From Bacteroidota bacterium (GTDB lineage Bacteria; Bacteroidota; Ignavibacteria; Palsa-1295): a stretch of 64,000 bases of DNA. The position numbers and the translations under genes were made by a program. Location: the NCBI GenBank assembly GCA_021324735.1, contig JAJPIO010000005.1, positions 62,001 through 126,000 on the forward strand, read 5' to 3'. Below are positions 1-64,000 of the stretch, piece after piece. Each line of letters starts with the position of its first letter. Positions within the stretch are counted from its first letter, which is position 1. The notes beneath the pieces were generated by a model. It had not been told where the DNA came from. It saw only the letters and a program-made list of their open reading frames with translations, and ran no database searches.

Positions 1-2
1 TA

Positions 3-107
3 CGCGCTCGGCAACTTGCCATGCTCCAGAGCACTCGTGAGAATGTGCTTTACTCGAGCCTCGCCAATGACATTCGACCACATAGTGCCCGACACAACTA
101 CGCATGA
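3..107 (+). CDS. Possible C-terminal tail of a gene cut by the window edge
   Basis: Frame 3 is open from the window edge to a TGA at 105-107 and reads as about 34 codons with plausible charged and polar composition (ends RHNYA). The other forward frames look less coding-like, although frame 1 also stays open to about 159. No domain can be recognised in so short a piece. It may be the end of an upstream gene or simply chance. Low certainty. Confidence 0.25.
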   Translation, partial: RARQLAMLQSTRENVLYSSLANDIRPHSARHNYA

Positions 108-442
108 GATTCAAAAAGTCCTATTCGGGCCCTGCGTGATTAGAAAGCGTTTCTGATGACTGTTTCCTAACCTTCTTGTAGGCAACACTTTAGGGATAGC
201 TGGCACGCTCTTCGAACAAACTCCCGACATAACGTTCATTTACAATATTCAAATAACCGCATTAGGAAGTTCGCCGGGATGGCGTTCAAAAAACAAAAGC
301 TTAAGGAAGAGCTTGAAAGAACGAAATTCTGATGAGCTTCCCGATGTAAGGATGGGCAAGGCATGCTTGAGCTTAGTGCTCGAAGCACAACAGTACGGGG
401 ATGACTGGCTCGTTCGATTATTTCACAAACTATCAAAACATT
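108..442. other. Intergenic region without a recognised gene
   Basis: About 335 bases between the possible gene tail and the first clear gene. Short open frames here have poor composition and no ribosome binding site. I see no tRNA-like fold and no strong hairpin. A promoter for the 443 gene should lie here, but no good TTG/TAnnTTTG pair stands out. Confidence 0.4.
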
Positions 443-1162
443 ATGTCACTCAAATCACTCAAACATCTCATCACAGCTTCCGCGCTTGCCATTTTTGTGA
501 TGGCTGGAGTTTCGAACCATGCGTACGCGCAAAAGGGTGGCGACGGTCAATTGCATGACGAAGTTACCTGGCCGCAGGGCATTACGGTCACCGTCGGTGG
601 CGCAGCGAATGCTAACTGGCAGGAATCCGGTACGTTCTCGGTTGGCGACGGCCTCAGCTACGATCAGTCGCATGGCTTAGCAAACCCATCATTCAGTGTC
701 GGTATGGAAATCCCGATCCTTCAAAACATGATGTTCGTACCGCGCGTGGTTTATAACGATTACAGCGTGCAATTCGACCAGGCGGTCGGTGGTATTCAGC
801 AGCCGCTTGTTGTCAGCTTGCTCACGGTTGGTGGCGATGCTATGTTCAAGTATAGCTTCAACAACTTCCACGTGCTTGCTGGTGGCGAAATTTCGACGCC
901 GGTCAATGCTACCTACGCGCACTCCTCGCACATCGAAGATGCAACGCATTCGACGACCGAGATTCCGGACAAGGAGAACATCCTTGGCGCTCTTAAGGGT
1001 GGTGTCGGTTACGATATTCCGCTCAATAGTGGTAACACGATGTGGTTAACGCCGGAAGCATTCTACACGTACCCGCTCAACAGCGCGTCGCGTATTGCGC
1101 AGAACGATCTGAAGGTAACCGCACTTTCGGGTGGTGCCAGCTTGAAGTTCCAACTGCCGTAA
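443..1162 (+). CDS. Predicted outer-membrane beta-barrel protein
   Basis: Encodes 239 residues. I start at the ATG at 443 rather than the in-frame ATG at 401, because 443 puts a classical signal peptide (MSLKSLKHL, hydrophobic core, then AYAQ) directly at the N terminus. The mature part is rich in Gly, Asn and aromatic residues in alternating patterns typical of small outer-membrane barrels (for example PSFSVGMEIP and VGYDIPL), ending in GGASLKFQLP. No enzymatic motif is visible. It is followed by a strong terminator and appears to be a single-gene unit. Function unknown; the outer-membrane location is inferred from composition. Confidence 0.7.
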   Translation: MSLKSLKHLITASALAIFVMAGVSNHAYAQKGGDGQLHDEVTWPQGITVTVGGAANANWQESGTFSVGDGLSYDQSHGLANPSFSVGMEIPILQNMMFVPRVVYNDYSVQFDQAVGGIQQPLVVSLLTVGGDAMFKYSFNNFHVLAGGEISTPVNATYAHSSHIEDATHSTTEIPDKENILGALKGGVGYDIPLNSGNTMWLTPEAFYTYPLNSASRIAQNDLKVTALSGGASLKFQLP

Positions 1163-1211
1163 CGTATACGTCAGTTAGTTGGAGTTGAGGTTTCAGTACT
1201 TCAAATCCATG

Positions 1212-1246
1212 AGCCCCCTCTCTACAAAAGAGAGGGGGCTTTTTTC
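1212..1246 (+). terminator. Intrinsic terminator after the barrel gene
   Basis: The arms AGCCCCCTCTC and GAGAGGGGGCT form a near-perfect GC-rich stem around a short A-rich loop and run directly into TTTTT. It ends transcription of the 443-1162 gene and separates it from mltG. Confidence 0.9.
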
Positions 1247-1291
1247 TATGCTCCTGAGTTAGAATACTGTTTCTTGCCGTAAATTTGGGTT

Positions 1292-2293
1292 ATGAAGCGT
1301 TCTCTGTATTTTCTGATCGTAGTGGTCCTGCTGGTGGCAATCTACTATACATTCTTTCTGAAAAATCCTAAAACTACGGAGCGTGAAATAATTATTGGCA
1401 TTCCAAAAGGAATGTCTGTTTCTGCCCTGACAGATACTCTCGCCTCCCACAACCTGCTCCGCTCGCGATTAGCCTTTCAGCTTGCGACTCGCACGCTCGG
1501 CGCTGCGAAAAAGCTCCACGCCGGACTCTACCGTATTGAATCAGGGCTTTCAAATTCCGAGATCGTTCGAAGGCTCACCGGCAGTGAGTACGCGCTTATT
1601 CTTAAAGCGACCTTTCCGGAAGGGGTCACTATATATCGCGCAGCCGGTATTGCGAAAGAGAAATTGGGCCTCGACTCCGGCATCTTCATGCGCTTTGCAA
1701 CCGATACAGCCTTCCTGCACTCGCTTGGTGTTCCACGTGAGGCCAAAACTGGAGAGGGTTATCTTTTCCCCGACACCTACGAATTCCTGCTCAGCGCTGA
1801 TCCAAAAGGTTTACTTACAAAGATGATCAAGCGCTGGAAAAAGATATCGGACGATTCCCTGTACGAGAAGTCTGAAGAAGAAGCTCTCACGCTGCATGAA
1901 ATAATGACACTCGCCTCGATCGTTGAAGCCGAAGCGCGAAGACCCGATGAACGCGATACCATTGCGGGGCTTTACCTTAATCGCTTAAACATTGGGATGA
2001 AGCTCGATGCCGATCCTACGGTGGCGTATGGTCTCCATCTTACTCGCCCTGTAACTCACGACGATCTGGAAATTCCTGGACCGTACAATACTTATAAGAA
2101 TGCTGGCTTGCCGCCAGGACCAATATGCAATCCCGGAGCTGCAAGTGTGTGGGCGGTCCTGCATCCGGCACACCACAAGTATTTGTATTTCGTTGCGCGG
2201 CGCGATGGCTCTGGCGGTCATTACTTTAGCCGCACATTGCAGGAGCAGGAGCGAATGATAAATTTGGCACGGGCGAATGCCGCGACTCCATAG
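1292..2293 (+). CDS. mltG: Endolytic murein transglycosylase MltG (YceG-like)
   Basis: 333 residues, normal family length. An N-terminal membrane anchor (residues about 5-23) is followed by the periplasmic YceG/MltG domain. Diagnostic segments are LASIVEAEA, containing the catalytic Glu, then GMKLDADPTVAYG and YNTYKNAGLPPGP. MltG cleaves nascent glycan strands next to the inner membrane and so sets glycan length. The start is 46 bases after the preceding terminator. TAAATTTG at 1278-1285 fits the -7 consensus TAnnTTTG and would give a nearly leaderless message, though no TTG lies at the right distance upstream. The gene stops exactly where the convergent gene at 2294 stops. Confidence 0.95.
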   Translation: MKRSLYFLIVVVLLVAIYYTFFLKNPKTTEREIIIGIPKGMSVSALTDTLASHNLLRSRLAFQLATRTLGAAKKLHAGLYRIESGLSNSEIVRRLTGSEYALILKATFPEGVTIYRAAGIAKEKLGLDSGIFMRFATDTAFLHSLGVPREAKTGEGYLFPDTYEFLLSADPKGLLTKMIKRWKKISDDSLYEKSEEEALTLHEIMTLASIVEAEARRPDERDTIAGLYLNRLNIGMKLDADPTVAYGLHLTRPVTHDDLEIPGPYNTYKNAGLPPGPICNPGAASVWAVLHPAHHKYLYFVARRDGSGGHYFSRTLQEQERMINLARANAATP

Positions 2294-3382
2294 CTACGAT
2301 TGCACACCGATAGCCAGTGGCTTACCACTCGAAAGAGCCGGTTCGAAATTCGTGTACTCGGTAAAGAGAATATGATCGTGATAGTAATGCGTAAGCAGGA
2401 AGCAGAGCACTACAATATAATAACACTGATCGAACGATAATCCCGTATACGAACGCGTAAGCAATAACGAACCGATAAGCGACAATGCGGTGACATTAAG
2501 AACAACGTTAAAGCCATAGTAACGCCACCATTCACCCGGTCTGGAAAATAAGCTAATAACTTTCGGTGATTCACCACGATCGTATCGCAAGCGGTTGACG
2601 TACCACGTTAGTCCCAGATACTGGAAAGAGTGCCACGTATTCATGCCCTGAAATGCAACGTCTAACTCATGGAAGATCGGCGTAATAAAACTTGCGATGA
2701 CGGTAACGCCAATAAGAACTGTTTTGGGAATGTTGCCCTGCCCCGACCGGAATTCGCGCCAGGTCTTCATGATATAGAGCGCCAATGCCCCCGCAAATAG
2801 TGCAGATACAAACCACCACGTTGCATCCACTTTCAGCATATCCGGAAAGTACAGTGTGTTCTCGCCCACTTTGAACGTACCATGTACGAATCGGTACGTA
2901 GCGATCGGATAGAGAGCCGTTAGCACGACACCATAATCGATCGCCCGAGACTTCCAATTGAGCGTTTTAGAAGCTCTGCCGTTGTAGCAATCTACAATAT
3001 AGATGATCTGATGCAATACATGCACGCTTGCCCATAAGAAGAAGAATGTGAGCAAGAACAAGAAATGGTAATATCCGAAGTAGATAACCAGCGCAGGAAT
3101 AATGATCGCGGCTGCATAGATGGAGCGATGTCGCTCCCGGAATTCGGGATCGAGCGTTGAGCGCAGATGCGTCGCATACATGTGAGGGCCACCGATAAGA
3201 AAGGCGACCATCATATTAACCGCATTGCGGGCATCATCGGGATTGAAACCGATGGCCTGTCCTAAGTAATACGACGCGTAGGGTACGGAGACTAACAGTA
3301 CCGAGCCAGAGATCCATGTTAGGTCCCACGCTTTGGAACGAAGCCAGAGCGAGTTACCGGCTGAAGACGCAGCGACAGACAT
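2294..3382 (-). CDS. Polytopic membrane protein with conserved-looking histidine clusters
   Basis: 362 residues with about eight hydrophobic segments and no signal peptide. Histidines sit at helix ends in recognisable clusters: GGPHMYATH near residue 65, HVLHQ near 120, NTWHSFQYLG near 245 and THYYHDH near 330. This arrangement recalls membrane metalloenzymes that bind iron through intramembrane histidines (Brp/Blh carotenoid dioxygenases, fatty-acid hydroxylases), but I cannot assign it to either family. Its stop codon abuts the mltG stop with no spacer, so the two messages overlap at their 3' ends. Function unknown; the real-gene call is secure from composition and length. Confidence 0.75.
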   Translation of the reverse strand: MSVAASSAGNSLWLRSKAWDLTWISGSVLLVSVPYASYYLGQAIGFNPDDARNAVNMMVAFLIGGPHMYATHLRSTLDPEFRERHRSIYAAAIIIPALVIYFGYYHFLFLLTFFFLWASVHVLHQIIYIVDCYNGRASKTLNWKSRAIDYGVVLTALYPIATYRFVHGTFKVGENTLYFPDMLKVDATWWFVSALFAGALALYIMKTWREFRSGQGNIPKTVLIGVTVIASFITPIFHELDVAFQGMNTWHSFQYLGLTWYVNRLRYDRGESPKVISLFSRPGEWWRYYGFNVVLNVTALSLIGSLLLTRSYTGLSFDQCYYIVVLCFLLTHYYHDHILFTEYTNFEPALSSGKPLAIGVQS

Positions 3383-3482
3383 GAGCTTTTGTGAAGAGAA
3401 TTAGAAATAAAAGCGGCAACGAACCATCCACAAGGGTTATGCCTTGTTTCCCCTCATGGTCTTAATTAAATTATAACGACGA

Positions 3483-5552
3483 ATGATTCCTCGTTTTAGT
3501 GTGTCGGAATTACTTCGTTTTTGGGCCATGTTAGCCGTCCCATCACGTTTGCCAGAAGTGAAGGATTCTCAACGCCGATCATTTGTCCTCTGTTTGCGGG
3601 TTTTCTTCCTTATATCAGGAAGCGCCTTTGGCATTGCAAACCCAGCATTGGCGACGACTTGTACGACGGTAACTAACGGACCCTGGTCTTCTCCCTCCGT
3701 CTGGACGAGCGGGATACTCCCTAACCCTGGCGATACGATCATCATTAACCACGGCGATTCTGTTTGGTTAGATGAATCGACCCCAGCACTTGCGGCGGTT
3801 CATGTCGACGGCTGGCTCAGCCTTGGAAAAGATACTCTTTTCCTCCGTGGAAACAGGTACGATACTATCGTTACTATTAACGGCACGCTCGATGCCGACA
3901 CCGGATGGTTTTATGTCGTCGATTCCGTTCGAGCGATCGTTCGATTATCCTCCAGTGGCCGATTTCGAACCGCAGCGGCGTTCCCTTACGTATCACTGAG
4001 TATATTTGATTCATCGATCACGCCATTTTTTGCGTGTGACTCCGGTAGCACGTTCGAATATTATTCGCACAATCTTGATCTCATCGATATTACATATCTT
4101 GCCAATAATATTATTGGTGGCAAATATTGGAATCTTACACTTACTGGTGTAAATGCTTCTCTCCGCTCCAGACCACTTGCTGTTCGTGGTACATTCCGAA
4201 TTGGGTTCGGAAGTTCTGTCATTCCGGGTTCTCAGCAGATCACGATCTTTGGAGATGTAGTGAATGAAAATGCAGGGGAATCCGGAGCGCCAGGCGCCGG
4301 CCTTCGCGGCTGCGGGATGCAGTCCTCGAGTTTCGATAACTGGATATTCGACCAGTTTCCCAGCGGATCAGGGAAAGATACATGCCACTGGAGCGGACCG
4401 TCACAACTGGGTAGCGTCGTTGTTCGACCCCATACCGTGCTTAGCGTACGATACCTTGATGACAAGCATTGCGATTCACTCGATATTCTTACCCATCTTA
4501 CTGAAGAAAGCATGCCCTGCGGCGGACATGTGATCGGAAAGATCTTTTCAGAGTTTACTCGCACGCTCGATGCTTCCAATCCTATTGATAGCTTTTACGG
4601 ACTTGGATTAACCATTAAAAGTGGTACGAATCCTTATTTAGGCCGCGTACGTGTCGTTCGAACGGCGGGTTATGAACCTCCCAATTTCTCGGCTTCGAAA
4701 AATGGCTTAGGTGGTGGGCAGGCTGTATTACGGTATTACAGGATTACCTCGAGTGCGGGTCCGCAATATGATCCTCCGAACGAGTTGCAAATGCAAGTCC
4801 ATTGCGACGAATTTAATGGCGCCCACGCGGACCAATTACATTTTTGGCGATCGAGAGATCAAGGTGCGACCTGGGCCTTTAGCGGGCTTACCCATGCAGA
4901 CCTTGCATCGAATGTATTTGTGTGGGATACGACGGTCCTCGGATGGCCAAATGATTCTGGAAGTTTTTATTGGACGCTTGCAGAAGGCTACGCTGACATT
5001 CCGTTGCCTGTAACGGTCCAGAATTTCAGCGCGACCTCGAACGGCTCAATAGTCCTGCTCTCATGGCAACCAACGTCAGAAGCAAACGTGCAAGGCTACG
5101 AGATCGACCGAATGACTGATGTTGATTCCGAGATGATCGCTTCCTTCCGAACGGATGCAGATCTTGTAGCGCATTCACCATTAGGGAGTTATTCGTATAC
5201 AGATAATTACGCTTTATCTAAGCCTGTCCGATACGATCTCTTTGAAGTGACGAAAGATGGTATTCGAGTATGGCTGGGATCTCGTGTTGCCAGTTCGCCA
5301 AACGTTGCGCCTATCATTCAAGACATTGCTTACCACAATGGCTCTTTGGTCTTTGAAACCAGCGGTCTGTTACAGGCACAGATAACGATTGTCGATGCCA
5401 TTGGTCGGGTATGCTTTCAAAACGATCATTTGGTCCAAAATCAGACAGCCATTCCGATTACGCTATTCCCCGGATTCTATCTTATAGAGGCACGCTGGAA
5501 TACAGGAGTAGTCTTAAGGAAAGCTACGGTAGTAGGCGGTGATGGGTCGTGA
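3483..5552 (+). CDS. Large secreted surface protein with T9SS-like C terminus
   Basis: 689 residues. A signal sequence lies at about residues 32-58, so the true start may be the ATG at 3528 rather than 3483. The mature protein opens with a module common in Bacteroidota surface proteins (NGPWSSPSVW, then PGDTIIINHGD). A fibronectin-like strand segment follows near residue 507 (LPVTVQNFSA, VLLSWQPTSEANVQGYEIDR), then a final beta domain from about 609 that resembles a T9SS type A sorting domain (VDAIGRV, PGFYLIEARW, VVLRKATVV). It should be exported and attached to, or released from, the outer membrane. Ligand unknown. Next to the similarly built gene at 5628. Confidence 0.75.
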   Translation: MIPRFSVSELLRFWAMLAVPSRLPEVKDSQRRSFVLCLRVFFLISGSAFGIANPALATTCTTVTNGPWSSPSVWTSGILPNPGDTIIINHGDSVWLDESTPALAAVHVDGWLSLGKDTLFLRGNRYDTIVTINGTLDADTGWFYVVDSVRAIVRLSSSGRFRTAAAFPYVSLSIFDSSITPFFACDSGSTFEYYSHNLDLIDITYLANNIIGGKYWNLTLTGVNASLRSRPLAVRGTFRIGFGSSVIPGSQQITIFGDVVNENAGESGAPGAGLRGCGMQSSSFDNWIFDQFPSGSGKDTCHWSGPSQLGSVVVRPHTVLSVRYLDDKHCDSLDILTHLTEESMPCGGHVIGKIFSEFTRTLDASNPIDSFYGLGLTIKSGTNPYLGRVRVVRTAGYEPPNFSASKNGLGGGQAVLRYYRITSSAGPQYDPPNELQMQVHCDEFNGAHADQLHFWRSRDQGATWAFSGLTHADLASNVFVWDTTVLGWPNDSGSFYWTLAEGYADIPLPVTVQNFSATSNGSIVLLSWQPTSEANVQGYEIDRMTDVDSEMIASFRTDADLVAHSPLGSYSYTDNYALSKPVRYDLFEVTKDGIRVWLGSRVASSPNVAPIIQDIAYHNGSLVFETSGLLQAQITIVDAIGRVCFQNDHLVQNQTAIPITLFPGFYLIEARWNTGVVLRKATVVGGDGS

Positions 5553-5627
5553 ACTTTCCCTCATAGAGGGAAGTTGCTCGCGTAGTTAGTTTGTCGGCTT
5601 GTTTATAATAGCCGTCATGATGGGTGC

Positions 5628-7382
5628 GTGTTGCCTCGCGTGCCCTTGCCATTACAGTATAGATCAGAGTTTGCCGCGATGCTTCGATCGCATCCACTCA
5701 CTTCCCGCACTCCGAGCGATAAACGACCGCTCTTCGGCACAGCTATAACGTTTGTGCTGAGAGCGATAGCTATGCTCACCGTCCTACTTTTTTCGGGAAG
5801 CAGCTACGCGCAATTAATGATCAATAAAGGCGCAACGATCGTGACCAAACCGAGCTCGTACATGCAGGTCAACGGCGCGTATCAAAATCAGACCGGTTCG
5901 ATCGACGACTCCGGCACCGTTACCATTACGACCGATTTCACTAATAACAGCGCCGCTACTGCAGGTGGATCGGGCCTCTATAATATCGGCGGCAACTTTA
6001 CGAACGATGGTACCTTCGTTCGCAAGACCGGTACAGTGAATCTTGATGGTACCTCCAATCAGAATGTGGGCGGTGCGGTGATCACGACATTCTACGATCT
6101 GCAATTCACGAACGGCGGATCGAAAACGTTGACACAAGAGGAAGACGTCGATAGCAATTGCTACTTCACAAGCGGAGTATGCTATACAACACAGACGGAT
6201 ATTCTTCACTTTACTACAAATGGCAATTGGGTAAATAACTCTGGTATGCCGACCTCATCCTGCGCCAGTTATGTCAGTGGCCCTTGTGCAAAGGATGTTA
6301 ATTCCACTAATCGCTTCTGGTTTCCCGTCGGTAAGGATGGACGCGCTAATACCTGCGCTATCACTCCATCGACATCTACTGCCACGACATTTCGCACCCA
6401 ATATTTCGATTTCCCATACACGAACACAACGAGTATTCAATCACCATTAATGACCGTCAGTAAAGTGCAGTACTGGCATGGCGATATTACATCCGGTGGT
6501 ACAAATGCGATCATTCGTCTTTATTGGATTCCCGGTGATTATGTGATCTCGTGGTTACAGTCCGTCTCCAATTTGGTAGTGGCACGATGGGATACGCTCG
6601 CCCCGAATCCACCAGGACCCAGACCGGCATGGGTTACGGCTGGTGTTAGTGCACTAAGCCCAACGGCAACATGGAATTCCGGTTGGATCGAGTCCGCTAC
6701 GGTGACGACTGCACAGTACGGTACATCCACCATTAACCGACCGTTTACCCTTGCGTCTCTTACAGCCGATAATTCACTACCGGTCGAGGTAGGACGCTTT
6801 GTCGCTCGACAGCAGAACAACCATGTCGTACTCGACTGGAAAACGTACAGCGAAATTCAAAATCTTGGATTTGAAATAGAGCGTGAGAAAGAATTGGATG
6901 GCTCCGCGCCTGGCGCGTCCATGCAATCCCAGTTGATCAAGAGTTTTGTAACAGATTCGGAATTACGTGCGAAAAGTCCGTGGGGTGCCGAATATGAAAC
7001 GATCGATGACAATTCCCTTGTAACAGGCCGGTACACCTATCGCCTTTATCAAATCGATCTGAATGGCGTTCGTACACAAGTAGGGTTGCAAACGGTAGAC
7101 TTTAACGAACTTGCGATCCCGAAAGCGTTGGAAGTTACATTATATCCGAATCCGGTAGCCAACGACGCGAACGTAGAATTTGCAATGCCCCAGGAATCCT
7201 ACGTAACGTTTGCGATCTATGATATTACGGGAAGGGAAGTTCAGAGAGGCGGCGATGGAGAATACTCCGCAGGACCACACACCGTTTCATTCGATGTTTC
7301 ACGGCTTTCGCCTGGCACTTATACGTTAGATGTATGCTCAGGTTTCACACATCTTTCTAAAAAGTTTGTCGTCGGCAGATAG
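5628..7382 (+). CDS. Secreted protein with T9SS type A sorting domain
   Basis: 584 residues from a GTG at 5628. The ATG at 5679 is an alternative start; both precede a signal peptide ending SSYAQ at about residue 62. The N-terminal third is Asn/Gly/Thr-rich and strand-like (NGAYQNQTGS, YNIGGNFTN, VNLDGTSNQNVGG). A fibronectin-like segment starts near residue 384 (LPVEVGRFVA, GFEIERE). A clear T9SS type A C-terminal domain runs from about 503 (LYPNPVANDANVEF, YDITGREV, LSPGTYTLDV, SKKFVVGR). TATAAT at 5604-5609 could be a -10 element. Probably a cell-surface or released protein of unknown role. Confidence 0.85.
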   Translation: MLPRVPLPLQYRSEFAAMLRSHPLTSRTPSDKRPLFGTAITFVLRAIAMLTVLLFSGSSYAQLMINKGATIVTKPSSYMQVNGAYQNQTGSIDDSGTVTITTDFTNNSAATAGGSGLYNIGGNFTNDGTFVRKTGTVNLDGTSNQNVGGAVITTFYDLQFTNGGSKTLTQEEDVDSNCYFTSGVCYTTQTDILHFTTNGNWVNNSGMPTSSCASYVSGPCAKDVNSTNRFWFPVGKDGRANTCAITPSTSTATTFRTQYFDFPYTNTTSIQSPLMTVSKVQYWHGDITSGGTNAIIRLYWIPGDYVISWLQSVSNLVVARWDTLAPNPPGPRPAWVTAGVSALSPTATWNSGWIESATVTTAQYGTSTINRPFTLASLTADNSLPVEVGRFVARQQNNHVVLDWKTYSEIQNLGFEIEREKELDGSAPGASMQSQLIKSFVTDSELRAKSPWGAEYETIDDNSLVTGRYTYRLYQIDLNGVRTQVGLQTVDFNELAIPKALEVTLYPNPVANDANVEFAMPQESYVTFAIYDITGREVQRGGDGEYSAGPHTVSFDVSRLSPGTYTLDVCSGFTHLSKKFVVGR

Positions 7383-7490
7383 CTGTCCCATTTTGCACTT
7401 GACTGTAGCAAATTCGGTCAGTCTCATCAATAGAGATATTAGTTGTTTAAGAATATTCTTTATTAATTAACTTTCTTATAGCACAGACGC

Positions 7491-7521
7491 TTGACTTTCC
7501 ATTTTAAAGTGTCTATATTTG
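7491..7521 (+). promoter_or_regulatory. Bacteroidota-type promoter of the first beta-roll operon
   Basis: TTG at 7491-7493, a 20-nt spacer and TATATTTG at 7514-7521 fit the Bacteroidota -33/-7 consensus (TTTG and TAnnTTTG). It lies 63 bases before the first ATG of the operon. The same pair with the same 20-nt spacing is found upstream of the OmpA-family gene at 43836, which strengthens the call. Confidence 0.7.
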
Positions 7522-7584
7522 AGACGCCCAAAGTGCCCTTATCGTGTGCTTGGTTGCAGTAAAGCGTTTTAGTTTGCTACAATA

Positions 7585-9738
7585 ATGTCGAGCGTAAGCT
7601 TTCGATCCACCCCACTGGAGAGAAGGCAGGACGGGATTGAAGCCTTTTCCCATCCGGCCCTGTATTGTGCCCGATCATCGCGATGCGTTGATCGTGGTGT
7701 CGCTCGCCTTGTTGTTGCTCTCGCGCTTACCATCGTTTGCGTCGTCACGGTCCGTGCTCAAAATGTTTCTATCGGTACGGCGACAGCCAATAGCTCCGCA
7801 CTGCTGCATCTCGAATCGACCACGAAGGGATTGCTCATTCCACGAATGAGCAATACCCAGATGCAAGCGATCAGCTCGCCAGCAACCGGTGATCTGGTAT
7901 ACAATACTACGTATTCGAATTTTTATTACTACAACGGTACCTTTTGGACGCCGATCGTCGGCAGCGGATGGTCCACTACCGGTGATGCCGGTACCAGTGC
8001 TTCGACAAATTTTTTAGGGACGAAGGACTCGGTCGATCTCGTGCAGAAGACGAATAACCGCGAACGCATGCGCGTCTATGCAGGCAGCGGCGTCGGGCTG
8101 ATCAATACGCTTAACTCCGCAGAGGCACTCGTTCTCTATGAGCCTTCCGGACATGGCTCTAATTACACTGCGTTCAAAGCAGGATTTCAGGACAGCACTA
8201 TCCGCTATACGTTGCCAACGACTGATGGTATCAATGGTCAGGCCCTCTGCGATAGTTTAGGAATAATGGGATGGAAAACATTCGGCACTGTTGGCGGAGG
8301 GTTTGGGGATACATTATGGAAGCGAGGCAGCGGTACAGCGTCGCTGTTATCGCTCGGTACTGGCAACAAAGCAAATGGTAAGTGGTCTATCGTGTCGACC
8401 GAATACTGTACAGCCGGAGCGGAAGCCTCGTCTGTTTTCGGCGACTCCAATAGCTCGAGCGCGAAATACGGCTGCGTGACGGGTGGATCCAATAATAGCG
8501 TTGCAGGACAGGGTGGAAGTACCGTACGAGGAGGATTCTTTAATAGCGCCGGATCACAGAATACGATGATCATTGGTGGTTTATATAATCAGACGTCCGG
8601 TCAAAACTCCGTCGTCCTCGGCGGCGATTCGAATAATGTCAGCGGCGGAAATGCGATCATCATCAATGGTGCTGACAACAGTTTTAGCAGTCAGGATAAC
8701 CTCGTCTTCGGATACAATGCAAAACCAACCGGACAGGATCAATTAATATTTTATCCGCCAACTTCATCGGGCATTAGGACGGGTATTCAGAACACAAGTC
8801 CGCAGGAAGCGATCGATGTAACAGGCAACGTACGGTTCGAAGGAACGGGTGTGGGTGTATTAAAGCCTAATGGAAGCGGCGGCTCGAGCGGACAAAAGTT
8901 ACTTTCCGCAGGCGCGGGCTCTCCGCCAACATGGGGTACGATCTCGATCCCTTCCACCAACTGGGGACTTACCGGATCGTTCGGTACCACTCCACCAACT
9001 AATTTCATTGGCACGATCGATTCGGTCGCGTTCGTCATTCGAACGAATGCCACAGAACGAATGCGCGTCCGAGCCAACGGGGTAGTCGGGATCAACACCT
9101 CAACCTCATTACATCAACTCACCTCTGTTTCCAGTAGTACCAGCGATGAAGTGGCGGGCATCTTCGCTAATAGCACGGGCAGTTCTACGTCAGAAGCAAT
9201 AGGGGTTTGGGGTCGCGCAAGTGCAAGCAGTTCCAATACCGGATCGATCGCCTTACTTGCAACCGGTAATGGCAACGCGGCTTCCGGTACAACGAACGTT
9301 GCCCTGCAAATTTCGCAAGGTGAATTTGCAATGGGTCGCACCTCTCAAGGTCCCTCTGCCGGCACCGCTGTTGAGCCTGCCGTTTCGGGCACTGCTTATT
9401 CTCAGGAAGGGCCTTCCGGCGTAATTCAATTGGCGCTGCTTACAGACCTCACTTCTTCGTCTCCGACCGCCGGAGTCTATCAGGATCTTGGGACTGTCAC
9501 GATCAATAACCGCTACATTACTTCGAATAGCATCATATTGACTGCTGTCGTTTCCAAGATCGATGGCGGTGGTAATCCGAGCCCGAAGAATTCGATCTAT
9601 AAAGTAAATGTGGAAAGCAGAACTGCCGGATCGTGCGTCCTGCGTATCGGCATGATGCCATTTGTGACCGATCCAAGCAATTATCAGGGCTCCGATTATA
9701 TACGTGTTGGCTATCTTGTGATCAATCCGGGCAGATGA
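7585..9738 (+). CDS. Beta-roll (YadA-head-like) secreted protein, type A, first of operon 1
   Basis: 717 residues. A long N-terminal extension precedes the signal core, which ends VRAQ near residue 58. Modules in order: an IGT module (VSIGTATANSSALLHLES, residues about 60-120); a GDAGTSASTNFLGT..ERMRV module (about 130-175); a linker ending DTLWKRGSG; a beta-roll of about seven 15-residue repeats of the type NSVxGGxxNSxxG (about 283-376); a second copy of the NFIGT..ERMRV module; and a C-terminal domain ending YLVINPGR. The repeats resemble heads of trimeric autotransporter adhesins, but there is no membrane anchor. The next gene starts inside its stop codon (ATGA), indicating translational coupling. 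Role unknown; a surface fibre or adhesin is likely. Confidence 0.8.
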   Translation: MSSVSFRSTPLERRQDGIEAFSHPALYCARSSRCVDRGVARLVVALALTIVCVVTVRAQNVSIGTATANSSALLHLESTTKGLLIPRMSNTQMQAISSPATGDLVYNTTYSNFYYYNGTFWTPIVGSGWSTTGDAGTSASTNFLGTKDSVDLVQKTNNRERMRVYAGSGVGLINTLNSAEALVLYEPSGHGSNYTAFKAGFQDSTIRYTLPTTDGINGQALCDSLGIMGWKTFGTVGGGFGDTLWKRGSGTASLLSLGTGNKANGKWSIVSTEYCTAGAEASSVFGDSNSSSAKYGCVTGGSNNSVAGQGGSTVRGGFFNSAGSQNTMIIGGLYNQTSGQNSVVLGGDSNNVSGGNAIIINGADNSFSSQDNLVFGYNAKPTGQDQLIFYPPTSSGIRTGIQNTSPQEAIDVTGNVRFEGTGVGVLKPNGSGGSSGQKLLSAGAGSPPTWGTISIPSTNWGLTGSFGTTPPTNFIGTIDSVAFVIRTNATERMRVRANGVVGINTSTSLHQLTSVSSSTSDEVAGIFANSTGSSTSEAIGVWGRASASSSNTGSIALLATGNGNAASGTTNVALQISQGEFAMGRTSQGPSAGTAVEPAVSGTAYSQEGPSGVIQLALLTDLTSSSPTAGVYQDLGTVTINNRYITSNSIILTAVVSKIDGGGNPSPKNSIYKVNVESRTAGSCVLRIGMMPFVTDPSNYQGSDYIRVGYLVINPGR

Positions 9739-11810
9739 AGAAAGCAGGCTACATCGTTATCCTGATCGTTCTGGCCGCGTTACTTGGCCGCGTTAATGCG
9801 CGCGCTCAAAACAACGTCGGCATTGGAACGACGGCACCGGATGCCAGCGCACTGCTCGATCTCACAAGCCTTACAAAAGGTCTGCTCGTACCGCGCATGA
9901 CGGAAGCGCAAAAGCTGGCGATCTCTTCACCGGCTACTGGTCTTCTTATTTATGAGACCGATAATGCGACACAAGGAGCATACGCGGGGCAGACACCGAC
10001 GTTCTGGTACTACAACGGATCGGCCTGGACTCCCTTCCGTGGATCGGGATGGCTCTTGCTCGGTAATTCCGGTACTAACGCTTCGACCAATTTCATCGGT
10101 ACTACTGATTCGATGGATTGGGTCATTCGCACCGATAACTTCGAGCGGTTACGAGTCTATGCTGGTAGTAACGTTGGCCTAACAAACACGAACAATTCCG
10201 CGGAAGAATTACGGTTCTATCAGCCTTCGGGGATGGGTTCACTTTATTCCGGATTTAAAGCTGGCGTTAATTTAAATTCGGTCACTTATACCTGGCCGCC
10301 GGCTGATGGCAACGGTGTAAATTATATTCTTTGCACAGATGGCTTCGGACATCTTGATTGGAAAGGGTTTGGTACAGCAGGCGGTGGTGGTCTCGATACC
10401 TTTTGGTCTCGCGGATACGGACGATTTTCCCTTATTGGTCATGGGGCCGGTTGTATTGCATCCGGAGATTTTTCTCTTACCGATGGATTCGATAACAATG
10501 CTTCCGGTACTGCTTCAGTGGTATGGGGAGAGAATAACATTGGGTCCGGCTTTGGTACTGTTATCTCTGGCGGGTCGACCGATACTGCGAGCGGAGACTA
10601 TAGCACGATTGGTGGAGGTAGTAACAATTCGGCAACAGCCAGTTATTCTTCCGTCGTTGCGGGCCAGAACAATAGCGCATGTGGTAACTATGCCGTTGTG
10701 GTTGGAGGCAGTAATAATATTGCGTGTGGTAATTACTCGGTTATTCTTGGTGGAAGCAGTAATACAGTCACTGGCAATTATTCACTGGCGTTTGGAGTAA
10801 GTGCGACCGTATCGACCGATAATACGGTCGTCTATTACGCTTCAGGAAATACACCTGTTAAGGTGGCCATCGGTAATCAGTCCCCCTCCGAAGCCTTAGA
10901 TGTTACGGGTAACTTCCGATTTTCGGGCGCGCTCATGCCGAACGGTCTTGCCGGTACACCAGGATATGTTCTGGCTTCCGCAGGTGGTACAACGTCACCA
11001 ACATGGACACAGGTCTCCTCTTTATACTGGAGCACGTTCGGTAACACCGGTACAACACCCGGTACAAACTACATCGGTACGATCGACTCGAAAGACTTCG
11101 TCTTTAAGACCTACAATACCGAGCGTATGCGTATTCTTTCGACCGGTCAGGTCGGTATCAATACGACCACCTCTACTCATCAGCTTTACTCGATCTCCTC
11201 CAGCACCACGGACGAGATCGCGGCGGCCTGTGGTCAGACAACGGCTGTCACTACAAGCCAGGGAATTGGCCTGTGGGGCGCGGCCTCTTCGACGAACAGT
11301 GCAAACACGGGTACGATCGGCGTGCTCGCAACCGGTAATGGCAATACTGCCAGCGGAGCTTCAAATGCATCACTGCAATTGAACGACGGTGAACTCGCAA
11401 TGGGCCGCACCACGGAAGCGCCGGGCATCGGTACATCCGTCGAAGGTGCTGCAAGCGGCTCGGCTTATTCTGCACAGGGTCCCAGCGGTGTGATCGAACT
11501 AACGCTCGGTGGTGGCAATCTTTCGACAAGCGCACCAACGGCCGGCGTCTTCCAGAACTTAGGTACACTTACGATCAACAACCGGTATTGCTCTTCCACA
11601 AGCATCGTGATCGTTAACGTCCTTTCCAAAAGCGATGATGGCATCGCCCCAGATTGCACGCTCGCGGAATATTTAGTCGATGTCGATAACCGCACCACAG
11701 GGACTTTTGATATTCGTGTTGGAATGATACCGACGACCACCAGCGCCTCGAATTATTCCACATCGGATAAAATCCGGATCGGATACATGATCGTGAATCC
11801 CGGCAGATGA
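9735..11810 (+). CDS. Beta-roll secreted protein, type B, second of operon 1
   Basis: 691 residues. I start at the ATG at 9735, which overlaps the previous stop and gives an immediate signal peptide (MKKAGYIVIL to ARAQ); the longer frame from 9633 lies inside the upstream gene. Same module order as its neighbours: NVGIGTTAPDASALLDLTS, ..VIRTDNFERLRV.., a beta-roll at residues about 235-354, a repeat of the ERMRI module, and a C-terminal domain ending YMIVNPGR. Two consecutive repeats carry cysteines exactly 15 residues apart (SACGNY and IACGNY), which would stack in adjacent coils. Type B differs from type A in its IGT module and in the C-terminal stretch KSDDGIAPDC. Probably assembles with its operon partners. 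Confidence 0.8.
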   Translation: MKKAGYIVILIVLAALLGRVNARAQNNVGIGTTAPDASALLDLTSLTKGLLVPRMTEAQKLAISSPATGLLIYETDNATQGAYAGQTPTFWYYNGSAWTPFRGSGWLLLGNSGTNASTNFIGTTDSMDWVIRTDNFERLRVYAGSNVGLTNTNNSAEELRFYQPSGMGSLYSGFKAGVNLNSVTYTWPPADGNGVNYILCTDGFGHLDWKGFGTAGGGGLDTFWSRGYGRFSLIGHGAGCIASGDFSLTDGFDNNASGTASVVWGENNIGSGFGTVISGGSTDTASGDYSTIGGGSNNSATASYSSVVAGQNNSACGNYAVVVGGSNNIACGNYSVILGGSSNTVTGNYSLAFGVSATVSTDNTVVYYASGNTPVKVAIGNQSPSEALDVTGNFRFSGALMPNGLAGTPGYVLASAGGTTSPTWTQVSSLYWSTFGNTGTTPGTNYIGTIDSKDFVFKTYNTERMRILSTGQVGINTTTSTHQLYSISSSTTDEIAAACGQTTAVTTSQGIGLWGAASSTNSANTGTIGVLATGNGNTASGASNASLQLNDGELAMGRTTEAPGIGTSVEGAASGSAYSAQGPSGVIELTLGGGNLSTSAPTAGVFQNLGTLTINNRYCSSTSIVIVNVLSKSDDGIAPDCTLAEYLVDVDNRTTGTFDIRVGMIPTTTSASNYSTSDKIRIGYMIVNPGR

Positions 11811-13882
11811 AAAAAACATCGTACATCGTACTACTGATCGTTATTGCTGCGATGCTGCCGCAGGGTGTACGAGCACAGGCAAACGTAGGGATCGGTACGA
11901 CGTCGCCGGATGCCAGTGCCTTGCTCGACCTGACGAGTAATTCAAAAGGCTTACTGGTCCCGCGTATGACGGAGTCGCAAAAGAACGCCATCGCGACTCC
12001 TGCAACGGGACTCTTGATCTACGAGACCGACACGGCAACAACCGGCTCGTATGCCGGACAGGCGCCTACCTTTTGGTATTACAATGGCACGACATGGATA
12101 CCTTTCCTCGGCGCTGCATGGCAGTTACTCGGTAATTCCGGCACATCGCCGACCTATAACTTTATTGGTACGAAAGATTCGGTCGATTGGGTGATACGCA
12201 CTCGCGATACGGAGCGTGTGCGCATATATTCCGGCGGGAATGTTGCCTTGCCTAATTTCACGAATACCGCGGAAGAGATACGCTGGTTCATGCAGTCCGG
12301 ATCCGGCTCGTATTATACTGGCTTCAAGTGTGATACGATGATCCGAGCGACCACCTACATTTGGCCTCCTTCGGATGGCCAGGCAACCAACTGGGTTCTT
12401 TGCACGGATGGATTTGGTGATCTTTCCTGGAGAGGCTTTGGCGCCGCAGGCGGTGGTGGTATCGATACCATGTGGTCTCGTGGTACAGGCACGCTCGCTC
12501 TGGTTGGTCACGGCGTTGACAATATCTCATCCGGTAATTATTCTATTTCCAGCGGCTATGAAAATACTGCTTCCGGAACCGCCACGGTATGCTGGGGTGA
12601 GCACAATATTGCTTCCGGATATGCCGCCGTAGTTGGAGGAGGTACCTACGATACGGCAAGTGGAAATTACAGCACGGTCGGTGGCGGCTCGAATAATTCT
12701 GCCAGTGGCACGTATTCTTCCGTTGTTGCGGGGCAGTATAACGAAGCCTGCGGTAAATATGCCGTGGTGGTCGGTGGATCGAATAACACTGCGTGCGGAA
12801 CGTATGCGACGATACTGGGAGGCTCCGGAAATACGGTGAGTGGTAGTTATTCGCTAGCCTACGGGATAGGATGTAACGTTACAACCGACAACACCATCGT
12901 TTATTATTCGTCGAACGGTACGCCTATGAAGGTTGGCATTGGGCTTAGCGCTCCGACCGAAGCTCTGCACGTTTATGGCAATATTCAGTTTTCGGGTGCA
13001 TTGATGCCCGCCGGCAATGCCGGTACTACGGGCTATGTCCTTGTCTCGACCGGAAGTAACTCTGCACCGGTGTGGTCTTCAACATCCAACCTCTTCTGGA
13101 GCCAGTCCGGAAACACAGGCACCAGCGCGAGCAGTAATTACCTTGGCACCAGCGATGCAAAGGATCTCGTCTTTAAGACTAATAATACGGAACGTATGCG
13201 TGTGCTCTCGACGGGACAGGTGGGCATCAATACGTCAACGCCGAGTCATCAACTTCATATTGTATCGTCAAGCACAACGGACGAAGTGGCGGCGCTTTGT
13301 GCACAGACGACAGCCGCTACTACCACTACCCAAGCCATCGGAGCGTGGGGAATGGCTTCGGGATCCGGCGCGGGAAACACCGGAACGATAGGTGTTTTGG
13401 CAACCGGTAATGGAAATCTTACCGCAGGACAGACCAACGTTGCTCTACAGATCAACGATGGTGAGTTTGCGATGGGCCGCACCACCGAAGCACCTGGTAT
13501 CGGTACATCCGTCGAGGGTGCTGCGAGCGGCACGGCGTATTCCGCGCAAGGACCGAGCGGTGTCATCGAACTTACGCTCGGCGGCGGCAATCTTTCGACC
13601 ACAGCGCCGACCGCCGGTGTCTATCAGGACCTAGGCACGCTTACCATCAATAATCGATACACGTCTTCTTCGAGCATTGTGCTTGTGAGTGTACTTCAAA
13701 AAACGGACGATGGTGTCGCGCCCGATTGCAGACTTGCGCAATATTTTTGTGATGTCAATAATCGTACGAGCGGAGCGTTCGCTATTCGCATCGGTATGAT
13801 ACCAACCACAACGAACGCATTGAACTACTCCACTTCTGATAAGATCAGGATCGGTTATACGATCATTAACCCAGGACGATAA
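11807..13882 (+). CDS. Beta-roll secreted protein, type B, third of operon 1
   Basis: 691 residues, the same length as the preceding gene and a close paralogue of it. The ATGA overlap with the 9735 gene again fixes the start. A signal peptide (MKKTSYIVLL to VRAQ) is followed by NVGIGTTSPDASALLDLTS, the DSVDWVIRT module, and a beta-roll at residues about 233-353 with repeats such as YSTVGGGSNNSASG. The stacked cysteine pair is present (EACGKY and TACGTY). The C-terminal domain ends YTIINPGR. This is the last gene of operon 1; the structured element starting at 14037 follows. A recent tandem duplication of type B is likely. Confidence 0.8.
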   Translation: MKKTSYIVLLIVIAAMLPQGVRAQANVGIGTTSPDASALLDLTSNSKGLLVPRMTESQKNAIATPATGLLIYETDTATTGSYAGQAPTFWYYNGTTWIPFLGAAWQLLGNSGTSPTYNFIGTKDSVDWVIRTRDTERVRIYSGGNVALPNFTNTAEEIRWFMQSGSGSYYTGFKCDTMIRATTYIWPPSDGQATNWVLCTDGFGDLSWRGFGAAGGGGIDTMWSRGTGTLALVGHGVDNISSGNYSISSGYENTASGTATVCWGEHNIASGYAAVVGGGTYDTASGNYSTVGGGSNNSASGTYSSVVAGQYNEACGKYAVVVGGSNNTACGTYATILGGSGNTVSGSYSLAYGIGCNVTTDNTIVYYSSNGTPMKVGIGLSAPTEALHVYGNIQFSGALMPAGNAGTTGYVLVSTGSNSAPVWSSTSNLFWSQSGNTGTSASSNYLGTSDAKDLVFKTNNTERMRVLSTGQVGINTSTPSHQLHIVSSSTTDEVAALCAQTTAATTTTQAIGAWGMASGSGAGNTGTIGVLATGNGNLTAGQTNVALQINDGEFAMGRTTEAPGIGTSVEGAASGTAYSAQGPSGVIELTLGGGNLSTTAPTAGVYQDLGTLTINNRYTSSSSIVLVSVLQKTDDGVAPDCRLAQYFCDVNNRTSGAFAIRIGMIPTTTNALNYSTSDKIRIGYTIINPGR

Positions 13883-14339
13883 TAGATCGATATTGAAAAG
13901 AACAGTAACATATAAACAACCGGCTATCTCTGAGCGATAAATTTCAGAGGTCCTGGAAGGCCGCAAATAAAGTTGGTAAGCAATGCTTACCCGGTAGATG
14001 TGCATGACATCATACACATCGCCAGTTGAAGCTGCGAAAGCATGAAGGTATTATGTACTTTCATGCTTTTGGACATCGGACGGATGCCAATGTTCGCGGC
14101 AATAAGAATAGGGGTCGCCGTGGGGGGTGACCCCTATTTCATTTAGTAAAAATTTCGTCTAACAAGGGCCAAATTTTTTAAAACCTAATGCTTCCTTCTG
14201 GAGTTGTATAGGTAGTTTTCAAGACATGTTTTGTTTTGAAAGGTATTTAGTCTTCTTTCTTTTTATTACAATTTGCCTCTTTTTCTCTGATTTCCCTAAA
14301 ATCAGGTAAAAAGTTTGCCATGAAAGGGAGAGCTGCGTT
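13883..14339. other. Intergenic region between the two beta-roll operons
   Basis: 457 bases with no convincing gene. It contains the structured element at 14037-14137, then an AT-rich leader that should hold the promoter of operon 2. No full TTG/TAnnTTTG pair is seen there; TAGTTTTC near 14212 is one base off the -7 consensus. A short ATG frame from 14320 runs out of frame into the next gene and ends within about 35 codons. Confidence 0.6.
14037..14137 (+). ncRNA. Conserved multi-hairpin element, copy 1 (3' end of operon 1)
   Basis: Hairpin 1 has 14-bp arms at 14037-14050 and 14056-14069 with one G-T wobble. The 18-mer CATCGGACGGATGCCAAT (14074-14091) follows, which can form short stems of its own. 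The last hairpin has 12-bp arms at 14108-14119 and 14126-14137 around a GTGGGG loop. Copy 2 sits after operon 2 at 18496-18597. The 18-mer and the GTGGGG loop are identical in both, while the stems change with compensation, which suggests a selected RNA structure. It could be a terminator-like 3' UTR element or a small RNA. Strand is inferred from the operons. Confidence 0.6.
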
Positions 14340-16430
14340 ATGCCTCACTTTTGTCCATCGCAAGGGGCCAACTGGTGTGTCCCGAGTGTTCTTCGGCTTT
14401 GTTATCAGGGCTTTGCTGCACTGACCATTGTTGCACTGTTGGGATCTCACCCGTTGCAAGCCCAAAATGTGTCGATTGGTACTGCCACCGCTAACAGCTC
14501 CGCGTTATTGCATCTCGAATCGACGACGCAAGGGCTTCTTGCGCCGCGTATGAGCAATACGCAGATGTTAGCAATTGCTTCGCCGGCCACTGGTGACTTA
14601 GTATATAATACAACGTACGTCAATTACTACTATTACACTGGTAGCTACTGGACTCCGCTTGGTGGCAGTGGTTGGTCTCTAACCGGTGATGCTGGAACAA
14701 GTGCTTCGACCAACTTCCTCGGCACAAAGGACTCGGTCGATCTTGTGCAGAAGACAAAGACCATTGAACACTTGCGGTTTTATGCTGCCGGTAACGTGGG
14801 TCTTACCAACTCACAAAACACTGCGGAACAGCTTGCATTTTATGAGCCCTCCGGATCCGGTACCAACTACACATCTTTTAAAGCTGGCATACAGTCCGGG
14901 ACAGTCCATTATATCTTGCCACTTGCTGATGGTTTGCCGAACCAAGCACTCGTTACAGATGGAGCCGGCAATTTAAGCTGGCACACCTTCTCCACATTTG
15001 GTGGAAGTGGAACACAATCACTCTGGAAGCGCGGGTCTGCGGCCGGCGGAGAATACTCTGATAGTTCTTCTAATTCGGATTCAGGTCCGTATTCTATCGC
15101 CGCTGGAAAGAGTAATAGCGTAACAGGAAATTATGAAGACGTTTTTGGAAGTAGCAATTCCATTCAAGGATCGTACGGTTCGATCCATGGTGGTGTTAGC
15201 AATGGCTCATCCGGAGATTATGATGTGGTCGGTGGTGGGCAAAGTAATAGTGCTCAAGCGACGGCGACCTTTATCGGCGGCGGGAGCAACAACTCGCCGC
15301 AGGGCGATAAAAGCGTTATTATAGGAGGTACCGGTAATTCCATCAACGCTACTAACGGTACGATCCTCGGTGGCAGTGCTAATAGTATTGGCGGTAATAA
15401 TGAGATGTGTTATGGCCAAAGTGTTGCCATGGGCACCTCGGCGTTCGTCGTCTTTAAGATGGGCACCCATCGAACGCTCATGGGTGTAGGTACAACAGCA
15501 CCAACAGAATATTTAGATGTCGTTGGCAATGTAAAATTTTCCGGTTCGCTAAAGCCTAATAATAGTGCAGGTACCAGTGGTCAATATCTTAAGTCCGCAG
15601 GCAGCGGTACTCCTCCGACCTGGGGGACCATTTCACTTCCCTCGACGAACTGGGCACTTACCGGTACGTTTGGCTCTACTCCACCCTCTAGTTTCATTGG
15701 TACGATAGATGCGCAGGATTTCGTAACCCGCACCAATGCAACCGAGCGCATGCGCGTTACTTCGGGTGGACTGATCGGAATCAACACCAGCTCTCCCGCA
15801 CATCAGCTAACATCTCATTACTCAGGTACCGCGACCGAGGTCGCTGCCCTATACGGAAATGCGAGCGGATCGACCACTGTACAAGCTGTCGGTATATGGG
15901 GACGAGCGGATAACACCAGTATCGCTAATACTGGCACCATATCATTGCTCGGTGTTGGGAATGGCAATACGACCGCCGGTCAAACGAACGTGGCACTTCA
16001 AATAAATGACGGAGAATTTGCTATGGGTCGTACGACAGAAGCTCCCTCTGTTGGTACGGACGTAGAGGGAGCAACTGCAGGTACTCTCTTCTCTGCTCAA
16101 GGTCCCTCTGGAGTTATTCAGCTCTCTATGGCAACGGATCTTTCCTCTACAGCTCCAACCGCCGGCATATATCAGGACCTCGGGAAAGTTACAATTAACA
16201 ACCGCTATATTACCGCCAATAGTATTATTCTGGCTAACGTTGTCGGAAAGATCGACGGTGGTGGGAATCCGAGCCCTAAGAACTCCATCTATAAAGTCAA
16301 CGTCGAAAGCAGAGCGGCTGGATCTTGTGTAGTGCGCATTGGGATGATCCCATTTGTGACAGACCCGAGCACATTCCAAGGTTCTGATTACATTCGATTA
16401 GGATACATTATAATTAACCCAGGGCGATGA
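14340..16430 (+). CDS. Beta-roll secreted protein, type A, first of operon 2
   Basis: 696 residues. GGGAGAG about 7 bases upstream is a reasonable ribosome binding site for this ATG. The signal peptide ends PLQAQ near residue 42. The order matches the type A protein at 7585: VSIGTATANSSALLHLES, GDAGTSASTNFLGT, a linker with SLWKRGS, a beta-roll at residues about 251-358 (YDVVGGGQSNSAQ, SVIIGGTGNSINA), a second FIGT..ERMRV module, then a C-terminal domain sharing DGGGNPSPKNSIYKVNVES with the 7585 protein and ending YIIINPGR. No cysteine pair in the repeats. The downstream gene starts inside its stop codon. Likely pairs with the type B product that follows. Confidence 0.8.
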   Translation: MPHFCPSQGANWCVPSVLRLCYQGFAALTIVALLGSHPLQAQNVSIGTATANSSALLHLESTTQGLLAPRMSNTQMLAIASPATGDLVYNTTYVNYYYYTGSYWTPLGGSGWSLTGDAGTSASTNFLGTKDSVDLVQKTKTIEHLRFYAAGNVGLTNSQNTAEQLAFYEPSGSGTNYTSFKAGIQSGTVHYILPLADGLPNQALVTDGAGNLSWHTFSTFGGSGTQSLWKRGSAAGGEYSDSSSNSDSGPYSIAAGKSNSVTGNYEDVFGSSNSIQGSYGSIHGGVSNGSSGDYDVVGGGQSNSAQATATFIGGGSNNSPQGDKSVIIGGTGNSINATNGTILGGSANSIGGNNEMCYGQSVAMGTSAFVVFKMGTHRTLMGVGTTAPTEYLDVVGNVKFSGSLKPNNSAGTSGQYLKSAGSGTPPTWGTISLPSTNWALTGTFGSTPPSSFIGTIDAQDFVTRTNATERMRVTSGGLIGINTSSPAHQLTSHYSGTATEVAALYGNASGSTTVQAVGIWGRADNTSIANTGTISLLGVGNGNTTAGQTNVALQINDGEFAMGRTTEAPSVGTDVEGATAGTLFSAQGPSGVIQLSMATDLSSTAPTAGIYQDLGKVTINNRYITANSIILANVVGKIDGGGNPSPKNSIYKVNVESRAAGSCVVRIGMIPFVTDPSTFQGSDYIRLGYIIINPGR

Positions 16431-18487
16431 AAACAACTGCTAAAATAATTGCTTACGCCCTGATAGCGCTCCTCGTAATTACAGGCGATGCCACAGCGCA
16501 GGGGAATGTCGGTATCGGTACAACATCACCCGATGCAAGCGCTTTATTGGACCTAACAAGTCTCTCACGTGGGCTACTCGTACCTCGCATGACGCAAACT
16601 CAGCGTAACGCGATAGCAACTCCAGCAACCGGTTTGTTGGTGTACTGCACGGATTCGGTCAATTCCTCAAATCCTTCTACCTTTTATTATTATAACGGTT
16701 CGGCATGGGTACCATTTAACGGTGCTGGCTGGCTTCTGCTTGGTAACTCTGGTACAAGTGCAAGCACTAATTTTATCGGCACTAAGGATTCTGTCGATTG
16801 GGTCATTCGTACGAACAATACGGAGCGGGTGCGGGTATTTGCCGCGGGCAATGTGGGGCTGATGAACAGCAACAACTCCGCAGAAGAACTTCGCTTTTAT
16901 GAGCCATCCAGTTCAGGTTCAACGTACACTGGTTTTAAAGCTGGCATTCAATCTGGAAACGTAACCTATACGTGGCCTTTGGCTGATGGCAATGGTACCA
17001 ATTATGTAATGTGCACGGATGGCTCTGGTAATCTTTCGTGGAGAGGTTTTGGTACTGCCGGCGGCGGTGGAACCGATACATTGTGGCGCCGTGGCAGCGG
17101 CCAGGATGCATTGGAAGGAGTAGGACAAGGCAACTCGGCAACAGGAGGCTGGTCAATAGCGGCTGGATATCACAATACTTCTTCCGGAACGTATGCAGTT
17201 GCATGGGGAGCCAACAACCGTGCTACTAATACCGGTGCAACGGTGTCCGGCGGTGAATACGATACTGCAAGCGGACAATACAGTGTGGTGAGCGGAGGAT
17301 TTGAAAATTCGGCTACAGGAGATTATTCATTTGTTGGAGGCGGTGAAAACAATAGCGCATGCGGCCAATATGCTGTTGTCGTCGGGGGATACAATAACAC
17401 TGCCTGTGGAAATTACTCCGTCGTACTCGGTGGCAACCATAATAGCGCTTCCGGTAACTATGATTGTGTCTTCGGTGTAGGAGCGACCGTTACCCAGGAT
17501 AGCAGTGTGGTCTTTTATAATTCTGGTGGCGGGCTGCGCCTCGGAGTTGGTCAACAATCTCCCACGGAAGTTCTGGATGTTTCCGGTAATGTAAAATTTA
17601 CCGGTGCACTCATGCCGAACAATACTGCCGGAACCTCGGGCTATGTGCTTGCATCGACAGGTTCCAGTTCAGCACCGGTATGGACCTCAACGTCGAACCT
17701 CTATTGGAGCACATTCGGGAACACCGGGACAACACCTTCGACCAATTACCTGGGTACCATCGACTCCAAGGACTTTGTGATCAAAACGAATAACACCGAG
17801 CGAATGCGAGTGCTTGCAACCGGCCAGGTCGCCATCAACACGACTTCAACAACGCATCAATTGCATTCCCTTTATACTGGTACTACGAATGAGACGGCCG
17901 CTATCTATGGAAATGCAAGTGGCACGACCTCGAATCAAGCGATCGCAGTATGGGGCGATGCTTCGAATACCAGTACTTCCAATACAGGCACGATCGGTAT
18001 GCTGGCAACGGGCAATGGAAATCTTACCGCAGGTCAAACTAATGTCGCCCTGCAACTGAACGATGGTGAATTTACAATGGGCCGCACGACAGAGACGCCT
18101 AGCGTTGGCTCTGTGGTCGAAGGCGCGACAGGCCATACCGGATGGTCGGCACAAGGGCCAAGCGGAGTGATCGAATTGACGCTCGGCGGCGGTAATTTAT
18201 CAACGAGTGCTCCGACAGCCGGCGTATTCCAAAACCTGGGTACACTCACTATTAATAATCGCTATACGTCTTCCTCCAGTATTATTTTAGTGAATGTTCT
18301 CCAAAAGTCGGACGATGGAGTTGCTCCTGATTGTAAACAGGCAGAATATTTTGTAGACGTCGATAACCGCAGCAGCGGCACTTTCGATATTCGTATTGGT
18401 ATGTTACCAACCATAACGAGCGCGTCAAACTACTCCACATCCGATAAGATCCGGATCGGATATACGATCATCAATCCAGGGCGTTAA
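16427..18487 (+). CDS. Beta-roll secreted protein, type B, second of operon 2
   Basis: 686 residues, started by an ATGA overlap with the 14340 gene. A signal peptide (MKTTAKIIAY to ATAQ) leads into NVGIGTTSPDASALLDLTS, then the DSVDWVIRTNNTERV module, a linker ending DTLWRRGSG, and a beta-roll at residues about 232-349. The stacked cysteine pair of type B is conserved (SACGQY and TACGNY). The C-terminal domain ends YTIINPGR. Only 8 bases separate its stop from the second copy of the multi-hairpin element. Function unknown; context suggests it is co-produced and co-assembled with the type A protein. Confidence 0.8.
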   Translation: MKTTAKIIAYALIALLVITGDATAQGNVGIGTTSPDASALLDLTSLSRGLLVPRMTQTQRNAIATPATGLLVYCTDSVNSSNPSTFYYYNGSAWVPFNGAGWLLLGNSGTSASTNFIGTKDSVDWVIRTNNTERVRVFAAGNVGLMNSNNSAEELRFYEPSSSGSTYTGFKAGIQSGNVTYTWPLADGNGTNYVMCTDGSGNLSWRGFGTAGGGGTDTLWRRGSGQDALEGVGQGNSATGGWSIAAGYHNTSSGTYAVAWGANNRATNTGATVSGGEYDTASGQYSVVSGGFENSATGDYSFVGGGENNSACGQYAVVVGGYNNTACGNYSVVLGGNHNSASGNYDCVFGVGATVTQDSSVVFYNSGGGLRLGVGQQSPTEVLDVSGNVKFTGALMPNNTAGTSGYVLASTGSSSAPVWTSTSNLYWSTFGNTGTTPSTNYLGTIDSKDFVIKTNNTERMRVLATGQVAINTTSTTHQLHSLYTGTTNETAAIYGNASGTTSNQAIAVWGDASNTSTSNTGTIGMLATGNGNLTAGQTNVALQLNDGEFTMGRTTETPSVGSVVEGATGHTGWSAQGPSGVIELTLGGGNLSTSAPTAGVFQNLGTLTINNRYTSSSSIILVNVLQKSDDGVAPDCKQAEYFVDVDNRSSGTFDIRIGMLPTITSASNYSTSDKIRIGYTIINPGR

Positions 18488-18495
18488 AGCCACAA

Positions 18496-18597
18496 CGCAT
18501 GACCGCACTATCATACGGTCATGCGCCTGCATCGGACGGATGCCAATAATTTGTGGCAAAAAAGAGTAGGGATCACCGTGGGGGGTGATCTCTGCTC
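18496..18597 (+). ncRNA. Conserved multi-hairpin element, copy 2 (3' end of operon 2)
   Basis: The first hairpin has perfect 10-bp arms (CGCATGACCG and CGGTCATGCG, 18496-18525). Four bases later comes the same 18-mer as in copy 1 (18530-18547). The last hairpin has 14-bp arms at 18564-18577 and 18584-18597 with two wobbles and the same GTGGGG loop. Base pairs differ from copy 1 on both sides of the stems (for example GA-to-TC in place of CC-to-GG), which is covariation. It lies between operon 2 and the convergent gene ending at 18645, so it may terminate one or both. Confidence 0.6.
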
Positions 18598-18644
18598 GTT
18601 TTAAAACATGTCTTGGCAGCTATCTATCAAATCGCGGCTCGGTT

Positions 18645-20810
18645 TTATTTTACCGATTCTAACACGAGCTCAGCGATATCTTTTACTTTTACGTTGTCGG
18701 ATGCCCCTTTCGCTTTCACGCCATCGGAGAGCATGGTCATACAATACGGGCATGCGGATGCAACGACCTCAGCACCAGTAGCAAGTGCTTCTTCGGTCCG
18801 TTCAATATTAATGCGCTTACCCTCTTTCTCTTCCATCCACATTTGGCCACCGCCCGCACCACAGCAGAAGCCGCGTGAGCGCGAACGGTCCATTTCGACA
18901 ACATTTAAGCCCGGTATTGCTTCGAGTGTAGTGCGTGGTTCTTCGTAAATATCATTCGAGCGGCCGAGGTAGCAAGAATCGTGATAGGTAGCACGCTCGA
19001 GCAATTCCTTCGACGGTTTAATACGTCCGGAATCAAGGAGACCCTTGATAAACTCCGTGTGGTGCTCAACTTCATAATGTCCGCCAAAATCCTTCCATTC
19101 ATTCTTGATCGCATTAAAACAGTGCGGACACGTCGTTACTACCTTTGTGACATGATAACGATTTAAGGTATCGACATTCTCACGGATCAGCATTTGGGCA
19201 AGATACTCATTGCCCATGCGGCGCGCCGGATCCCCGGTACACTTTTCTTCATTGCCGAGAATACGAAAATCAATACCGGCTAACTGCATTAGTTCAGCGA
19301 ACGCTTGCGTGATCTTCTTCGCCCGCTGATCGTACGAACCGGCACAACCAACCCAGAAAAGGACCGGCGATTCTTCAGGGTTGAACGACTCCGCCATCGT
19401 CTTAATGTTCATGCCCTGCGCCCAATCGCCGCGCTCCGATGGTGAGAAAGCCCACGGAGAAAAATTATTCTCCATATTGCCGAACGCCGATTGCAACTCG
19501 GATGGGAAGCTCGACTCCATCATGACCAGATTGCGGCGAAGATCGATGATCTCATCAACGTGTTCGATCATTACCGGGCACTCCTGCATGCACGCTTGAC
19601 ACGTCGTGCATTGCCATAACATTTCTTCCGGTATGTAATCGCCTACGAATTTTTTCGAATCAACCTCTTCTTTTGTGCGTCGTGGCTTCTGCCAAAGAAG
19701 CGTGCCTTTTGCATGGTTGACGGTACGGTCCTCGGGTGTGACGATCTCTTCACCACCGGTATTCTCACCTCCCGTTGCAACTTTCGATTTTACGACTTCA
19801 CCCATCCAGCCATCGAAGCCATACGCACCTTGTGCCGTTAAATAAGGAGCTTTATCGAGCAAGCGCGCTTGCGTCGCGATGATGATCTTGCGCGGATCGA
19901 GCAACTTCCCGGTGGTATTCGCGGGACAGACCGACGTACAACGACCGCAATGCGTGCACGTATCGCCATCTAACAATTGCTTCCACGTGAGGTCTTCAAT
20001 ATCCGATGCACCATATTTCGTGACCGTCTCATCCTCGAAGTTGATCGGCTTAAGGTAATTCTTCTTCTTGAGATCGGAGAAGTAAACGTTAGGTAGTGAT
20101 GTGATGACGTGCAAGTGTTTCGAATAGGGCAGATAATTCATAAAGCCAAGAACGGCTATGATATGAACCCACCAGGCGCTCTCGTACCAGATCGGAGTAA
20201 GCGAAGCCGCTTGAGCATGCCCGCCTATAGAGCCAACCAGGAAAGAATGCGAAGCAAGTGCTGCAAGCCAATGCGCTTCCCACGGATATTCGCCGCCCAT
20301 TGCAATACGCGCGGCGTTATCGATCGTGAGGGAGCATACAATAATAAGAATAAGGAAGAGAATCAGCGCAGCATCGAAACGCTCGTGCGAATCTCCTTCC
20401 AATCGCTTAACATGCACGACGAATCGGCGCCAGAAGGAGGCAAGCACTGATACGATCACTAATGATACAAAAACATCTTGCGAAAATGTGATGACCGAAT
20501 AGAGCGGCCCCAAAAACGAGAGGGAAAAATGTCCGGCCGTTAATCCTTCGCCGATCGATTCAATGACAGCGAAGAGTAATACCAGAAATCCCCAAAAGAT
20601 AAACGCATGGACGATACCTGCGACGGGATCCCGAAGGATCTTCGACTGACCGATCGCAATGCCGAGTACTCGTTTAACACGTTCGTTCGGTTTGTCGAAA
20701 CGGTTGGTCCACTTACCGAGCCGGAGGAAGTCGATAAGCCGCTTAGAATTAATGATGATGCCCGCGAATGCTGCAAGGAGGACGATCGCAAAAATTATGG
20801 CTTTGATCAT
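18645..20810 (-). CDS. Membrane-bound iron-sulfur oxidoreductase with CCG domains (HdrD/GlpC-like)
   Basis: 721 residues. The N-terminal 250 residues form about five membrane helices resembling the nitrate reductase gamma/cytochrome b type. Two 4Fe-4S motifs follow: CTHCGRCTSVCP near residue 285 and CTTCQACMQECP near 400. Two cysteine-rich CCG domains start near 488 (WVGCAGSYD) and 610 (DSCYLGRSN, CCGAGGGQMW near 648). This is the layout of heterodisulfide-reductase-related electron carriers that pass electrons between the quinone pool and a soluble partner, often ETF. No etf or dehydrogenase gene lies nearby, so the partner is unknown. Monocistronic, convergent with operon 2. Confidence 0.85.
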   Translation of the reverse strand: MIKAIIFAIVLLAAFAGIIINSKRLIDFLRLGKWTNRFDKPNERVKRVLGIAIGQSKILRDPVAGIVHAFIFWGFLVLLFAVIESIGEGLTAGHFSLSFLGPLYSVITFSQDVFVSLVIVSVLASFWRRFVVHVKRLEGDSHERFDAALILFLILIIVCSLTIDNAARIAMGGEYPWEAHWLAALASHSFLVGSIGGHAQAASLTPIWYESAWWVHIIAVLGFMNYLPYSKHLHVITSLPNVYFSDLKKKNYLKPINFEDETVTKYGASDIEDLTWKQLLDGDTCTHCGRCTSVCPANTTGKLLDPRKIIIATQARLLDKAPYLTAQGAYGFDGWMGEVVKSKVATGGENTGGEEIVTPEDRTVNHAKGTLLWQKPRRTKEEVDSKKFVGDYIPEEMLWQCTTCQACMQECPVMIEHVDEIIDLRRNLVMMESSFPSELQSAFGNMENNFSPWAFSPSERGDWAQGMNIKTMAESFNPEESPVLFWVGCAGSYDQRAKKITQAFAELMQLAGIDFRILGNEEKCTGDPARRMGNEYLAQMLIRENVDTLNRYHVTKVVTTCPHCFNAIKNEWKDFGGHYEVEHHTEFIKGLLDSGRIKPSKELLERATYHDSCYLGRSNDIYEEPRTTLEAIPGLNVVEMDRSRSRGFCCGAGGGQMWMEEKEGKRINIERTEEALATGAEVVASACPYCMTMLSDGVKAKGASDNVKVKDIAELVLESVK

Positions 20811-20974
20811 TTAAGAATGCCGAATTTTGAAGCGCGAAACAAACAAAGATGAATAGAGGATGGAGCCGAGGACTTCCCTCCCTGAACCATTTTTTGCCTA
20901 AAGGCTGTTAGCCGCGCCTGAATTTGGAGTCCGGACTTAGGACTCAGAACTAAGAATTTAAGGACTCAGAAGCT

Positions 20975-21127
20975 ATGAAACGTACGTATCAACCCAGCCG
21001 CCGCAAACGGGCCAATAAACACGGATTTCGTGCCCGTATGGCCACCAAGAACGGCCGCCGCGTGCTCGCTGCCCGCCGGGCAAAGGGCCGTCATAAACTG
21101 ACGGTCTCCGACGAGCGCAAGGCGTAA
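20975..21127 (+). CDS. rpmH: 50S ribosomal protein L34
   Basis: 50 codons. The protein starts [19 protein letters not shown] and continues with [19 protein letters not shown], the unmistakable L34 signature, with a short extra tail ([11 protein letters not shown]) typical of FCB-group L34. It is a basic protein of the large ribosomal subunit. Two 11-bp direct repeats (AGGACTCAGAA at 20939 and 20961) lie just before the start; the second may supply the ribosome binding site. A terminator separates it from rnpA. Confidence 0.97.
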
Positions 21128-21147
21128 TTCCGCCTAAGTAGGAAGTA

Positions 21148-21189
21148 AGAGGTAAGAAGTAGGACTTCATCTTACTTCTTACCTTTTTT
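21148..21189 (+). terminator. Intrinsic terminator/attenuator between rpmH and rnpA
   Basis: Perfect 12-bp stem (AGGTAAGAAGTA at 21150-21161 with TACTTCTTACCT at 21173-21184) followed by six T. It would end most transcripts after rpmH and let a fraction read through into rnpA, fitting the very different need for L34 and RNase P protein. Confidence 0.85.
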
Positions 21190-21200
21190 CATTCTTACTT

Positions 21201-21629
21201 ATGGACCGCCCGACCCGACTATCGATCGACCGCCGGCATTCCCTGGCCGGGCGTAAGAACCTCGAGTGGTTCTTCGCAAATCGCAAATGGGTACGGACGG
21301 CAAAACCTCAAATCCTCGAATGCTCTTGGGCCATTCGACCGCTGCCTGATAAGGAGGCTGCCACCCGATTCTTGCTTCTCGCGCCAAGCAAATCCTACAA
21401 GCGGGCACACGACCGCAATAAGATCAAGCGGTGGTTGCGAGCCGGGATCGCTGAGGTGCCGGACTTCGCCTCGCTCGAATCCGAGCTCGCTACAGATTCA
21501 AAGCAGCTACTCATCATGCTTCGAATTTCGAAACCGCTCGTTGAAGTGAAGTGGCAGGTGATTCTCGATGATCTGCACCTTATCGCTCATCATCTCGCGA
21601 AACGGATCGCCAAGGAACCTCTCCAGTAA
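21201..21629 (+). CDS. rnpA: Ribonuclease P protein component
   Basis: 142 residues, slightly longer than usual. The family signature is KRAHDRNKIKRWLR (residues about 67-80), matching the conserved RNxxKRxxR of the RnpA RNA-binding loop, preceded by the FLLLAPSKSYK strand. The protein binds RNase P RNA and assists 5' maturation of tRNA. Its position directly after rpmH and before yidD is the classical bacterial arrangement. The start at 21201 follows the attenuator closely. Confidence 0.93.
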   Translation: MDRPTRLSIDRRHSLAGRKNLEWFFANRKWVRTAKPQILECSWAIRPLPDKEAATRFLLLAPSKSYKRAHDRNKIKRWLRAGIAEVPDFASLESELATDSKQLLIMLRISKPLVEVKWQVILDDLHLIAHHLAKRIAKEPLQ

Positions 21630-21645
21630 TAGCTTCCCTTGGTAG

Positions 21646-21861
21646 TTGGCTTTGCGTACGATCTTCATTTTCCTGATTCGCTTGTACCAGCGGCTTATTT
21701 CTCCGCTGTTTCCGCCCTCGTGCCGGTTTACCCCGACTTGCTCCGAATACACCGCGGAAGCCATTCAGAAGTACGGTATTTTCCGAGGCACCTGGTTAGG
21801 AGTAAAACGCATTAGCCGTTGCCATCCACTTAATAAAGGAGGATTCGATCCCGTCCCATGA
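21646..21861 (+). CDS. yidD: Membrane protein insertion efficiency factor YidD
   Basis: 71 residues with a TTG start. The TTG at 21652 would give [13 protein letters not shown], closer to the family N terminus. The diagnostic core is [26 protein letters not shown], here split as [24 protein letters not shown] and [15 protein letters not shown], containing the three conserved cysteines. YidD helps YidC insert inner-membrane proteins. yidC usually comes next, but here a small membrane protein overlaps its stop by 4 bases instead. Confidence 0.93.
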
Positions 21862-22109
21862 AATATCAACGGACTTTCGGCGCACTACTATTCATCGCTT
21901 CGATCGTACTCTTGCTGTTCGCGCTCGACCTGTTCGGCTCGGTCTCCGAATGGCTCAGGATCGTTGCGATCTCCATCGTCCTGATTTGCGTCGTGCTGAT
22001 GGTCGCTCTTCGGCTCCGGTCTCGCGATCAGTTTCGCGGGTCGGCGAAACGTGCTCGCGCTTCCATCTTAAAACATCTCTGGGAGGAGCGTCATAAGCGC
22101 GAGTGGTGA
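21858..22109 (+). CDS. Small two-helix membrane protein
   Basis: 83 residues starting in an ATGA overlap with yidD, which supports translation. Two hydrophobic helices ([14 protein letters not shown] and [17 protein letters not shown]) are followed by a basic cytoplasmic tail rich in Arg and Lys. No family is recognised. It ends exactly where the convergent lipoprotein gene ends. Position suggests a role near the membrane insertion machinery, but that is only context. Confidence 0.65.
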
Positions 22110-22697
22110 TCACCTATAAGCCGCTCGCACCAAACTATCGAGCAGAGTGATCGAGGCATAGCCTTCCAGATAGGTCATTACGCGGCCGCTCGGCTTGATC
22201 ACGAAGGTCTCCGGCCAGCCAATGCGGCCATCCGCTGTCTGCGCATACTGAATATGCGCTCGCTCGAGAGAGTCAACGATGATCTGCTGCCTGATCTTCT
22301 TCGTCGTGATGTAATTCAGGATTCCCGCATAGGAATTCGTCAGGTTCGGATCGGCGATGGAGACGATCCGGACGCTATCGCCAAAGATCGCCTGCACCGA
22401 ATCGAGCGTCGGTAATTGCCAGGCGGCGGTATCCGGGATCGAACGCCAGAACGAGAGCAGGATCGGCTTGCCATAATATCCCGAAAGCGACCGCTGGACG
22501 CCAGTCGAATCCTTCCACTGAACGTCGATGCCGCTCCATGGGCCGGAGGGCGACACCACCAGGCCATAGATCTCCGAGACGTTGCCCTGAAACCGGGCAT
22601 TGACATTCGTAAAATCCTCCGAATTCGAGGCATTGTCGGACGGGGTGCAGCCGGCGAGAACCAAGAGGACGAGAGCGAGATAGCGGAATCGAGACAT
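22110..22697 (-). CDS. TlpA/redoxin-like lipoprotein lacking the CXXC motif
   Basis: 195 residues. A lipoprotein signal (ALVLLVLAGC) gives an acylated Cys near residue 16. The mature part reads as a thioredoxin-like fold: the strand KPILLSFWRS is where TlpA-type proteins carry WCxxC, then VRIVSIAD, and GWPETFVIKPSGRV matches the cis-Pro segment and following strand. The active-site position reads SIPDTAA, so both redox cysteines are absent. It probably binds or scaffolds rather than exchanging disulfides. The assignment rests on pattern only. Confidence 0.7.
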   Translation of the reverse strand: MSRFRYLALVLLVLAGCTPSDNASNSEDFTNVNARFQGNVSEIYGLVVSPSGPWSGIDVQWKDSTGVQRSLSGYYGKPILLSFWRSIPDTAAWQLPTLDSVQAIFGDSVRIVSIADPNLTNSYAGILNYITTKKIRQQIIVDSLERAHIQYAQTADGRIGWPETFVIKPSGRVMTYLEGYASITLLDSLVRAAYR

Positions 22698-22996
22698 TTT
22701 TTAACTCCTAACGGATTTAACTACGGGATACAACTAAAGGATTTTCTACGGGATAGAAATGAAATTCAGGCCGCAAAGTTACAATTCCTTTTCGGCTATG
22801 GAAGCTTAATGGGCTGAGAATTGAGTTTTGTTTTCATAATTCCTTCCTTTAAGAAAGAAATATCATAAGAATTTGTTTTTGTTTTTCGTTTTCATTTAAT
22901 GAATAAACAGGGTTCCCGGATTTCCGGAAATGTGAAGGGTTAGGCAAAATATATTGCCTGATACTTTTTAGAACTTGTTGGGTCTTTACAGAAGGA
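22698..22996. other. AT-rich intergenic region
   Basis: About 300 bases with no gene. It contains a perfect 10-bp palindrome TTTCCGGAAA at 22921-22930 and a small hairpin (AGGCAA at 22942, TTGCCT at 22954) that may help end transcription. It probably holds the promoter of the lipoprotein on the minus strand. Confidence 0.45.
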
Positions 22997-23215
22997 TCAC
23001 TTGCGGAGGAGTTCGCTGGGATCGACTTTCAATCCTTTGGCAATTTGGACTAATCCAGATACGGAAAGGTCAATTTGGGCGGCTTCAACCCTGGCAATGT
23101 AGTTTCTATGACAATCCGCGAGTTCAGCAAGCTGCTCCTGGGATATTTTTTTTGCATCCCGGTAACGCTTTACGTTTTTGGCGATTGTTTGGAGCAGTGG
23201 GGTATTTCTTCGCAC
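22997..23215 (-). CDS. Small XRE-family HTH transcriptional regulator
   Basis: 72 residues from a GTG start, essentially only an HTH_3 domain: IAKNVKRYRDAKKISQEQLA, then DCHRNYIARVEAAQIDLSVS (recognition helix region) and LVQIAKGLKVDPSELL. Such proteins act as dimers that bind inverted repeats. A perfect 38-bp palindrome lies 15 bases upstream of its start, between it and the divergent five-gene secreted-protein operon. The simplest reading is that it controls itself and that operon. It also resembles small controller proteins of restriction systems, but no such genes are nearby. Confidence 0.9.
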   Translation of the reverse strand: MRRNTPLLQTIAKNVKRYRDAKKISQEQLAELADCHRNYIARVEAAQIDLSVSGLVQIAKGLKVDPSELLRK

Positions 23216-23230
23216 GCCACAAACTTCGCC

Positions 23231-23268
23231 TTTTCACACTATCGTGTCCATACACGATAGTGTGAAAA
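23231..23268. promoter_or_regulatory. 38-bp perfect palindrome, likely XRE operator
   Basis: Arms TTTTCACACTATCGTGT (23231-23247) and its exact reverse complement (23252-23268) flank CCAT. It sits between the XRE gene and the divergent operon, ends 6 bases before TATATTTG at 23275, and covers the place where a -33 element would be. No T-run follows on the plus strand, so an operator fits better than a terminator. Confidence 0.7.
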
Positions 23269-23274
23269 AGTTTG

Positions 23275-23282
23275 TATATTTG
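23275..23282 (+). promoter_or_regulatory. -7 element of the secreted-protein operon
   Basis: TATATTTG exactly fits the Bacteroidota TAnnTTTG consensus and lies 51 bases upstream of the ATG at 23334. No TTG is found 20 bases upstream; that position lies inside the palindrome. The promoter may therefore depend on the bound regulator or be blocked by it. Confidence 0.55.
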
Positions 23283-23333
23283 CATCTGTAACAAACCCGG
23301 TTTTCAAAGTTATTCTCGTTATAGGAGGTCCCG

Positions 23334-24743
23334 ATGAGACATAATTGGTTCTTGTTCGCATGTTTGATGTTTGCTTGTACATCAGTTGGCAATGTGTTGG
23401 CTCAGAGTAGTAATTCTACCGGCACCATTATGTGGCCCAATAATCCACCGGTGGGAATTGGTACGCAACTTTCGGCGCCCGCTATTCCGCAAAATGCTTT
23501 GCATATCCATCACGATCCCGGAGTGGGGACGACATTGCCAGCGATCATTCGCCTGTCGGACGGATCGACCGACACGACCAACATCTTCGCGACCCTTGCG
23601 CTCATGCCGTCAACGATGGGCTTTCCACTGCTAAATCACTCGAATCTTGCCAAGCCGAACGATGTGGTGCTGCACGAGGCGATCGGCGATCTTATTCTCG
23701 CCGACTTCGATCCGCAACCGCATGCGATCCGCATGTCTACAACGCCGGACGCTTCAACGCTGCCACTCGCGACGCCCGCGCACGACCTCGAACGCATGAC
23801 CATCCTCTACAATGGAAACGTCGGTATCGACCTGCCGCCGGACGCCATGACCAATTTGGGTAAGCCGATGGAGCAGGTGGAGATCGGGGGCGCTTTTATT
23901 CCTCCGCCGGGTGATACGGTGCCCACGCCTGGGCTCACGATCTACGGCGGCAACCGATTCGAAGGAATGCTAAACCCGGCGGGCGGTACCTTCCCGGTCG
24001 ACTGGCGATATGTCGGGTTCAATTACTGGACTAATCACATGGATTCGAGTGCCAAACGCTATCACCGGCTGGGAAAAATGTCCAGCTCCCGGATTGCTTT
24101 TGCACCGAGCGCGGGAGGTACGCTCTCGTTCGAAGCGCTGCCATATATTTCAACGGCTGGGATGGACACGTTTCCGCATGGCTTCTATCTTTCACTGACC
24201 GGTAAGCACGGCCTTGAGATATGGAGCGATGAACCGGGCGACCCGTATCATCATCTCTTCGACATCTGGCGACCAGGCGATAGCGGATGGGTCACCGGAG
24301 GACTGCGGAATGTGAACGGGTTGTGCATGCACCACACTCCAGTCTATATCGGACCCGGGGATTCCGCATCGACGTGGTATGTACCGAATTTTACGGACCT
24401 TGCGAATGTCCACCCCGATCTAGGCGACGGCAAAACGTGGATGCTGGCGGTGAACGGAGCAGCGCTCTTCAAGGAAGCCTATGTAAACTCCGAGGACTGG
24501 CCGGATTACGTCTTTGAACCGGAGTACAAACTTCGTTCGCTTGGCGAAGTCGAGCGATACATTCAGGCAAACCATCATTTACCGGACGTACCGCCCGCCA
24601 ACAACCTTAAGACCTATTCGATCGGTGAGACAGAGACAGCAACGCTGAAAAAAGTGGAAGAGCTGACGCTGTATATCATTGAACTCAAAAAGGAGATTGA
24701 CAGTCTTAAAACTGAGTTGCATGACCTGAAAGAGGGGAAGTAA
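23334..24743 (+). CDS. Secreted tail-fibre-like protein with C-terminal coiled coil
   Basis: 469 residues; strong ribosome binding site (GGAGGTCCCG before the ATG). A signal peptide runs to VLAQ. The middle is a series of short IGT-like and VEIGGAF segments, typical of Bacteroidota fibre-like proteins. The C terminus carries the characteristic WPDYVFEPEYKLRSL, then EVERYIQANHHLPDVP and a heptad coiled coil (LKKVEELTLYIIELKKEI, residues about 430-469) that usually trimerises such proteins. There is no T9SS domain. First gene of a five-gene operon with gaps of 2-12 bases. Probable surface or secreted fibre. Confidence 0.8.
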   Translation: MRHNWFLFACLMFACTSVGNVLAQSSNSTGTIMWPNNPPVGIGTQLSAPAIPQNALHIHHDPGVGTTLPAIIRLSDGSTDTTNIFATLALMPSTMGFPLLNHSNLAKPNDVVLHEAIGDLILADFDPQPHAIRMSTTPDASTLPLATPAHDLERMTILYNGNVGIDLPPDAMTNLGKPMEQVEIGGAFIPPPGDTVPTPGLTIYGGNRFEGMLNPAGGTFPVDWRYVGFNYWTNHMDSSAKRYHRLGKMSSSRIAFAPSAGGTLSFEALPYISTAGMDTFPHGFYLSLTGKHGLEIWSDEPGDPYHHLFDIWRPGDSGWVTGGLRNVNGLCMHHTPVYIGPGDSASTWYVPNFTDLANVHPDLGDGKTWMLAVNGAALFKEAYVNSEDWPDYVFEPEYKLRSLGEVERYIQANHHLPDVPPANNLKTYSIGETETATLKKVEELTLYIIELKKEIDSLKTELHDLKEGK

Positions 24744-24745
24744 TT

Positions 24746-25918
24746 ATGAAAAAGCTCATTCTCATTCTAGTTGTTTTCTTCATGTGCCCGGCGTTGCGTG
24801 CGCAATGGCGCACCGCAACAGCACGCCATCTTATCATTGCATTTGGTGTGCACGATTCATCGCTCTTCGCAAGTTGTCATGACGCGTTTACGGATAACTA
24901 TCTTCAACGATACACAGGCTCTTCGGATCCGTTTAACCGATGGGTTATGAGTGATACCGGCATTGACTTTTCGCAGGGGAGAGTCACGTCGTTCGCGTCG
25001 CTAGGACAATATTTCTTTGCAGGCATGACGGCTTCCAATAATGGACCGGGGACAGCATGGCGATCATCGGACGAAGGGAGACATTGGACTGCAAACGCGG
25101 GTGGATTCGTCTGCACCAATGGCCGCTATATGTATTGCGTTGCTGATGGTATTTACCGCTCTTTAGATTCAGGGGGTTCTTGGCATAAGGTTAATAATAC
25201 TCAGGCTGAGCTTCTTTCGTCAAGAGATTCAATCGTTTTTGCATTCAGATATGACGCCCGGGTTCGATCTACAGATAGTGGTTCAACATGGTCGAACGTT
25301 TCAATGCCACTCTCAAACGTTAAGAGTGCGATATGGTTAAAAGGAATGTTCTTCATTGCAAACAACTCCGATACCATTGCCGAGACCAAAAACAACGGTA
25401 ACTCTTGGGTGACGATAACTATCCCACGCCGCATAGTTACACAGCTTGCATCAAACGATAAATACATTTTCGCTGGTACGGATTCAGGAGTTTATCTTTC
25501 ACGTGACAGCGGTGCAACCTGGACCGTTGAGAACGATGGACTTGGTACGATATACCAGGTCAATGCTCTTTGCGTTTGTGACACACTCCTCTTTGTGAAC
25601 ACCGGGACCCAAGATTATTACACCGCCTTTCGGCCGTTGTCAGATTTTGACAAACCGTCAACAGTAACACCAATTGATCAGCAAAAGGAGTTGATCGCCA
25701 TTTACCCAAATCCCACTCGAAGTTCTTTCACGATCGAGTGTTCCTCTGAGATTCGATCCGTGCAAGTGCTGAATGCGTTGGGCGAAGAAGACCTCACTGC
25801 AACGTCAGCTACCACTCGAATGACGCTTGACATTAGTTCGTTGCCGTCCGGTCTCTATTGGTGCCGTGTAAGAACCGCAAACAGCGAACAGGTTCAAAAA
25901 CTGATTATTGAAAGCTGA
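24746..25918 (+). CDS. YCF48/BNR-like secreted protein with T9SS domain, copy 1
   Basis: 390 residues. A signal peptide (MKKLILILVVFF to LRAQ) is followed by short repeated Asp-box-like units (YRSLDSGGSWHKV, RSTDSGSTWSNV, YLSRDSGATWTVE), as in YCF48/sialidase beta-propellers. The last 70 residues form a T9SS type A sorting domain (AIYPNPTRSSFTIE, LNALGEE, LPSGLYWCRVRT, QKLIIES). Propellers of this type usually mediate binding; no catalytic site is seen. It starts 2 bases after the previous stop and is nearly identical in its signal peptide to the next gene, a tandem duplicate. Confidence 0.85.
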   Translation: MKKLILILVVFFMCPALRAQWRTATARHLIIAFGVHDSSLFASCHDAFTDNYLQRYTGSSDPFNRWVMSDTGIDFSQGRVTSFASLGQYFFAGMTASNNGPGTAWRSSDEGRHWTANAGGFVCTNGRYMYCVADGIYRSLDSGGSWHKVNNTQAELLSSRDSIVFAFRYDARVRSTDSGSTWSNVSMPLSNVKSAIWLKGMFFIANNSDTIAETKNNGNSWVTITIPRRIVTQLASNDKYIFAGTDSGVYLSRDSGATWTVENDGLGTIYQVNALCVCDTLLFVNTGTQDYYTAFRPLSDFDKPSTVTPIDQQKELIAIYPNPTRSSFTIECSSEIRSVQVLNALGEEDLTATSATTRMTLDISSLPSGLYWCRVRTANSEQVQKLIIES

Positions 25919-25925
25919 GGCAGTT

Positions 25926-27110
25926 ATGAAAAAGCTCATTCTAATTCTTGTTGTTTTCTTCATGTGCCCGACGTTGCGTGCACAATGGCGTACTGCATCG
26001 GCAACAGATCTTGTCCTCGCCTTCGGCGTGCACGACACGACGCTCTTTGCAAGTTTCCATACAACCTTCACGGACAATATTGTGATGCGGTACGTACCAA
26101 CCGCAAAACCGTTTGATAAATGGGTTCAGTCCGATACCGGCATTGATTACTCACAGGGGAGAATTACATCGTTTGTATCGCTCGGGCCATACTTCTTTGC
26201 AGGGCAAACATTCAAAGACGGGACTAATGGTGGTGAATATCGCTCCAATAATAACGGTCTTTATTGGAACGCGCCCTTGGTTAATAGTCCGATGGGGAGT
26301 AATGGAACATATCTCTTTACTAGTAGCGATGGAACGGGTTATCGTTCTAGAGACACAGCAGTTCAATGGTCGGCAGTAAATTGTCCCGGCAATGCGATTT
26401 TTGCCGGAGCCGGGTCCTATATGCTTGCCTCTACTCCCAAGGGATTGTGGCGCTCGACTGATAGTGGAGGAAACTGGTCACAGGTCACAAACTTTAATTC
26501 TCATATTCGGCAATTTGCGCTCATGGGGAGCGTCGTCTTTGCGGTCAATAGCACTTCTGACACGCTTTTAAGATCGAAGGACTCTGGCTCGAACTGGACA
26601 TCCATTTTATTGCAACGTCCGGTAATAAGGGTACTGGCTGCAACCAACAAATTGATTTTTGCTGGTACCGATTCCGGTATCTATTTCTCCCGCGATTCCG
26701 GATCGACATGGACGCTTGATGCAAACGGGCTTGGAAAGCTGTACGATGTAACAGCCTTGTGCGTGTTCGACACATTTCTGTTCGCTAATACGCTCTCCTT
26801 GTCGCATTACCAAACATGGTATCGCCCCCTCGCCGAGTTCGAAGAGTCACTTGCAGTGATCCCGATCGAGCCGCCCAGGACATCGGTTGCCATTTATCCG
26901 AATCCGGCCCACGATTGGATCGCGATCGAATCCGACGATGAGATCAGATCGGTGACGGTGCTTAACTTGATGGGTGAAGAAGTACACCGTTCATCAGCAG
27001 TAGGTAATAATCTTGTGCTAGATTTGTCGGCGTTACCTTCGGGTATGTATTGGTGTCGAGTCCAAACGCAGAACACAGAACACATTGAGAAACTTGTCTT
27101 AGAAAGATGA
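25926..27110 (+). CDS. YCF48/BNR-like secreted protein with T9SS domain, copy 2
   Basis: 394 residues. I start at the ATG at 25926, which aligns with copy 1 (MKKLILILVVFFMCPTLRAQ), and not at the in-frame ATG at 25908. Repeats include YRSRDTAVQWSAV, WRSTDSGGNWSQV and YFSRDSGSTWTLD. A T9SS type A domain ends the protein (AIYPNPAHDWIAIE, LNLMGEEV, LPSGMYWCRVQT, EKLVLER). The two copies differ mainly in the middle of the propeller, which is what one would expect if the binding face diverges after duplication. Confidence 0.85.
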   Translation: MKKLILILVVFFMCPTLRAQWRTASATDLVLAFGVHDTTLFASFHTTFTDNIVMRYVPTAKPFDKWVQSDTGIDYSQGRITSFVSLGPYFFAGQTFKDGTNGGEYRSNNNGLYWNAPLVNSPMGSNGTYLFTSSDGTGYRSRDTAVQWSAVNCPGNAIFAGAGSYMLASTPKGLWRSTDSGGNWSQVTNFNSHIRQFALMGSVVFAVNSTSDTLLRSKDSGSNWTSILLQRPVIRVLAATNKLIFAGTDSGIYFSRDSGSTWTLDANGLGKLYDVTALCVFDTFLFANTLSLSHYQTWYRPLAEFEESLAVIPIEPPRTSVAIYPNPAHDWIAIESDDEIRSVTVLNLMGEEVHRSSAVGNNLVLDLSALPSGMYWCRVQTQNTEHIEKLVLER

Positions 27111-27118
27111 GGTGTCTA

Positions 27119-29233
27119 ATGAAGTATGTGATTATTTTTCTTGCGGTCTTTCTTTTTAGAGGTGTTGCATCGGCACAAATTTATATTAACCCCGACACGA
27201 CGATCTCACGCGCCGGTGACATCTATATTCAGAACCCAAGCACGCATGACGTCTATTATGGTGTCATGCGGCGCGATGACGGCACGTGGCAAGCCGTCTA
27301 TCCGGATACACTCGCCTCTCGGGAAGCGCTATCCAATCAATCGCAATACCTTCTGGATTCGAATGGCCTGTTGCATTTTTGGCCGCCATACACGATCAAG
27401 GCGCACGATAGCTCCACAACGCTGCTCTGGCAGCGGCTTTTTACAGCTCGTGATAAGCCGGATCATACGCATTCCGATATTATCGCAGGCAGTCGTGTTA
27501 CGGATGACACGGCGCGAACGCATGGATACGGAAAAGTGACCCTCAACCGCAATGACGATGTGGACTTTCGTGCGAGCGGTACGATCAAGCTCGAGAGTGG
27601 TTTTCACGTCCGGCCCGGCGCTTTTTTCCGTGCGTATCAGGAGCCGCGATGGGGTTCGCTTGTCTTCAACGACGATTTCGATTCAACGGCGATCTCCCGG
27701 GACCGATGGTTCGTAGCAAATGCCAATGACCCCAAATTAGGTGCGGGGATCGAATGCGTGCAGGATACCAACGCCATCGTCGATACGGATTATGAGGCGG
27801 TCGATACGAAAGTACTCCACCTTATTCTGCGGGAAGACACCAACAAGTGTACCCGATACGAGGAATATTATTCAGACGAACATCCATGCTCACCAGAAAC
27901 TGATACTTTAATTCACAACCAATTTATCTTTACATCCGCAGCAATCCGGTCGTGTCCGTGGCCGAATGCGGCGCCGGACACTCCATTTACCTGGGCGTAT
28001 CAACACATGCCATACGGGAAATGGGAAGTGCGCGAGAAGTTGCCCCACCTCGCATTCCATAATAATCAATGGATGCTCGGAAGCAATCTGGAAATGAATA
28101 TGGGTGAGAACTACCCGATCCTTCCACACAATGCAAATCCAACGCTCTATCACTGGTATCGGTATGGCCCGTTCAAAGGCAAATTCGATACCACCGGAGG
28201 TATCGTTTCCTTTAGAGGTTCTGCCGACTGGTGCCAATCGAACGTTCCAAACGCGTTGTTTATCGATGGCTTCCGATACGACGTCGATACCAATGGCGCG
28301 AATCGGGTGGTCCAGAGTTTTCAATTACGAGATCACGGCGGCTTTCCGGCATCTCTCGTTTCGCGTCAGGATTCGACAGAATTCTATTACTCACGAGCCG
28401 AAGATAACAAGTCCGACAACCTGACGTGGCACGTCAAGCAGGCGCCCGATAGTAGTTGGACGATCCTGTATGCTCCGTTTCATGTCAATTCCCACGGCGA
28501 TACGTTGAAATTTTGGAAGTGGTACCAGCCAACGTTAATTACTCTTACCGTCGATACGGGACTACATAAGGTGAAGAAGGATTTGTCTTGTCATTGGGAC
28601 CACACATTAAATACATCGAGCGATACCGGATGGCTTCGGATCGATGAGAACCCGAGCGATACGCTGAATCAACATCGCATCGTTAGTAGTGATCTACATA
28701 CTTATACGGAGCAGTTCACCTATCATGTGAAGGAGGGCATGGGTGACGGCTATCCCGTTCCCGGTTACCGGATCGATACGTCGGCCATTTCCGAATATTG
28801 TTTTGATACGACAAACCTGCAGAATACTCCCTATCGATATCACACCTTCACCATGGAGTTTCTACCGAACGAAGTTCGGTATTTGATCGATAGTAACGTG
28901 GTCCTTCGCATTCCCGATCATCTCACCCCTCCTGGTAATCGTGCGTTCGATTGGGTACACCAGATCGGGCGTCAGGGAATGATCATGATCCCCGCCGAAT
29001 TCGATATTGACAACCAGCCCGGGGGCAATGATCCTTTTGGAGTGCAGACAACCGGCGATGCGAATTGCACCGTAACGATGCCCTATCGTGAGCGCAAGTA
29101 TCTAGAAGAGCATATTAACGACTGCAAGGGCTGCTGGCCGTATCATGGCCAACCCGCCGCGCACCTGCTCGTCGACTACGTCAAGTTCTGGGATGTGCCT
29201 GCGAATGTGCAGGTCTCTGATTTTAAGCGATGA
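27119..29233 (+). CDS. GH16-like concanavalin-fold secreted protein
   Basis: 704 residues. I prefer the ATG at 27119 (good upstream GATGAGG, signal peptide to ASAQ) over the overlapping ATG at 27107. Residues about 154-175 (SGTIKLESGFHVRPGAFF) match the 3-coathanger-stack type motif. From residue 181 the pattern fits laminarinase-like GH16: FNDDFDS, YGKWEVREKLP near 299, a candidate active-site strand LEMNMGEN near 324, VRYLIDSNVVL, and the closing strand LLVDYVKFWDV. The family strand is E-x-D-x-x-E; here the Asp reads Asn and a large insertion follows, so activity is uncertain. It has no T9SS domain. Confidence 0.7.
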   Translation: MKYVIIFLAVFLFRGVASAQIYINPDTTISRAGDIYIQNPSTHDVYYGVMRRDDGTWQAVYPDTLASREALSNQSQYLLDSNGLLHFWPPYTIKAHDSSTTLLWQRLFTARDKPDHTHSDIIAGSRVTDDTARTHGYGKVTLNRNDDVDFRASGTIKLESGFHVRPGAFFRAYQEPRWGSLVFNDDFDSTAISRDRWFVANANDPKLGAGIECVQDTNAIVDTDYEAVDTKVLHLILREDTNKCTRYEEYYSDEHPCSPETDTLIHNQFIFTSAAIRSCPWPNAAPDTPFTWAYQHMPYGKWEVREKLPHLAFHNNQWMLGSNLEMNMGENYPILPHNANPTLYHWYRYGPFKGKFDTTGGIVSFRGSADWCQSNVPNALFIDGFRYDVDTNGANRVVQSFQLRDHGGFPASLVSRQDSTEFYYSRAEDNKSDNLTWHVKQAPDSSWTILYAPFHVNSHGDTLKFWKWYQPTLITLTVDTGLHKVKKDLSCHWDHTLNTSSDTGWLRIDENPSDTLNQHRIVSSDLHTYTEQFTYHVKEGMGDGYPVPGYRIDTSAISEYCFDTTNLQNTPYRYHTFTMEFLPNEVRYLIDSNVVLRIPDHLTPPGNRAFDWVHQIGRQGMIMIPAEFDIDNQPGGNDPFGVQTTGDANCTVTMPYRERKYLEEHINDCKGCWPYHGQPAAHLLVDYVKFWDVPANVQVSDFKR

Positions 29234-29245
29234 GAGGAGCGCACA

Positions 29246-30424
29246 ATGAAACACCTGATATTTCTTACACTCTTGTTTTTTGGCTTCACTAGTCAAGGTT
29301 TCGGTCAGTGGAAAGGACAATTCATGACTAGTCGGGCACTGGCGTATGGGGTTCACAGTAAAACACTTTTCGCCTCATACGGACGTGTTGTTCGTTATGA
29401 CTCTAACGCGGGCTGGCAGGAAGCCGACGCAGGGATTGGTTCGCAAGGTATTGTTACGTCCTTCACTTCGGATGGGCTGTATTTCTTCGCTAATCAAACT
29501 CTAAATGGTCGGAATTGGAACGCTTATGTTACTACAGATGGGGGGCTTTCTTGGTCGTACGTATGGGATAGTCCGATAGCCTCAAATGGCAAATATCTCT
29601 TTAGCGGAGGCGATACCGGCGTATATCGCTCAACAGACAACGGTTCTACTTGGCACTCAGTCTCGTGTCCTGCAACACACGCATTCGGCAGCTTCGGCTC
29701 TAACATCTTAGCCACTACAGCAAACGGTTTATGGCGATCGACGGATGATGGGAAGAGTTGGACGCCAACTTCCTACCCCCTTACACTACCAACGAGCTTC
29801 GTAGTTGTTGGTACAACAATTTTTACCGCTGGGGTTACGTGGGTTTCGGATGTACCGGAAGGACCTAAAGGCTATGCGCTCTCGACCGATTCGGGTGCAA
29901 CCTGGCAAGTTGAAAATTTTCCGCATTATGTAACCGCTCTTTCAACCGATGGTAAAAATCTCTGGGCAGGTACAGCGGATAGTGGAGTTTATATCTCAAC
30001 CGATCTCGGTCAGCACTGGCGCAATGTGAGTGACGGCCTTCAAAATTATTTGAAGGTCAATGCGATGACGGTCTTTGATACAATGATGGTTGTGAGCTCA
30101 CAGCGTGTCGGTACTCAGTTTTACTGGGAAGCTTTTCGTCCGATCTCGGAGATGGTGGGAACGAGTGGAGTTAGCACACCGGGACTTTCGTCGGACTCCA
30201 TCTCGGTCTATCCGAACCCATCGGCAAGCATGATTACGATCGCTTCTGGTGCCGAACCGTTGGAAGATGTTCGCATACTGAATATCCTGGGTGAAACGGT
30301 ATTGCACGAAGCGAACAACGATCTTTCTCTGCATTTGGATATTTCTTCCCTTCCACCGGGGACATATTTTCTAGAAATTCAGACGGCGAAAGGTGTCGTG
30401 ATGCGAAAAGTCGTTCGAGAGTAA
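29246..30424 (+). CDS. YCF48/BNR-like secreted protein with T9SS domain, copy 3
   Basis: 392 residues with a clear ribosome binding site (GAGAGGAGC). Signal peptide MKHLIFLTLLFFGF to GFGQ. Repeats YRSTDNGSTWHSV, WRSTDDGKSWTPT, LSTDSGATWQVE and YISTDLGQHWRNV form a small propeller. The C-terminal T9SS type A domain is clear (SVYPNPSASMITIA, LNILGETV, LPPGTYFLEIQT, MRKVVRE). More distant from copies 1 and 2 than they are from each other. Last gene of the palindrome-headed operon. Confidence 0.85.
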   Translation: MKHLIFLTLLFFGFTSQGFGQWKGQFMTSRALAYGVHSKTLFASYGRVVRYDSNAGWQEADAGIGSQGIVTSFTSDGLYFFANQTLNGRNWNAYVTTDGGLSWSYVWDSPIASNGKYLFSGGDTGVYRSTDNGSTWHSVSCPATHAFGSFGSNILATTANGLWRSTDDGKSWTPTSYPLTLPTSFVVVGTTIFTAGVTWVSDVPEGPKGYALSTDSGATWQVENFPHYVTALSTDGKNLWAGTADSGVYISTDLGQHWRNVSDGLQNYLKVNAMTVFDTMMVVSSQRVGTQFYWEAFRPISEMVGTSGVSTPGLSSDSISVYPNPSASMITIASGAEPLEDVRILNILGETVLHEANNDLSLHLDISSLPPGTYFLEIQTAKGVVMRKVVRE

Positions 30425-30445
30425 TCAACCGATCGAGGAAGCGAG

Positions 30446-30472
30446 ATGAAAAAAATAGCGGTGATGAGGTAA
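30446..30472 (+). other. Orphan mini-ORF after the secreted-protein operon
   Basis: A good ribosome binding site (GAGGAAGCGAG) precedes ATG and eight codons (MKKIAVMR) before TAA. It looks like the start of another signal peptide that is cut short, so it may be the remnant of a lost sixth gene, or a leader peptide. No coding continuation is seen in any frame. Confidence 0.3.
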
Positions 30473-30489
30473 CGTTGTGGGCTGTTCCG

Positions 30490-30508
30490 CCGCGAACAGA
30501 GTTCGCGG
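30490..30508 (+). terminator. Hairpin downstream of the secreted-protein operon
   Basis: CCGCGAAC and GTTCGCGG form a perfect 8-bp stem with a 3-nt loop. There is no immediate T-run, so termination strength is uncertain. A T-rich stretch starts about 22 bases later. Confidence 0.35.
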
Positions 30509-30663
30509 GTACACCTGTCCTTCCCCGGTCTTTTCTTTTCTGTTAAAGCCGCTGCCGTGGCCGCAACTTTGGCCTTCGACCGGTGTTCCAGAAGTAGATG
30601 GAGACTCTCGAGATCGAGCGGATGGGAGCGGGCGAAGAACCTTCTGCAGTGCGGAAGGGCAAT

Positions 30664-31248
30664 ATGCCACGCGACCGGGAGCGTGAAAATGCGGAAGATT
30701 TAGCCATTTTTCGCGATTTTCTCGCAGGTCTGGCACTGGGTCCGTCGGGTGCGGGTAAGGCCCGGGAGGCCTTTACGAAGGTCTATCTCCGGTACCGCGA
30801 GCGGGTCTATGCGTATGCGCTGAGGGTCCTGGCCAATGAACAGGATGCCGAGGACTTATTCCAGGAGGTCTTTGTCCGGGTCTATACTCGGGCGCAAACG
30901 TTCGAGCAGGAAAAAAGCCTGGGCGGATGGATCTTCACGATCGCGCATAATCTCTGCCTCAATAAGGTCCGGGACCGTAAGCCGCAAGAGGCCATCGAAG
31001 ATCTTACCCTCTCGGTCGCGCCAAGCGAGGACTTTGGCGAAGACTGGAAGACGGTGATCGAGCAAGCCATGGCGCAATTGCCTATCGAATATCGAGAGGC
31101 GATCGTGCTGCGTGAGTATGAAGGACTGAGCTATGCGGAGATCACCGAAGTATTACACACGACGATACCGGCGATCAAAAGCCGTATCTATCGAGCCAAA
31201 GAACGCTTGCGTGAATTGTTGGCGCCCTATTATGAACGTAATGCGTAA
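30664..31248 (+). CDS. ECF-type RNA polymerase sigma factor
   Basis: About 194 residues from the ATG at 30664, which has GGAAGGG four bases upstream; an in-frame ATG at 30598 lacks such a site. Region 2 is clear (YRERVYAYALRVLANEQDAEDLFQEVF split by the family pattern, then GGWIFTIAHNLCLNKVRD), as is region 4 (LPIEYREAIVLREYEGLSYAEI and IPAIKSRIYRAKERLREL). It directs RNA polymerase to an unknown regulon. The next gene, 36 bases downstream, encodes a membrane protein with an anti-sigma-like N terminus, the usual partner layout. Confidence 0.92.
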   Translation: MPRDRERENAEDLAIFRDFLAGLALGPSGAGKAREAFTKVYLRYRERVYAYALRVLANEQDAEDLFQEVFVRVYTRAQTFEQEKSLGGWIFTIAHNLCLNKVRDRKPQEAIEDLTLSVAPSEDFGEDWKTVIEQAMAQLPIEYREAIVLREYEGLSYAEITEVLHTTIPAIKSRIYRAKERLRELLAPYYERNA

Positions 31249-31284
31249 CGCGTGAGAATGCGTAACGTGTAGCGGAGAATTTGT

Positions 31285-32613
31285 ATGACATTGAACGAAC
31301 GAATATTAGATTTTTTGGACGGCACTCTGCCCGCGGATGACGAGGCGGAGCTGTTGCACACGCTGTCCGTCTCTCCGGAGAAGCGCAACATGCTCCGAGA
31401 TTTTATGCAGCAACGCACGATCCTCGCGCAGGATGCGAAGTCGCTTACGGTACCGTATGCGGCCGAACAGCGTTTGTGGTCGCGGCTGGGAATGGTCATG
31501 CCCGCCGCTGCGGAACAAGAGTTGGTGCCGGCCCCCGTGCCGGTCGCGACGCAAGGTCCCGTTGCCGGATTTTTGTCGCGTGCATTTACCGGAGCCTCCG
31601 CCGTGGTCGGCTCGCTGACGCTCGTAGCAGGTATTGGTATTGGTTATTTCTTTGGTGGAGAGAAGACAAATGTTGCGCAGCCAACGAAGATAGAATTTGC
31701 GGCCGCTCAACCACAATCGAATACAGGTTCGCAAAATATTAATACAGGTCTACAAAATACTGTTGTTAATAACCAGCCGGAAAGAATTAAGAAGATCTAC
31801 ATTCGCGTACCGAGCGCACCGGTAGCAGCCGCTGTGCTTCCAACGGAGCTAAGTCAACCAATCGCAGCGAATGCTACGCCTGTAGGATCTGAATCCAAAG
31901 CCCCCGAAGCGCCCGCACTCGCAATGGTCAACGCAGCACCGGTCGTGCCGATCTCTATGGCCCGGATCGGTGGCGATGGTGTCGGCATTAAGCCGATATT
32001 CCACGAAGCACGCCGTATCCCAGAAGAGAACCAGACCTTCCTGCAGCGCTTCGAATTCCGCGTGAACGAGAGCTTCGGTCGTCAATTTCCGAACTCTGCC
32101 GAGACGAACGTATCGCTTCCGCTCATTACCAATTCGTCCGTCGGCGCGATGTTTCAGGTCCTGCCGCATTCCTCCTTATTGTGGGTGGGTGCGATGTACG
32201 GCACCGCGAACGTGACGATGAAGGACCTTCTCACGCGTCCGGGTAACCAGATCGATCCATTACAGCAAGTACTACAAGCCGATACTGCCCACGCCCAAAC
32301 AAGTTATATCGCGGGCGTAGCAGAACTGCGCTTCCCGGCATTTACAATGGCCGATCTTATAATCTCCGGTGGTTATGGTATGGCAACGCTGGGGCAAATG
32401 ATGTTCGGAGAAATTGGATTGCATTATGATGTATCGCGCGAAGTCGGATTCCAGGCAGGGTTTAGAGTGCTGCGTTTCTCGTATGACCTAAGCACGAAGG
32501 AAACGGCTGCGATCAATTCCAGTAAAGGCTCGCTGGTCGTTCCTAATGGTGTCGGATCGGCGCCGCCGAGTCTTAACACGGAGATCAACACCGGCCTCTT
32601 CTTCCATTTCTAA
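31285..32613 (+). CDS. Probable anti-sigma factor with a barrel-like C-terminal domain
   Basis: 442 residues. The N terminus (ILDFLDGTLPADDEAELLHT, then SPEKRNMLRDFM) matches the helical anti-sigma domain without zinc ligands. A single membrane helix (residues about 100-122, SAVVGSLTLVAGIGIGYFFG) follows, then a long Ala/Pro-rich linker. The last 200 residues read as antiparallel strands with aromatic ends (SSVGAMFQVLP, LLWVGAMYGTANV, VGFQAGFRVLRFSY, INTGLFFHF). A final strand ending in Phe is typical of outer-membrane barrels, so the polypeptide looks like an inner-membrane anti-sigma factor joined to an envelope-spanning or periplasmic sensor. Directly follows the sigma gene. Confidence 0.7.
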   Translation: MTLNERILDFLDGTLPADDEAELLHTLSVSPEKRNMLRDFMQQRTILAQDAKSLTVPYAAEQRLWSRLGMVMPAAAEQELVPAPVPVATQGPVAGFLSRAFTGASAVVGSLTLVAGIGIGYFFGGEKTNVAQPTKIEFAAAQPQSNTGSQNINTGLQNTVVNNQPERIKKIYIRVPSAPVAAAVLPTELSQPIAANATPVGSESKAPEAPALAMVNAAPVVPISMARIGGDGVGIKPIFHEARRIPEENQTFLQRFEFRVNESFGRQFPNSAETNVSLPLITNSSVGAMFQVLPHSSLLWVGAMYGTANVTMKDLLTRPGNQIDPLQQVLQADTAHAQTSYIAGVAELRFPAFTMADLIISGGYGMATLGQMMFGEIGLHYDVSREVGFQAGFRVLRFSYDLSTKETAAINSSKGSLVVPNGVGSAPPSLNTEINTGLFFHF

Positions 32614-32618
32614 ACCTG

Positions 32619-33230
32619 ATGCGAAGCGTTATTATCATTGCGGCACTGTTCGCGGCCTTCCTTAGTGTGGAAGGCTGTGCGGTCAATGATGCTACGCCAT
32701 CGCCCGAAGCTACCGTTCAGACGCATTTCTTTCCCCTGAATAATGGATTAGTCTATACGTTTCAGGAATACAATAATCACACAACGGATACCGTACAGTG
32801 GAAATTAGTGACGGGCCGGCCTGGCTATCCGAATGTACTGGTCAATTACCAAACGGGTGACACGATCTATAGGATCGGGTTAACACATGATGCGAACGGT
32901 AATCTGGCGGCGCTTCTGTCCAATGACACTCAAACCTTAATGGTGCTGGATGGAGAGCTTCAGAAAGAAGCAACATGGATGGCCGATGTCGGACATAAAA
33001 TTCGCGCAAAGGTCGTCGACCAATACGACGATTATTACCTGGAAGGCCGGACTACTCATTTCACGAACGTTCTCGTCGTGCAGTATTATATCGATCAGGA
33101 CGGTCAGGACGATCAAATACCCTCCTCATATATCTTGCGATTCTTTGCCAAAGATCATGGAATGATCGCTCAGCGAGAAATTGCCGGTCAGACGGAAATT
33201 TCCAGCCTTCAACTTATTAGCATTGAGTAA
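32619..33230 (+). CDS. Lipoprotein of unknown function
   Basis: 203 residues beginning five bases after the anti-sigma stop. A lipobox (AFLSVEGC) places an acylated Cys at about residue 20. The mature part is beta-rich (FPLNNGLVYTFQEYN, DTVQWKLVTG, YILRFFAKDHGMIA). I recognise no named family. As the third gene of the sigma/anti-sigma unit it may be part of the signal-sensing path, which is inference from context. Confidence 0.7.
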   Translation: MRSVIIIAALFAAFLSVEGCAVNDATPSPEATVQTHFFPLNNGLVYTFQEYNNHTTDTVQWKLVTGRPGYPNVLVNYQTGDTIYRIGLTHDANGNLAALLSNDTQTLMVLDGELQKEATWMADVGHKIRAKVVDQYDDYYLEGRTTHFTNVLVVQYYIDQDGQDDQIPSSYILRFFAKDHGMIAQREIAGQTEISSLQLISIE

Positions 33231-33275
33231 CTAAGCAAGACACCTCTTTGCCCGCATAGTGTTATACGAAGCGCT

Positions 33276-33491
33276 ATGCTTTTCCGACGTTCGGCTTCCG
33301 GTAAATATCAGGATCGCGCTCCCGGTCTCATGGGGTTTCTTCGAGCAGACTCAACCATGGTACGGCTGGTTGTCTTTATTGTGATGAGCGCCATCTTTTT
33401 CCTCTTCCTGAAGATCACCGAGCGTAAGATACCGCATGACCTCTCCACCGATTCCACGGAGGTGGATACGGCCCATTCCATAAATCGGTGA
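33276..33491 (+). CDS. Small single-helix membrane protein upstream of anmK
   Basis: 71 residues. A basic N-terminal stretch with RADSTMVRL precedes one hydrophobic helix (VVFIVMSAIFFLFL), then a polar tail. The stop overlaps the GTG start of anmK (GTGA), supporting translation. No family recognised. Confidence 0.55.
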   Translation: MLFRRSASGKYQDRAPGLMGFLRADSTMVRLVVFIVMSAIFFLFLKITERKIPHDLSTDSTEVDTAHSINR

Positions 33492-34645
33492 CTTCTCGCT
33501 CGGACCTCTATATAGGAATCATGTCCGGTACCAGCCTGGATGGTATCGACGTTGCCGTCTGCCGTTTTGGCAGTAAAGCCGAGCTCGTGCATTTTCATTC
33601 GACCGATTGGCGGGCCGGAATCCGGGAGATTCTGATGACGCTCGCCACCCAGCACGAGGTCGATTTTGACCTTTTTTCGAGAACACATTTCCTATTAGCT
33701 CAGGAATACGCCAGGGCCATATCGGAAACCCTGGAATCTGCAGCTTTAAAGGCAAGGGATATTCGGGCGGTCGGACTTCACGGCCAAACCGTCCGGCATT
33801 TGCCGAAGCCCGAAACGGTAGTCGCGGGCCTGCCTCCTGTTGCCGCCACCTTTCAAATGGGATCTGGAAGTGCATTAGCTGCGCTGTCGAATATCGACGT
33901 AGTTAGCGATTTTCGCTCGGCGGATGTCGCTCTCGGCGGGCAAGGTGCGCCGCTCGTCCCGATGTTCGATTATGAATTCTTGCGAAGCGACTCTGTCGAT
34001 CGAGTCATCCTTAATATCGGTGGAATTGCGAATATTACGTGGCTTCCGAAAAACGCGAGACCGGATGACGTCATTGCGTTCGATTCGGGACCGGGCAATA
34101 TGCTGATCGATTCTCTCGCAAAAAAATATTTCGCACGTGGTTTCGATAAAGATGGAGAGATCGCTCGTTCGGGAAAAATTGATAATACACTGCTCGAACA
34201 ATTTTTATCGGACCCTTACTTTAAACTTTCACCACCGAAATCGACGGGCCGAGAATTATTTTCAGAAAATTTTTTAGCGATCGTCTATCAAAAAATTTCC
34301 GAAGGCTCGCTTCGCAAAGAAGATGCACTGGCGACCGTTACAGAATTTACCGCACGCTCTATCGTAGAGAGTTTAAATTTAATCGGTGCAACAGATAAGA
34401 GGATCGAAGTCATTGTAAGTGGCGGTGGAGCAATGAATGCCTATCTGATGGATCGCCTTAACGAGAAAGCTCCATTTGCACGCATTGTCTCATCCGATGC
34501 ATTTGGAATTCCCTCAAAAGCGAAAGAAGCGATTGCATTTGCATACTTCGCTAAAGCATTTGTTGAAGGGATCGTCATACATCTTCCGAAAACAACAGGC
34601 GCAACACAACGAGTAATGCTCGGAAGCTTAAGCCGTGCGATGTAA
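33488..34645 (+). CDS. anmK: Anhydro-N-acetylmuramic acid kinase
   Basis: 385 residues from a GTG start, normal family length. Signatures: IGIMSGTSLDGIDVAV at the N terminus (ATP phosphate-binding loop), LHGQTVRH, DFRSADVALGGQGAPLVP, NIGGIANITWLP and AFDSGPGNMLIDSL, with VSGGGAMNAYLM near the C terminus. It phosphorylates and hydrolyses 1,6-anhydroMurNAc to MurNAc-6-phosphate in cell-wall recycling, which fits with the murein genes mltG and murI elsewhere in the window. Confidence 0.95.
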   Translation: MTSRSDLYIGIMSGTSLDGIDVAVCRFGSKAELVHFHSTDWRAGIREILMTLATQHEVDFDLFSRTHFLLAQEYARAISETLESAALKARDIRAVGLHGQTVRHLPKPETVVAGLPPVAATFQMGSGSALAALSNIDVVSDFRSADVALGGQGAPLVPMFDYEFLRSDSVDRVILNIGGIANITWLPKNARPDDVIAFDSGPGNMLIDSLAKKYFARGFDKDGEIARSGKIDNTLLEQFLSDPYFKLSPPKSTGRELFSENFLAIVYQKISEGSLRKEDALATVTEFTARSIVESLNLIGATDKRIEVIVSGGGAMNAYLMDRLNEKAPFARIVSSDAFGIPSKAKEAIAFAYFAKAFVEGIVIHLPKTTGATQRVMLGSLSRAM

Positions 34646-34711
34646 ATCGCATTTCGATCTCACGTTCCGTTACACGATCGAAATTTTTTTGAAAAAATTT
34701 TTGCGAAACGC

Positions 34712-34740
34712 TTGCTTTCTTCTGCGCGAAGTGTTATACT
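34712..34740 (+). promoter_or_regulatory. Sigma70-like promoter upstream of dnaA
   Basis: TTGCTT at 34712-34717, a 17-nt spacer and TATACT at 34735-34740. Spacing is ideal and the -10 box differs from TATAAT by one base. The message would begin just before the DnaA box, fitting autoregulation of dnaA. Confidence 0.5.
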
Positions 34741-34777
34741 CGGGCCGCGAGAGGAAAGCATTCTCGTGTTAAGAGAA

Positions 34778-34786
34778 TGTGGATAA
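34778..34786 (-). promoter_or_regulatory. DnaA box
   Basis: TGTGGATAA is the exact reverse complement of the strong DnaA box TTATCCACA. It lies about 240 bases upstream of dnaA, between the likely promoter and the gene. Confidence 0.65.
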
Positions 34787-35028
34787 GTATTCTCGTCCGT
34801 CTTTTGAATTTCACTTCGACGTCGATCATCGTTAACCATGAAATTGATTTACGATTGCGGTTTATTGATGATGTGTCCTGTTCTGCTATTGGTGCTTGAT
34901 GGTGTTAACCGATCGGCCAGCAAATTCAAAAGCCACGATGTGCAACGCTCGCATTCTTAAAGCCGGTATATAATCATTCTGCCCGAACGTGACTCGCGCA
35001 GGCGAGTGTTCATTTTCTGTTACTGTTT

Positions 35029-36774
35029 ATGTCGAGAACGGAGTTCTCCGATCCTGAAGTTATAGTGGAATCCCCGATAAACCGGTCCAGCCGGACGTCC
35101 GACCTGCTCGCGCGGGCTATTTCGTCCGATCGATCGGCTTCTCAGGTTTTAATCGATCTGCCAGATACACTAGTACGCCCTGTGGAGGAACAGCTTAGCG
35201 CCATGGAATCCGCGAGTTCGAGCACCAATAATGCTGACGATCACTCGGATCTGCGTGCGGCCGCGCAGCGCATTTGGCGTTTGTGCATGGAAGCTATTCG
35301 TCCGCAACTGAGCGCGCAAACCATGCGGACATGGTTCGAGCCCTTGGAGGCAACCGCCCTCGAAGGTTCGGAGATCACGCTCCGGGCGCCAAGTAATTTC
35401 TTCTCGGAATGGATCGGGGAGCACTACCAGGATATTCTCGAGCGCTCGCTCCGAGAGGTACTTGGCTCGACGGCGCGCTTTCGCTTCGATAGTATTAGCG
35501 AAATTGAAGCGCTTAACACGAAATTAGAGCCGGCTCCGAAAGAACCGGCGCCTGCTGCGCCCGCTCGGGCAGCAGAAATCCCAGTTTCTAACGAACGGCC
35601 GACGGCGCCAAGCTTCGGCCAGCGTTTCGCTACTCAACCGGCACCGGCCTACTCTTCCGGTGCCGCTTCGTCGCCTTCCCGATTCACGAATGCTCCTGCC
35701 GTTCTGTCACCTCAGCCGGCAGGAGCCAAACGTCCCGCGCTCGATTCTAACTTGAATCCGCGGTACACGTTCGATACCTTCATCCGTGGAGAATCGAATA
35801 AATTGGCGTATGCCGCAGCGATGGCGGTCGCCAATAATCCGGGGGGCACGCGGTATAATCCGCTTGTTATTTATGGAAATGTCGGCCTCGGGAAGACCCA
35901 CCTCATCCAGGCGGTCGGCAGTTCGGTGCTCCAGAAATTTCCGTCGGCTCGGGTGCTCTACACTTCGAGCGATAAGTTTACCGTGGAATTCGTCGATGCC
36001 ATTCAAAATGACCGCATCAATGAATTTCAATCGCTTTACCGCTCGATCGACGTTCTTATTATCGATGACGTCCAGTTCTTTGCCGGTAAGGAAAAGACTC
36101 AAGATATTTTCTTCCATACCTTTAACGCACTTCGCGAACTCGGAAAGCAGATCATTCTGACCTGCGACCGTCCGCCGAAAGAGTTAAAGGATATCGACGA
36201 CCGGCTGCTCAATCGCTTGCAGTGGGGTCTTGCGGCGGATATCGCAGCTCCGGACCTCGAAACGAGAATTGCGATCCTTCGCCATAAGGCTATCGCCGAT
36301 GGCATCGAGCTTTCGAGCGAGGTGATCGAATTCATTGCCGCAAACGTCACGTCGAACATTCGCGAGTTGGAAGGCTGCCTGATCTCGCTGCTCGCGATGT
36401 CTTCATTGGAAGGCAAGGAGCCCACCCTTGAACTCGCACGCGAGGTCCTGCGTAAGCTCGCCAAGCGCTCCACACCGATACTTTCTATTGAAAGCATCCA
36501 ACGCACTGTTGCTCGTCGTTTTGGCGTCGAAGAAGAAGCCCTTCGTGCGAAGACGCGTAAACAGGAGATCGTTATGGCGCGCCAGGTCGCGATGTTCCTC
36601 TGTAAGGAGCTTACAAGCCACTCGCTGAAGTCGATCGGGTTACACTTCGGCGGACGCGATCATTCGACGGTCATCCATGCAATACAAACGATCCTGGACG
36701 ACATGAAGCGCGATCCAACGCTGATGAAAAAGGTCGAAGAGCTTCGCCGGCAACTCGACATGATGCAAGGTTAA
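35029..36774 (+). CDS. dnaA: Chromosomal replication initiator protein DnaA
   Basis: 581 residues from the ATG at 35029, longer than the usual 450. An internal ATG at 35203 would give 523 residues and may be the true start. Domain I (RIWRLCMEAIRPQLSAQTMR, residues about 82-160) is followed by a Pro/Ala-rich linker (about 170-240), then the AAA+ core with Walker A GNVGLGKTHL near 283 and Walker B LIIDDVQFF, and domain IV with the DnaA-box-binding signature GGRDHSTVIHAI. It unwinds oriC in the ATP form. Likely origin sequences flank it. dnaN does not follow. Confidence 0.97.
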   Translation: MSRTEFSDPEVIVESPINRSSRTSDLLARAISSDRSASQVLIDLPDTLVRPVEEQLSAMESASSSTNNADDHSDLRAAAQRIWRLCMEAIRPQLSAQTMRTWFEPLEATALEGSEITLRAPSNFFSEWIGEHYQDILERSLREVLGSTARFRFDSISEIEALNTKLEPAPKEPAPAAPARAAEIPVSNERPTAPSFGQRFATQPAPAYSSGAASSPSRFTNAPAVLSPQPAGAKRPALDSNLNPRYTFDTFIRGESNKLAYAAAMAVANNPGGTRYNPLVIYGNVGLGKTHLIQAVGSSVLQKFPSARVLYTSSDKFTVEFVDAIQNDRINEFQSLYRSIDVLIIDDVQFFAGKEKTQDIFFHTFNALRELGKQIILTCDRPPKELKDIDDRLLNRLQWGLAADIAAPDLETRIAILRHKAIADGIELSSEVIEFIAANVTSNIRELEGCLISLLAMSSLEGKEPTLELAREVLRKLAKRSTPILSIESIQRTVARRFGVEEEALRAKTRKQEIVMARQVAMFLCKELTSHSLKSIGLHFGGRDHSTVIHAIQTILDDMKRDPTLMKKVEELRRQLDMMQG

Positions 36775-36793
36775 AAAGAAAAAGCTTAACGAT

Positions 36794-36825
36794 AAAGAGC
36801 CGCGAAGATGCGGCTCTTTTATTTT
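36794..36825 (+). terminator. Intrinsic terminator after dnaA
   Basis: AAAGAGCCGC (36794-36803) and GCGGCTCTTT (36810-36819) form a perfect stem with a 6-nt loop, running into a T-rich stretch. Confidence 0.9.
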
Positions 36826-36839
36826 ATACATCAAGCAAG

Positions 36840-37326
36840 ATCATGTTATCCCGTTACATGGATAATAACTTCGGGATAAGTATTCTATCCACCGCTCGTG
36901 CAGAATGAATCGTGGAATGCGTGTTAGGAATCCAAACGGCACTGTTAGTTACTGATGTGAACTCTGTGAAGAGTTAGAACCACAGTAATTCTCCACTATT
37001 CTTCCTGAGTAGGGATAAGATGTGAATGGGTCTTAATCCCTTAAGAGCAAATGAGTTACGTCAGAGGCTATATCACTTCCTAACATTCCCACACCCTTTA
37101 AATCAATAACTAGTATTTAAATATCTTTAAAAAAGAATTCTTTTAAAGAGAGGTGTGAAGAGAATGAATAACCCAAAGAAAGATCGGGATTGCGTTTTGA
37201 CCTATTCGAAGCAGGTTCAAGGGAGTAATCCTTCCCTGATACTGTTTTATGCCATTCGCCCATTTGAGGCAGTCATGTGCTGTTTCTCGATAAGGCGATC
37301 AAGTAACCTATTCTATACCAACTAAC
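36840..37326. other. Candidate replication origin (oriC) downstream of dnaA
   Basis: About 490 bases with no gene. A cluster of degenerate DnaA-box-like sites lies within 50 bases: TTATCCC (36846), TGGATAA (36859), GGGATAA (36873) and CTATCCACC (36885), with a further GGGATAA at 37012. An AT-rich stretch follows at about 37094-37150, including a 9-bp inverted repeat TCTTTAAAA/TTTTAAAGA (37124-37149), a plausible unwinding element. None of the downstream boxes is perfect. Position next to dnaA is the strongest argument. Confidence 0.55.
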
Positions 37327-38634
37327 GTGAACGTTGCAATCATAGGAACGGGCTACGTCGGTCTTGTGACCGGCGCCGGCTTTGCCGAGACCGGCAATCA
37401 GGTCATCTGCATGGACATCGTGCCGGAGAAGGTCGAGAATCTTCGAAAGGGCATTATTCCGATCTTTGAGCCAGGCCTGGAAGAACTCGTTCGTTTTAAT
37501 ATTGCCGAAGGTCGACTTCGCTTTACACTGGACCTTAAAGAAGCCGTCGATAGCGCCGAAGTGATCTTCCTTGCGTTACCTACTCCTCCGGGTGCCAATG
37601 GCTCAGCCGATCTCTCGATGGTCCTGGAAACGGCAAAGAATATCGCCGCTATTGTGACCGAGCCAAAGATCGTGGTTAATAAGTCGACGGTGCCGGTGGG
37701 TACTGCGGATCGCGTACGGGCTATCTTCGAATCGAATACGGATATTCCTGTCGAAGTGGTATCGAATCCAGAGTTCTTAAAAGAAGGTGCGGCTGTACAA
37801 GATTTTATGAAGCCTGATCGCATCGTTGTTGGCTCACGCGATCCTGGTGCTATCATGACGATGAAAGAGCTCTATGAGCCGTTCGTTCGTACAGGTAACC
37901 CCATTTACATCATGGATGAAAAGAGTGCGGAGCTTACGAAGTATGCTGCCAACTCTTTACTCGCAACGAAGATCAGCTTTATGAACGAGATCGCAAACTT
38001 ATGCGATCTTGTCGGCGCCGATGTCGATCACGTTCGCATTGGTATTGGTTCGGACGGCCGGATCGGACCGCAATTTCTTTTTCCTGGTGTCGGCTTTGGT
38101 GGAAGTTGTTTCCCGAAGGATATTAAGGCCCTTATCAAGACCTCCGAAGAATTGGGACATGATTTCTCAATTCTAAAATCTGTTCAGGACGTTAACGACC
38201 GGCAAAAGACAAAACTCCTGCAGAAGATCTTGTTGCACTATAATGGTAATGTTGCCGGTAAGACGTTTGCCGTCTGGGGTCTATCCTTCAAGCCAAGAAC
38301 AGACGATATTCGTGAAGCGCCCGCTATCGAGATCATTAAGGGACTCATGGACCGCGGTGCCTGCGTGCGCGCTAGCGACCCCGCTGCGCTCGCACCGATG
38401 AAAAGTGTACTGCCCGAGAATGAGAACCTGAAGTACTATCGCAAGAATATCGATGCACTCGAAAATACGGATGCGTTAGTTGTCGTGACAGAGTGGAATG
38501 AATTTCGCAATCCGAATTTCGAGATGATCGCACAAAAGCTGCGGGACAAAGTAGTCTTCGATGGCCGTAATATCTACGATCCCGAACGCATGCGAGAATA
38601 CGGGTTTACGTATTATGGAATTGGCCGTCGTTAA
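37327..38634 (+). CDS. ugd: UDP-glucose 6-dehydrogenase
   Basis: 435 residues from a GTG start, full family length. The NAD-binding motif GTGYVGLVTGAGFAE is at the N terminus. NKSTVPVGTADRV and NPEFLKEGAAVQDF are typical, and the catalytic Cys lies in FGGSCFPKD near residue 262. It oxidises UDP-glucose to UDP-glucuronate using two NAD+. The decarboxylase gene downstream uses the product. It follows the putative origin; the dnaN expected here is absent. Confidence 0.95.
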   Translation: MNVAIIGTGYVGLVTGAGFAETGNQVICMDIVPEKVENLRKGIIPIFEPGLEELVRFNIAEGRLRFTLDLKEAVDSAEVIFLALPTPPGANGSADLSMVLETAKNIAAIVTEPKIVVNKSTVPVGTADRVRAIFESNTDIPVEVVSNPEFLKEGAAVQDFMKPDRIVVGSRDPGAIMTMKELYEPFVRTGNPIYIMDEKSAELTKYAANSLLATKISFMNEIANLCDLVGADVDHVRIGIGSDGRIGPQFLFPGVGFGGSCFPKDIKALIKTSEELGHDFSILKSVQDVNDRQKTKLLQKILLHYNGNVAGKTFAVWGLSFKPRTDDIREAPAIEIIKGLMDRGACVRASDPAALAPMKSVLPENENLKYYRKNIDALENTDALVVVTEWNEFRNPNFEMIAQKLRDKVVFDGRNIYDPERMREYGFTYYGIGRR

Positions 38635-38719
38635 GTAGGGATTATAATATTCCTTATTCGAAGCGAAGGATCTAACGCTACGGCGTATTGCCCGGCGTTG
38701 TGCTTTTAGTTGTTTGATT

Positions 38720-39688
38720 ATGCCACGTACCCTTATCACCGGCGGAGCCGGATTTTTAGGTAGTCATCTTTGCGATCGGTTCATCTCCGAAGGTCACGAA
38801 GTTATCTGTATGGATAACTTGTGCACCGGCTCTATGGAGAACATTGCGCACTTGCTGGGTCTGCCGAATTTCCGATTCATCCACTACAATGTGACCGAGT
38901 TTATCTACGTCGAAGGTCCGCTCGATTACATACTCCACTTTGCATCGCCGGCGAGTCCGATCGACTATTTGAAGCTACCGATCCAGACCCTAAAGGTCGG
39001 TTCGCTCGGCACTCATAAAGCATTAGGTCTTGCAAAGGCAAAGAATGCACGGTTTCTTCTTGCTTCTACCAGTGAGACGTACGGTGATCCCATCGAGCAC
39101 CCGCAGAAAGAGACTTATTGGGGTAACGTCAATCCGATCGGTATTCGAGGCGTCTACGATGAAGCCAAACGCTTCGCAGAAGCACTGACGATGGCCTATC
39201 ATCGCTATCATGGCGTCGATACGCGTATCGTTCGTATCTTCAATACCTACGGTGAACGCATGCGTATACACGACGGCCGAGCAATACCGGCATTCATGTC
39301 GCAGGCATTGCGTGGTGAACCGATCACTGTATTTGGCAATGGATCGCAAACACGTTCGGTATGCTACGTGAGCGATCTCATCGAAGGTATTTTTCGGCTG
39401 TTAATGTCCGATTACAGCTTACCGGTGAATATTGGGAATCCGGATGAGGTCTCGATGCTCGAATTAGCCGAAGAGATACTCGCAATGGTCCCGGATAGCG
39501 AAAGCAAGATCACCTTTGAGCCGCTGCCGGAGGACGACCCAAAAATTCGCCAGCCAGATATTACCCTGGCGCGTACAATGCTGGGTTGGGAGCCGCGCGT
39601 GCCTCGGGCCGAAGGCCTTAAGCGCACCTTGAAGTATTTTCGTGAGGCAGTGCTAAATCACGATGGAGTGAAGAAGGTCTCGGCATAA
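38720..39688 (+). CDS. uxs: UDP-glucuronate decarboxylase (UDP-xylose synthase)
   Basis: 322 residues. The ATG at 38720 gives the standard N terminus [17 protein letters not shown]; an in-frame TTG six bases earlier is less likely. An extended SDR fold: GGAGFLG nucleotide loop, [10 protein letters not shown], and the catalytic YDEAK near residue 146, with the family-specific segments [15 protein letters not shown] and [14 protein letters not shown]. It converts UDP-glucuronate to UDP-xylose for surface polysaccharide. TTGGCC and TATAAT with 16-nt spacing (38621-38648) could give it its own promoter. Confidence 0.92.
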
Positions 39689-39701
39689 GAGCGAGCAAAA
39701 T

Positions 39702-39733
39702 TTGGCTGGTGGCGCAAAAAATTCATATATTTG
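39702..39733 (+). promoter_or_regulatory. Bacteroidota-type promoter
   Basis: TTG at 39702-39704 (within TTTG), a 21-nt spacer and TATATTTG at 39726-39733, 34 bases before the ATG at 39767. Same class as the promoter at 7491. Confidence 0.65.
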
Positions 39734-39766
39734 CGCCGTCGTTGATCCATTTTTTATGGAGGTCCC

Positions 39767-40915
39767 ATGAAGTCCATACGGTCGTGGCTCAAGTGTCTTG
39801 CGATTGGAGTTGCACTGTTAACGAGTGCTGCACCAATAAGAGCACAATTTATCGTTCCTAGTGGTATTGAATATCAAGGCCTTATCGAACAAGACGGAAA
39901 ACCGCTTGTAGGAGGAACACAAGTTGACATTTATTTTCGAGATCCCCTTAATATAACGACCATATACACGCAGACGTTACGAAATGTAATGTTCGTCGAT
40001 GGTATTTATAAAGTGGTTCTTGGAAATCCCCTTCCAAATATGTCCTTTGACAGTGTTGCAATTCAACTGGTTATAAATGGTACGAACACACTACCACCGA
40101 TTCGTATGTGGGGAGCACCATACGCACTTAATACAGCGAGACTGGGAAATTTTAATGTGGCAGCAACCCCGGTTGCAGGAAGCATATTTGTCGTTCCAGT
40201 CGGCACTGGTTATAATGGCTCAGTAAAGATCGATCCAGCCTTTCTTCCACCAATACCAACCAATCTCCTTCGAGAGCCACCGCTACGTTCAATCAATTCG
40301 GTCTCTGCCGATACAAGCCACGATATTCAGTTCGTTGCTGGGAGTAATATGACCGTTACTCCAAACAATGGCGGACACTCGATCACGTTATCGACCACCT
40401 CTAGCTTGATCACAAGTGTCAGAGCAGGAGCTGGTCTTCAAATGTCCGGAAGTGGTACTAACGTAATTCTCTCAGTGGCGCCGGGAGGAATTTCCAGTAA
40501 CATGCTTGCGTCCACCCTTCAGATCGGAAGTTCGACGAGCACTTCGACAGCGCTTACAGACGTAGCTGCCGAGGTAAGTGGTGGCAGCGCAGTTATGATG
40601 AAAGGTGGAATTGGAGCGAATAATCCAACAGGCTCAGCGGATGGTACGGGACTGAGCCCCGGTTCTCCCCAAACATTTTGGTCAGATCAGGTAAGTGTGC
40701 CATCCACAACTACGACATCACTTACAATTTACAATACGCTTATCAACACCTCAAGCACGATCGTGCTATTGCCAATGGGTTCCAGTTCGGCGGTAAGCAA
40801 TCTTGTGATCACCTCGCAACCGAACGGATCGTTTATCGTCGGCTCATCAACAAATATGGGTACGGGTGTAGGCGGTTCGGTAACGGCGATAAACTATATG
40901 GTCGTAAATCACTAA
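39767..40915 (+). CDS. Secreted fibre-like protein with virion-type C-terminal module, copy 1
   Basis: 382 residues; GGAGG four bases before the ATG. A signal peptide (MKSIRSWLKCL to IRAQ) is followed by IEYQGLIEQDGKPLVGG and DGIYKVVLGNPLP, then MWGAPYALNTAR, a pattern seen in many Bacteroidota fibre-like secreted proteins. The C terminus (SADGTGLSPGSPQTFW, LTIYNTLINTSSTIVL, GSFIVGSSTN, INYMVVNH) resembles end modules of phage tail and virion proteins. There is no T9SS sorting domain. The next gene is a paralogue. Function unknown. Confidence 0.75.
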   Translation: MKSIRSWLKCLAIGVALLTSAAPIRAQFIVPSGIEYQGLIEQDGKPLVGGTQVDIYFRDPLNITTIYTQTLRNVMFVDGIYKVVLGNPLPNMSFDSVAIQLVINGTNTLPPIRMWGAPYALNTARLGNFNVAATPVAGSIFVVPVGTGYNGSVKIDPAFLPPIPTNLLREPPLRSINSVSADTSHDIQFVAGSNMTVTPNNGGHSITLSTTSSLITSVRAGAGLQMSGSGTNVILSVAPGGISSNMLASTLQIGSSTSTSTALTDVAAEVSGGSAVMMKGGIGANNPTGSADGTGLSPGSPQTFWSDQVSVPSTTTTSLTIYNTLINTSSTIVLLPMGSSSAVSNLVITSQPNGSFIVGSSTNMGTGVGGSVTAINYMVVNH

Positions 40916-40974
40916 CGATTTTTTAGAGAGTGTGTACTATGCGTCATCACAATAAGAAGTCTATCGGAGGTTCC

Positions 40975-42126
40975 ATGAAGTCTCTGCGGTCGTGGTTTAA
41001 ATATCTGGTCCTTGGGGTAACACTGGTTGCTGGTGCTGGCAAGATCAATGCGCAGCCTGGTGTGAATGGAATTACATATCAGGGAAGACTGGAGAATAAC
41101 GGTCAGCCATACAACGGCAATGTTGTAATGGATATTAGTTTTAGAGACGCAACTAACACGACAACATTGTGGACGCAGCATTTCCCCGATGTTCCTATAA
41201 GCGATGGTGTCTTCAATGTAGTATTGGGTTCTCCCTTCCCGAGTAACATGAAGTTCGATCGTCAGTATGCGATACAAGTAGTTATCAATGGTTCTACTAC
41301 TCTGCCGCCAAACCTTCTTTGGTCCGCACCGTATGCATTGAATTCTATGCGAGCGGCTGGAATGGATATTTCCTCCGTGCCTGTCGCAGGTTGTCTTTTC
41401 CCCGTACCGGTCGGGACGGGCTATAGCGGTACTGCGAAACTTGATCCCGCCTTCTTGCCGGCCATTCCAAATAGCCTCCTTCAAACGCCGGCTACAACGA
41501 CCATCAATGGTATAGGCGGCGATGCAAATGGTAATCTTCAGCTCGTTGGAGGCAACAACATTACCGTCGTCAATGGGCCTGGCAATAAGATTACGATCGA
41601 TGGACCACAGCCCAGTTCTATTACTCAGGTAACGGCCGGTTCTGGTTTGCAAGGTGGCGGCACGTCAGGTGACATTGTGTTAAGTGTTGCTCCGGGTGGA
41701 ATTACCAGCAGCATGCTTTCCTCACCTCTGCAAATTGGAAGTTCGAGCAGTGCTTCTACAGCCTTGACAGTTTTAACTTCCGAAACCAGTGGCGGAAGTG
41801 CACTGATGGTAGGTGGCGGTATGGGAGCGAATAACCCAACCGGTTCCGCCGATGGCACCGGCCTTAGTCCGGGTTCGCCACAAACGTATTGGGCGGATCA
41901 GGTGAGCGTGCCAGCCGTAACGACCACTTCACTCGTCGTGTACAATTCACTTGTCACGGCAACCAGCACGATCATACTGACGCCGTTTGCGATCACCCCG
42001 GCCGTTAGTCCGATCGTTATCACGGCACAAACGAGCGGTTCGTTTACGGTCGGTTCATCGACCAATATGGGTACGAGTGGGGGAGGATCGGTAACAGCGC
42101 TGAATTATGTGATCGTGAATCATTGA
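40975..42126 (+). CDS. Secreted fibre-like protein with virion-type C-terminal module, copy 2
   Basis: 383 residues. I start at the ATG at 40975 (GGAGG four bases upstream, and alignment of MKSLRSWFKYL with copy 1) and not at the ATG at 40930. Module order is the same as in copy 1: ITYQGRLENNGQPYNG, DGVFNVVLGSPFP, LWSAPYALNSMR, then NITVVNGPGNKITIDG and a C-terminal module with SADGTGLSPGSPQTYW, LVVYNSLVTATSTIIL and LNYVIVNH. A tandem duplication with clear divergence. The pair is followed by a strong terminator. Confidence 0.75.
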   Translation: MKSLRSWFKYLVLGVTLVAGAGKINAQPGVNGITYQGRLENNGQPYNGNVVMDISFRDATNTTTLWTQHFPDVPISDGVFNVVLGSPFPSNMKFDRQYAIQVVINGSTTLPPNLLWSAPYALNSMRAAGMDISSVPVAGCLFPVPVGTGYSGTAKLDPAFLPAIPNSLLQTPATTTINGIGGDANGNLQLVGGNNITVVNGPGNKITIDGPQPSSITQVTAGSGLQGGGTSGDIVLSVAPGGITSSMLSSPLQIGSSSSASTALTVLTSETSGGSALMVGGGMGANNPTGSADGTGLSPGSPQTYWADQVSVPAVTTTSLVVYNSLVTATSTIILTPFAITPAVSPIVITAQTSGSFTVGSSTNMGTSGGGSVTALNYVIVNH

Positions 42127-42163
42127 AACGGATTCAACGAGTGCTGGCTGTAATAGCCTTAAT

Positions 42164-42195
42164 AAAAAGCCGCCTCTTACATGAGGCGGCTTTTT
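42164..42195. terminator. Bidirectional intrinsic terminator
   Basis: AAAAAGCCGCCTC (42164-42176) and GAGGCGGCTTTTT (42183-42195) form a perfect 13-bp stem flanked by A and T runs. It separates the convergent genes ending at 42126 and 42214 and can serve both. Confidence 0.92.
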
Positions 42196-42213
42196 TATTG
42201 TTTCTTAACCGGT

Positions 42214-43836
42214 TCACTTACTCAGTACCACGAACTCTACGCGCCTGTTCTCAGCGCGACCATCATCGGTCGAGTTGTCGGCGATCGGCGATTCTTCGCC
42301 GTAGCCTTTGGCTTTTACACGGTTCTTATTGATGCCGTTCTTAATTAAATAATCGCGTACCGCATTCGCTCGTTTTTGCGAAAGCTGTAGGTTGTAATCG
42401 GCTGCTCCAACATTATCCGTATAGCCCGCGATCTCGACCTGCATGGTCGGCACGGCTTTCAGCAGCTTTACCGCACGATTCAATTCCGGATAGGATGATG
42501 TTTTTAGCTCCGAAGAATTGAAATCGAAGAAGACGAGGAGGCGTGTACGGCCATTGGTCGTTTGGCTAAGCTTAATATCCGGATGCCCGCCGAGAATGCG
42601 GCCCTGCGGATCGACTTCGAAGTATGATGTACCAAAGAGGTATCCATCGGCGTCGGCCGTTATTGAATACTTCCCGGGTGCTTTTACACGTACGCTGTAT
42701 CTGCCGTTGTTATCCGTTCGGTCCGTAGCGACGACTTCATTGTTAGTAAGATCGACAACGGTCATAGTCGCATCGATAGGCTGGCCGGACTTCGCATCGG
42801 TTACACGTCCTGAAAGCTCGACCTTGCCATCGGCACCGACACCGTGATTGGTACCAAATTCCGCCTGCGACGAAGTGCTTTCCAGGCTTGCGGTCGGTGC
42901 TGCTTCGGTGCCACCGAACGGGAAGCGAATACCGATCGTGAGAGTCGCGTACCACAACTTCGGAAAAGTAATGGAGGGTAAGCCCCAAAACGACGCACCA
43001 CTTTGCATCGTAGTTTCACCAGAATCCTGAAGCCAGCGTGTAAGCGGAATACTGAGAAGGAGTTCTGCATCTAATAAAGTCGATCCACTTCCCAGCGCGA
43101 ATACTTTCCCCATACCAAGATCGAGGCCTACGCGGCTGGACGCAAAGAAATTCTGCTGGGATTGATTTTGGAATTGGACTTGCGTATCTCCGGATTGGGT
43201 ATTAGTACCGGTGTAGTAGTAAGACCAGTTATCACCCCCGTTCTTCGTTTGCGAAACAGATAGGCGGTTTGCTAACAGCGTCGAAAAACTTGGTCCCCCG
43301 ATCGCGTACCAGGAGTCACTGAAACCGAAATGTAGTAAGGCGGCAATATCCAGATTGCTCAAGAGTAAATTATACGTGTTTGTTACCGGCTCGAGCTGAG
43401 TTGTTGCACCGAAACTTACCGGTAACATATGGTCTTCGGTCGTGGTAGTGTAGTTAGTCAGATAACGAAGTTTAGCCTCCAGATCTAGTGTATTGGAAAG
43501 GGCAACCCCAGCCTTCAAACCGGCGATAAATCCAACGCCGCTTCCAAGGCCATCGAACTGAGCGTATGTCGAGGTAGTCTGGAATGGGGTCGATTGATGA
43601 TAGATCGACCACGAAAAATTGCTTTGACCGGCGAGCCAGTTATAAGTAAAGCCAAGATCGCCGCCAAAATAATTTCTTCCGGTGGCCAATTGGTCCGTTT
43701 CCGGCATTACAGCGGCGGCGTTAGCGCTCGAGGGGCTCGTGCTTTGAGTTTTAGAAGCATCCGACTGGGAAAATGCAACAATCGGAGCGAGAAATAAAAA
43801 GAGAATAGAAAATATGCGAATTGAGATGTTACCCAT
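42214..43836 (-). CDS. OmpA-family outer-membrane protein with carboxypeptidase-regulatory-like domain
   Basis: 540 residues from the ATG at 43836; the in-frame extension to 43932 has no signal peptide of its own. A signal peptide ends VAFSQ. Residues about 40-310 are barrel-like (YFGGDLGFTYNWLAG, VGFIAGLKAGV, GIRFPFGG). A carboxypeptidase-regulatory-like domain follows (VTDAKSGQPIDATM, DNNGRYSVRVKAPGKY). The C-terminal OmpA domain (FFDFNSSELK, AGYTDNVGAADYNLQLSQKR, GYGEESPIADN) binds peptidoglycan. It should anchor the outer membrane to the wall; the ligand of the barrel part is unknown. Confidence 0.88.
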   Translation of the reverse strand: MGNISIRIFSILFLFLAPIVAFSQSDASKTQSTSPSSANAAAVMPETDQLATGRNYFGGDLGFTYNWLAGQSNFSWSIYHQSTPFQTTSTYAQFDGLGSGVGFIAGLKAGVALSNTLDLEAKLRYLTNYTTTTEDHMLPVSFGATTQLEPVTNTYNLLLSNLDIAALLHFGFSDSWYAIGGPSFSTLLANRLSVSQTKNGGDNWSYYYTGTNTQSGDTQVQFQNQSQQNFFASSRVGLDLGMGKVFALGSGSTLLDAELLLSIPLTRWLQDSGETTMQSGASFWGLPSITFPKLWYATLTIGIRFPFGGTEAAPTASLESTSSQAEFGTNHGVGADGKVELSGRVTDAKSGQPIDATMTVVDLTNNEVVATDRTDNNGRYSVRVKAPGKYSITADADGYLFGTSYFEVDPQGRILGGHPDIKLSQTTNGRTRLLVFFDFNSSELKTSSYPELNRAVKLLKAVPTMQVEIAGYTDNVGAADYNLQLSQKRANAVRDYLIKNGINKNRVKAKGYGEESPIADNSTDDGRAENRRVEFVVLSK

Positions 43837-43929
43837 TGACGTCCTATTAGGAAAGAAAAACACTATGTTTGTTTCGTGGCGGCGCAAGCCAGCAGCTGTG
43901 CCGCCAAAGGGGCTCGCAAGCGAACGCTG

Positions 43930-43960
43930 CAAATATAACAGGCGAATCGATATTTCGCAA
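43930..43960 (-). promoter_or_regulatory. Bacteroidota-type promoter of the OmpA-family gene
   Basis: On the minus strand, TTG (43958-43960), a 20-nt spacer and TATATTTG (43930-43937), about 95 bases before the start at 43836. Identical elements and spacing to the promoter at 7491-7521. Confidence 0.7.
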
Positions 43961-44024
43961 GGATATGGCTGAACTCGCTCACTAGCAAGAGCGCAGATAC
44001 TTTTCTACATGTGTAATACAAAAA

Positions 44025-44061
44025 ATCTGCCTTGCCACTTGTGAGCTGTGGCAAGGCAGAT
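44025..44061 (-). terminator. Intrinsic terminator of the BclA-like gene
   Basis: ATCTGCCTTGCCAC (44025-44038) pairs perfectly with 44048-44061. On the minus strand it is followed by TTTTTTGT, so it terminates the gene ending at 44103. Confidence 0.88.
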
Positions 44062-44102
44062 CGTTTGCCGTGAGCGATCTTTTGCAGAGCGCTCAAGCTA
44101 TA

Positions 44103-44858
44103 CTAATTCAATTTCTTGATGAGCATGTAAGCACCTACTCCGGGTGCCAGGTTCATCACCAGCGGTATGGCGCTATTATTTCTGAGTGTTACAACGTCTC
44201 CGGCGGCCAGCGTTAGCATTGCTGCGCCGTTAATTTGCCCGGTTGCTATTAAAGCGGTAATAGGTGTGCTGGCATCGACAGTGCCGTTAACAGCAATCGC
44301 AATCGCCGACCCAACACCCGCTGTAATATTTACAGAGTAGTCTATCTCGTAAACCCCGGTGGTAGGAACAGTAATAGTGGTCGTACCAGCGGTGTGAGTA
44401 ATGCCGGTGAGAGGGCCATTGTTGGAGAACGGAACGTCTGCACCGCCGACTACAGTGGCGTCGGCGAGGGTGGCAAGTTCATAAGTATGGCCATAGGAAG
44501 ATAAACCGCTCCCAGCGGTTGGTGCATGCCAGGATGAACTACCTAATCCATTACTGGTAAGGACGTCGCCATTATTACCGGCATTGGTTGGAAGGCTGTA
44601 TCCCCCTGCGACTGTAATTCCACCAGTGACACTCAGTCCGCCGGTGATCGACTGCCCTCCGGACGATTTAGAAAGAATAACACTAGCATCTGCGCCAGGG
44701 TCAGGAAACGTAAGCTGTCTGCCAGCACTAAGCGATGCAGCGACCAGCTTAATAAAATTGCCGCCGGTACCGTCCAGGTGCAAGCAGGTTTGACGAACTT
44801 GAGCAGACGTTGACTGCCCCCAAGCCAATAATAGGAAAAGAGTAATGATTTTTTTCAC
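44103..44858 (-). CDS. Secreted protein with BclA-like C-terminal domain
   Basis: 251 residues from a GTG at 44858 that gives VKKIITLFLLLAWGQ and a clean cleavage site STSAQ. The longer frame to 44984 would bury this signal peptide. After a Gly-rich stretch (SGGQSITGGLSVTGGITVAG), the last 130 residues match the C1q/TNF-like C-terminal domain of the Bacillus exosporium protein BclA: NNGPLTGITHTAGTTTITV, GVYEIDYSVNITAG, NGAAMLTLAAGDVVTLRNN. That domain trimerises. TATTTTTG at 44935-44942 (minus) may be its -7 element. Confidence 0.75.
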   Translation of the reverse strand: MKKIITLFLLLAWGQSTSAQVRQTCLHLDGTGGNFIKLVAASLSAGRQLTFPDPGADASVILSKSSGGQSITGGLSVTGGITVAGGYSLPTNAGNNGDVLTSNGLGSSSWHAPTAGSGLSSYGHTYELATLADATVVGGADVPFSNNGPLTGITHTAGTTTITVPTTGVYEIDYSVNITAGVGSAIAIAVNGTVDASTPITALIATGQINGAAMLTLAAGDVVTLRNNSAIPLVMNLAPGVGAYMLIKKLN

Positions 44859-45114
44859 GAGTGTATACGGGTATGTGCCTCGGAATGAGGCGGGTGAGAT
44901 TCCTGGGGGGAGGAATGCAGTTTTTGAACCGGGGCAAAAATAATACAAAAATCGAGAGGTTATACGAAAGCGAACGCTCCCCAAGAGCAGGCGCCTGTGC
45001 GCCGAACTACTGCGGCAATTAGTAGCGTTTGCTCTCAGTTATTGACCTTTACACAAGAATTCGCCTCCGTGAGCGGGGCGCCGAAGTAGATAGATCAACA
45101 CTCGCTCGATTCCC

Positions 45115-47304
45115 TTGAAGCAACTCCTCCAATCCCTTCGCTCCGGCGCAATTACGATCGAAGATGTTCCGGCTCCGACCGAGCCCAAACGGGCCGGTGT
45201 GCTCGTGCGCGTGCATGCAAGCCTAATTTCTGCTGGTACGGAGAAGATGAAGGTCGATCTCGCCCGAGCATCGCTTCTTGAAAAAGCACGGCAGCGGCCC
45301 GAAGATGTAAAGAAGATACTGGCGGATGTTAAGCAGCAAGGGTTTTGGGCAACCTGGCAGCGAGTCAGCCGCAAGCTCGACACACCGGGTCCGCTCGGTT
45401 ATTCGTGTGCCGGAGAAGTTATTGCTGTTAGCGAGGACGTAGACGATCTTAAGCCGGGCGATCGTGTCGCGTGCGGGGGACAAGGGGCATATCATTCGGA
45501 GATCGTTAGCGTCTATCGGAATCTCTGCGTAAAACTTCCAGAGGATGTTCCCTATACCGAAGCGTGTTTTACGACGCTCGGGGCTATCGCGATGCAGGGT
45601 TTGCGTCAAGCGAATTTATCGTTTGGCGAAACGGTCGTTGTTATCGGATTGGGACTCGTCGGCCAGCTTGCATGTGCGATCTCCAAGGCGGCCGGTTGTG
45701 TAACGATCGGCGTCGATCTGGACGATCATCACGTCGATGTTGCCCGAAAGCACACAGCGCATTATGCTTTTAATCGTAGTCAAGATGGCTTAGCCGAAAC
45801 GATCAAGAGTGTAACGCATGGCTTCGGCGCGGATGCAGTAATTATCTGTGCCGCTACGAGTTCGAACGATCCCATCACATTCTCTGCACAGATCGCTCGC
45901 GATCGGGCACGCATTATTATGGTGGGCGTGAGCGAAATGAATTTGCCGCGCGACGTTTACTTCGTTAAAGAGTTAGAATTTAAGCTTTCGCGCTCCTATG
46001 GTCCGGGCCGGTACGATCATATCTATGAAGAGCGCGGCATTGATTATCCGATCGGCTATGTGCGCTGGACCGAGCGGCGCAATATGCAGGAGTTTGTTCG
46101 CCTCTTAGCCGAAAAGAAGATCGATACGAAGGCGATCACGACACACACGTTTCCTATCGAGCAGGCAGCGGATGCCTATGCTATTATTGCCGGAGAACGC
46201 AAAGAGCGTTATTTAGGGATGGTGTTGACATACCCGGAGTCGAAAACAGGGTATCGGGTATCGGGTATTGCTAAGAACGGTGTACAGGCGGCTGCTACGG
46301 TTAAAAGCTCGAGACCGATGGTTGGCTTTATCGGCGCCGGTAACTTTGCACAAGGCTTTCTTCTTCCCACGCTGAAGGAAAACGCCAAGTTAGTTGCGGT
46401 TGCAAATCAATCCGGTGCGAGTGCGACCGATGCTGAAAAGAAGTTTGGGTTCGAACGAGTCTCGACGAGTGCTGAGGATGTTATCGCGGCATCGGATATC
46501 AACACTATTTTTATCGCAACACGCCACGGCGATCATGCTTCGCTCGCAGCGGCAGCGCTGAAGGCCGGTAAAGATGTCTTCGTTGAAAAACCCATGGCGC
46601 TCGATTACGATCAGCTTAAGATCGTTGCGCAAGCGTACGAAGAAACTCGAAAGACTCGTGATGCGAAATTTATGGTCGGATTTAACCGCCGGTTCGCTCC
46701 ACTGGTACGAAAAGCCAAAGCGTTCTTTGATGGTAACGATGATTTATCGCTCTCGCCAAAGATGATCTTCTATCGTGTTAATGCGGGACCGCTTCCTCGT
46801 TCTCACTGGACGCAAGACGAGGAAGAAGGGGGTGGCCGTATCATTGGTGAGGTGTGTCATTTTATTGATACCGCCAGCTATCTTACCGGTGATGCAATGC
46901 CGCGGACGGTCTTTGCCAAGTCCATTTCGACTGGGCGAGCAGATACAGTAGATAAAGATACTGTTTCTATCACGGTGGAATTCAACGATGGAAGTGTTGC
47001 AGAAATTTTGTATATTGCAATCGGAAGTAAGTCCTTGCCAAAGGAAGAATTGCAGGTATTTTCGAACGGTCGAACAGCGATCCTGAAAAACTTCACGGAA
47101 TTAGAACTGTGGTCTACCGATTCCAAGCCAAAGACCGAAAAAGGCTCTGGAAAAGGACATGCGGAGGAAGTAAATGCATTTGTAGGATCGTTAGCACGCC
47201 AAGGAGAAGCCCCCATTGCATTCGATTCCCTTCTTGCCACCACGTTAGTGACGTTTGCCATTCGCGAGTCGCTGGCTACGGGAGAAGTGATCCAGCTTTC
47301 TTAA
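45115..47304 (+). CDS. Two-domain oxidoreductase: zinc-type MDR fused to Gfo/Idh/MocA
   Basis: 729 residues from a TTG start. Residues 1-350 are a medium-chain dehydrogenase/reductase (VPAPTEPKRAGVLVRVHAS, GPLGYSCAGEVIAV, VVVIGLGLVGQLACAISKA). From residue 401 a Gfo/Idh/MocA domain begins (MVGFIGAGNFAQGFLLPTL) with the signature VFVEKPMALDY near 489. Both halves bind nicotinamide cofactor. The same fusion is found in many polysaccharide gene clusters. The substrate is unknown, probably a sugar nucleotide or sugar. ugd and uxs lie 6 kb upstream but are not in the same operon. Confidence 0.88.
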   Translation: MKQLLQSLRSGAITIEDVPAPTEPKRAGVLVRVHASLISAGTEKMKVDLARASLLEKARQRPEDVKKILADVKQQGFWATWQRVSRKLDTPGPLGYSCAGEVIAVSEDVDDLKPGDRVACGGQGAYHSEIVSVYRNLCVKLPEDVPYTEACFTTLGAIAMQGLRQANLSFGETVVVIGLGLVGQLACAISKAAGCVTIGVDLDDHHVDVARKHTAHYAFNRSQDGLAETIKSVTHGFGADAVIICAATSSNDPITFSAQIARDRARIIMVGVSEMNLPRDVYFVKELEFKLSRSYGPGRYDHIYEERGIDYPIGYVRWTERRNMQEFVRLLAEKKIDTKAITTHTFPIEQAADAYAIIAGERKERYLGMVLTYPESKTGYRVSGIAKNGVQAAATVKSSRPMVGFIGAGNFAQGFLLPTLKENAKLVAVANQSGASATDAEKKFGFERVSTSAEDVIAASDINTIFIATRHGDHASLAAAALKAGKDVFVEKPMALDYDQLKIVAQAYEETRKTRDAKFMVGFNRRFAPLVRKAKAFFDGNDDLSLSPKMIFYRVNAGPLPRSHWTQDEEEGGGRIIGEVCHFIDTASYLTGDAMPRTVFAKSISTGRADTVDKDTVSITVEFNDGSVAEILYIAIGSKSLPKEELQVFSNGRTAILKNFTELELWSTDSKPKTEKGSGKGHAEEVNAFVGSLARQGEAPIAFDSLLATTLVTFAIRESLATGEVIQLS

Positions 47305-47325
47305 TCATTTAGATATATTACAACT

Positions 47326-48180
47326 GTGTCTCGCCTGATTGTTCTTGTTGTAGCCGTATTGGCTTTATGTTATTCTTCGCGCAGCCTCGCGCAGGAAATA
47401 TCTCACGATAGTAGTCAGTATCGACTACCGGCAGATTCTTCTCGCATTTTCGATTCTGCCTATCGCGCTCGTAAAGCGCAGTTGGATATGTGGATCAAAG
47501 CACAACGCAGTGCAGCTCATCCACAGGAGGACTTTATTAGCCTGTATGTAGGCTATGGTGGATATTTGCAAATATTGCCGCGTGATATCAATCAATTCTT
47601 TTCGGAGCGATCGTTTCGCGCCGATCCGACAAGTGACCGGAATAATTATGGTACAATAGATCGAGCCATTATAATTGGCGGTCAGGCACAATTGTCGCGG
47701 TCATGGGGAATATATGCTGAATATGATTATTCGGTTAAATATGCCAACACGCAGATCGATATCGACACGCTTGGTCTACTCAATGCCTTTGAAGAGTTGG
47801 ACCTCATCGAACACGCGTTCGTGGTGGGAGGCATGTATATGATCTATAGTGGCGAATTTTATCGACTGCGCCTGAACGGTGGTATCGGAGGAGTGATCGC
47901 ACTCACGACAGAGACAGAATCGAAATCGAATGCTTCCCGATCGGCTTCTGCTACAGGATACCAGGTTAACTTCGATATACTCAACGATTTCCGTGTGTCG
48001 CAAAACGTCAGTTTTACCATCGACCTCTTGACACGTTCCATAACCACCGGCGAGTTAAAGACCTCGGATGGCCAAACATTGGATGCTCCCTTTGGCGCGC
48101 GAAAGACGCCCCTTTCACTTAAACCGAATGCGTCGAACGTTGTGTACGGTCTTGCAGCCGGGTTGGTATTCTATTTCTAA
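47326..48180 (+). CDS. Predicted outer-membrane beta-barrel protein
   Basis: 284 residues from a GTG start. Signal peptide MSRLIVLVVAVLALCY to SLAQ. Mature part with alternating aromatic and polar strands: ISLYVGYGGYLQILP, GIYAEYDYSVKYA, FVVGGMYMIYSG, LRLNGGIGGVIAL, and a final strand VYGLAAGLVFYF ending in Phe, as in outer-membrane barrels. No named family. Only 22 bases after the oxidoreductase stop and 8 before the Memo-like gene, so possibly one transcript. Confidence 0.75.
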   Translation: MSRLIVLVVAVLALCYSSRSLAQEISHDSSQYRLPADSSRIFDSAYRARKAQLDMWIKAQRSAAHPQEDFISLYVGYGGYLQILPRDINQFFSERSFRADPTSDRNNYGTIDRAIIIGGQAQLSRSWGIYAEYDYSVKYANTQIDIDTLGLLNAFEELDLIEHAFVVGGMYMIYSGEFYRLRLNGGIGGVIALTTETESKSNASRSASATGYQVNFDILNDFRVSQNVSFTIDLLTRSITTGELKTSDGQTLDAPFGARKTPLSLKPNASNVVYGLAAGLVFYF

Positions 48181-48188
48181 GGCTGTGC

Positions 48189-49019
48189 GTGAGTAATGCC
48201 CCGAGTGCCCGTTGGTGGAAGGAGTTCTATCGCGAGGAACGTGAATCTCTTACGAGGCATCATTTCGAGGAGCTATTTCTCCACGCGCCGGAGATCGATC
48301 TCCCTGAAAAAGGCGCCATTGTTTTTCCGCATACAAGGCTTTCAGGATCAGGTGAGCTTGTAGCAGCCGTTGCATCGGCAGTGGTTAGATCGGGACGAGA
48401 TACGGTTCTTGCTTTAGGAGTGCTGCACGGCCAGGACCGTAATAACCCAGAACTGCGAGGAATACACGGGCCGGGCATGCGTCACGATACTGAGATATGG
48501 CGAGACGAATTTTCTCTCGATAATTTTGAAGTGTTTCTTAGCCTTGCGGCTGAACTAGTCGGGAAGCCACAACCTCACCTTATTGCACGTTATCCTTTTT
48601 TGACGGGAGATGACCCTCACGGCCTCAACGGTTTTGAAGAACTCAGACAATATGTAGAGAATGGTGCTGCGCTCGTTGCTACCGCCGATATGATCCACCA
48701 CGGCGTTGGATATGGAACGCCGCGTGAAGAGTGTAAATATTCCGGTGACTCGAATACCCATTCCTGGGTAAAGGGATCGCTCGAGACGTATCTCGATCTT
48801 CTCGTTCGCCACGATTATTCGGCGTTCGAGGAAATGTCGAAAAGGCTGCGTTCCGACTTTCGCGATGCCGGCCCGGTACTTTCGGCACTCGTTGAGGAAA
48901 GTGTCCCTCCTGTTGTTATTGAGGAGCTTAAACTTGTAAACTACGCCGATGTGCTGAATGCCGATGATCCCACATGGGTCGCAGCGGCATTAGTACAGTA
49001 TGGATCGTCGCCTCAATAA
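48189..49019 (+). CDS. Memo-like protein (AmmeMemoRadiSam protein B family)
   Basis: 276 residues from a GTG start. Family features: IVFPHTRLSGSGELVAAVAS where Memo proteins read VPHAGYxYSG, then VLALGVLHGQD (LGPxH position), RHDTEIWRDEFSLD, and ALVATADMIHHGVGYG in place of SSDFSHYG. Histidines that bind metal in Memo are broadly kept, though the first motif is altered. Memo proteins are related to non-haem iron dioxygenases. The AmmeMemoRadiSam companions (radical SAM and AMMECR1) are not adjacent. The substrate is unknown. Confidence 0.72.
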   Translation: MSNAPSARWWKEFYREERESLTRHHFEELFLHAPEIDLPEKGAIVFPHTRLSGSGELVAAVASAVVRSGRDTVLALGVLHGQDRNNPELRGIHGPGMRHDTEIWRDEFSLDNFEVFLSLAAELVGKPQPHLIARYPFLTGDDPHGLNGFEELRQYVENGAALVATADMIHHGVGYGTPREECKYSGDSNTHSWVKGSLETYLDLLVRHDYSAFEEMSKRLRSDFRDAGPVLSALVEESVPPVVIEELKLVNYADVLNADDPTWVAAALVQYGSSPQ

Positions 49020-49034
49020 TGTAATTTTGTAAGG

Positions 49035-50006
49035 ATGAAATTCGTAACGTATCTCTTAGCGAAAGACGCTCGCACCTTTGAAGAGCGTCTGGGATTGCTC
49101 GTTGGCAATGATGTGATCGATGTTCATCTCGCAGATCCCAATGTGCCAGCCGATATCCTATCATTTCTTCGCCAGGGAGAACGTGCGATGGATTTAGCAC
49201 GCAAGATCGATCAGGCAGCAAAAACCGATGCCGTTCTGTTTCGTGATAAGAATGCCCGCCTGGAATTAGCGGCTGTAAAACTATTAGCGCCGGTACCACA
49301 TCCCACGTCCATGCGCGACGGTTATGCGTTTCGCCAGCATGTCGAAGCCGCCCGGCGTAATCGCGGTGTTGAAATGATACCGGAGTTCGATCAATTTCCG
49401 GTATTTTATTTTACCAACCATCAAGCCGTGATAGGGCCCGGCCCGATGGAAGTTATGCCCGAACACTTACGGAAGCTCGATTACGAACTCGAAGCTGCGA
49501 TCGTGATCGGCAAGCAGGGCCGCAATATTAAAGCTTCCGAGGCGGATGACTATATTGCAGGCTATACCATTATGAACGATTGGAGCGCTCGCTATCTTCA
49601 AATGGAAGAGATGAAGCTTTCGCTGGGTCCTGCCAAAGGCAAAGACTTTGCGACGGCGATCGGTCCCTTTCTTGCCACTCGCGATGAGCTTGCGCAGCAC
49701 CGTATTCCTTCTCCCGTCGGCGAGCGTTACGATCTTACGATGACGGCATCGATCAATGGGAAAGAATATAGCCGCGGCAACCTTAAAGATATGACGTGGA
49801 CGTTCGCTCAGATCATCGAGCGGGCGAGCTATGGCGTGACATTATATCCTGGTGATGTTATCGGCTCAGGCACCGTCGGCACGGGCTGTTTGCTCGAGCT
49901 CAATGGGTCGAAGATCACCGATAATCTCTGGTTAAATGTTGGCGATAGCGTTACCTGCGCTATTGAAGATTTGGGCGAACTTACGAATACTATTGTTGCA
50001 GCGTAG
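49035..50006 (+). CDS. Fumarylacetoacetate hydrolase family protein
   Basis: 323 residues. An N-terminal lid domain is followed by the FAH fold. Signatures: LDYELEAAIVIGKQGRNI, with the metal-binding Glu pair, AGYTIMNDWSARYLQ, and YPGDVIGSGTVGTGC near the C terminus. FAH-family enzymes cleave C-C bonds of diketones or hydrate and decarboxylate aromatic-catabolism intermediates; the exact substrate cannot be read from sequence. TAATTTTG at 49022-49029 may be a -7 element just before the ATG. Downstream genes follow closely. Confidence 0.88.
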   Translation: MKFVTYLLAKDARTFEERLGLLVGNDVIDVHLADPNVPADILSFLRQGERAMDLARKIDQAAKTDAVLFRDKNARLELAAVKLLAPVPHPTSMRDGYAFRQHVEAARRNRGVEMIPEFDQFPVFYFTNHQAVIGPGPMEVMPEHLRKLDYELEAAIVIGKQGRNIKASEADDYIAGYTIMNDWSARYLQMEEMKLSLGPAKGKDFATAIGPFLATRDELAQHRIPSPVGERYDLTMTASINGKEYSRGNLKDMTWTFAQIIERASYGVTLYPGDVIGSGTVGTGCLLELNGSKITDNLWLNVGDSVTCAIEDLGELTNTIVAA

Positions 50007-50009
50007 AGT

Positions 50010-50384
50010 ATGAAGTACGCTATTACGATCGCTGCTGTTCTTTTCTTAATCGGTTGCTCGAGGCATGAAGACGCTGCCGCGGTCGATTCTATTCTTACGA
50101 AACCAAGTGCTCCCTCTCCGGTCCAGGTCACAAAAGAAGACACGAGTGGATTAGTGATCGATTCATTCGTGGTGCGTCAGCAACCAGATGTGGAAAAGCT
50201 AAAGAGGTTTGATCCAAAGGAAGTGGTCGCTATTTACGAAGCGTTTCGACCACTCCGTAAGGAAGGTACGAGTACAGAGCAAATCGATTCATTCCTCCGC
50301 GTTAAGAAGATCACGGGCACAGAATTGCACGCCGTGCTTTCTGAAGGTGACCGGCTCGGCTGGGCAGGAGCAGCAAGACATTAA
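50010..50384 (+). CDS. Small lipoprotein of unknown function
   Basis: 124 residues beginning three bases after the FAH stop. The lipobox AVLFLIGC gives an acylated Cys near residue 16. The mature part is short, helical and charged (PDVEKLKRFDPKEVVAIY, EGTSTEQIDSFLRVKKITG). No family recognised. Its stop overlaps the start of the EamA gene (TAATG). Confidence 0.7.
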   Translation: MKYAITIAAVLFLIGCSRHEDAAAVDSILTKPSAPSPVQVTKEDTSGLVIDSFVVRQQPDVEKLKRFDPKEVVAIYEAFRPLRKEGTSTEQIDSFLRVKKITGTELHAVLSEGDRLGWAGAARH

Positions 50385-51301
50385 TGTCGCGCGCGAGCAC
50401 TCGTCGTGGCAGCCTTGCGATCCTTGTCGCCGCGTTGTTGTGGAGTACCGGTGGCCTCGGCATTAAAGAAGTAACGCTCGATGCCTGGGGTGTATCGTTC
50501 TGGCGTAGTTCGTTCGCGGCAATCACGCTGTATATTATTTACCGCGTCCAGCTCCCCAAGTCCTCAAGTCAAGATCGTTCTACCCGTTCTGAGTGGCTCT
50601 CTCCGTTCGTATTACTCAGCGGATTGACGTATGCACTATTACTCGTACTCTTCGTTCTTGCAACAAAGCTCACCACGAGTGCGAACGCGATCTTTCTTCA
50701 ATATACCGCACCTATCTATGTGCTCTTTATAGAGCCCATGATCTCGCACAGTCGCCTGAAGCGATCGGACCTGGCAACGGTCGCAATTTCAACCTGCGCG
50801 ATGGCCCTGTTCTTTATCGGGAAATTCGAGGCTCGAAATATTTGGGGCAACATTGCCGCACTCACCAGTGGTGTTGCATTTGCTTCCTATGCGGTGCTTT
50901 TAAAACACGAACGAGCCACCGGTGAACGCCGCTGGCAGATGGTCATTGTCGGACATCTTATTATCGCCGGCTCCATGGCGGTTCTCGGTGCTATGGGCAT
51001 TACAAACCTTTCTCTCTCTTCAGGAGACTTTCTCCGATTGCTGTATCTCGGCATCATACAGATCGGTATAGCGTATGCGCTCTTTACGTATGGCATTGCA
51101 CATGTTCGTGCCATCGATGCAACACTCATTGCGATGGTCGAGCCGGTATTAAATCCGGTATGGGTCTTCCTCGGGATCGGCGAGCGGCCAACAACCTATG
51201 CGATCATTGGCGGATGTATCATCCTCGGAGTTTCGATCGTTCGCACGATCCGAGGCGCGGAAGAAATGGTGGAAGTGGAAACGGCAAGAACAGGCGAGTG
51301 A
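50384..51301 (+). CDS. EamA-family (DMT) transporter
   Basis: 305 residues with ten hydrophobic segments in two repeats of five, the EamA layout. The first half begins RRGSLAILVAALLWSTGG, a hallmark of the family; the second ends AIIGGCIILGVSIVRTI. It is an inner-membrane exporter or importer of amino acids, nucleotides or similar metabolites. The substrate cannot be assigned. It starts inside the stop of the lipoprotein gene and ends four bases from the convergent gene at 51306. Confidence 0.88.
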   Translation: MSRASTRRGSLAILVAALLWSTGGLGIKEVTLDAWGVSFWRSSFAAITLYIIYRVQLPKSSSQDRSTRSEWLSPFVLLSGLTYALLLVLFVLATKLTTSANAIFLQYTAPIYVLFIEPMISHSRLKRSDLATVAISTCAMALFFIGKFEARNIWGNIAALTSGVAFASYAVLLKHERATGERRWQMVIVGHLIIAGSMAVLGAMGITNLSLSSGDFLRLLYLGIIQIGIAYALFTYGIAHVRAIDATLIAMVEPVLNPVWVFLGIGERPTTYAIIGGCIILGVSIVRTIRGAEEMVEVETARTGE

Positions 51302-51305
51302 TCCT

Positions 51306-52859
51306 TTAGCGGTGATGCTTCGCTTCGTATTGTAAGAAGATTAACTGATCGATGAGCGACCGCCGGCGAGCATCATTACCTCGGGTGTCGATGTATTGAA
51401 AATGCTCGGATTCCTGAACCGGAGTACCCGGTGCCAATGCACTATCGAGAGAGGTGCGTGCAAAGGATCTCTCGAAAAGACCGGAGAGATACGGTGTGGA
51501 GGCCGGCGGACGAATAAAAGCCGTATCTTCCAATCCATTTATTCTCACGATATTGATCGGGTAGCCATAGAACCAACCGAACTTCGCGTTCGGAAACTCT
51601 GCGCCAAGCGTAGCAGCATCGAGCCACTCGTCCGTTGTGGGGTTGATGAGCACCAGGGTAGAATCGAGCCGTTGTTTGCTTAAAAGCTGACGGGCTTCCT
51701 CCTCCATCGAATTCTGATCTAAGATCTTTCCAAGGCTGAGAAGGTCCTGTGATTCGTAATAAGAGAACGCGATCTTGTCGTTTGGCTTCGTGCGTCGGGC
51801 ATTTGCAATAGCATATTCTGGCTCTAACCGGAATGCCGGTAATAGCAGGAACGCACCAATATTGATGACGAGATAGATGGTGGCGAACCGATAGATCTTT
51901 TCAAACCGATCGAGAGCCATAATGATGAGGCATGGCACGAGGATCGTGGCATCGTGCAGCATGTCCTCGCGCGAAAATGTATTCAGTACGAAGAAGACAC
52001 CGAGGATCACAAGTGTGGCTTGAAAATCGCGGCCTAAGGTGCCATGCTTTCGCCCGAAGATGGCCGCAAGTAAGGCGTTGCTCGAGAACAAAGCGAGGAT
52101 AATTCCTTCGGCAATGAGGCTCGTCCATCGCACCGGGAATGTGTAGGGATTGATCGCATTCCAAAGATGGGCTGTACCAAAATAAAAGATCTCGATCGTT
52201 ACATACGATGCTACGCCGAGAAGGACTAACCCTAAAAGCCCAAATGTCTTTTTGGAACGAGGGGTATACGTTCTATGATGAAGATTGAGCGCCACCGTTA
52301 CCACAGAAATGAGTAGGACGAACGGCCAAAACCCTGCCGAGAGCGACAAGCCAAAAAGTACCGCGCCTATTCTATGATGCAGAGGCCTGGCGCTCGTAAA
52401 CAAGTATAGTAAGACCGCTGCGAATGCCAGCGTGATCAATTGCAGCGCAAACGTGTGTAAAAAGTATAGGACGATCACGTTGCATAGAAGCATCACGATC
52501 CCGATGATAGCTCGGGTTCGATCGAATAATCGATCGAGCGTTTTTAAAAAAAAGAAGCTCGAAAAAGCGACGAGCAGAGCGCGAAAGATAACAAGAGCGC
52601 TAAATGCGTCACCCGTCAGGAATGCCAGGAGCCGAGGGATCCAAAACCAGTGAATGTGCAATGCCGCGTAGGAATCAGCCGGGCCGCTCATCCAATGCTC
52701 GATACTTTGAACGGCAAGCGCGCTCGAGCTTACGCCAATAATAGATGGCGGAATGAGGGTAAAGAGTCCCGCTGCAATGGAAATAGTCCAAAGCCAGGTG
52801 CGAGAAAGATTTAGTTTTGAAGTGATGGTATGTTCTGCCACTATCGTTGGATGGTCCAC
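51306..52859 (-). CDS. Polytopic membrane protein, possibly GT-C glycosyltransferase-like
   Basis: 517 residues with about ten hydrophobic helices in the first 370 residues and a soluble C-terminal domain (LGKILDQNSMEEEARQLL, TLVLINPTTDEWLDA). The layout resembles GT-C or PMT-type glycosyltransferases, but I cannot point to the family Asp-Glu/Asp motif with confidence. Its start lies 19 bases inside the end of murI, so translation is probably coupled. Last gene of a four-gene minus-strand unit with murI. Function unknown; a cell-wall or glycan role would fit the context. Confidence 0.65.
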   Translation of the reverse strand: MDHPTIVAEHTITSKLNLSRTWLWTISIAAGLFTLIPPSIIGVSSSALAVQSIEHWMSGPADSYAALHIHWFWIPRLLAFLTGDAFSALVIFRALLVAFSSFFFLKTLDRLFDRTRAIIGIVMLLCNVIVLYFLHTFALQLITLAFAAVLLYLFTSARPLHHRIGAVLFGLSLSAGFWPFVLLISVVTVALNLHHRTYTPRSKKTFGLLGLVLLGVASYVTIEIFYFGTAHLWNAINPYTFPVRWTSLIAEGIILALFSSNALLAAIFGRKHGTLGRDFQATLVILGVFFVLNTFSREDMLHDATILVPCLIIMALDRFEKIYRFATIYLVINIGAFLLLPAFRLEPEYAIANARRTKPNDKIAFSYYESQDLLSLGKILDQNSMEEEARQLLSKQRLDSTLVLINPTTDEWLDAATLGAEFPNAKFGWFYGYPINIVRINGLEDTAFIRPPASTPYLSGLFERSFARTSLDSALAPGTPVQESEHFQYIDTRGNDARRRSLIDQLIFLQYEAKHHR

Positions 52860-53677
52860 GATTCTTTCCAGACGACTTGATGTGCTTCGGGCATTGCGCG
52901 TCCTAAGAACCGCTCGCCGATGGCCTGGAATTTACGCGGAATGTCACTCACAAGGACTTTATGCGACGGCTTGCTGGTCGCGTGACCATCATTGGGTGAA
53001 GCATTGAGAATTTCTACCACCTTTTTTGCGGCCTCTGCTCCTGAGTTCACCAACGTTACCGACGAGCCCATTGTCCGTTGTATGACGTTCGAAAGCACTG
53101 GATAGTGTGTGCAGCCAAGAATTAGGACGTCAATATTTTTATCCCGTAGTTCTTTCAGGTATTCCTCGGCGATGAGCTCGGTCGCTTTATGGTCGGTCCA
53201 CCCCTCTTCGGCGAGCGGGACAAACAGCGGGCAAGCCTTTGAAAAAGTGACACATTGCTTTCCAATTCGTTTCGCTTCTTCTTCAATTGCCGTCTCGTAC
53301 GCACGGCTTGCGATCGTGGCTTCGGTACCGATAATACCAATACACCCGCTGGTTGTCGCACGTACCGCTTTCGCAGCACATGGGCCGATCATACCGACCA
53401 CAGGAATACCGCGAGCCATTCGCTCCACTTCGCCGAGTGCGGTGGCGCTCACCGTGTTACACGCTACGACGATCATTTTTACATCATGCGCGAGAAGCAG
53501 TTCTGTATCCTCGCGGGCATAGCGCTGAACCGTTTCGACAGACTTCGTACCATACGGCACGCGTGCTGTGTCCCCGAAGTAGACGATGGATTCCTTTGGT
53601 ACGACGGCAAACAGCTCTTTTACGACCGTCATACCGCCGATACCGGAATCGAAAACACCGATGGGCTGATCGCTCAT
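52841..53677 (-). CDS. murI: Glutamate racemase
   Basis: 278 residues. Signatures: IGVFDSGIGGMTVVKEL with the DSG motif, YFGDTARVPYG, VVACNTVSATA with the first catalytic Cys, and LILGCTHYPVL with the second. It converts L- to D-glutamate for peptidoglycan. It overlaps the DUF2059 gene upstream by 4 bases (ATGA) and the next membrane protein by 19, so the genes form a coupled operon. Confidence 0.96.
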   Translation of the reverse strand: MSDQPIGVFDSGIGGMTVVKELFAVVPKESIVYFGDTARVPYGTKSVETVQRYAREDTELLLAHDVKMIVVACNTVSATALGEVERMARGIPVVGMIGPCAAKAVRATTSGCIGIIGTEATIASRAYETAIEEEAKRIGKQCVTFSKACPLFVPLAEEGWTDHKATELIAEEYLKELRDKNIDVLILGCTHYPVLSNVIQRTMGSSVTLVNSGAEAAKKVVEILNASPNDGHATSKPSHKVLVSDIPRKFQAIGERFLGRAMPEAHQVVWKESWTIQR

Positions 53678-54279
53678 TTGGAGGGAATAATTGGAATTAC
53701 TGGCCGAGGAGTATTCGTGTCGTGAATTTTGTCCGGCATTTGAGTATGTGGCATGCCTTGCCCACGTGGTACCGGTTTTTCCAGTGGTACTACGGTCATA
53801 CTGATCGTGCGCTGTACGTATTGATCGAGCGAATGTGAGCGGGCGTCCAACAACCGGTTCTCGATCTCCAAATAATGTTTACCGACAGGTGTTTTAAAAA
53901 ATGCAACGAGCGATTCTAATTCTTTTGCAGTGAATGCAGAGCGATAGGTATCGAATAAGATTTTCCTGTCCATCGTTGGGTCAAGCGCCTTCAGGAGGCT
54001 GTCATGGGCTGCAGTGGAATCGACACCTCGTGCTTTCAGCATTCGGCCCATACGCGAAAAGGTGATTTCCGCGCGTTCGGTAATTGTAGGAGTCGGCTTT
54101 AGAAGAGGATATAATGCTGCAAATGCCTTATTGAATTGAACACTGTCAGCGTACACTGGTTTAACAGTTTTAACAGCAACCGTACGTCCGGCCGGAAGGT
54201 GTTCGGTTGGTTTCTTTACTTGAGCGAATAAGTGCGTTGATAGAACAGAGCAGAGGCCAAGGCAAAGAAGAAATTTCAT
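53674..54279 (-). CDS. DUF2059-containing exported protein
   Basis: 201 residues. The ATG at 54279 starts a clean signal peptide (MKFLLCLGLCSVLS to LFAQ); the longer frame to 54348 runs into the neighbour's end. The segment YRSAFTAKELESLVAFF, then TPVGKHYLEIENRL, is the DUF2059 signature. These are periplasmic helical proteins of unknown role. The tail is Pro-rich. It overlaps the murI start by 4 bases. Confidence 0.8.
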   Translation of the reverse strand: MKFLLCLGLCSVLSTHLFAQVKKPTEHLPAGRTVAVKTVKPVYADSVQFNKAFAALYPLLKPTPTITERAEITFSRMGRMLKARGVDSTAAHDSLLKALDPTMDRKILFDTYRSAFTAKELESLVAFFKTPVGKHYLEIENRLLDARSHSLDQYVQRTISMTVVPLEKPVPRGQGMPHTQMPDKIHDTNTPRPVIPIIPSK

Positions 54280-54326
54280 GTATTTATAAGAGTTGTCTAC
54301 CCCCAACAAACAGAGTAAATCCGAAC

Positions 54327-55034
54327 TTAATTTTTGAGGCTGACCCACTCCCCATTATTAAAAACTTCGAAACTAGTCACTGGATGGATCTCCCATTGTG
54401 AGCCGCGCGATTTACCGACTTCGTCCGGATGCTCTTCGTCCCACATAAGCCATCCGCTAACACGGACCCGTGCATGCTCATCGCAGAGCCGTTCGATCGT
54501 ATGCAGGCGCCATTCGGGATGAATGACTTTCCAGCGTGGTGTTATCTCCACAATAAGCGATTGCGCTTTCTCGTCGTCCGGCCGGTCACCGATCCAAATA
54601 TGATAATCGCGGAGGGAATCGGAATAGCCATTGCAACTCTCCGGCCCTGATTCTTTAGCGCGGATGAGATAACCGGTCACCCGAAAACCTTGCCCTTCTT
54701 CTCCATCCACATAACGGCGAGCGGCCGGCGGCCAATATTCCCGTTTTTTTCGGCCCGCTTCCCCAAGGACCGTCGATGGAATTTGGATGATATCACGAAC
54801 GCTCGCTTCCGAAAAGCTGCCGGGTGTCGTGAATCGATTCTTTTCGCGATTGAGTAATGCATCTCCACCGGAGCCTTCCATGCCGATGCCATTCAGTATT
54901 TCCGGTGCAGCACCTAACTCACGGACCGGGGAATTGTTACCACCATGGTTCGCGTACCATACTATCGCGACGACAACCGCAATAAGGAGAAGCAAGACGA
55001 CCGCCCCTCGATTACTAACCTTAGATGACTTCAT
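54327..55034 (-). CDS. Single-span membrane protein with a conserved envelope-like domain
   Basis: 235 residues. One N-terminal helix (AVVLLLLIAVVVAIVWYA) then a soluble domain including RVTGYLIRAKESGPESCN, DYHIWIGD, WRLHTIERLCDEHARVRVSG and WEIHPVTSFEVFNNG. The last segment, RGSQWEIHPVT, recurs in many uncharacterised bacterial proteins with OB-fold-like character. No named function. First gene of the murI unit; its start overlaps that of the divergent gene at 55025 by 10 bases. Confidence 0.7.
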   Translation of the reverse strand: MKSSKVSNRGAVVLLLLIAVVVAIVWYANHGGNNSPVRELGAAPEILNGIGMEGSGGDALLNREKNRFTTPGSFSEASVRDIIQIPSTVLGEAGRKKREYWPPAARRYVDGEEGQGFRVTGYLIRAKESGPESCNGYSDSLRDYHIWIGDRPDDEKAQSLIVEITPRWKVIHPEWRLHTIERLCDEHARVRVSGWLMWDEEHPDEVGKSRGSQWEIHPVTSFEVFNNGEWVSLKN

Positions 55035-55264
55035 TGCAACATTATAATATACCGGACGTTCGTGACGGTCTTACCGAGCTCGAACGGACCATCCTCGTTA
55101 CGCTCTATGAAGCGCGGAAGGAATTTGGCGACAGAATGATTTCGACATTCCTGATCTATGGCCGTGTTGTTGAAAAACTCGATATTTCGTGGGAAGAATT
55201 TCAGCATGCCTTGCGGCGGGCGCAGAACATCAGCCAAAGCTCATTGTTCGAGGGCCTCTCGTAA
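55025..55264 (+). CDS. Small helical protein of unknown function
   Basis: 79 residues, charged and helical (GLTELERTILVTLYEARKE, WEEFQHALRRAQNI), with codon use like its neighbours. No family recognised. Its start overlaps that of the minus-strand gene ending at 55034, and its end overlaps the minus-strand DUF3109 gene by 24 bases. The overlaps leave some doubt that it is expressed. Confidence 0.5.
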   Translation: MTSLQHYNIPDVRDGLTELERTILVTLYEARKEFGDRMISTFLIYGRVVEKLDISWEEFQHALRRAQNISQSSLFEGLS

Positions 55265-55849
55265 GCGGTTTACTCGATCTTCACCCAACGCTCGAACGAG
55301 CGGTAGTTCGAGGAAATCCAGCACGGAGATCTTTTCTCGTTTGCCACGGGCACGCCCTCCTTTACATTCCGCTATTTCTTCATATACGATCTCGTATGTG
55401 TCCTTACCGGATGTGGGGTAAATGCGAATAGGAAAAAGGTGACAGCTTATCGGTTTCGGAAATCCCTCGATCTCCCCGGCACGGTGAGCTTTTTCTATGG
55501 CACAGAGCGCAACATTGCTATTATCGTCGTAGGTAACGAAGACGCAATCGCGGCCGCGAATGGCGGGAATAGTAAGCGCATGATCTCGGTCGCGTTCGTA
55601 CAATCCATGTTTCTCGATCGTTGCGATCGATTCTTCGCTCAAATATTTCTGGACGACCGGAAACACTCGTTCGAGTTCAGCGGTCTCGCTTTCCAAGATC
55701 GGTGCACCGGCAGCGGCTGGCATCGTACAACAAGCACCCTTACAAACTGTGAGGTCGCAGCCAAATTTTACCGACCCTAAATCGCGCGAGACCTGAAAGT
55801 GAGCGTTCTCACCATAGATCGGTAACGGAATGGATTTCGGGTCGGTCAT
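55241..55849 (-). CDS. DUF3109 family protein
   Basis: 202 residues from the ATG at 55849; a TTG at 55888 would extend it by 13 residues. The cysteine-rich signature FGCDLTVCKGACC is followed by GAPILESETAELE, then PISCHLFPIRIY and AECKGG, as in the DUF3109 family that is common in Bacteroidota. The cysteines probably bind a metal or cluster. The role is unknown. Confidence 0.85.
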   Translation of the reverse strand: MTDPKSIPLPIYGENAHFQVSRDLGSVKFGCDLTVCKGACCTMPAAAGAPILESETAELERVFPVVQKYLSEESIATIEKHGLYERDRDHALTIPAIRGRDCVFVTYDDNSNVALCAIEKAHRAGEIEGFPKPISCHLFPIRIYPTSGKDTYEIVYEEIAECKGGRARGKREKISVLDFLELPLVRALGEDRVNRLREALEQ

Positions 55850-55947
55850 TGCGCGGTGTGAAGCCTGCTTTGCAAGCCTCAGTTCCAATTAGCCCAAATT
55901 CACGGATGTTCATATTCCGAACTTTAGAAGCTCAGCCATTCCTCGCG

Positions 55948-55955
55948 TATTTTTG
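55948..55955 (+). promoter_or_regulatory. Possible -7 element
   Basis: TATTTTTG fits TAnnTTTG and lies 28 bases before the ATG at 55984. No TTG is found at the expected distance upstream, so this is tentative. Confidence 0.35.
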
Positions 55956-55983
55956 TAGTGGTTTTAACTAATCTCTACCTCCC

Positions 55984-56652
55984 ATGAAAAAGCATATCAT
56001 TCTGTTTTCCCTTTTTTCCTTTTCGCTAGCGCTGGGTTCATGCAGTAAGAAGCAAGAAACTGCCGCTACGGACTCAACCGCAAACGTAACCACGACCGCG
56101 GCTCCAGCTTCTACTACGCAGCCGGTTACCGCCGGCAAGTATAAACTGAAATCCGCTATCGTTACATCGACGATGGAAATGCCATCGCTCAAGCAGCATT
56201 CCACGGAAGTTCTCTACTTCGACAATTATGGTGCTCAGGAGGCGAAAGAAACAACGGGCGACATCATGGGTATCAAAATGCACACGCTTACTTTCAGTAA
56301 GGATGGATATACCTACCATATCGATCTCGAGAACAAGACCGGCACGCGTACCAAAGGCGGCGTTGTAAGTGCCGACATGGATTATTCGCATCTAACCCCA
56401 AAACTCGAAGCAGAATACAATATCAAAAAAGAAGGGACTGAAGAGGTTGCCGGTAAAACCTGTGATGTCTATTCGATGGATAGCAAAATGATGAAAGGAC
56501 GCGTCAGCTCATGGCAGGGCATTCCTATGCACATGGATGCAGCGGTGAGCGGTATGCAAATGAAATCGACCGTGACTTCAATTGAGGAGAATGCAGCGAT
56601 CCCTGCTGATAAATTTGAAGTGCCGGCTGGTATCACGGTTAAAGAGATGTAG
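55984..56652 (+). CDS. Lipoprotein, DUF4412-like
   Basis: 222 residues. The lipobox SLALGSC gives an acylated Cys near residue 20. A Thr/Ala-rich spacer precedes a domain with SAIVTSTMEMPSLKQ, VLYFDNYGAQEAKE, EVAGKTCDVYSMDS and IPADKFEVPAGITV. The layout (a molecule's phenotype read as 'before' and 'after' conversion, with a closing F.VP.G segment) resembles DUF4412-type envelope proteins, as does the gene at 60613. Followed by a strong terminator. Confidence 0.7.
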   Translation: MKKHIILFSLFSFSLALGSCSKKQETAATDSTANVTTTAAPASTTQPVTAGKYKLKSAIVTSTMEMPSLKQHSTEVLYFDNYGAQEAKETTGDIMGIKMHTLTFSKDGYTYHIDLENKTGTRTKGGVVSADMDYSHLTPKLEAEYNIKKEGTEEVAGKTCDVYSMDSKMMKGRVSSWQGIPMHMDAAVSGMQMKSTVTSIEENAAIPADKFEVPAGITVKEM

Positions 56653-56673
56653 CCTGATTGCTTTTTTTGCAAA

Positions 56674-56702
56674 AAAAGCCCGCTTCGGCGGGCTTTTGTT
56701 TT
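56674..56702. terminator. Intrinsic terminator between convergent genes
   Basis: AAAAGCCCGC and GCGGGCTTTT (56674-56697) enclose the stable loop TTCG, with T-runs on both sides. It serves the gene ending at 56652 and probably the convergent one ending at 56708. Confidence 0.93.
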
Positions 56703-56707
56703 TAACT

Positions 56708-58279
56708 TCAATTTCGGGATACTATCAATTTGGAGGTCAGTATCCTATCGTTCGTGGTCATTCTTATTATATAAGCGCCTGTTGGAATATTCTGTGGGAC
56801 GCCGATCCTGTATTCGCCTTCGCCATATTCACCGTCGAGCAGCGAAGCAATGCGCTTACCGACAAGGTCGAAAAGTTCGATGGATAAATGGGTATGATCG
56901 GGTAATTGGAATCGAATGCCTGGCTGCAGGGGAGTGCCCGTCACCATAAGCTCTGTGCGATCGGGAGGAATGGTGGCAACCGCTTGCCCACCCGTTGGAG
57001 TAATGCTGTCTTTAACGATCGCGGTCCACACACTTAGAACGGAATCGTCCATCCGCATCCAGATCGGATAAACATGTCCATTATAGGCTGCAATATGAAT
57101 ATAATCGCCAAAGAAAACTTTTGCGACCGGATTAAATGCGGATTCACTGATCTTCTGGTCTGTGAATGTAACTCCGCCATCCGTCGATCGGGCCATGTAA
57201 ATATCGGTGTATGGCGGATCGCTTTCGGAATAATTTCGGCGATCGTAAAAGACGACATACAGGCGGCCCGTGATCGGATCGATCGTCAGGCTGGGAAAGA
57301 AATGATGATTGAGCGTTGTATCGGTGTTGACTCGCTGCGCCGTGCTCCAGCTTGTTCCGTTGTCCGTTGAGTGGATGATATACACATCCGCAACGCTGCG
57401 GTGTTGGTCCGACCACATAACGTAGAGCCGGCCATAATATGGCGATTGTGGATTAAGATCGGAAAGAAGCACGGGCAATCCGTTTCCGCGGTAGATTCCG
57501 GGTATTGCGAAGTCCCAGCCGCCGGGTTGATCGGCAATGACTCTGCTTTTGCCAAACGACCTGCCGCCATCGGAGGATCGCGCTAAATAAATACGATCGC
57601 GCGCAGACCAGACACAATTGATCGTACCATCCGGACTGACCGCCGTTGTGGCGCCCTCATCGGTGTAGCTTCCATCTAAGCAATCGCCTGCCGTATCATC
57701 GACACGTACTCGCTCGGACCAGGAAATGCCGTGGTCCGTACTTTTTGAAAAATAAATACGAGAGCTGTCGGTTGGTGACGTGCTGCCGTAACTATCGAAT
57801 TCTGTCCATGTTGTATAGAGCGTATGGTTTGAAGTGGTGTTCGAGCGATCGAGCCCAAGCCATGCCTTGTCCTGCTCGGTCGGAGGATTAAGCCCGATCT
57901 CTTCGTCCTGATCGAACGTCCGGCCGGCATCCGTTGATCGTTGAACGACAATACGCCAGAGGAATTCAGGGTCCTGCCAATTTTGTCCGGAGAGGTGCTC
58001 GTAATAGAGCAACCCCGAGTCATCGAAGAGAAGGCATGGATCGCCCCACACAGCATATTGTGAGTTTATTTTCGAAGTAGTCCAGCTCAATCCGGCGTCG
58101 CTGGAGGTGAAAAGATAATCGATGTTCGCGCCGGCGGCAAGCTGGTTCGGATTCCGAGGGTTAATGGCGATCGATACTTCTTCCGGATCGTGGGCCGATG
58201 GATCGCTCAGGCGGACGTTCGTAGGCTGTCCGTTCACAACGGACGCTAAAAGTAGGAAAACGGCCACATAGCGGATCAT
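56708..58279 (-). CDS. BNR-repeat (sialidase-fold) secreted protein with T9SS domain
   Basis: 523 residues. A short signal peptide (MIRYVAVFLLLASVVNGQ) is followed by a six-bladed propeller with at least five Asp boxes: FTSSDAGLSWTTS, FSKSTDHGISWSE, ARSSDGGRSFGK, HSTDNGTSWSTA and ARSTDGGVTFTD. The last 75 residues form a T9SS type A sorting domain (LFDLVGKRIASLL, IPTGAYIIRMTTN, LTSKLIVSRN). The Arg triad of true sialidases is not evident, so binding or another glycosidase role is as likely. Its start lies 188 bases from the divergent metH half-gene. Confidence 0.85.
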   Translation of the reverse strand: MIRYVAVFLLLASVVNGQPTNVRLSDPSAHDPEEVSIAINPRNPNQLAAGANIDYLFTSSDAGLSWTTSKINSQYAVWGDPCLLFDDSGLLYYEHLSGQNWQDPEFLWRIVVQRSTDAGRTFDQDEEIGLNPPTEQDKAWLGLDRSNTTSNHTLYTTWTEFDSYGSTSPTDSSRIYFSKSTDHGISWSERVRVDDTAGDCLDGSYTDEGATTAVSPDGTINCVWSARDRIYLARSSDGGRSFGKSRVIADQPGGWDFAIPGIYRGNGLPVLLSDLNPQSPYYGRLYVMWSDQHRSVADVYIIHSTDNGTSWSTAQRVNTDTTLNHHFFPSLTIDPITGRLYVVFYDRRNYSESDPPYTDIYMARSTDGGVTFTDQKISESAFNPVAKVFFGDYIHIAAYNGHVYPIWMRMDDSVLSVWTAIVKDSITPTGGQAVATIPPDRTELMVTGTPLQPGIRFQLPDHTHLSIELFDLVGKRIASLLDGEYGEGEYRIGVPQNIPTGAYIIRMTTNDRILTSKLIVSRN

Positions 58280-58355
58280 CTGCTATTTCGAACTTTGCCA
58301 GCGAGCTTGCCGTTTCCGAACCCGTGGTGCTTTGACCGATAGCTTGCCGCCACGA

Positions 58356-58458
58356 GCATGATTTGCTGTTCATGCGATAAATAAGGTGCTAAAGCGTCGA
58401 CGCTTAAAAATGTAGAAGACCCGGAGCGTCGGCCCAGTTTAGGTCGCTCCGGGTTTTT
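58356..58458 (+). promoter_or_regulatory. Attenuator-like leader of the metH half-gene
   Basis: Three structures lie just before the ATG at 58468: a GCATGA/TCATGC hairpin, the 14-nt palindrome AAGCGTCGACGCTT (58392-58405), and an intrinsic terminator with arms ACCCGGAGCG (58419-58428) and CGCTCCGGGT (58445-58454) followed by TTTTT. GTCGACGCT in the palindrome (58396-58404) can instead pair with AGCGTCGGC (58425-58433) in the terminator's left arm, giving an alternative, anti-terminator fold. This is the layout of a riboswitch or attenuator; no known class is recognised. Confidence 0.6.
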
Positions 58459-58467
58459 AATTACTCC

Positions 58468-60381
58468 ATGCCTGAAGAAAGCAATCGAGAACTGGTCTGT
58501 ACGTACGACCCACTGAAGGAATTTCTGGCGCACTATGCCGACGCAAAGTCGACAAAGAGCGAATCGACGTCCTATGCCGGAATGACGGTCGAAGAGAAGC
58601 TGAAGCAGCGGATCATCGATGGAGATAAACTGGGGCTGGACGACGATCTTCGCGAAGCGCTCCAAACCTATTCTGCGCTACAGATCATCAATGATATTTT
58701 GCTCGGTGGGATGAAGGTCGTGGGCGACCTCTTTGGTGCTGGAGAAATGCAGCTTCCTTTCGTGCTGCAATCCGCCGAGACAATGAAGGCGGCCGTGAAA
58801 TTTCTCGAGCCGTACATGGAAAAGGTGGAAGGCGAGCAATCGAAGGGTGTCATGGTGCTTGCGACGGTCAAAGGCGACGTCCATGATATTGGCAAGAACC
58901 TTGTCGATATTATTCTCACGAATAATGGCTATCGTGTGGTGAACCTTGGCATCAAGGTCGCGCTCGAACCCATGCTGGAAGCGGTAACTCGCGAGCACGC
59001 GGACGCGCTCGGTATGTCCGGCCTGCTGGTAAAATCGACGGCCATCATGAAGGAAAATCTCGAAGTGATGGAGTCGCGCAATATTCGCATTCCAGTAGTG
59101 CTGGGTGGTGCTGCGCTTACACGAAAGTTTGTGGAGAAAGATCTTCGTGCTCTTTATAAAGGTACTCTCTCCTATGCGCAGGATGCGTTCGACGGCCTTC
59201 ATTTTATGGAGCAGTTGAAAGGTGGCGTTCGGGCGATTTCTTCTCCTACAGTAGTTACTCGGGAAGCAGCAGCGGAATTGGAATTCGAAGAAGAATTGGA
59301 CAATGCTACCGGTGCCGAATCGAAGATCGTAATGGCGAGCCGTGCTTTGCCGTGGTTGCAGCATCCGAAGAAGACGGTTTCCGCGTCGGAAAAAAGTGTG
59401 GAGCTCGAAGCGCTACAAGAAGAGATCGCTGATTTCCCCATCGCCGTCGAGCGTATTGAAACGGCCGAGGGAACGGAGAAACTGGTACGAACGAGCAAGA
59501 CACCACACGACAATCCGGTACCAACGCCTCCGTTCTGGGGATCGAGAGTTGTCGAGGATATTAAGATCGAGAAGGTCTGGGAATATCTGAATGAAGTAGC
59601 GCTCTTCCGCGGGCAGTGGCAAATGAAGCGTGGCAAACGATCGGTTGAAGTGTTCGAAAAGCAGATCGAGGAAGTCGCGCGACCAAAGTTGGCCGAGTTA
59701 AAGTTGCGTGCTAAGCGCGATCGTATGCTTTCGCCAAAAGTTGTCTACGGGTATTTCCCATGCTGGGCTGAAGGTGAGGACCTGGTGGTCCTTAAGCCAC
59801 GGTCCTTAGCTACATCGCAGATATATGACCGATGGGATCTATCTGTAAGTTCGTTAAACGATCTGGAAGAGTGGAAGCGATTTACGTTTCCACGTCAGCC
59901 AACGGCGCGACGTTTATGCCTTGCCGATTTTTATCTTCCGAAGGAAGAAGCGGAGCGCCGCAACACTACGGATGTGGTCGCCTTTACTGCTGTAACGGTT
60001 GGGCTGGAAGCGAGCCGGTATACTAAAAAGCTTTTTGAAGCAAACGAGTATTCCGATTACCTCTTTATGCATGGCCTTTCGGTCGAGACGGCAGAAGCAT
60101 TAGCCGAATACTGGCATAAGGTCGTTCGCACGGAGCTTGGTATTGCCGGTAACGATGCGAAGGACATGCAGCGATTATTTAGCCAGGGCTATCAGGGATC
60201 GCGATATTCGTTTGGCTATCCGGCATGTCCGAACCTGGAAGACCAGACAAAATTATTCGAGCTGATCCGTCCGGAGCGGATCGATATCACATTGACCGAA
60301 GAATATCATCTCGAACCGGAGCAATCCACGACGGCGATCGTTGCCCATCACCCCCAGGCGAAATACTTTTCGATAAAGTAA
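58468..60381 (+). CDS. metH: C-terminal half of cobalamin-dependent methionine synthase (cap, B12 and reactivation domains)
   Basis: 637 residues. The protein begins exactly at the cap domain (YDPLKEFLAHYADAK). A B12-binding domain follows, with GDVHDIGKN near residue 138 giving the cobalt-coordinating His, then GMSGLLVKSTAIMKENL and VLGGAALTRKFVE. The AdoMet-dependent reactivation domain begins near 345 and includes RYSFGYPACPNLEDQTKLF and LTEEYHLEPEQST. The homocysteine and methyltetrahydrofolate domains that make up the first half of E. coli MetH are missing, and no gene for them lies in the window. They are presumably encoded elsewhere. A terminator-like leader precedes the ATG. Confidence 0.92.
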   Translation: MPEESNRELVCTYDPLKEFLAHYADAKSTKSESTSYAGMTVEEKLKQRIIDGDKLGLDDDLREALQTYSALQIINDILLGGMKVVGDLFGAGEMQLPFVLQSAETMKAAVKFLEPYMEKVEGEQSKGVMVLATVKGDVHDIGKNLVDIILTNNGYRVVNLGIKVALEPMLEAVTREHADALGMSGLLVKSTAIMKENLEVMESRNIRIPVVLGGAALTRKFVEKDLRALYKGTLSYAQDAFDGLHFMEQLKGGVRAISSPTVVTREAAAELEFEEELDNATGAESKIVMASRALPWLQHPKKTVSASEKSVELEALQEEIADFPIAVERIETAEGTEKLVRTSKTPHDNPVPTPPFWGSRVVEDIKIEKVWEYLNEVALFRGQWQMKRGKRSVEVFEKQIEEVARPKLAELKLRAKRDRMLSPKVVYGYFPCWAEGEDLVVLKPRSLATSQIYDRWDLSVSSLNDLEEWKRFTFPRQPTARRLCLADFYLPKEEAERRNTTDVVAFTAVTVGLEASRYTKKLFEANEYSDYLFMHGLSVETAEALAEYWHKVVRTELGIAGNDAKDMQRLFSQGYQGSRYSFGYPACPNLEDQTKLFELIRPERIDITLTEEYHLEPEQSTTAIVAHHPQAKYFSIK

Positions 60382-60430
60382 TTCGTAACCATAGCAATTC
60401 GAAACTGTAGACTTGAAATGTAAAGGGCTA

Positions 60431-60502
60431 ATGCGCGTTTTTGCCGTAAACCTACATGCGCCTTTTCACGTGACCTACATGCGCCATTTCGCCGTGACCT
60501 AA
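60431..60502 (+). repeat. Three short tandem repeats of about 24 bp
   Basis: Units of 25, 23 and 24 bases start at 60431, 60456 and 60479. Each begins ATGCGC and ends ACCTAC or ACCTAA, with a variable T-rich centre. They lie in the 230-base gap between the metH half-gene and the DUF4412 gene. Too short and too variable to be a CRISPR array. Confidence 0.6.
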
Positions 60503-60612
60503 ATGTCACGGCTACGCGATACGATCACGGCACTCTTCCGTATTCCGCTCGGTTCGGGAGGCAACTTTCAGGGCCATTTCCGGCCACTTTCCAATTACGA
60601 ATAACCTCTTTT

Positions 60613-61317
60613 ATGAAGAAGATCATAGGAATTTTTGCCGTTTTGAGTTTTCTTGTCTTCGGATCCTTTACCAAAGTCCTTGCCCAATCTTTTGAAGGTA
60701 TAGTCTATTGGACCATGACAATGCCCCAACTAGATGAGGACAAGCATGATATGAAGATCAATATTAAAGGAGGGAAGTCCGAGACGGAAATGGACATGGG
60801 CGTCCAGGGTGGGGTTAAAGTGATCGCCGACCGAGATGCCCATAAGATGTGGATGGTCATGGAAGCCATGCATATGGGTTACACGATGGATATGCCGAGC
60901 GATACAGCCGCCGAAAAAATGATGAAGGAAAAGATGGGCAATATCGAAATGAAGCCCACCGGCCAAAAAGCGACGATCGCTGGCCACGCCGCGGAAGAAT
61001 ATTTGATGAAAACCAAGGAGGGGGACATCTCTATCTGGGCAAGTGGTGATTTCCCGAAACATATCGTTGAGAGTATGAGCCACAACATTAGCTCGCAGCC
61101 TGGCCAACGGGGTGATGACATGAAGAATGCGATGAAGCAGTTGAGTGCAAAAGGCCTCATGCCGGTAAAGATCGAAATGAAACAGGCCGGCGAAACAGCA
61201 ATGTCAATGGAGTTCGTGAAGTATGAAGAGAAGAAGATCGATGATTCGGTCTTCACGCCGCCATCCGACATCAAATTCCAACCGATGCCCCAGATGGGCG
61301 GACATGGAATGAATTAA
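60613..61317 (+). CDS. DUF4412-domain secreted protein
   Basis: 234 residues. Signal peptide MKKIIGIFAVLSFLVFG to VLAQ. The mature protein has SFEGIVYWTMTMP, then KGGKSETEMDMG, MVMEAMHMGYTMDM, ATIAGHAAEEYLMKTKEGD and FTPPSDIKFQPMP, the layout of DUF4412. It is unusually rich in Met and Lys. Members are exported and of unknown role; the Met-rich segments could bind metal, which is inference. Related in design to the lipoprotein at 55984. Confidence 0.8.
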   Translation: MKKIIGIFAVLSFLVFGSFTKVLAQSFEGIVYWTMTMPQLDEDKHDMKINIKGGKSETEMDMGVQGGVKVIADRDAHKMWMVMEAMHMGYTMDMPSDTAAEKMMKEKMGNIEMKPTGQKATIAGHAAEEYLMKTKEGDISIWASGDFPKHIVESMSHNISSQPGQRGDDMKNAMKQLSAKGLMPVKIEMKQAGETAMSMEFVKYEEKKIDDSVFTPPSDIKFQPMPQMGGHGMN

Positions 61318-61337
61318 GTCCAACAAGAACTTACGTT

Positions 61338-61378
61338 GAAGGGATGAGGGATAAAACTTCCGTCATCCCTTCTGTTAT
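61338..61378 (+). terminator. Probable terminator after the DUF4412 gene
   Basis: GAAGGGATGA (61338-61347) and TCATCCCTTC (61363-61372) form a perfect 10-bp stem. The following sequence TGTTATTTT is only moderately T-rich, so efficiency is uncertain. Confidence 0.6.
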
Positions 61379-61419
61379 TTTACAGAGGGATATCGCTCTC
61401 GGTTATTTGTAGTTAATGT

Positions 61420-64000
61420 ATGCGTAAACTCACATTTGTAGCGGCAGTTATTGTCGCACTACTTTCACTCACGGACCTTCAGGCACAGCCGGTCATTCGC
61501 AAACCAGCATCGGATACGGCGATGAAAGGCGGCATGCGTATGACACGTCATGCCGTCGCCGGGCATTTGTACGTTGCGTTCGATCCAGTTTCAAACGATC
61601 CACTCGCGGCGCATGTCTACAGGTTAGACAATGGTCTTACTGTCTATCTAAGCGTCAATAAAACAGAGCCGCGAATTCAAACCATGATCGCGGTTCGAGC
61701 TGGAAGCAAAATGGACCCACCGGATGCTACGGGTCTTGCACACTATCTCGAGCATTTGCTTTTCAAAGGCACGGACAAATTTGGCTCGCTCGATTACACG
61801 AAAGAAAAGCCATATCTCGACGAGATCGAGGATCTTTACGAGACATATCGCGGCACGAAGGATACGATCGAGCGCGCGGCGATCTATCATAAGATCGATT
61901 CGGTCAGCGGCGTCGCGGCCAAATGGGCGATCGCTAATGAATACGATAAGATGGTGACCGAACTGGGCGCTCGCGGTACGAACGCTTTTACTTCGGATGA
62001 GCAAACGGTATACATCAATGACATTCCATCGAACCAGATCGCAAAGTGGCTCACGATCGAATCCGAGCGTTTTCGTCATCCCGTGCTCCGATTGTTCCAC
62101 ACGGAATTAGAAGCAGTGTACGAAGAAAAGAACCGCGGCTTGGATAACGATGAGAACCAGGCATGGGAAACGATGATGGCGGCGCTCTTCCAAAAGCATC
62201 CCTACGGTCAGCAAACAACGATCGGTACGATCGAGCACTTGAAGAACCCCTCCATCAAGAAGATCAAAGAGTTTTATTCGAAGTGGTACGTGCCGAACAA
62301 TATGGCGCTGGTCATGGCGGGCGATTTCGATCCTGATTCGGTCATCAAACTTATCGTCGAAAAATTTGCATCGCTTCCGTCCAAATCGCTTCAAGCATGG
62401 TATTCACCGCAGGAAGTGGATCTAAAACAGCCTGTCATTCGCGAAGTATATGGACCGGATGCCGAGTTTGTCGAAATGGCATGGCGCCTTCCGGCGATCA
62501 ATACGCATGAAGCAAAAGTAGCAGCGATGATGAACATGCTGCTTTCGAATTCGACGGCCGGGCTGATCGATCTCAATCTTAATCAGCAGCAGAAAGTGTT
62601 AGAAGCCGGCTCTGACGTTGAACTGTTGAACGATTATGGCGTGCATGTTCTGGAGGGTAAACCAAAGCAAGGACAATCGCTCGAGGACGTAAAGAATCTT
62701 CTTCTGTCACAGATCGAGCTTGTTAAAAAAGGCGACTTCGATGCCAGCTTGTTGCCCGCTATTATCAACGATGTGACGATCCAGCGGTTACGGCAATATG
62801 AGCATAACTGGGGCCGTGCGGACGTGATGATGAATTCCTTTATTCATCACACTCAATGGCCGAGTGAAGTAGGGTATCTCGATTCACTTTCCAGGATCAC
62901 CAAGAAAGAGATCGTTGATTTTGCGAATAAATATTATGGCGATAATTATGCTATCGTTTATAAGCGCTCCGGCGATCATAAGAACGTCGTAAAAGTTACG
63001 AAGCCCCCGATCACACCCGTGGAGGTGAATCGCACGGCACAATCCGATTTTCTGAAATCGGTAATGGCGATGCCGGTCTCTTCGGTCGAGCCTCATTTTC
63101 TCGACTTCAAACGAGATATTACACAAACGAAATTATCGAGCGGTATTCCGATCGAGTATTTGCATAACGACGAGAACGCTCGTTTTTCGATGACCTACGT
63201 CGTAGAAATGGGAAAGCGAAACGATAAGGATCTGCAATATGCGATGGATTATATTGACTACGTCGGCACTAATAAACTTTCGCCCGCGGAGTTAAAGAAA
63301 AAGCTGTTTGCATTGGGTGCCAGCGTCAGTGTTTCGACGACCGATGATGAAGTCCATGTTTCGCTCAGCGGACTTCAAAAGAATTTTAAGACGAGCGTTG
63401 CGCTGCTCGAGAGCATTCTTGCTAATCCGAAGTCGGACAAGGCTACGCTCGCCGCGTTCGTCGATCGCACGATCAAGTCACGTGAAGATACGAAGAAGAA
63501 TCGTCACGCAATTCTTTTTGGTGCACTTAGGAATTATGCTGTTTATGGCAAAGTAAACCCGCAGACCTATGACCTGAAGAATTCAGAATTGCAGCAGCTA
63601 ACCGTGAATGACATGACCGATCGTATTCATACGCTTTCCGATTATCCGCATCACGTGCTCTACTATGGGCCGGCTAAGGTGGATGACGTTGTTGCGACAT
63701 TGAACGATCTTCATCATGTGGCAGAACATCGTACGGCGCCGGTACCCGTCGAATATGTACGGCAAGAGACAACGAAGAACAAAGTCTATTTCGTCGACTA
63801 CGATATGGCACAAGTAGAGGTGCTGATGCTTTCGAAAGGATTGCCAGCATTCGATCCGACCATGGCTCCGGTCATTAATCTCTATAATGAGTATTATGGT
63901 GGTTCGATGGCCTCGGTGACGTTCCAGACGATCCGTGAATCCAAGGCGCTTGCGTATGCGGTATGGAGCAGTTATCAAGCCGGTGAGAAAAAGAACGACC
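61420..64000 (+). CDS. M16-family zinc protease, truncated by the window end
   Basis: At least 860 residues, open to the edge. An earlier ATG at 61416 stops after three codons, so the ATG at 61420 is used. Signal peptide MRKLTFVAAVIVALLS to LQAQ. The inverted zinc motif HYLEH lies at residues 108-112; the downstream Glu sits in the segment TELEAVYEEKNRG near 231, with the insertion typical of two-domain envelope M16 proteins of Bacteroidota. A second, non-catalytic M16 domain begins around residue 560. It should degrade peptides or process envelope proteins in the periplasm. Confidence 0.93.
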   Translation, partial: MRKLTFVAAVIVALLSLTDLQAQPVIRKPASDTAMKGGMRMTRHAVAGHLYVAFDPVSNDPLAAHVYRLDNGLTVYLSVNKTEPRIQTMIAVRAGSKMDPPDATGLAHYLEHLLFKGTDKFGSLDYTKEKPYLDEIEDLYETYRGTKDTIERAAIYHKIDSVSGVAAKWAIANEYDKMVTELGARGTNAFTSDEQTVYINDIPSNQIAKWLTIESERFRHPVLRLFHTELEAVYEEKNRGLDNDENQAWETMMAALFQKHPYGQQTTIGTIEHLKNPSIKKIKEFYSKWYVPNNMALVMAGDFDPDSVIKLIVEKFASLPSKSLQAWYSPQEVDLKQPVIREVYGPDAEFVEMAWRLPAINTHEAKVAAMMNMLLSNSTAGLIDLNLNQQQKVLEAGSDVELLNDYGVHVLEGKPKQGQSLEDVKNLLLSQIELVKKGDFDASLLPAIINDVTIQRLRQYEHNWGRADVMMNSFIHHTQWPSEVGYLDSLSRITKKEIVDFANKYYGDNYAIVYKRSGDHKNVVKVTKPPITPVEVNRTAQSDFLKSVMAMPVSSVEPHFLDFKRDITQTKLSSGIPIEYLHNDENARFSMTYVVEMGKRNDKDLQYAMDYIDYVGTNKLSPAELKKKLFALGASVSVSTTDDEVHVSLSGLQKNFKTSVALLESILANPKSDKATLAAFVDRTIKSREDTKKNRHAILFGALRNYAVYGKVNPQTYDLKNSELQQLTVNDMTDRIHTLSDYPHHVLYYGPAKVDDVVATLNDLHHVAEHRTAPVPVEYVRQETTKNKVYFVDYDMAQVEVLMLSKGLPAFDPTMAPVINLYNEYYGGSMASVTFQTIRESKALAYAVWSSYQAGEKKND

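Follow-up and report, generated by a model that had tools for sequence, protein, structure and literature searches.

The window analysed here, a stretch of 64,000 nucleotides, belongs to a genome of 3.55 Mb in 19 contigs and holds five paralogous genes in two transcription units, A1-B1-B2 (unit alpha) and A2-B3 (unit beta), which are listed with their surrounding features in Table 1. All five frames are open where the initial annotation had placed them, the start of B1 being taken as the ATG at 9735 and not the upstream GTG at 9633. Read directly from the sequence, each protein has a Sec-type signal segment with an AxAQ-like end site and none has a lipobox; searches of Pfam and NCBIfam find neither a membrane anchor nor an autotransporter barrel in any of the five, and the original view of them as exported fibre proteins is upheld. 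Across the five-protein alignment identity to A1 is 46-59%, and the proposed division into types A and B, which differ in their IGT module and C-terminal stretch, is equally evident. Indeed, in a maximum-likelihood tree of 22 full-length proteins from the genus, A and B form separate groups, each with support of 100/100.

Table 1. Features of the A-B locus and its upstream neighbours (positions within the window)
Feature	Position	Strand	Details
G8-domain protein, upstream neighbour	3483..5552	+	type IX CTD sub-threshold; synteny
Type IX secretion (type A CTD) surface protein, upstream neighbour, probable partner	5628..7382	+	synteny
TAnnTTTG promoter element, upstream of A1	7514..7521	+	part of TTGACTT...TAnnTTTG
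A1, type A fibre protein, unit alpha	7585..9738	+	717 aa; open frame, alignment, tree
B1, type B fibre protein, unit alpha	9735..11810	+	691 aa; ATGA overlap with A1; tree
B2, type B fibre protein, unit alpha	11807..13882	+	691 aa; ATGA overlap with B1; tree
3' hairpin element after unit alpha, terminator-like	14068..14150	+	14-bp stem
A2, type A fibre protein, unit beta	14340..16430	+	696 aa; open frame, tree
B3, type B fibre protein, unit beta	16427..18487	+	686 aa; ATGA overlap with A2; tree
Beta-roll of B3	17072..17482	+	residues 216-352; 15-residue repeats, UspA1-head-like
C-terminal module of B3	17816..18484	+	residues 464-686; last ~110 residues modelled as H-lectin-like beta-sandwich
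3' hairpin element after unit beta	18490..18605	+	CATCGGACGGATGCCAAT common to both copies

The genes within each unit are closely coupled, with ATGA overlaps at 9735, 11807 and 16427, that is, at all three of the within-operon junctions, as first described. Among six related genomes (G001 to G006) only one further junction has this overlap, the A-B junction of G001 (one of the two in that genome), and the others range from a 1-nt overlap (B-B in G001, and G005) to short gaps, several starts being possible at these junctions such that the choice between them is unsure. In other words, tight spacing is conserved and the ATGA overlap itself is not, and hence the earlier proposal that the subunits are made in fixed ratio does not follow. 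A promoter-like TTGACTT...TAnnTTTG precedes A1, and a similar TTGACTT...TCTATATTTG stands before A in G001 and G003. Strong hairpins follow each unit (z of -3.7 and -6.3), the 14-bp hairpin showing paired changes between its two copies; the flanking motif ATCGGACGGATGCCAAT has no exact copies in the genome other than the two that stand behind alpha and beta. Neither element has a match in Rfam. In most relatives, too, the sequence beyond the final B gene can fold into stable hairpins, as calculated without a shuffle control.

The pairing of A with B is a constant feature of the genus. In all seven genus genomes examined the cluster lies in one syntenic place and A is always followed by B, with the layout A-B-B in G001 and G006, A-B-A-B in G003, A-B in G002 and G004, and, in G005, A-B plus another A whose B is cut by the end of a contig. 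In none of the seven, therefore, do A and B stand singly in unrelated places, the arrangement which the initial annotation had named as evidence against its proposal. The five window genes are the only full copies in their genome; a divergent copy of the C-terminal module, the sixth there, sits at one end of contig 17. Outside the genus no whole-protein match was found among the matches listed for 100 relatives.

The full-length trees of A and of B agree on an alpha unit (A1-B1-B2 of the window, G001, G006 and A2-B2 of G003) and a beta unit (A2-B3 of the window, G002, A1-B1 of G003, G004 and, in the A tree, the second A of G005), leaving the first A of G005 and several B proteins unplaced. Since both trees tell one story, the A-B pair was duplicated as a unit, as had been proposed, and the event is an old one; the split of B1 from B2 came within alpha, after the G003 branch. 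Contrary to the full-length tree, a tree of the C-terminal module only groups B1 and B2 of the window, and likewise B1 and B2 of G003, by genome, which suggests local gene conversion among B copies; fourfold-site identity reveals no recent conversion tract within the window. Homogenisation between A and B inside one genome was looked for and not seen.

The middle of each chain is a beta-roll with a period of 15 residues and about nine coils. A profile of the five proteins searched against the PDB matches the trimeric head of UspA1 (3pr7, E=1.5e-26), and on these two grounds the initial assignment of a YadA-head-like roll in mid-protein is confirmed. The roll is 133 residues long in all 12 B proteins and 133-136 in the 10 A proteins, and is the most divergent part of the chain, with identity of 35% between A and B and as low as 30% between one A and another. 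The 15-residue repeats are shared with the heads of the trimeric autotransporters UspA1 and YadA, and with CbpF, from which the fibre proteins differ in their N- and C-terminal modules. Unlike the type Vc trimeric autotransporters, moreover, they have no YadA-type anchor detectable by Pfam or NCBIfam, and their C-terminus takes the form of a beta-sandwich in the models.

The shaft provides the link to a known class of fibre. The same five-protein profile matches the Bdellovibrio protein Bd3182 (8ojn, E=0.002), which is the structure of a mosaic adhesive trimer, or MAT (PMC10769870), over the IGT module, whose NVGIGT/VGINT turn resembles a capping loop. The profile of the shorter paralogs linked to the locus (see below) matches Bd3182 at E=8e-4 and Bd2133 at E=5e-3. 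The MAT matches, each weak by itself (E of 1e-3 to 5e-3), agree across two independent queries and two MAT structures. B2 additionally matches two tail-fibre PHROGs, at 3.4e-8. The first reading of the locus as a system of no recognisable kind has thus to be given up: with modules matching MATs, phage tail-fibre families and the UspA1 head, the proteins are placed among the phage-fibre-like trimeric adhesins. Within these, the lack of Peptidase_S74 anywhere in the genome limits the comparison to, at most, the non-S74 subgroup of MATs. The MAT entries in the PDB being C-terminal parts only, the likeness is one to those parts; MATs also have a conserved N-terminal beta-rich domain of ~130 aa following the signal peptide.

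In common with the non-S74 MATs of Bdellovibrio bacteriovorus (PMC10769870), the A and B proteins have a signal peptide, a modular phage-fibre-like shaft (its trimeric state being a prediction here), a swappable beta-rich C-terminal tip and several paralogs per genome. They depart from them in coming as conserved A-B pairs, in having a UspA1-like roll inserted, in a tip fold which is unlike the six solved MAT tips by the description in that paper, and in their pattern of conservation, the roll varying most and the tip ranking with the best-conserved parts. At the N-terminus the NVGIGTT...GLLVPRMT module is widespread in Bacteroidota, being shared with tail-fibre-like proteins that differ from A and B in body and C-terminus.

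A module made up of the final ~220 residues is the exact C-terminus in all 28 relatives found to contain it. Their bodies are very different and their lengths run from 231 residues to over 2,500, the relatives of 231 and 347 residues being cut by contig ends and the longest open frame, of 3,425 aa, being found in G003. By profile search, 12 of the 391 genomes from the class carry the module, as do 2 of the 395 in a phylum sample, the listing for the window's own genome being kept apart. It has no Pfam family, giving only sub-threshold Pfam matches, and a sequence search of the PDB returns nothing credible, only antibody chains. Among the proteins that end in this module are giants of 1,290 to more than 2,500 aa (L091, L096, L101, L102 and L105), and the same genomes include such giants; those at L091 and L096 open with an SYQG-type N-terminal domain, and that at L105 (in G063) has a BppL_N (phage baseplate) match.

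The tip proper, the final ~110 residues, is modelled as all-beta with a pLDDT of about 75-89, the shaft having low confidence in the monomer models. Its nearest solved folds are the snail agglutinins of Helix 4q56, 2ccv and 2ce6 (Foldseek probability 0.98-1.00, E of 0.04-0.1, TM about 0.6 by target length), which are recovered again from the full-length model; the closest predicted structures from viruses are, for the most part, those of uncharacterised proteins of tailed phages. Although the H-type lectins (the Helix pomatia and Helix aspersa agglutinins, discoidin; PF09458) have the solved fold nearest to the modelled tip, the tip has no sequence relationship to them that could be detected: it gives no Pfam H_lectin match, and profile-profile alignment to H_lectin homologs by hhalign gives a probability of 4%, which does not support homology. 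The link is, therefore, at most one of fold resemblance. The tip is 109-111 residues long in all, with identity within each type of 69-75%.

Upstream of A1, the protein encoded at 5628-7382 has a type IX sorting domain of type A above cut-off, and the genome also encodes SprA. Homologs of this gene and of the G8-domain gene lie upstream of the cluster, and homologs of 18645-20810 downstream, wherever the contigs of relatives reach. None of the five A and B proteins has a type A or B sorting domain. Two shorter fibre paralogs separate A from the type IX gene in G001 and G002; they have the N-module of A and B, the IGT module and another C-terminal domain (phrog_24062). G006 has three such paralogs on another contig, and in G009, of a sister genus, they occupy the A-B locus itself. 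In other words, one N-module and IGT module is found at the locus with at least two tips, as in a mosaic. Arrays of fibre paralogs of 350-560 aa lie at or near the locus at L103 (contig C25 of G009), L090 (5281-8395), L026 (3575-6780) and L032, with a shared N-module and differing C-terminal domains (phrog_24062-like or Phage_depo_C-like).

Elsewhere in the window, three proteins encoded at 24746-30424 have weak BNR/sortilin-like matches together with type IX sorting domains above cut-off, and stand in a row with genes that have no Pfam match. The product of 42214-43932 has an OmpA-type C-terminal domain and resembles PorE of type IX secretion, below the curated cut-off. The gene at 35029-36774 is dnaA, beyond which the cumulative GC skew rises, and the chromosome origin probably lies nearby.

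From these features the locus of this Kapaibacterium-related bacterium is probably best understood as encoding fibres for the cell surface that are MAT-like, or phage-tail-fibre-like, with lectin-like tips and an A/B pair from each unit. Each chain would be exported by Sec and would trimerise through a beta-prism shaft built of the IGT/capping-loop modules, with the UspA1-like trimeric roll in its middle. The N-terminal NVGIGT...GLLVPRMT...YYYNGT module would face the cell and the C-terminal beta-sandwich would form the tip, which seems to have an H-type-lectin-like fold and whose ligand is most likely a glycan. A matched A and B, nearly the same in length, would then come from every transcription unit. 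In the simplest arrangement these would be two kinds of homotrimer, distinguished by the surface of the tip and by the roll, which are displayed together and present two different tips at one height. The type IX-exported neighbour at 5628-7382 is the likely surface partner and, for passage across and retention at the outer membrane, the best candidate.

The constant lengths of roll and tip fit two fibres of equal length, and they fit a mixed trimer too. It is in this regard that co-assembly of A and B, as mixed trimers or a heteromeric bundle, which was the reading of the initial annotation, has to be weighed: roll and tip lengths match between the types, the units were duplicated as pairs, and every one of the ten A genes in the seven genomes has a B behind it (one such B being cut by a contig end). 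Tandem genes can, however, duplicate jointly without any contact between their products, and the known relatives, UspA1, the MATs and tail fibres, are homotrimers. Moreover, identity between A and B is 35% in the rolls and 46% in IGT2, and is equal within and between genomes, such that an A is no closer to the B of its own genome than to that of another. Co-assembly is accordingly unlikely. Its stronger form, which is given a little less credence again, is an obligate A/B heteromer anchored on the type IX-exported neighbour, with a new lectin-like tip family shared with the giant fibres of the same cells; were it true, a MAT-type organelle would be built from a co-inherited pair of subunits.

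Less probable still is that the C-terminal module serves mainly as an export or sorting signal, or as an assembly chaperone, and not as a ligand-binding tip. Its invariable position at the exact C-terminus of differing bodies, and its place among the best-conserved parts, are what would be expected of a shared signal, but linked fibres with a common N-module carry another C-terminal domain instead, the module matches neither the type A/B CTDs nor S74, and its fold resembles lectins and phage proteins. An ice-binding or ice-recrystallisation-inhibiting role is very improbable. The roll of B2 does exceed the cut-off of PF21300 (LbR_Ice_bind, the grass antifreeze beta-roll) at 36.6 against 30 bits, and two related genomes are apparently from permafrost or palsa samples; yet the other four proteins fall below that cut-off, the UspA1 head is a far better match than the antifreeze roll 3ult (E=1.2e-6), and the roll is embedded within a tail-fibre-like chain. 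The least credible reading, that of remnant prophage tail-fibre genes, draws on the PHROG matches and phage protein folds, and is opposed by the signal peptides, the units' own promoter and hairpins, the constant place across genus genomes, the lack of any adjoining phage genes seen and the failure to find a viral contig encoding the C-terminal module.

The A-B locus is, then, a true and well-kept fibre unit, recognisable as MAT-like and bearing a tip module that has no Pfam family. A literature search for the term mosaic adhesive trimer finds only Bdellovibrio papers, and a search for these A and B proteins finds nothing; the kind of fibre is known from predatory bacteria, but for the tip, and for the inheritance of A and B as a pair, there appears to be no earlier description. 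MAT-type fibres, described in a predatory proteobacterium, are thereby extended to a Kapaibacterium lineage with genes for type IX secretion, and a C-terminal tip module absent from Pfam is pointed out. With the A-B unit comes a genetically simple system in which to ask whether these fibres act as matched pairs, and how fibres without an anchor stay on the cell surface.
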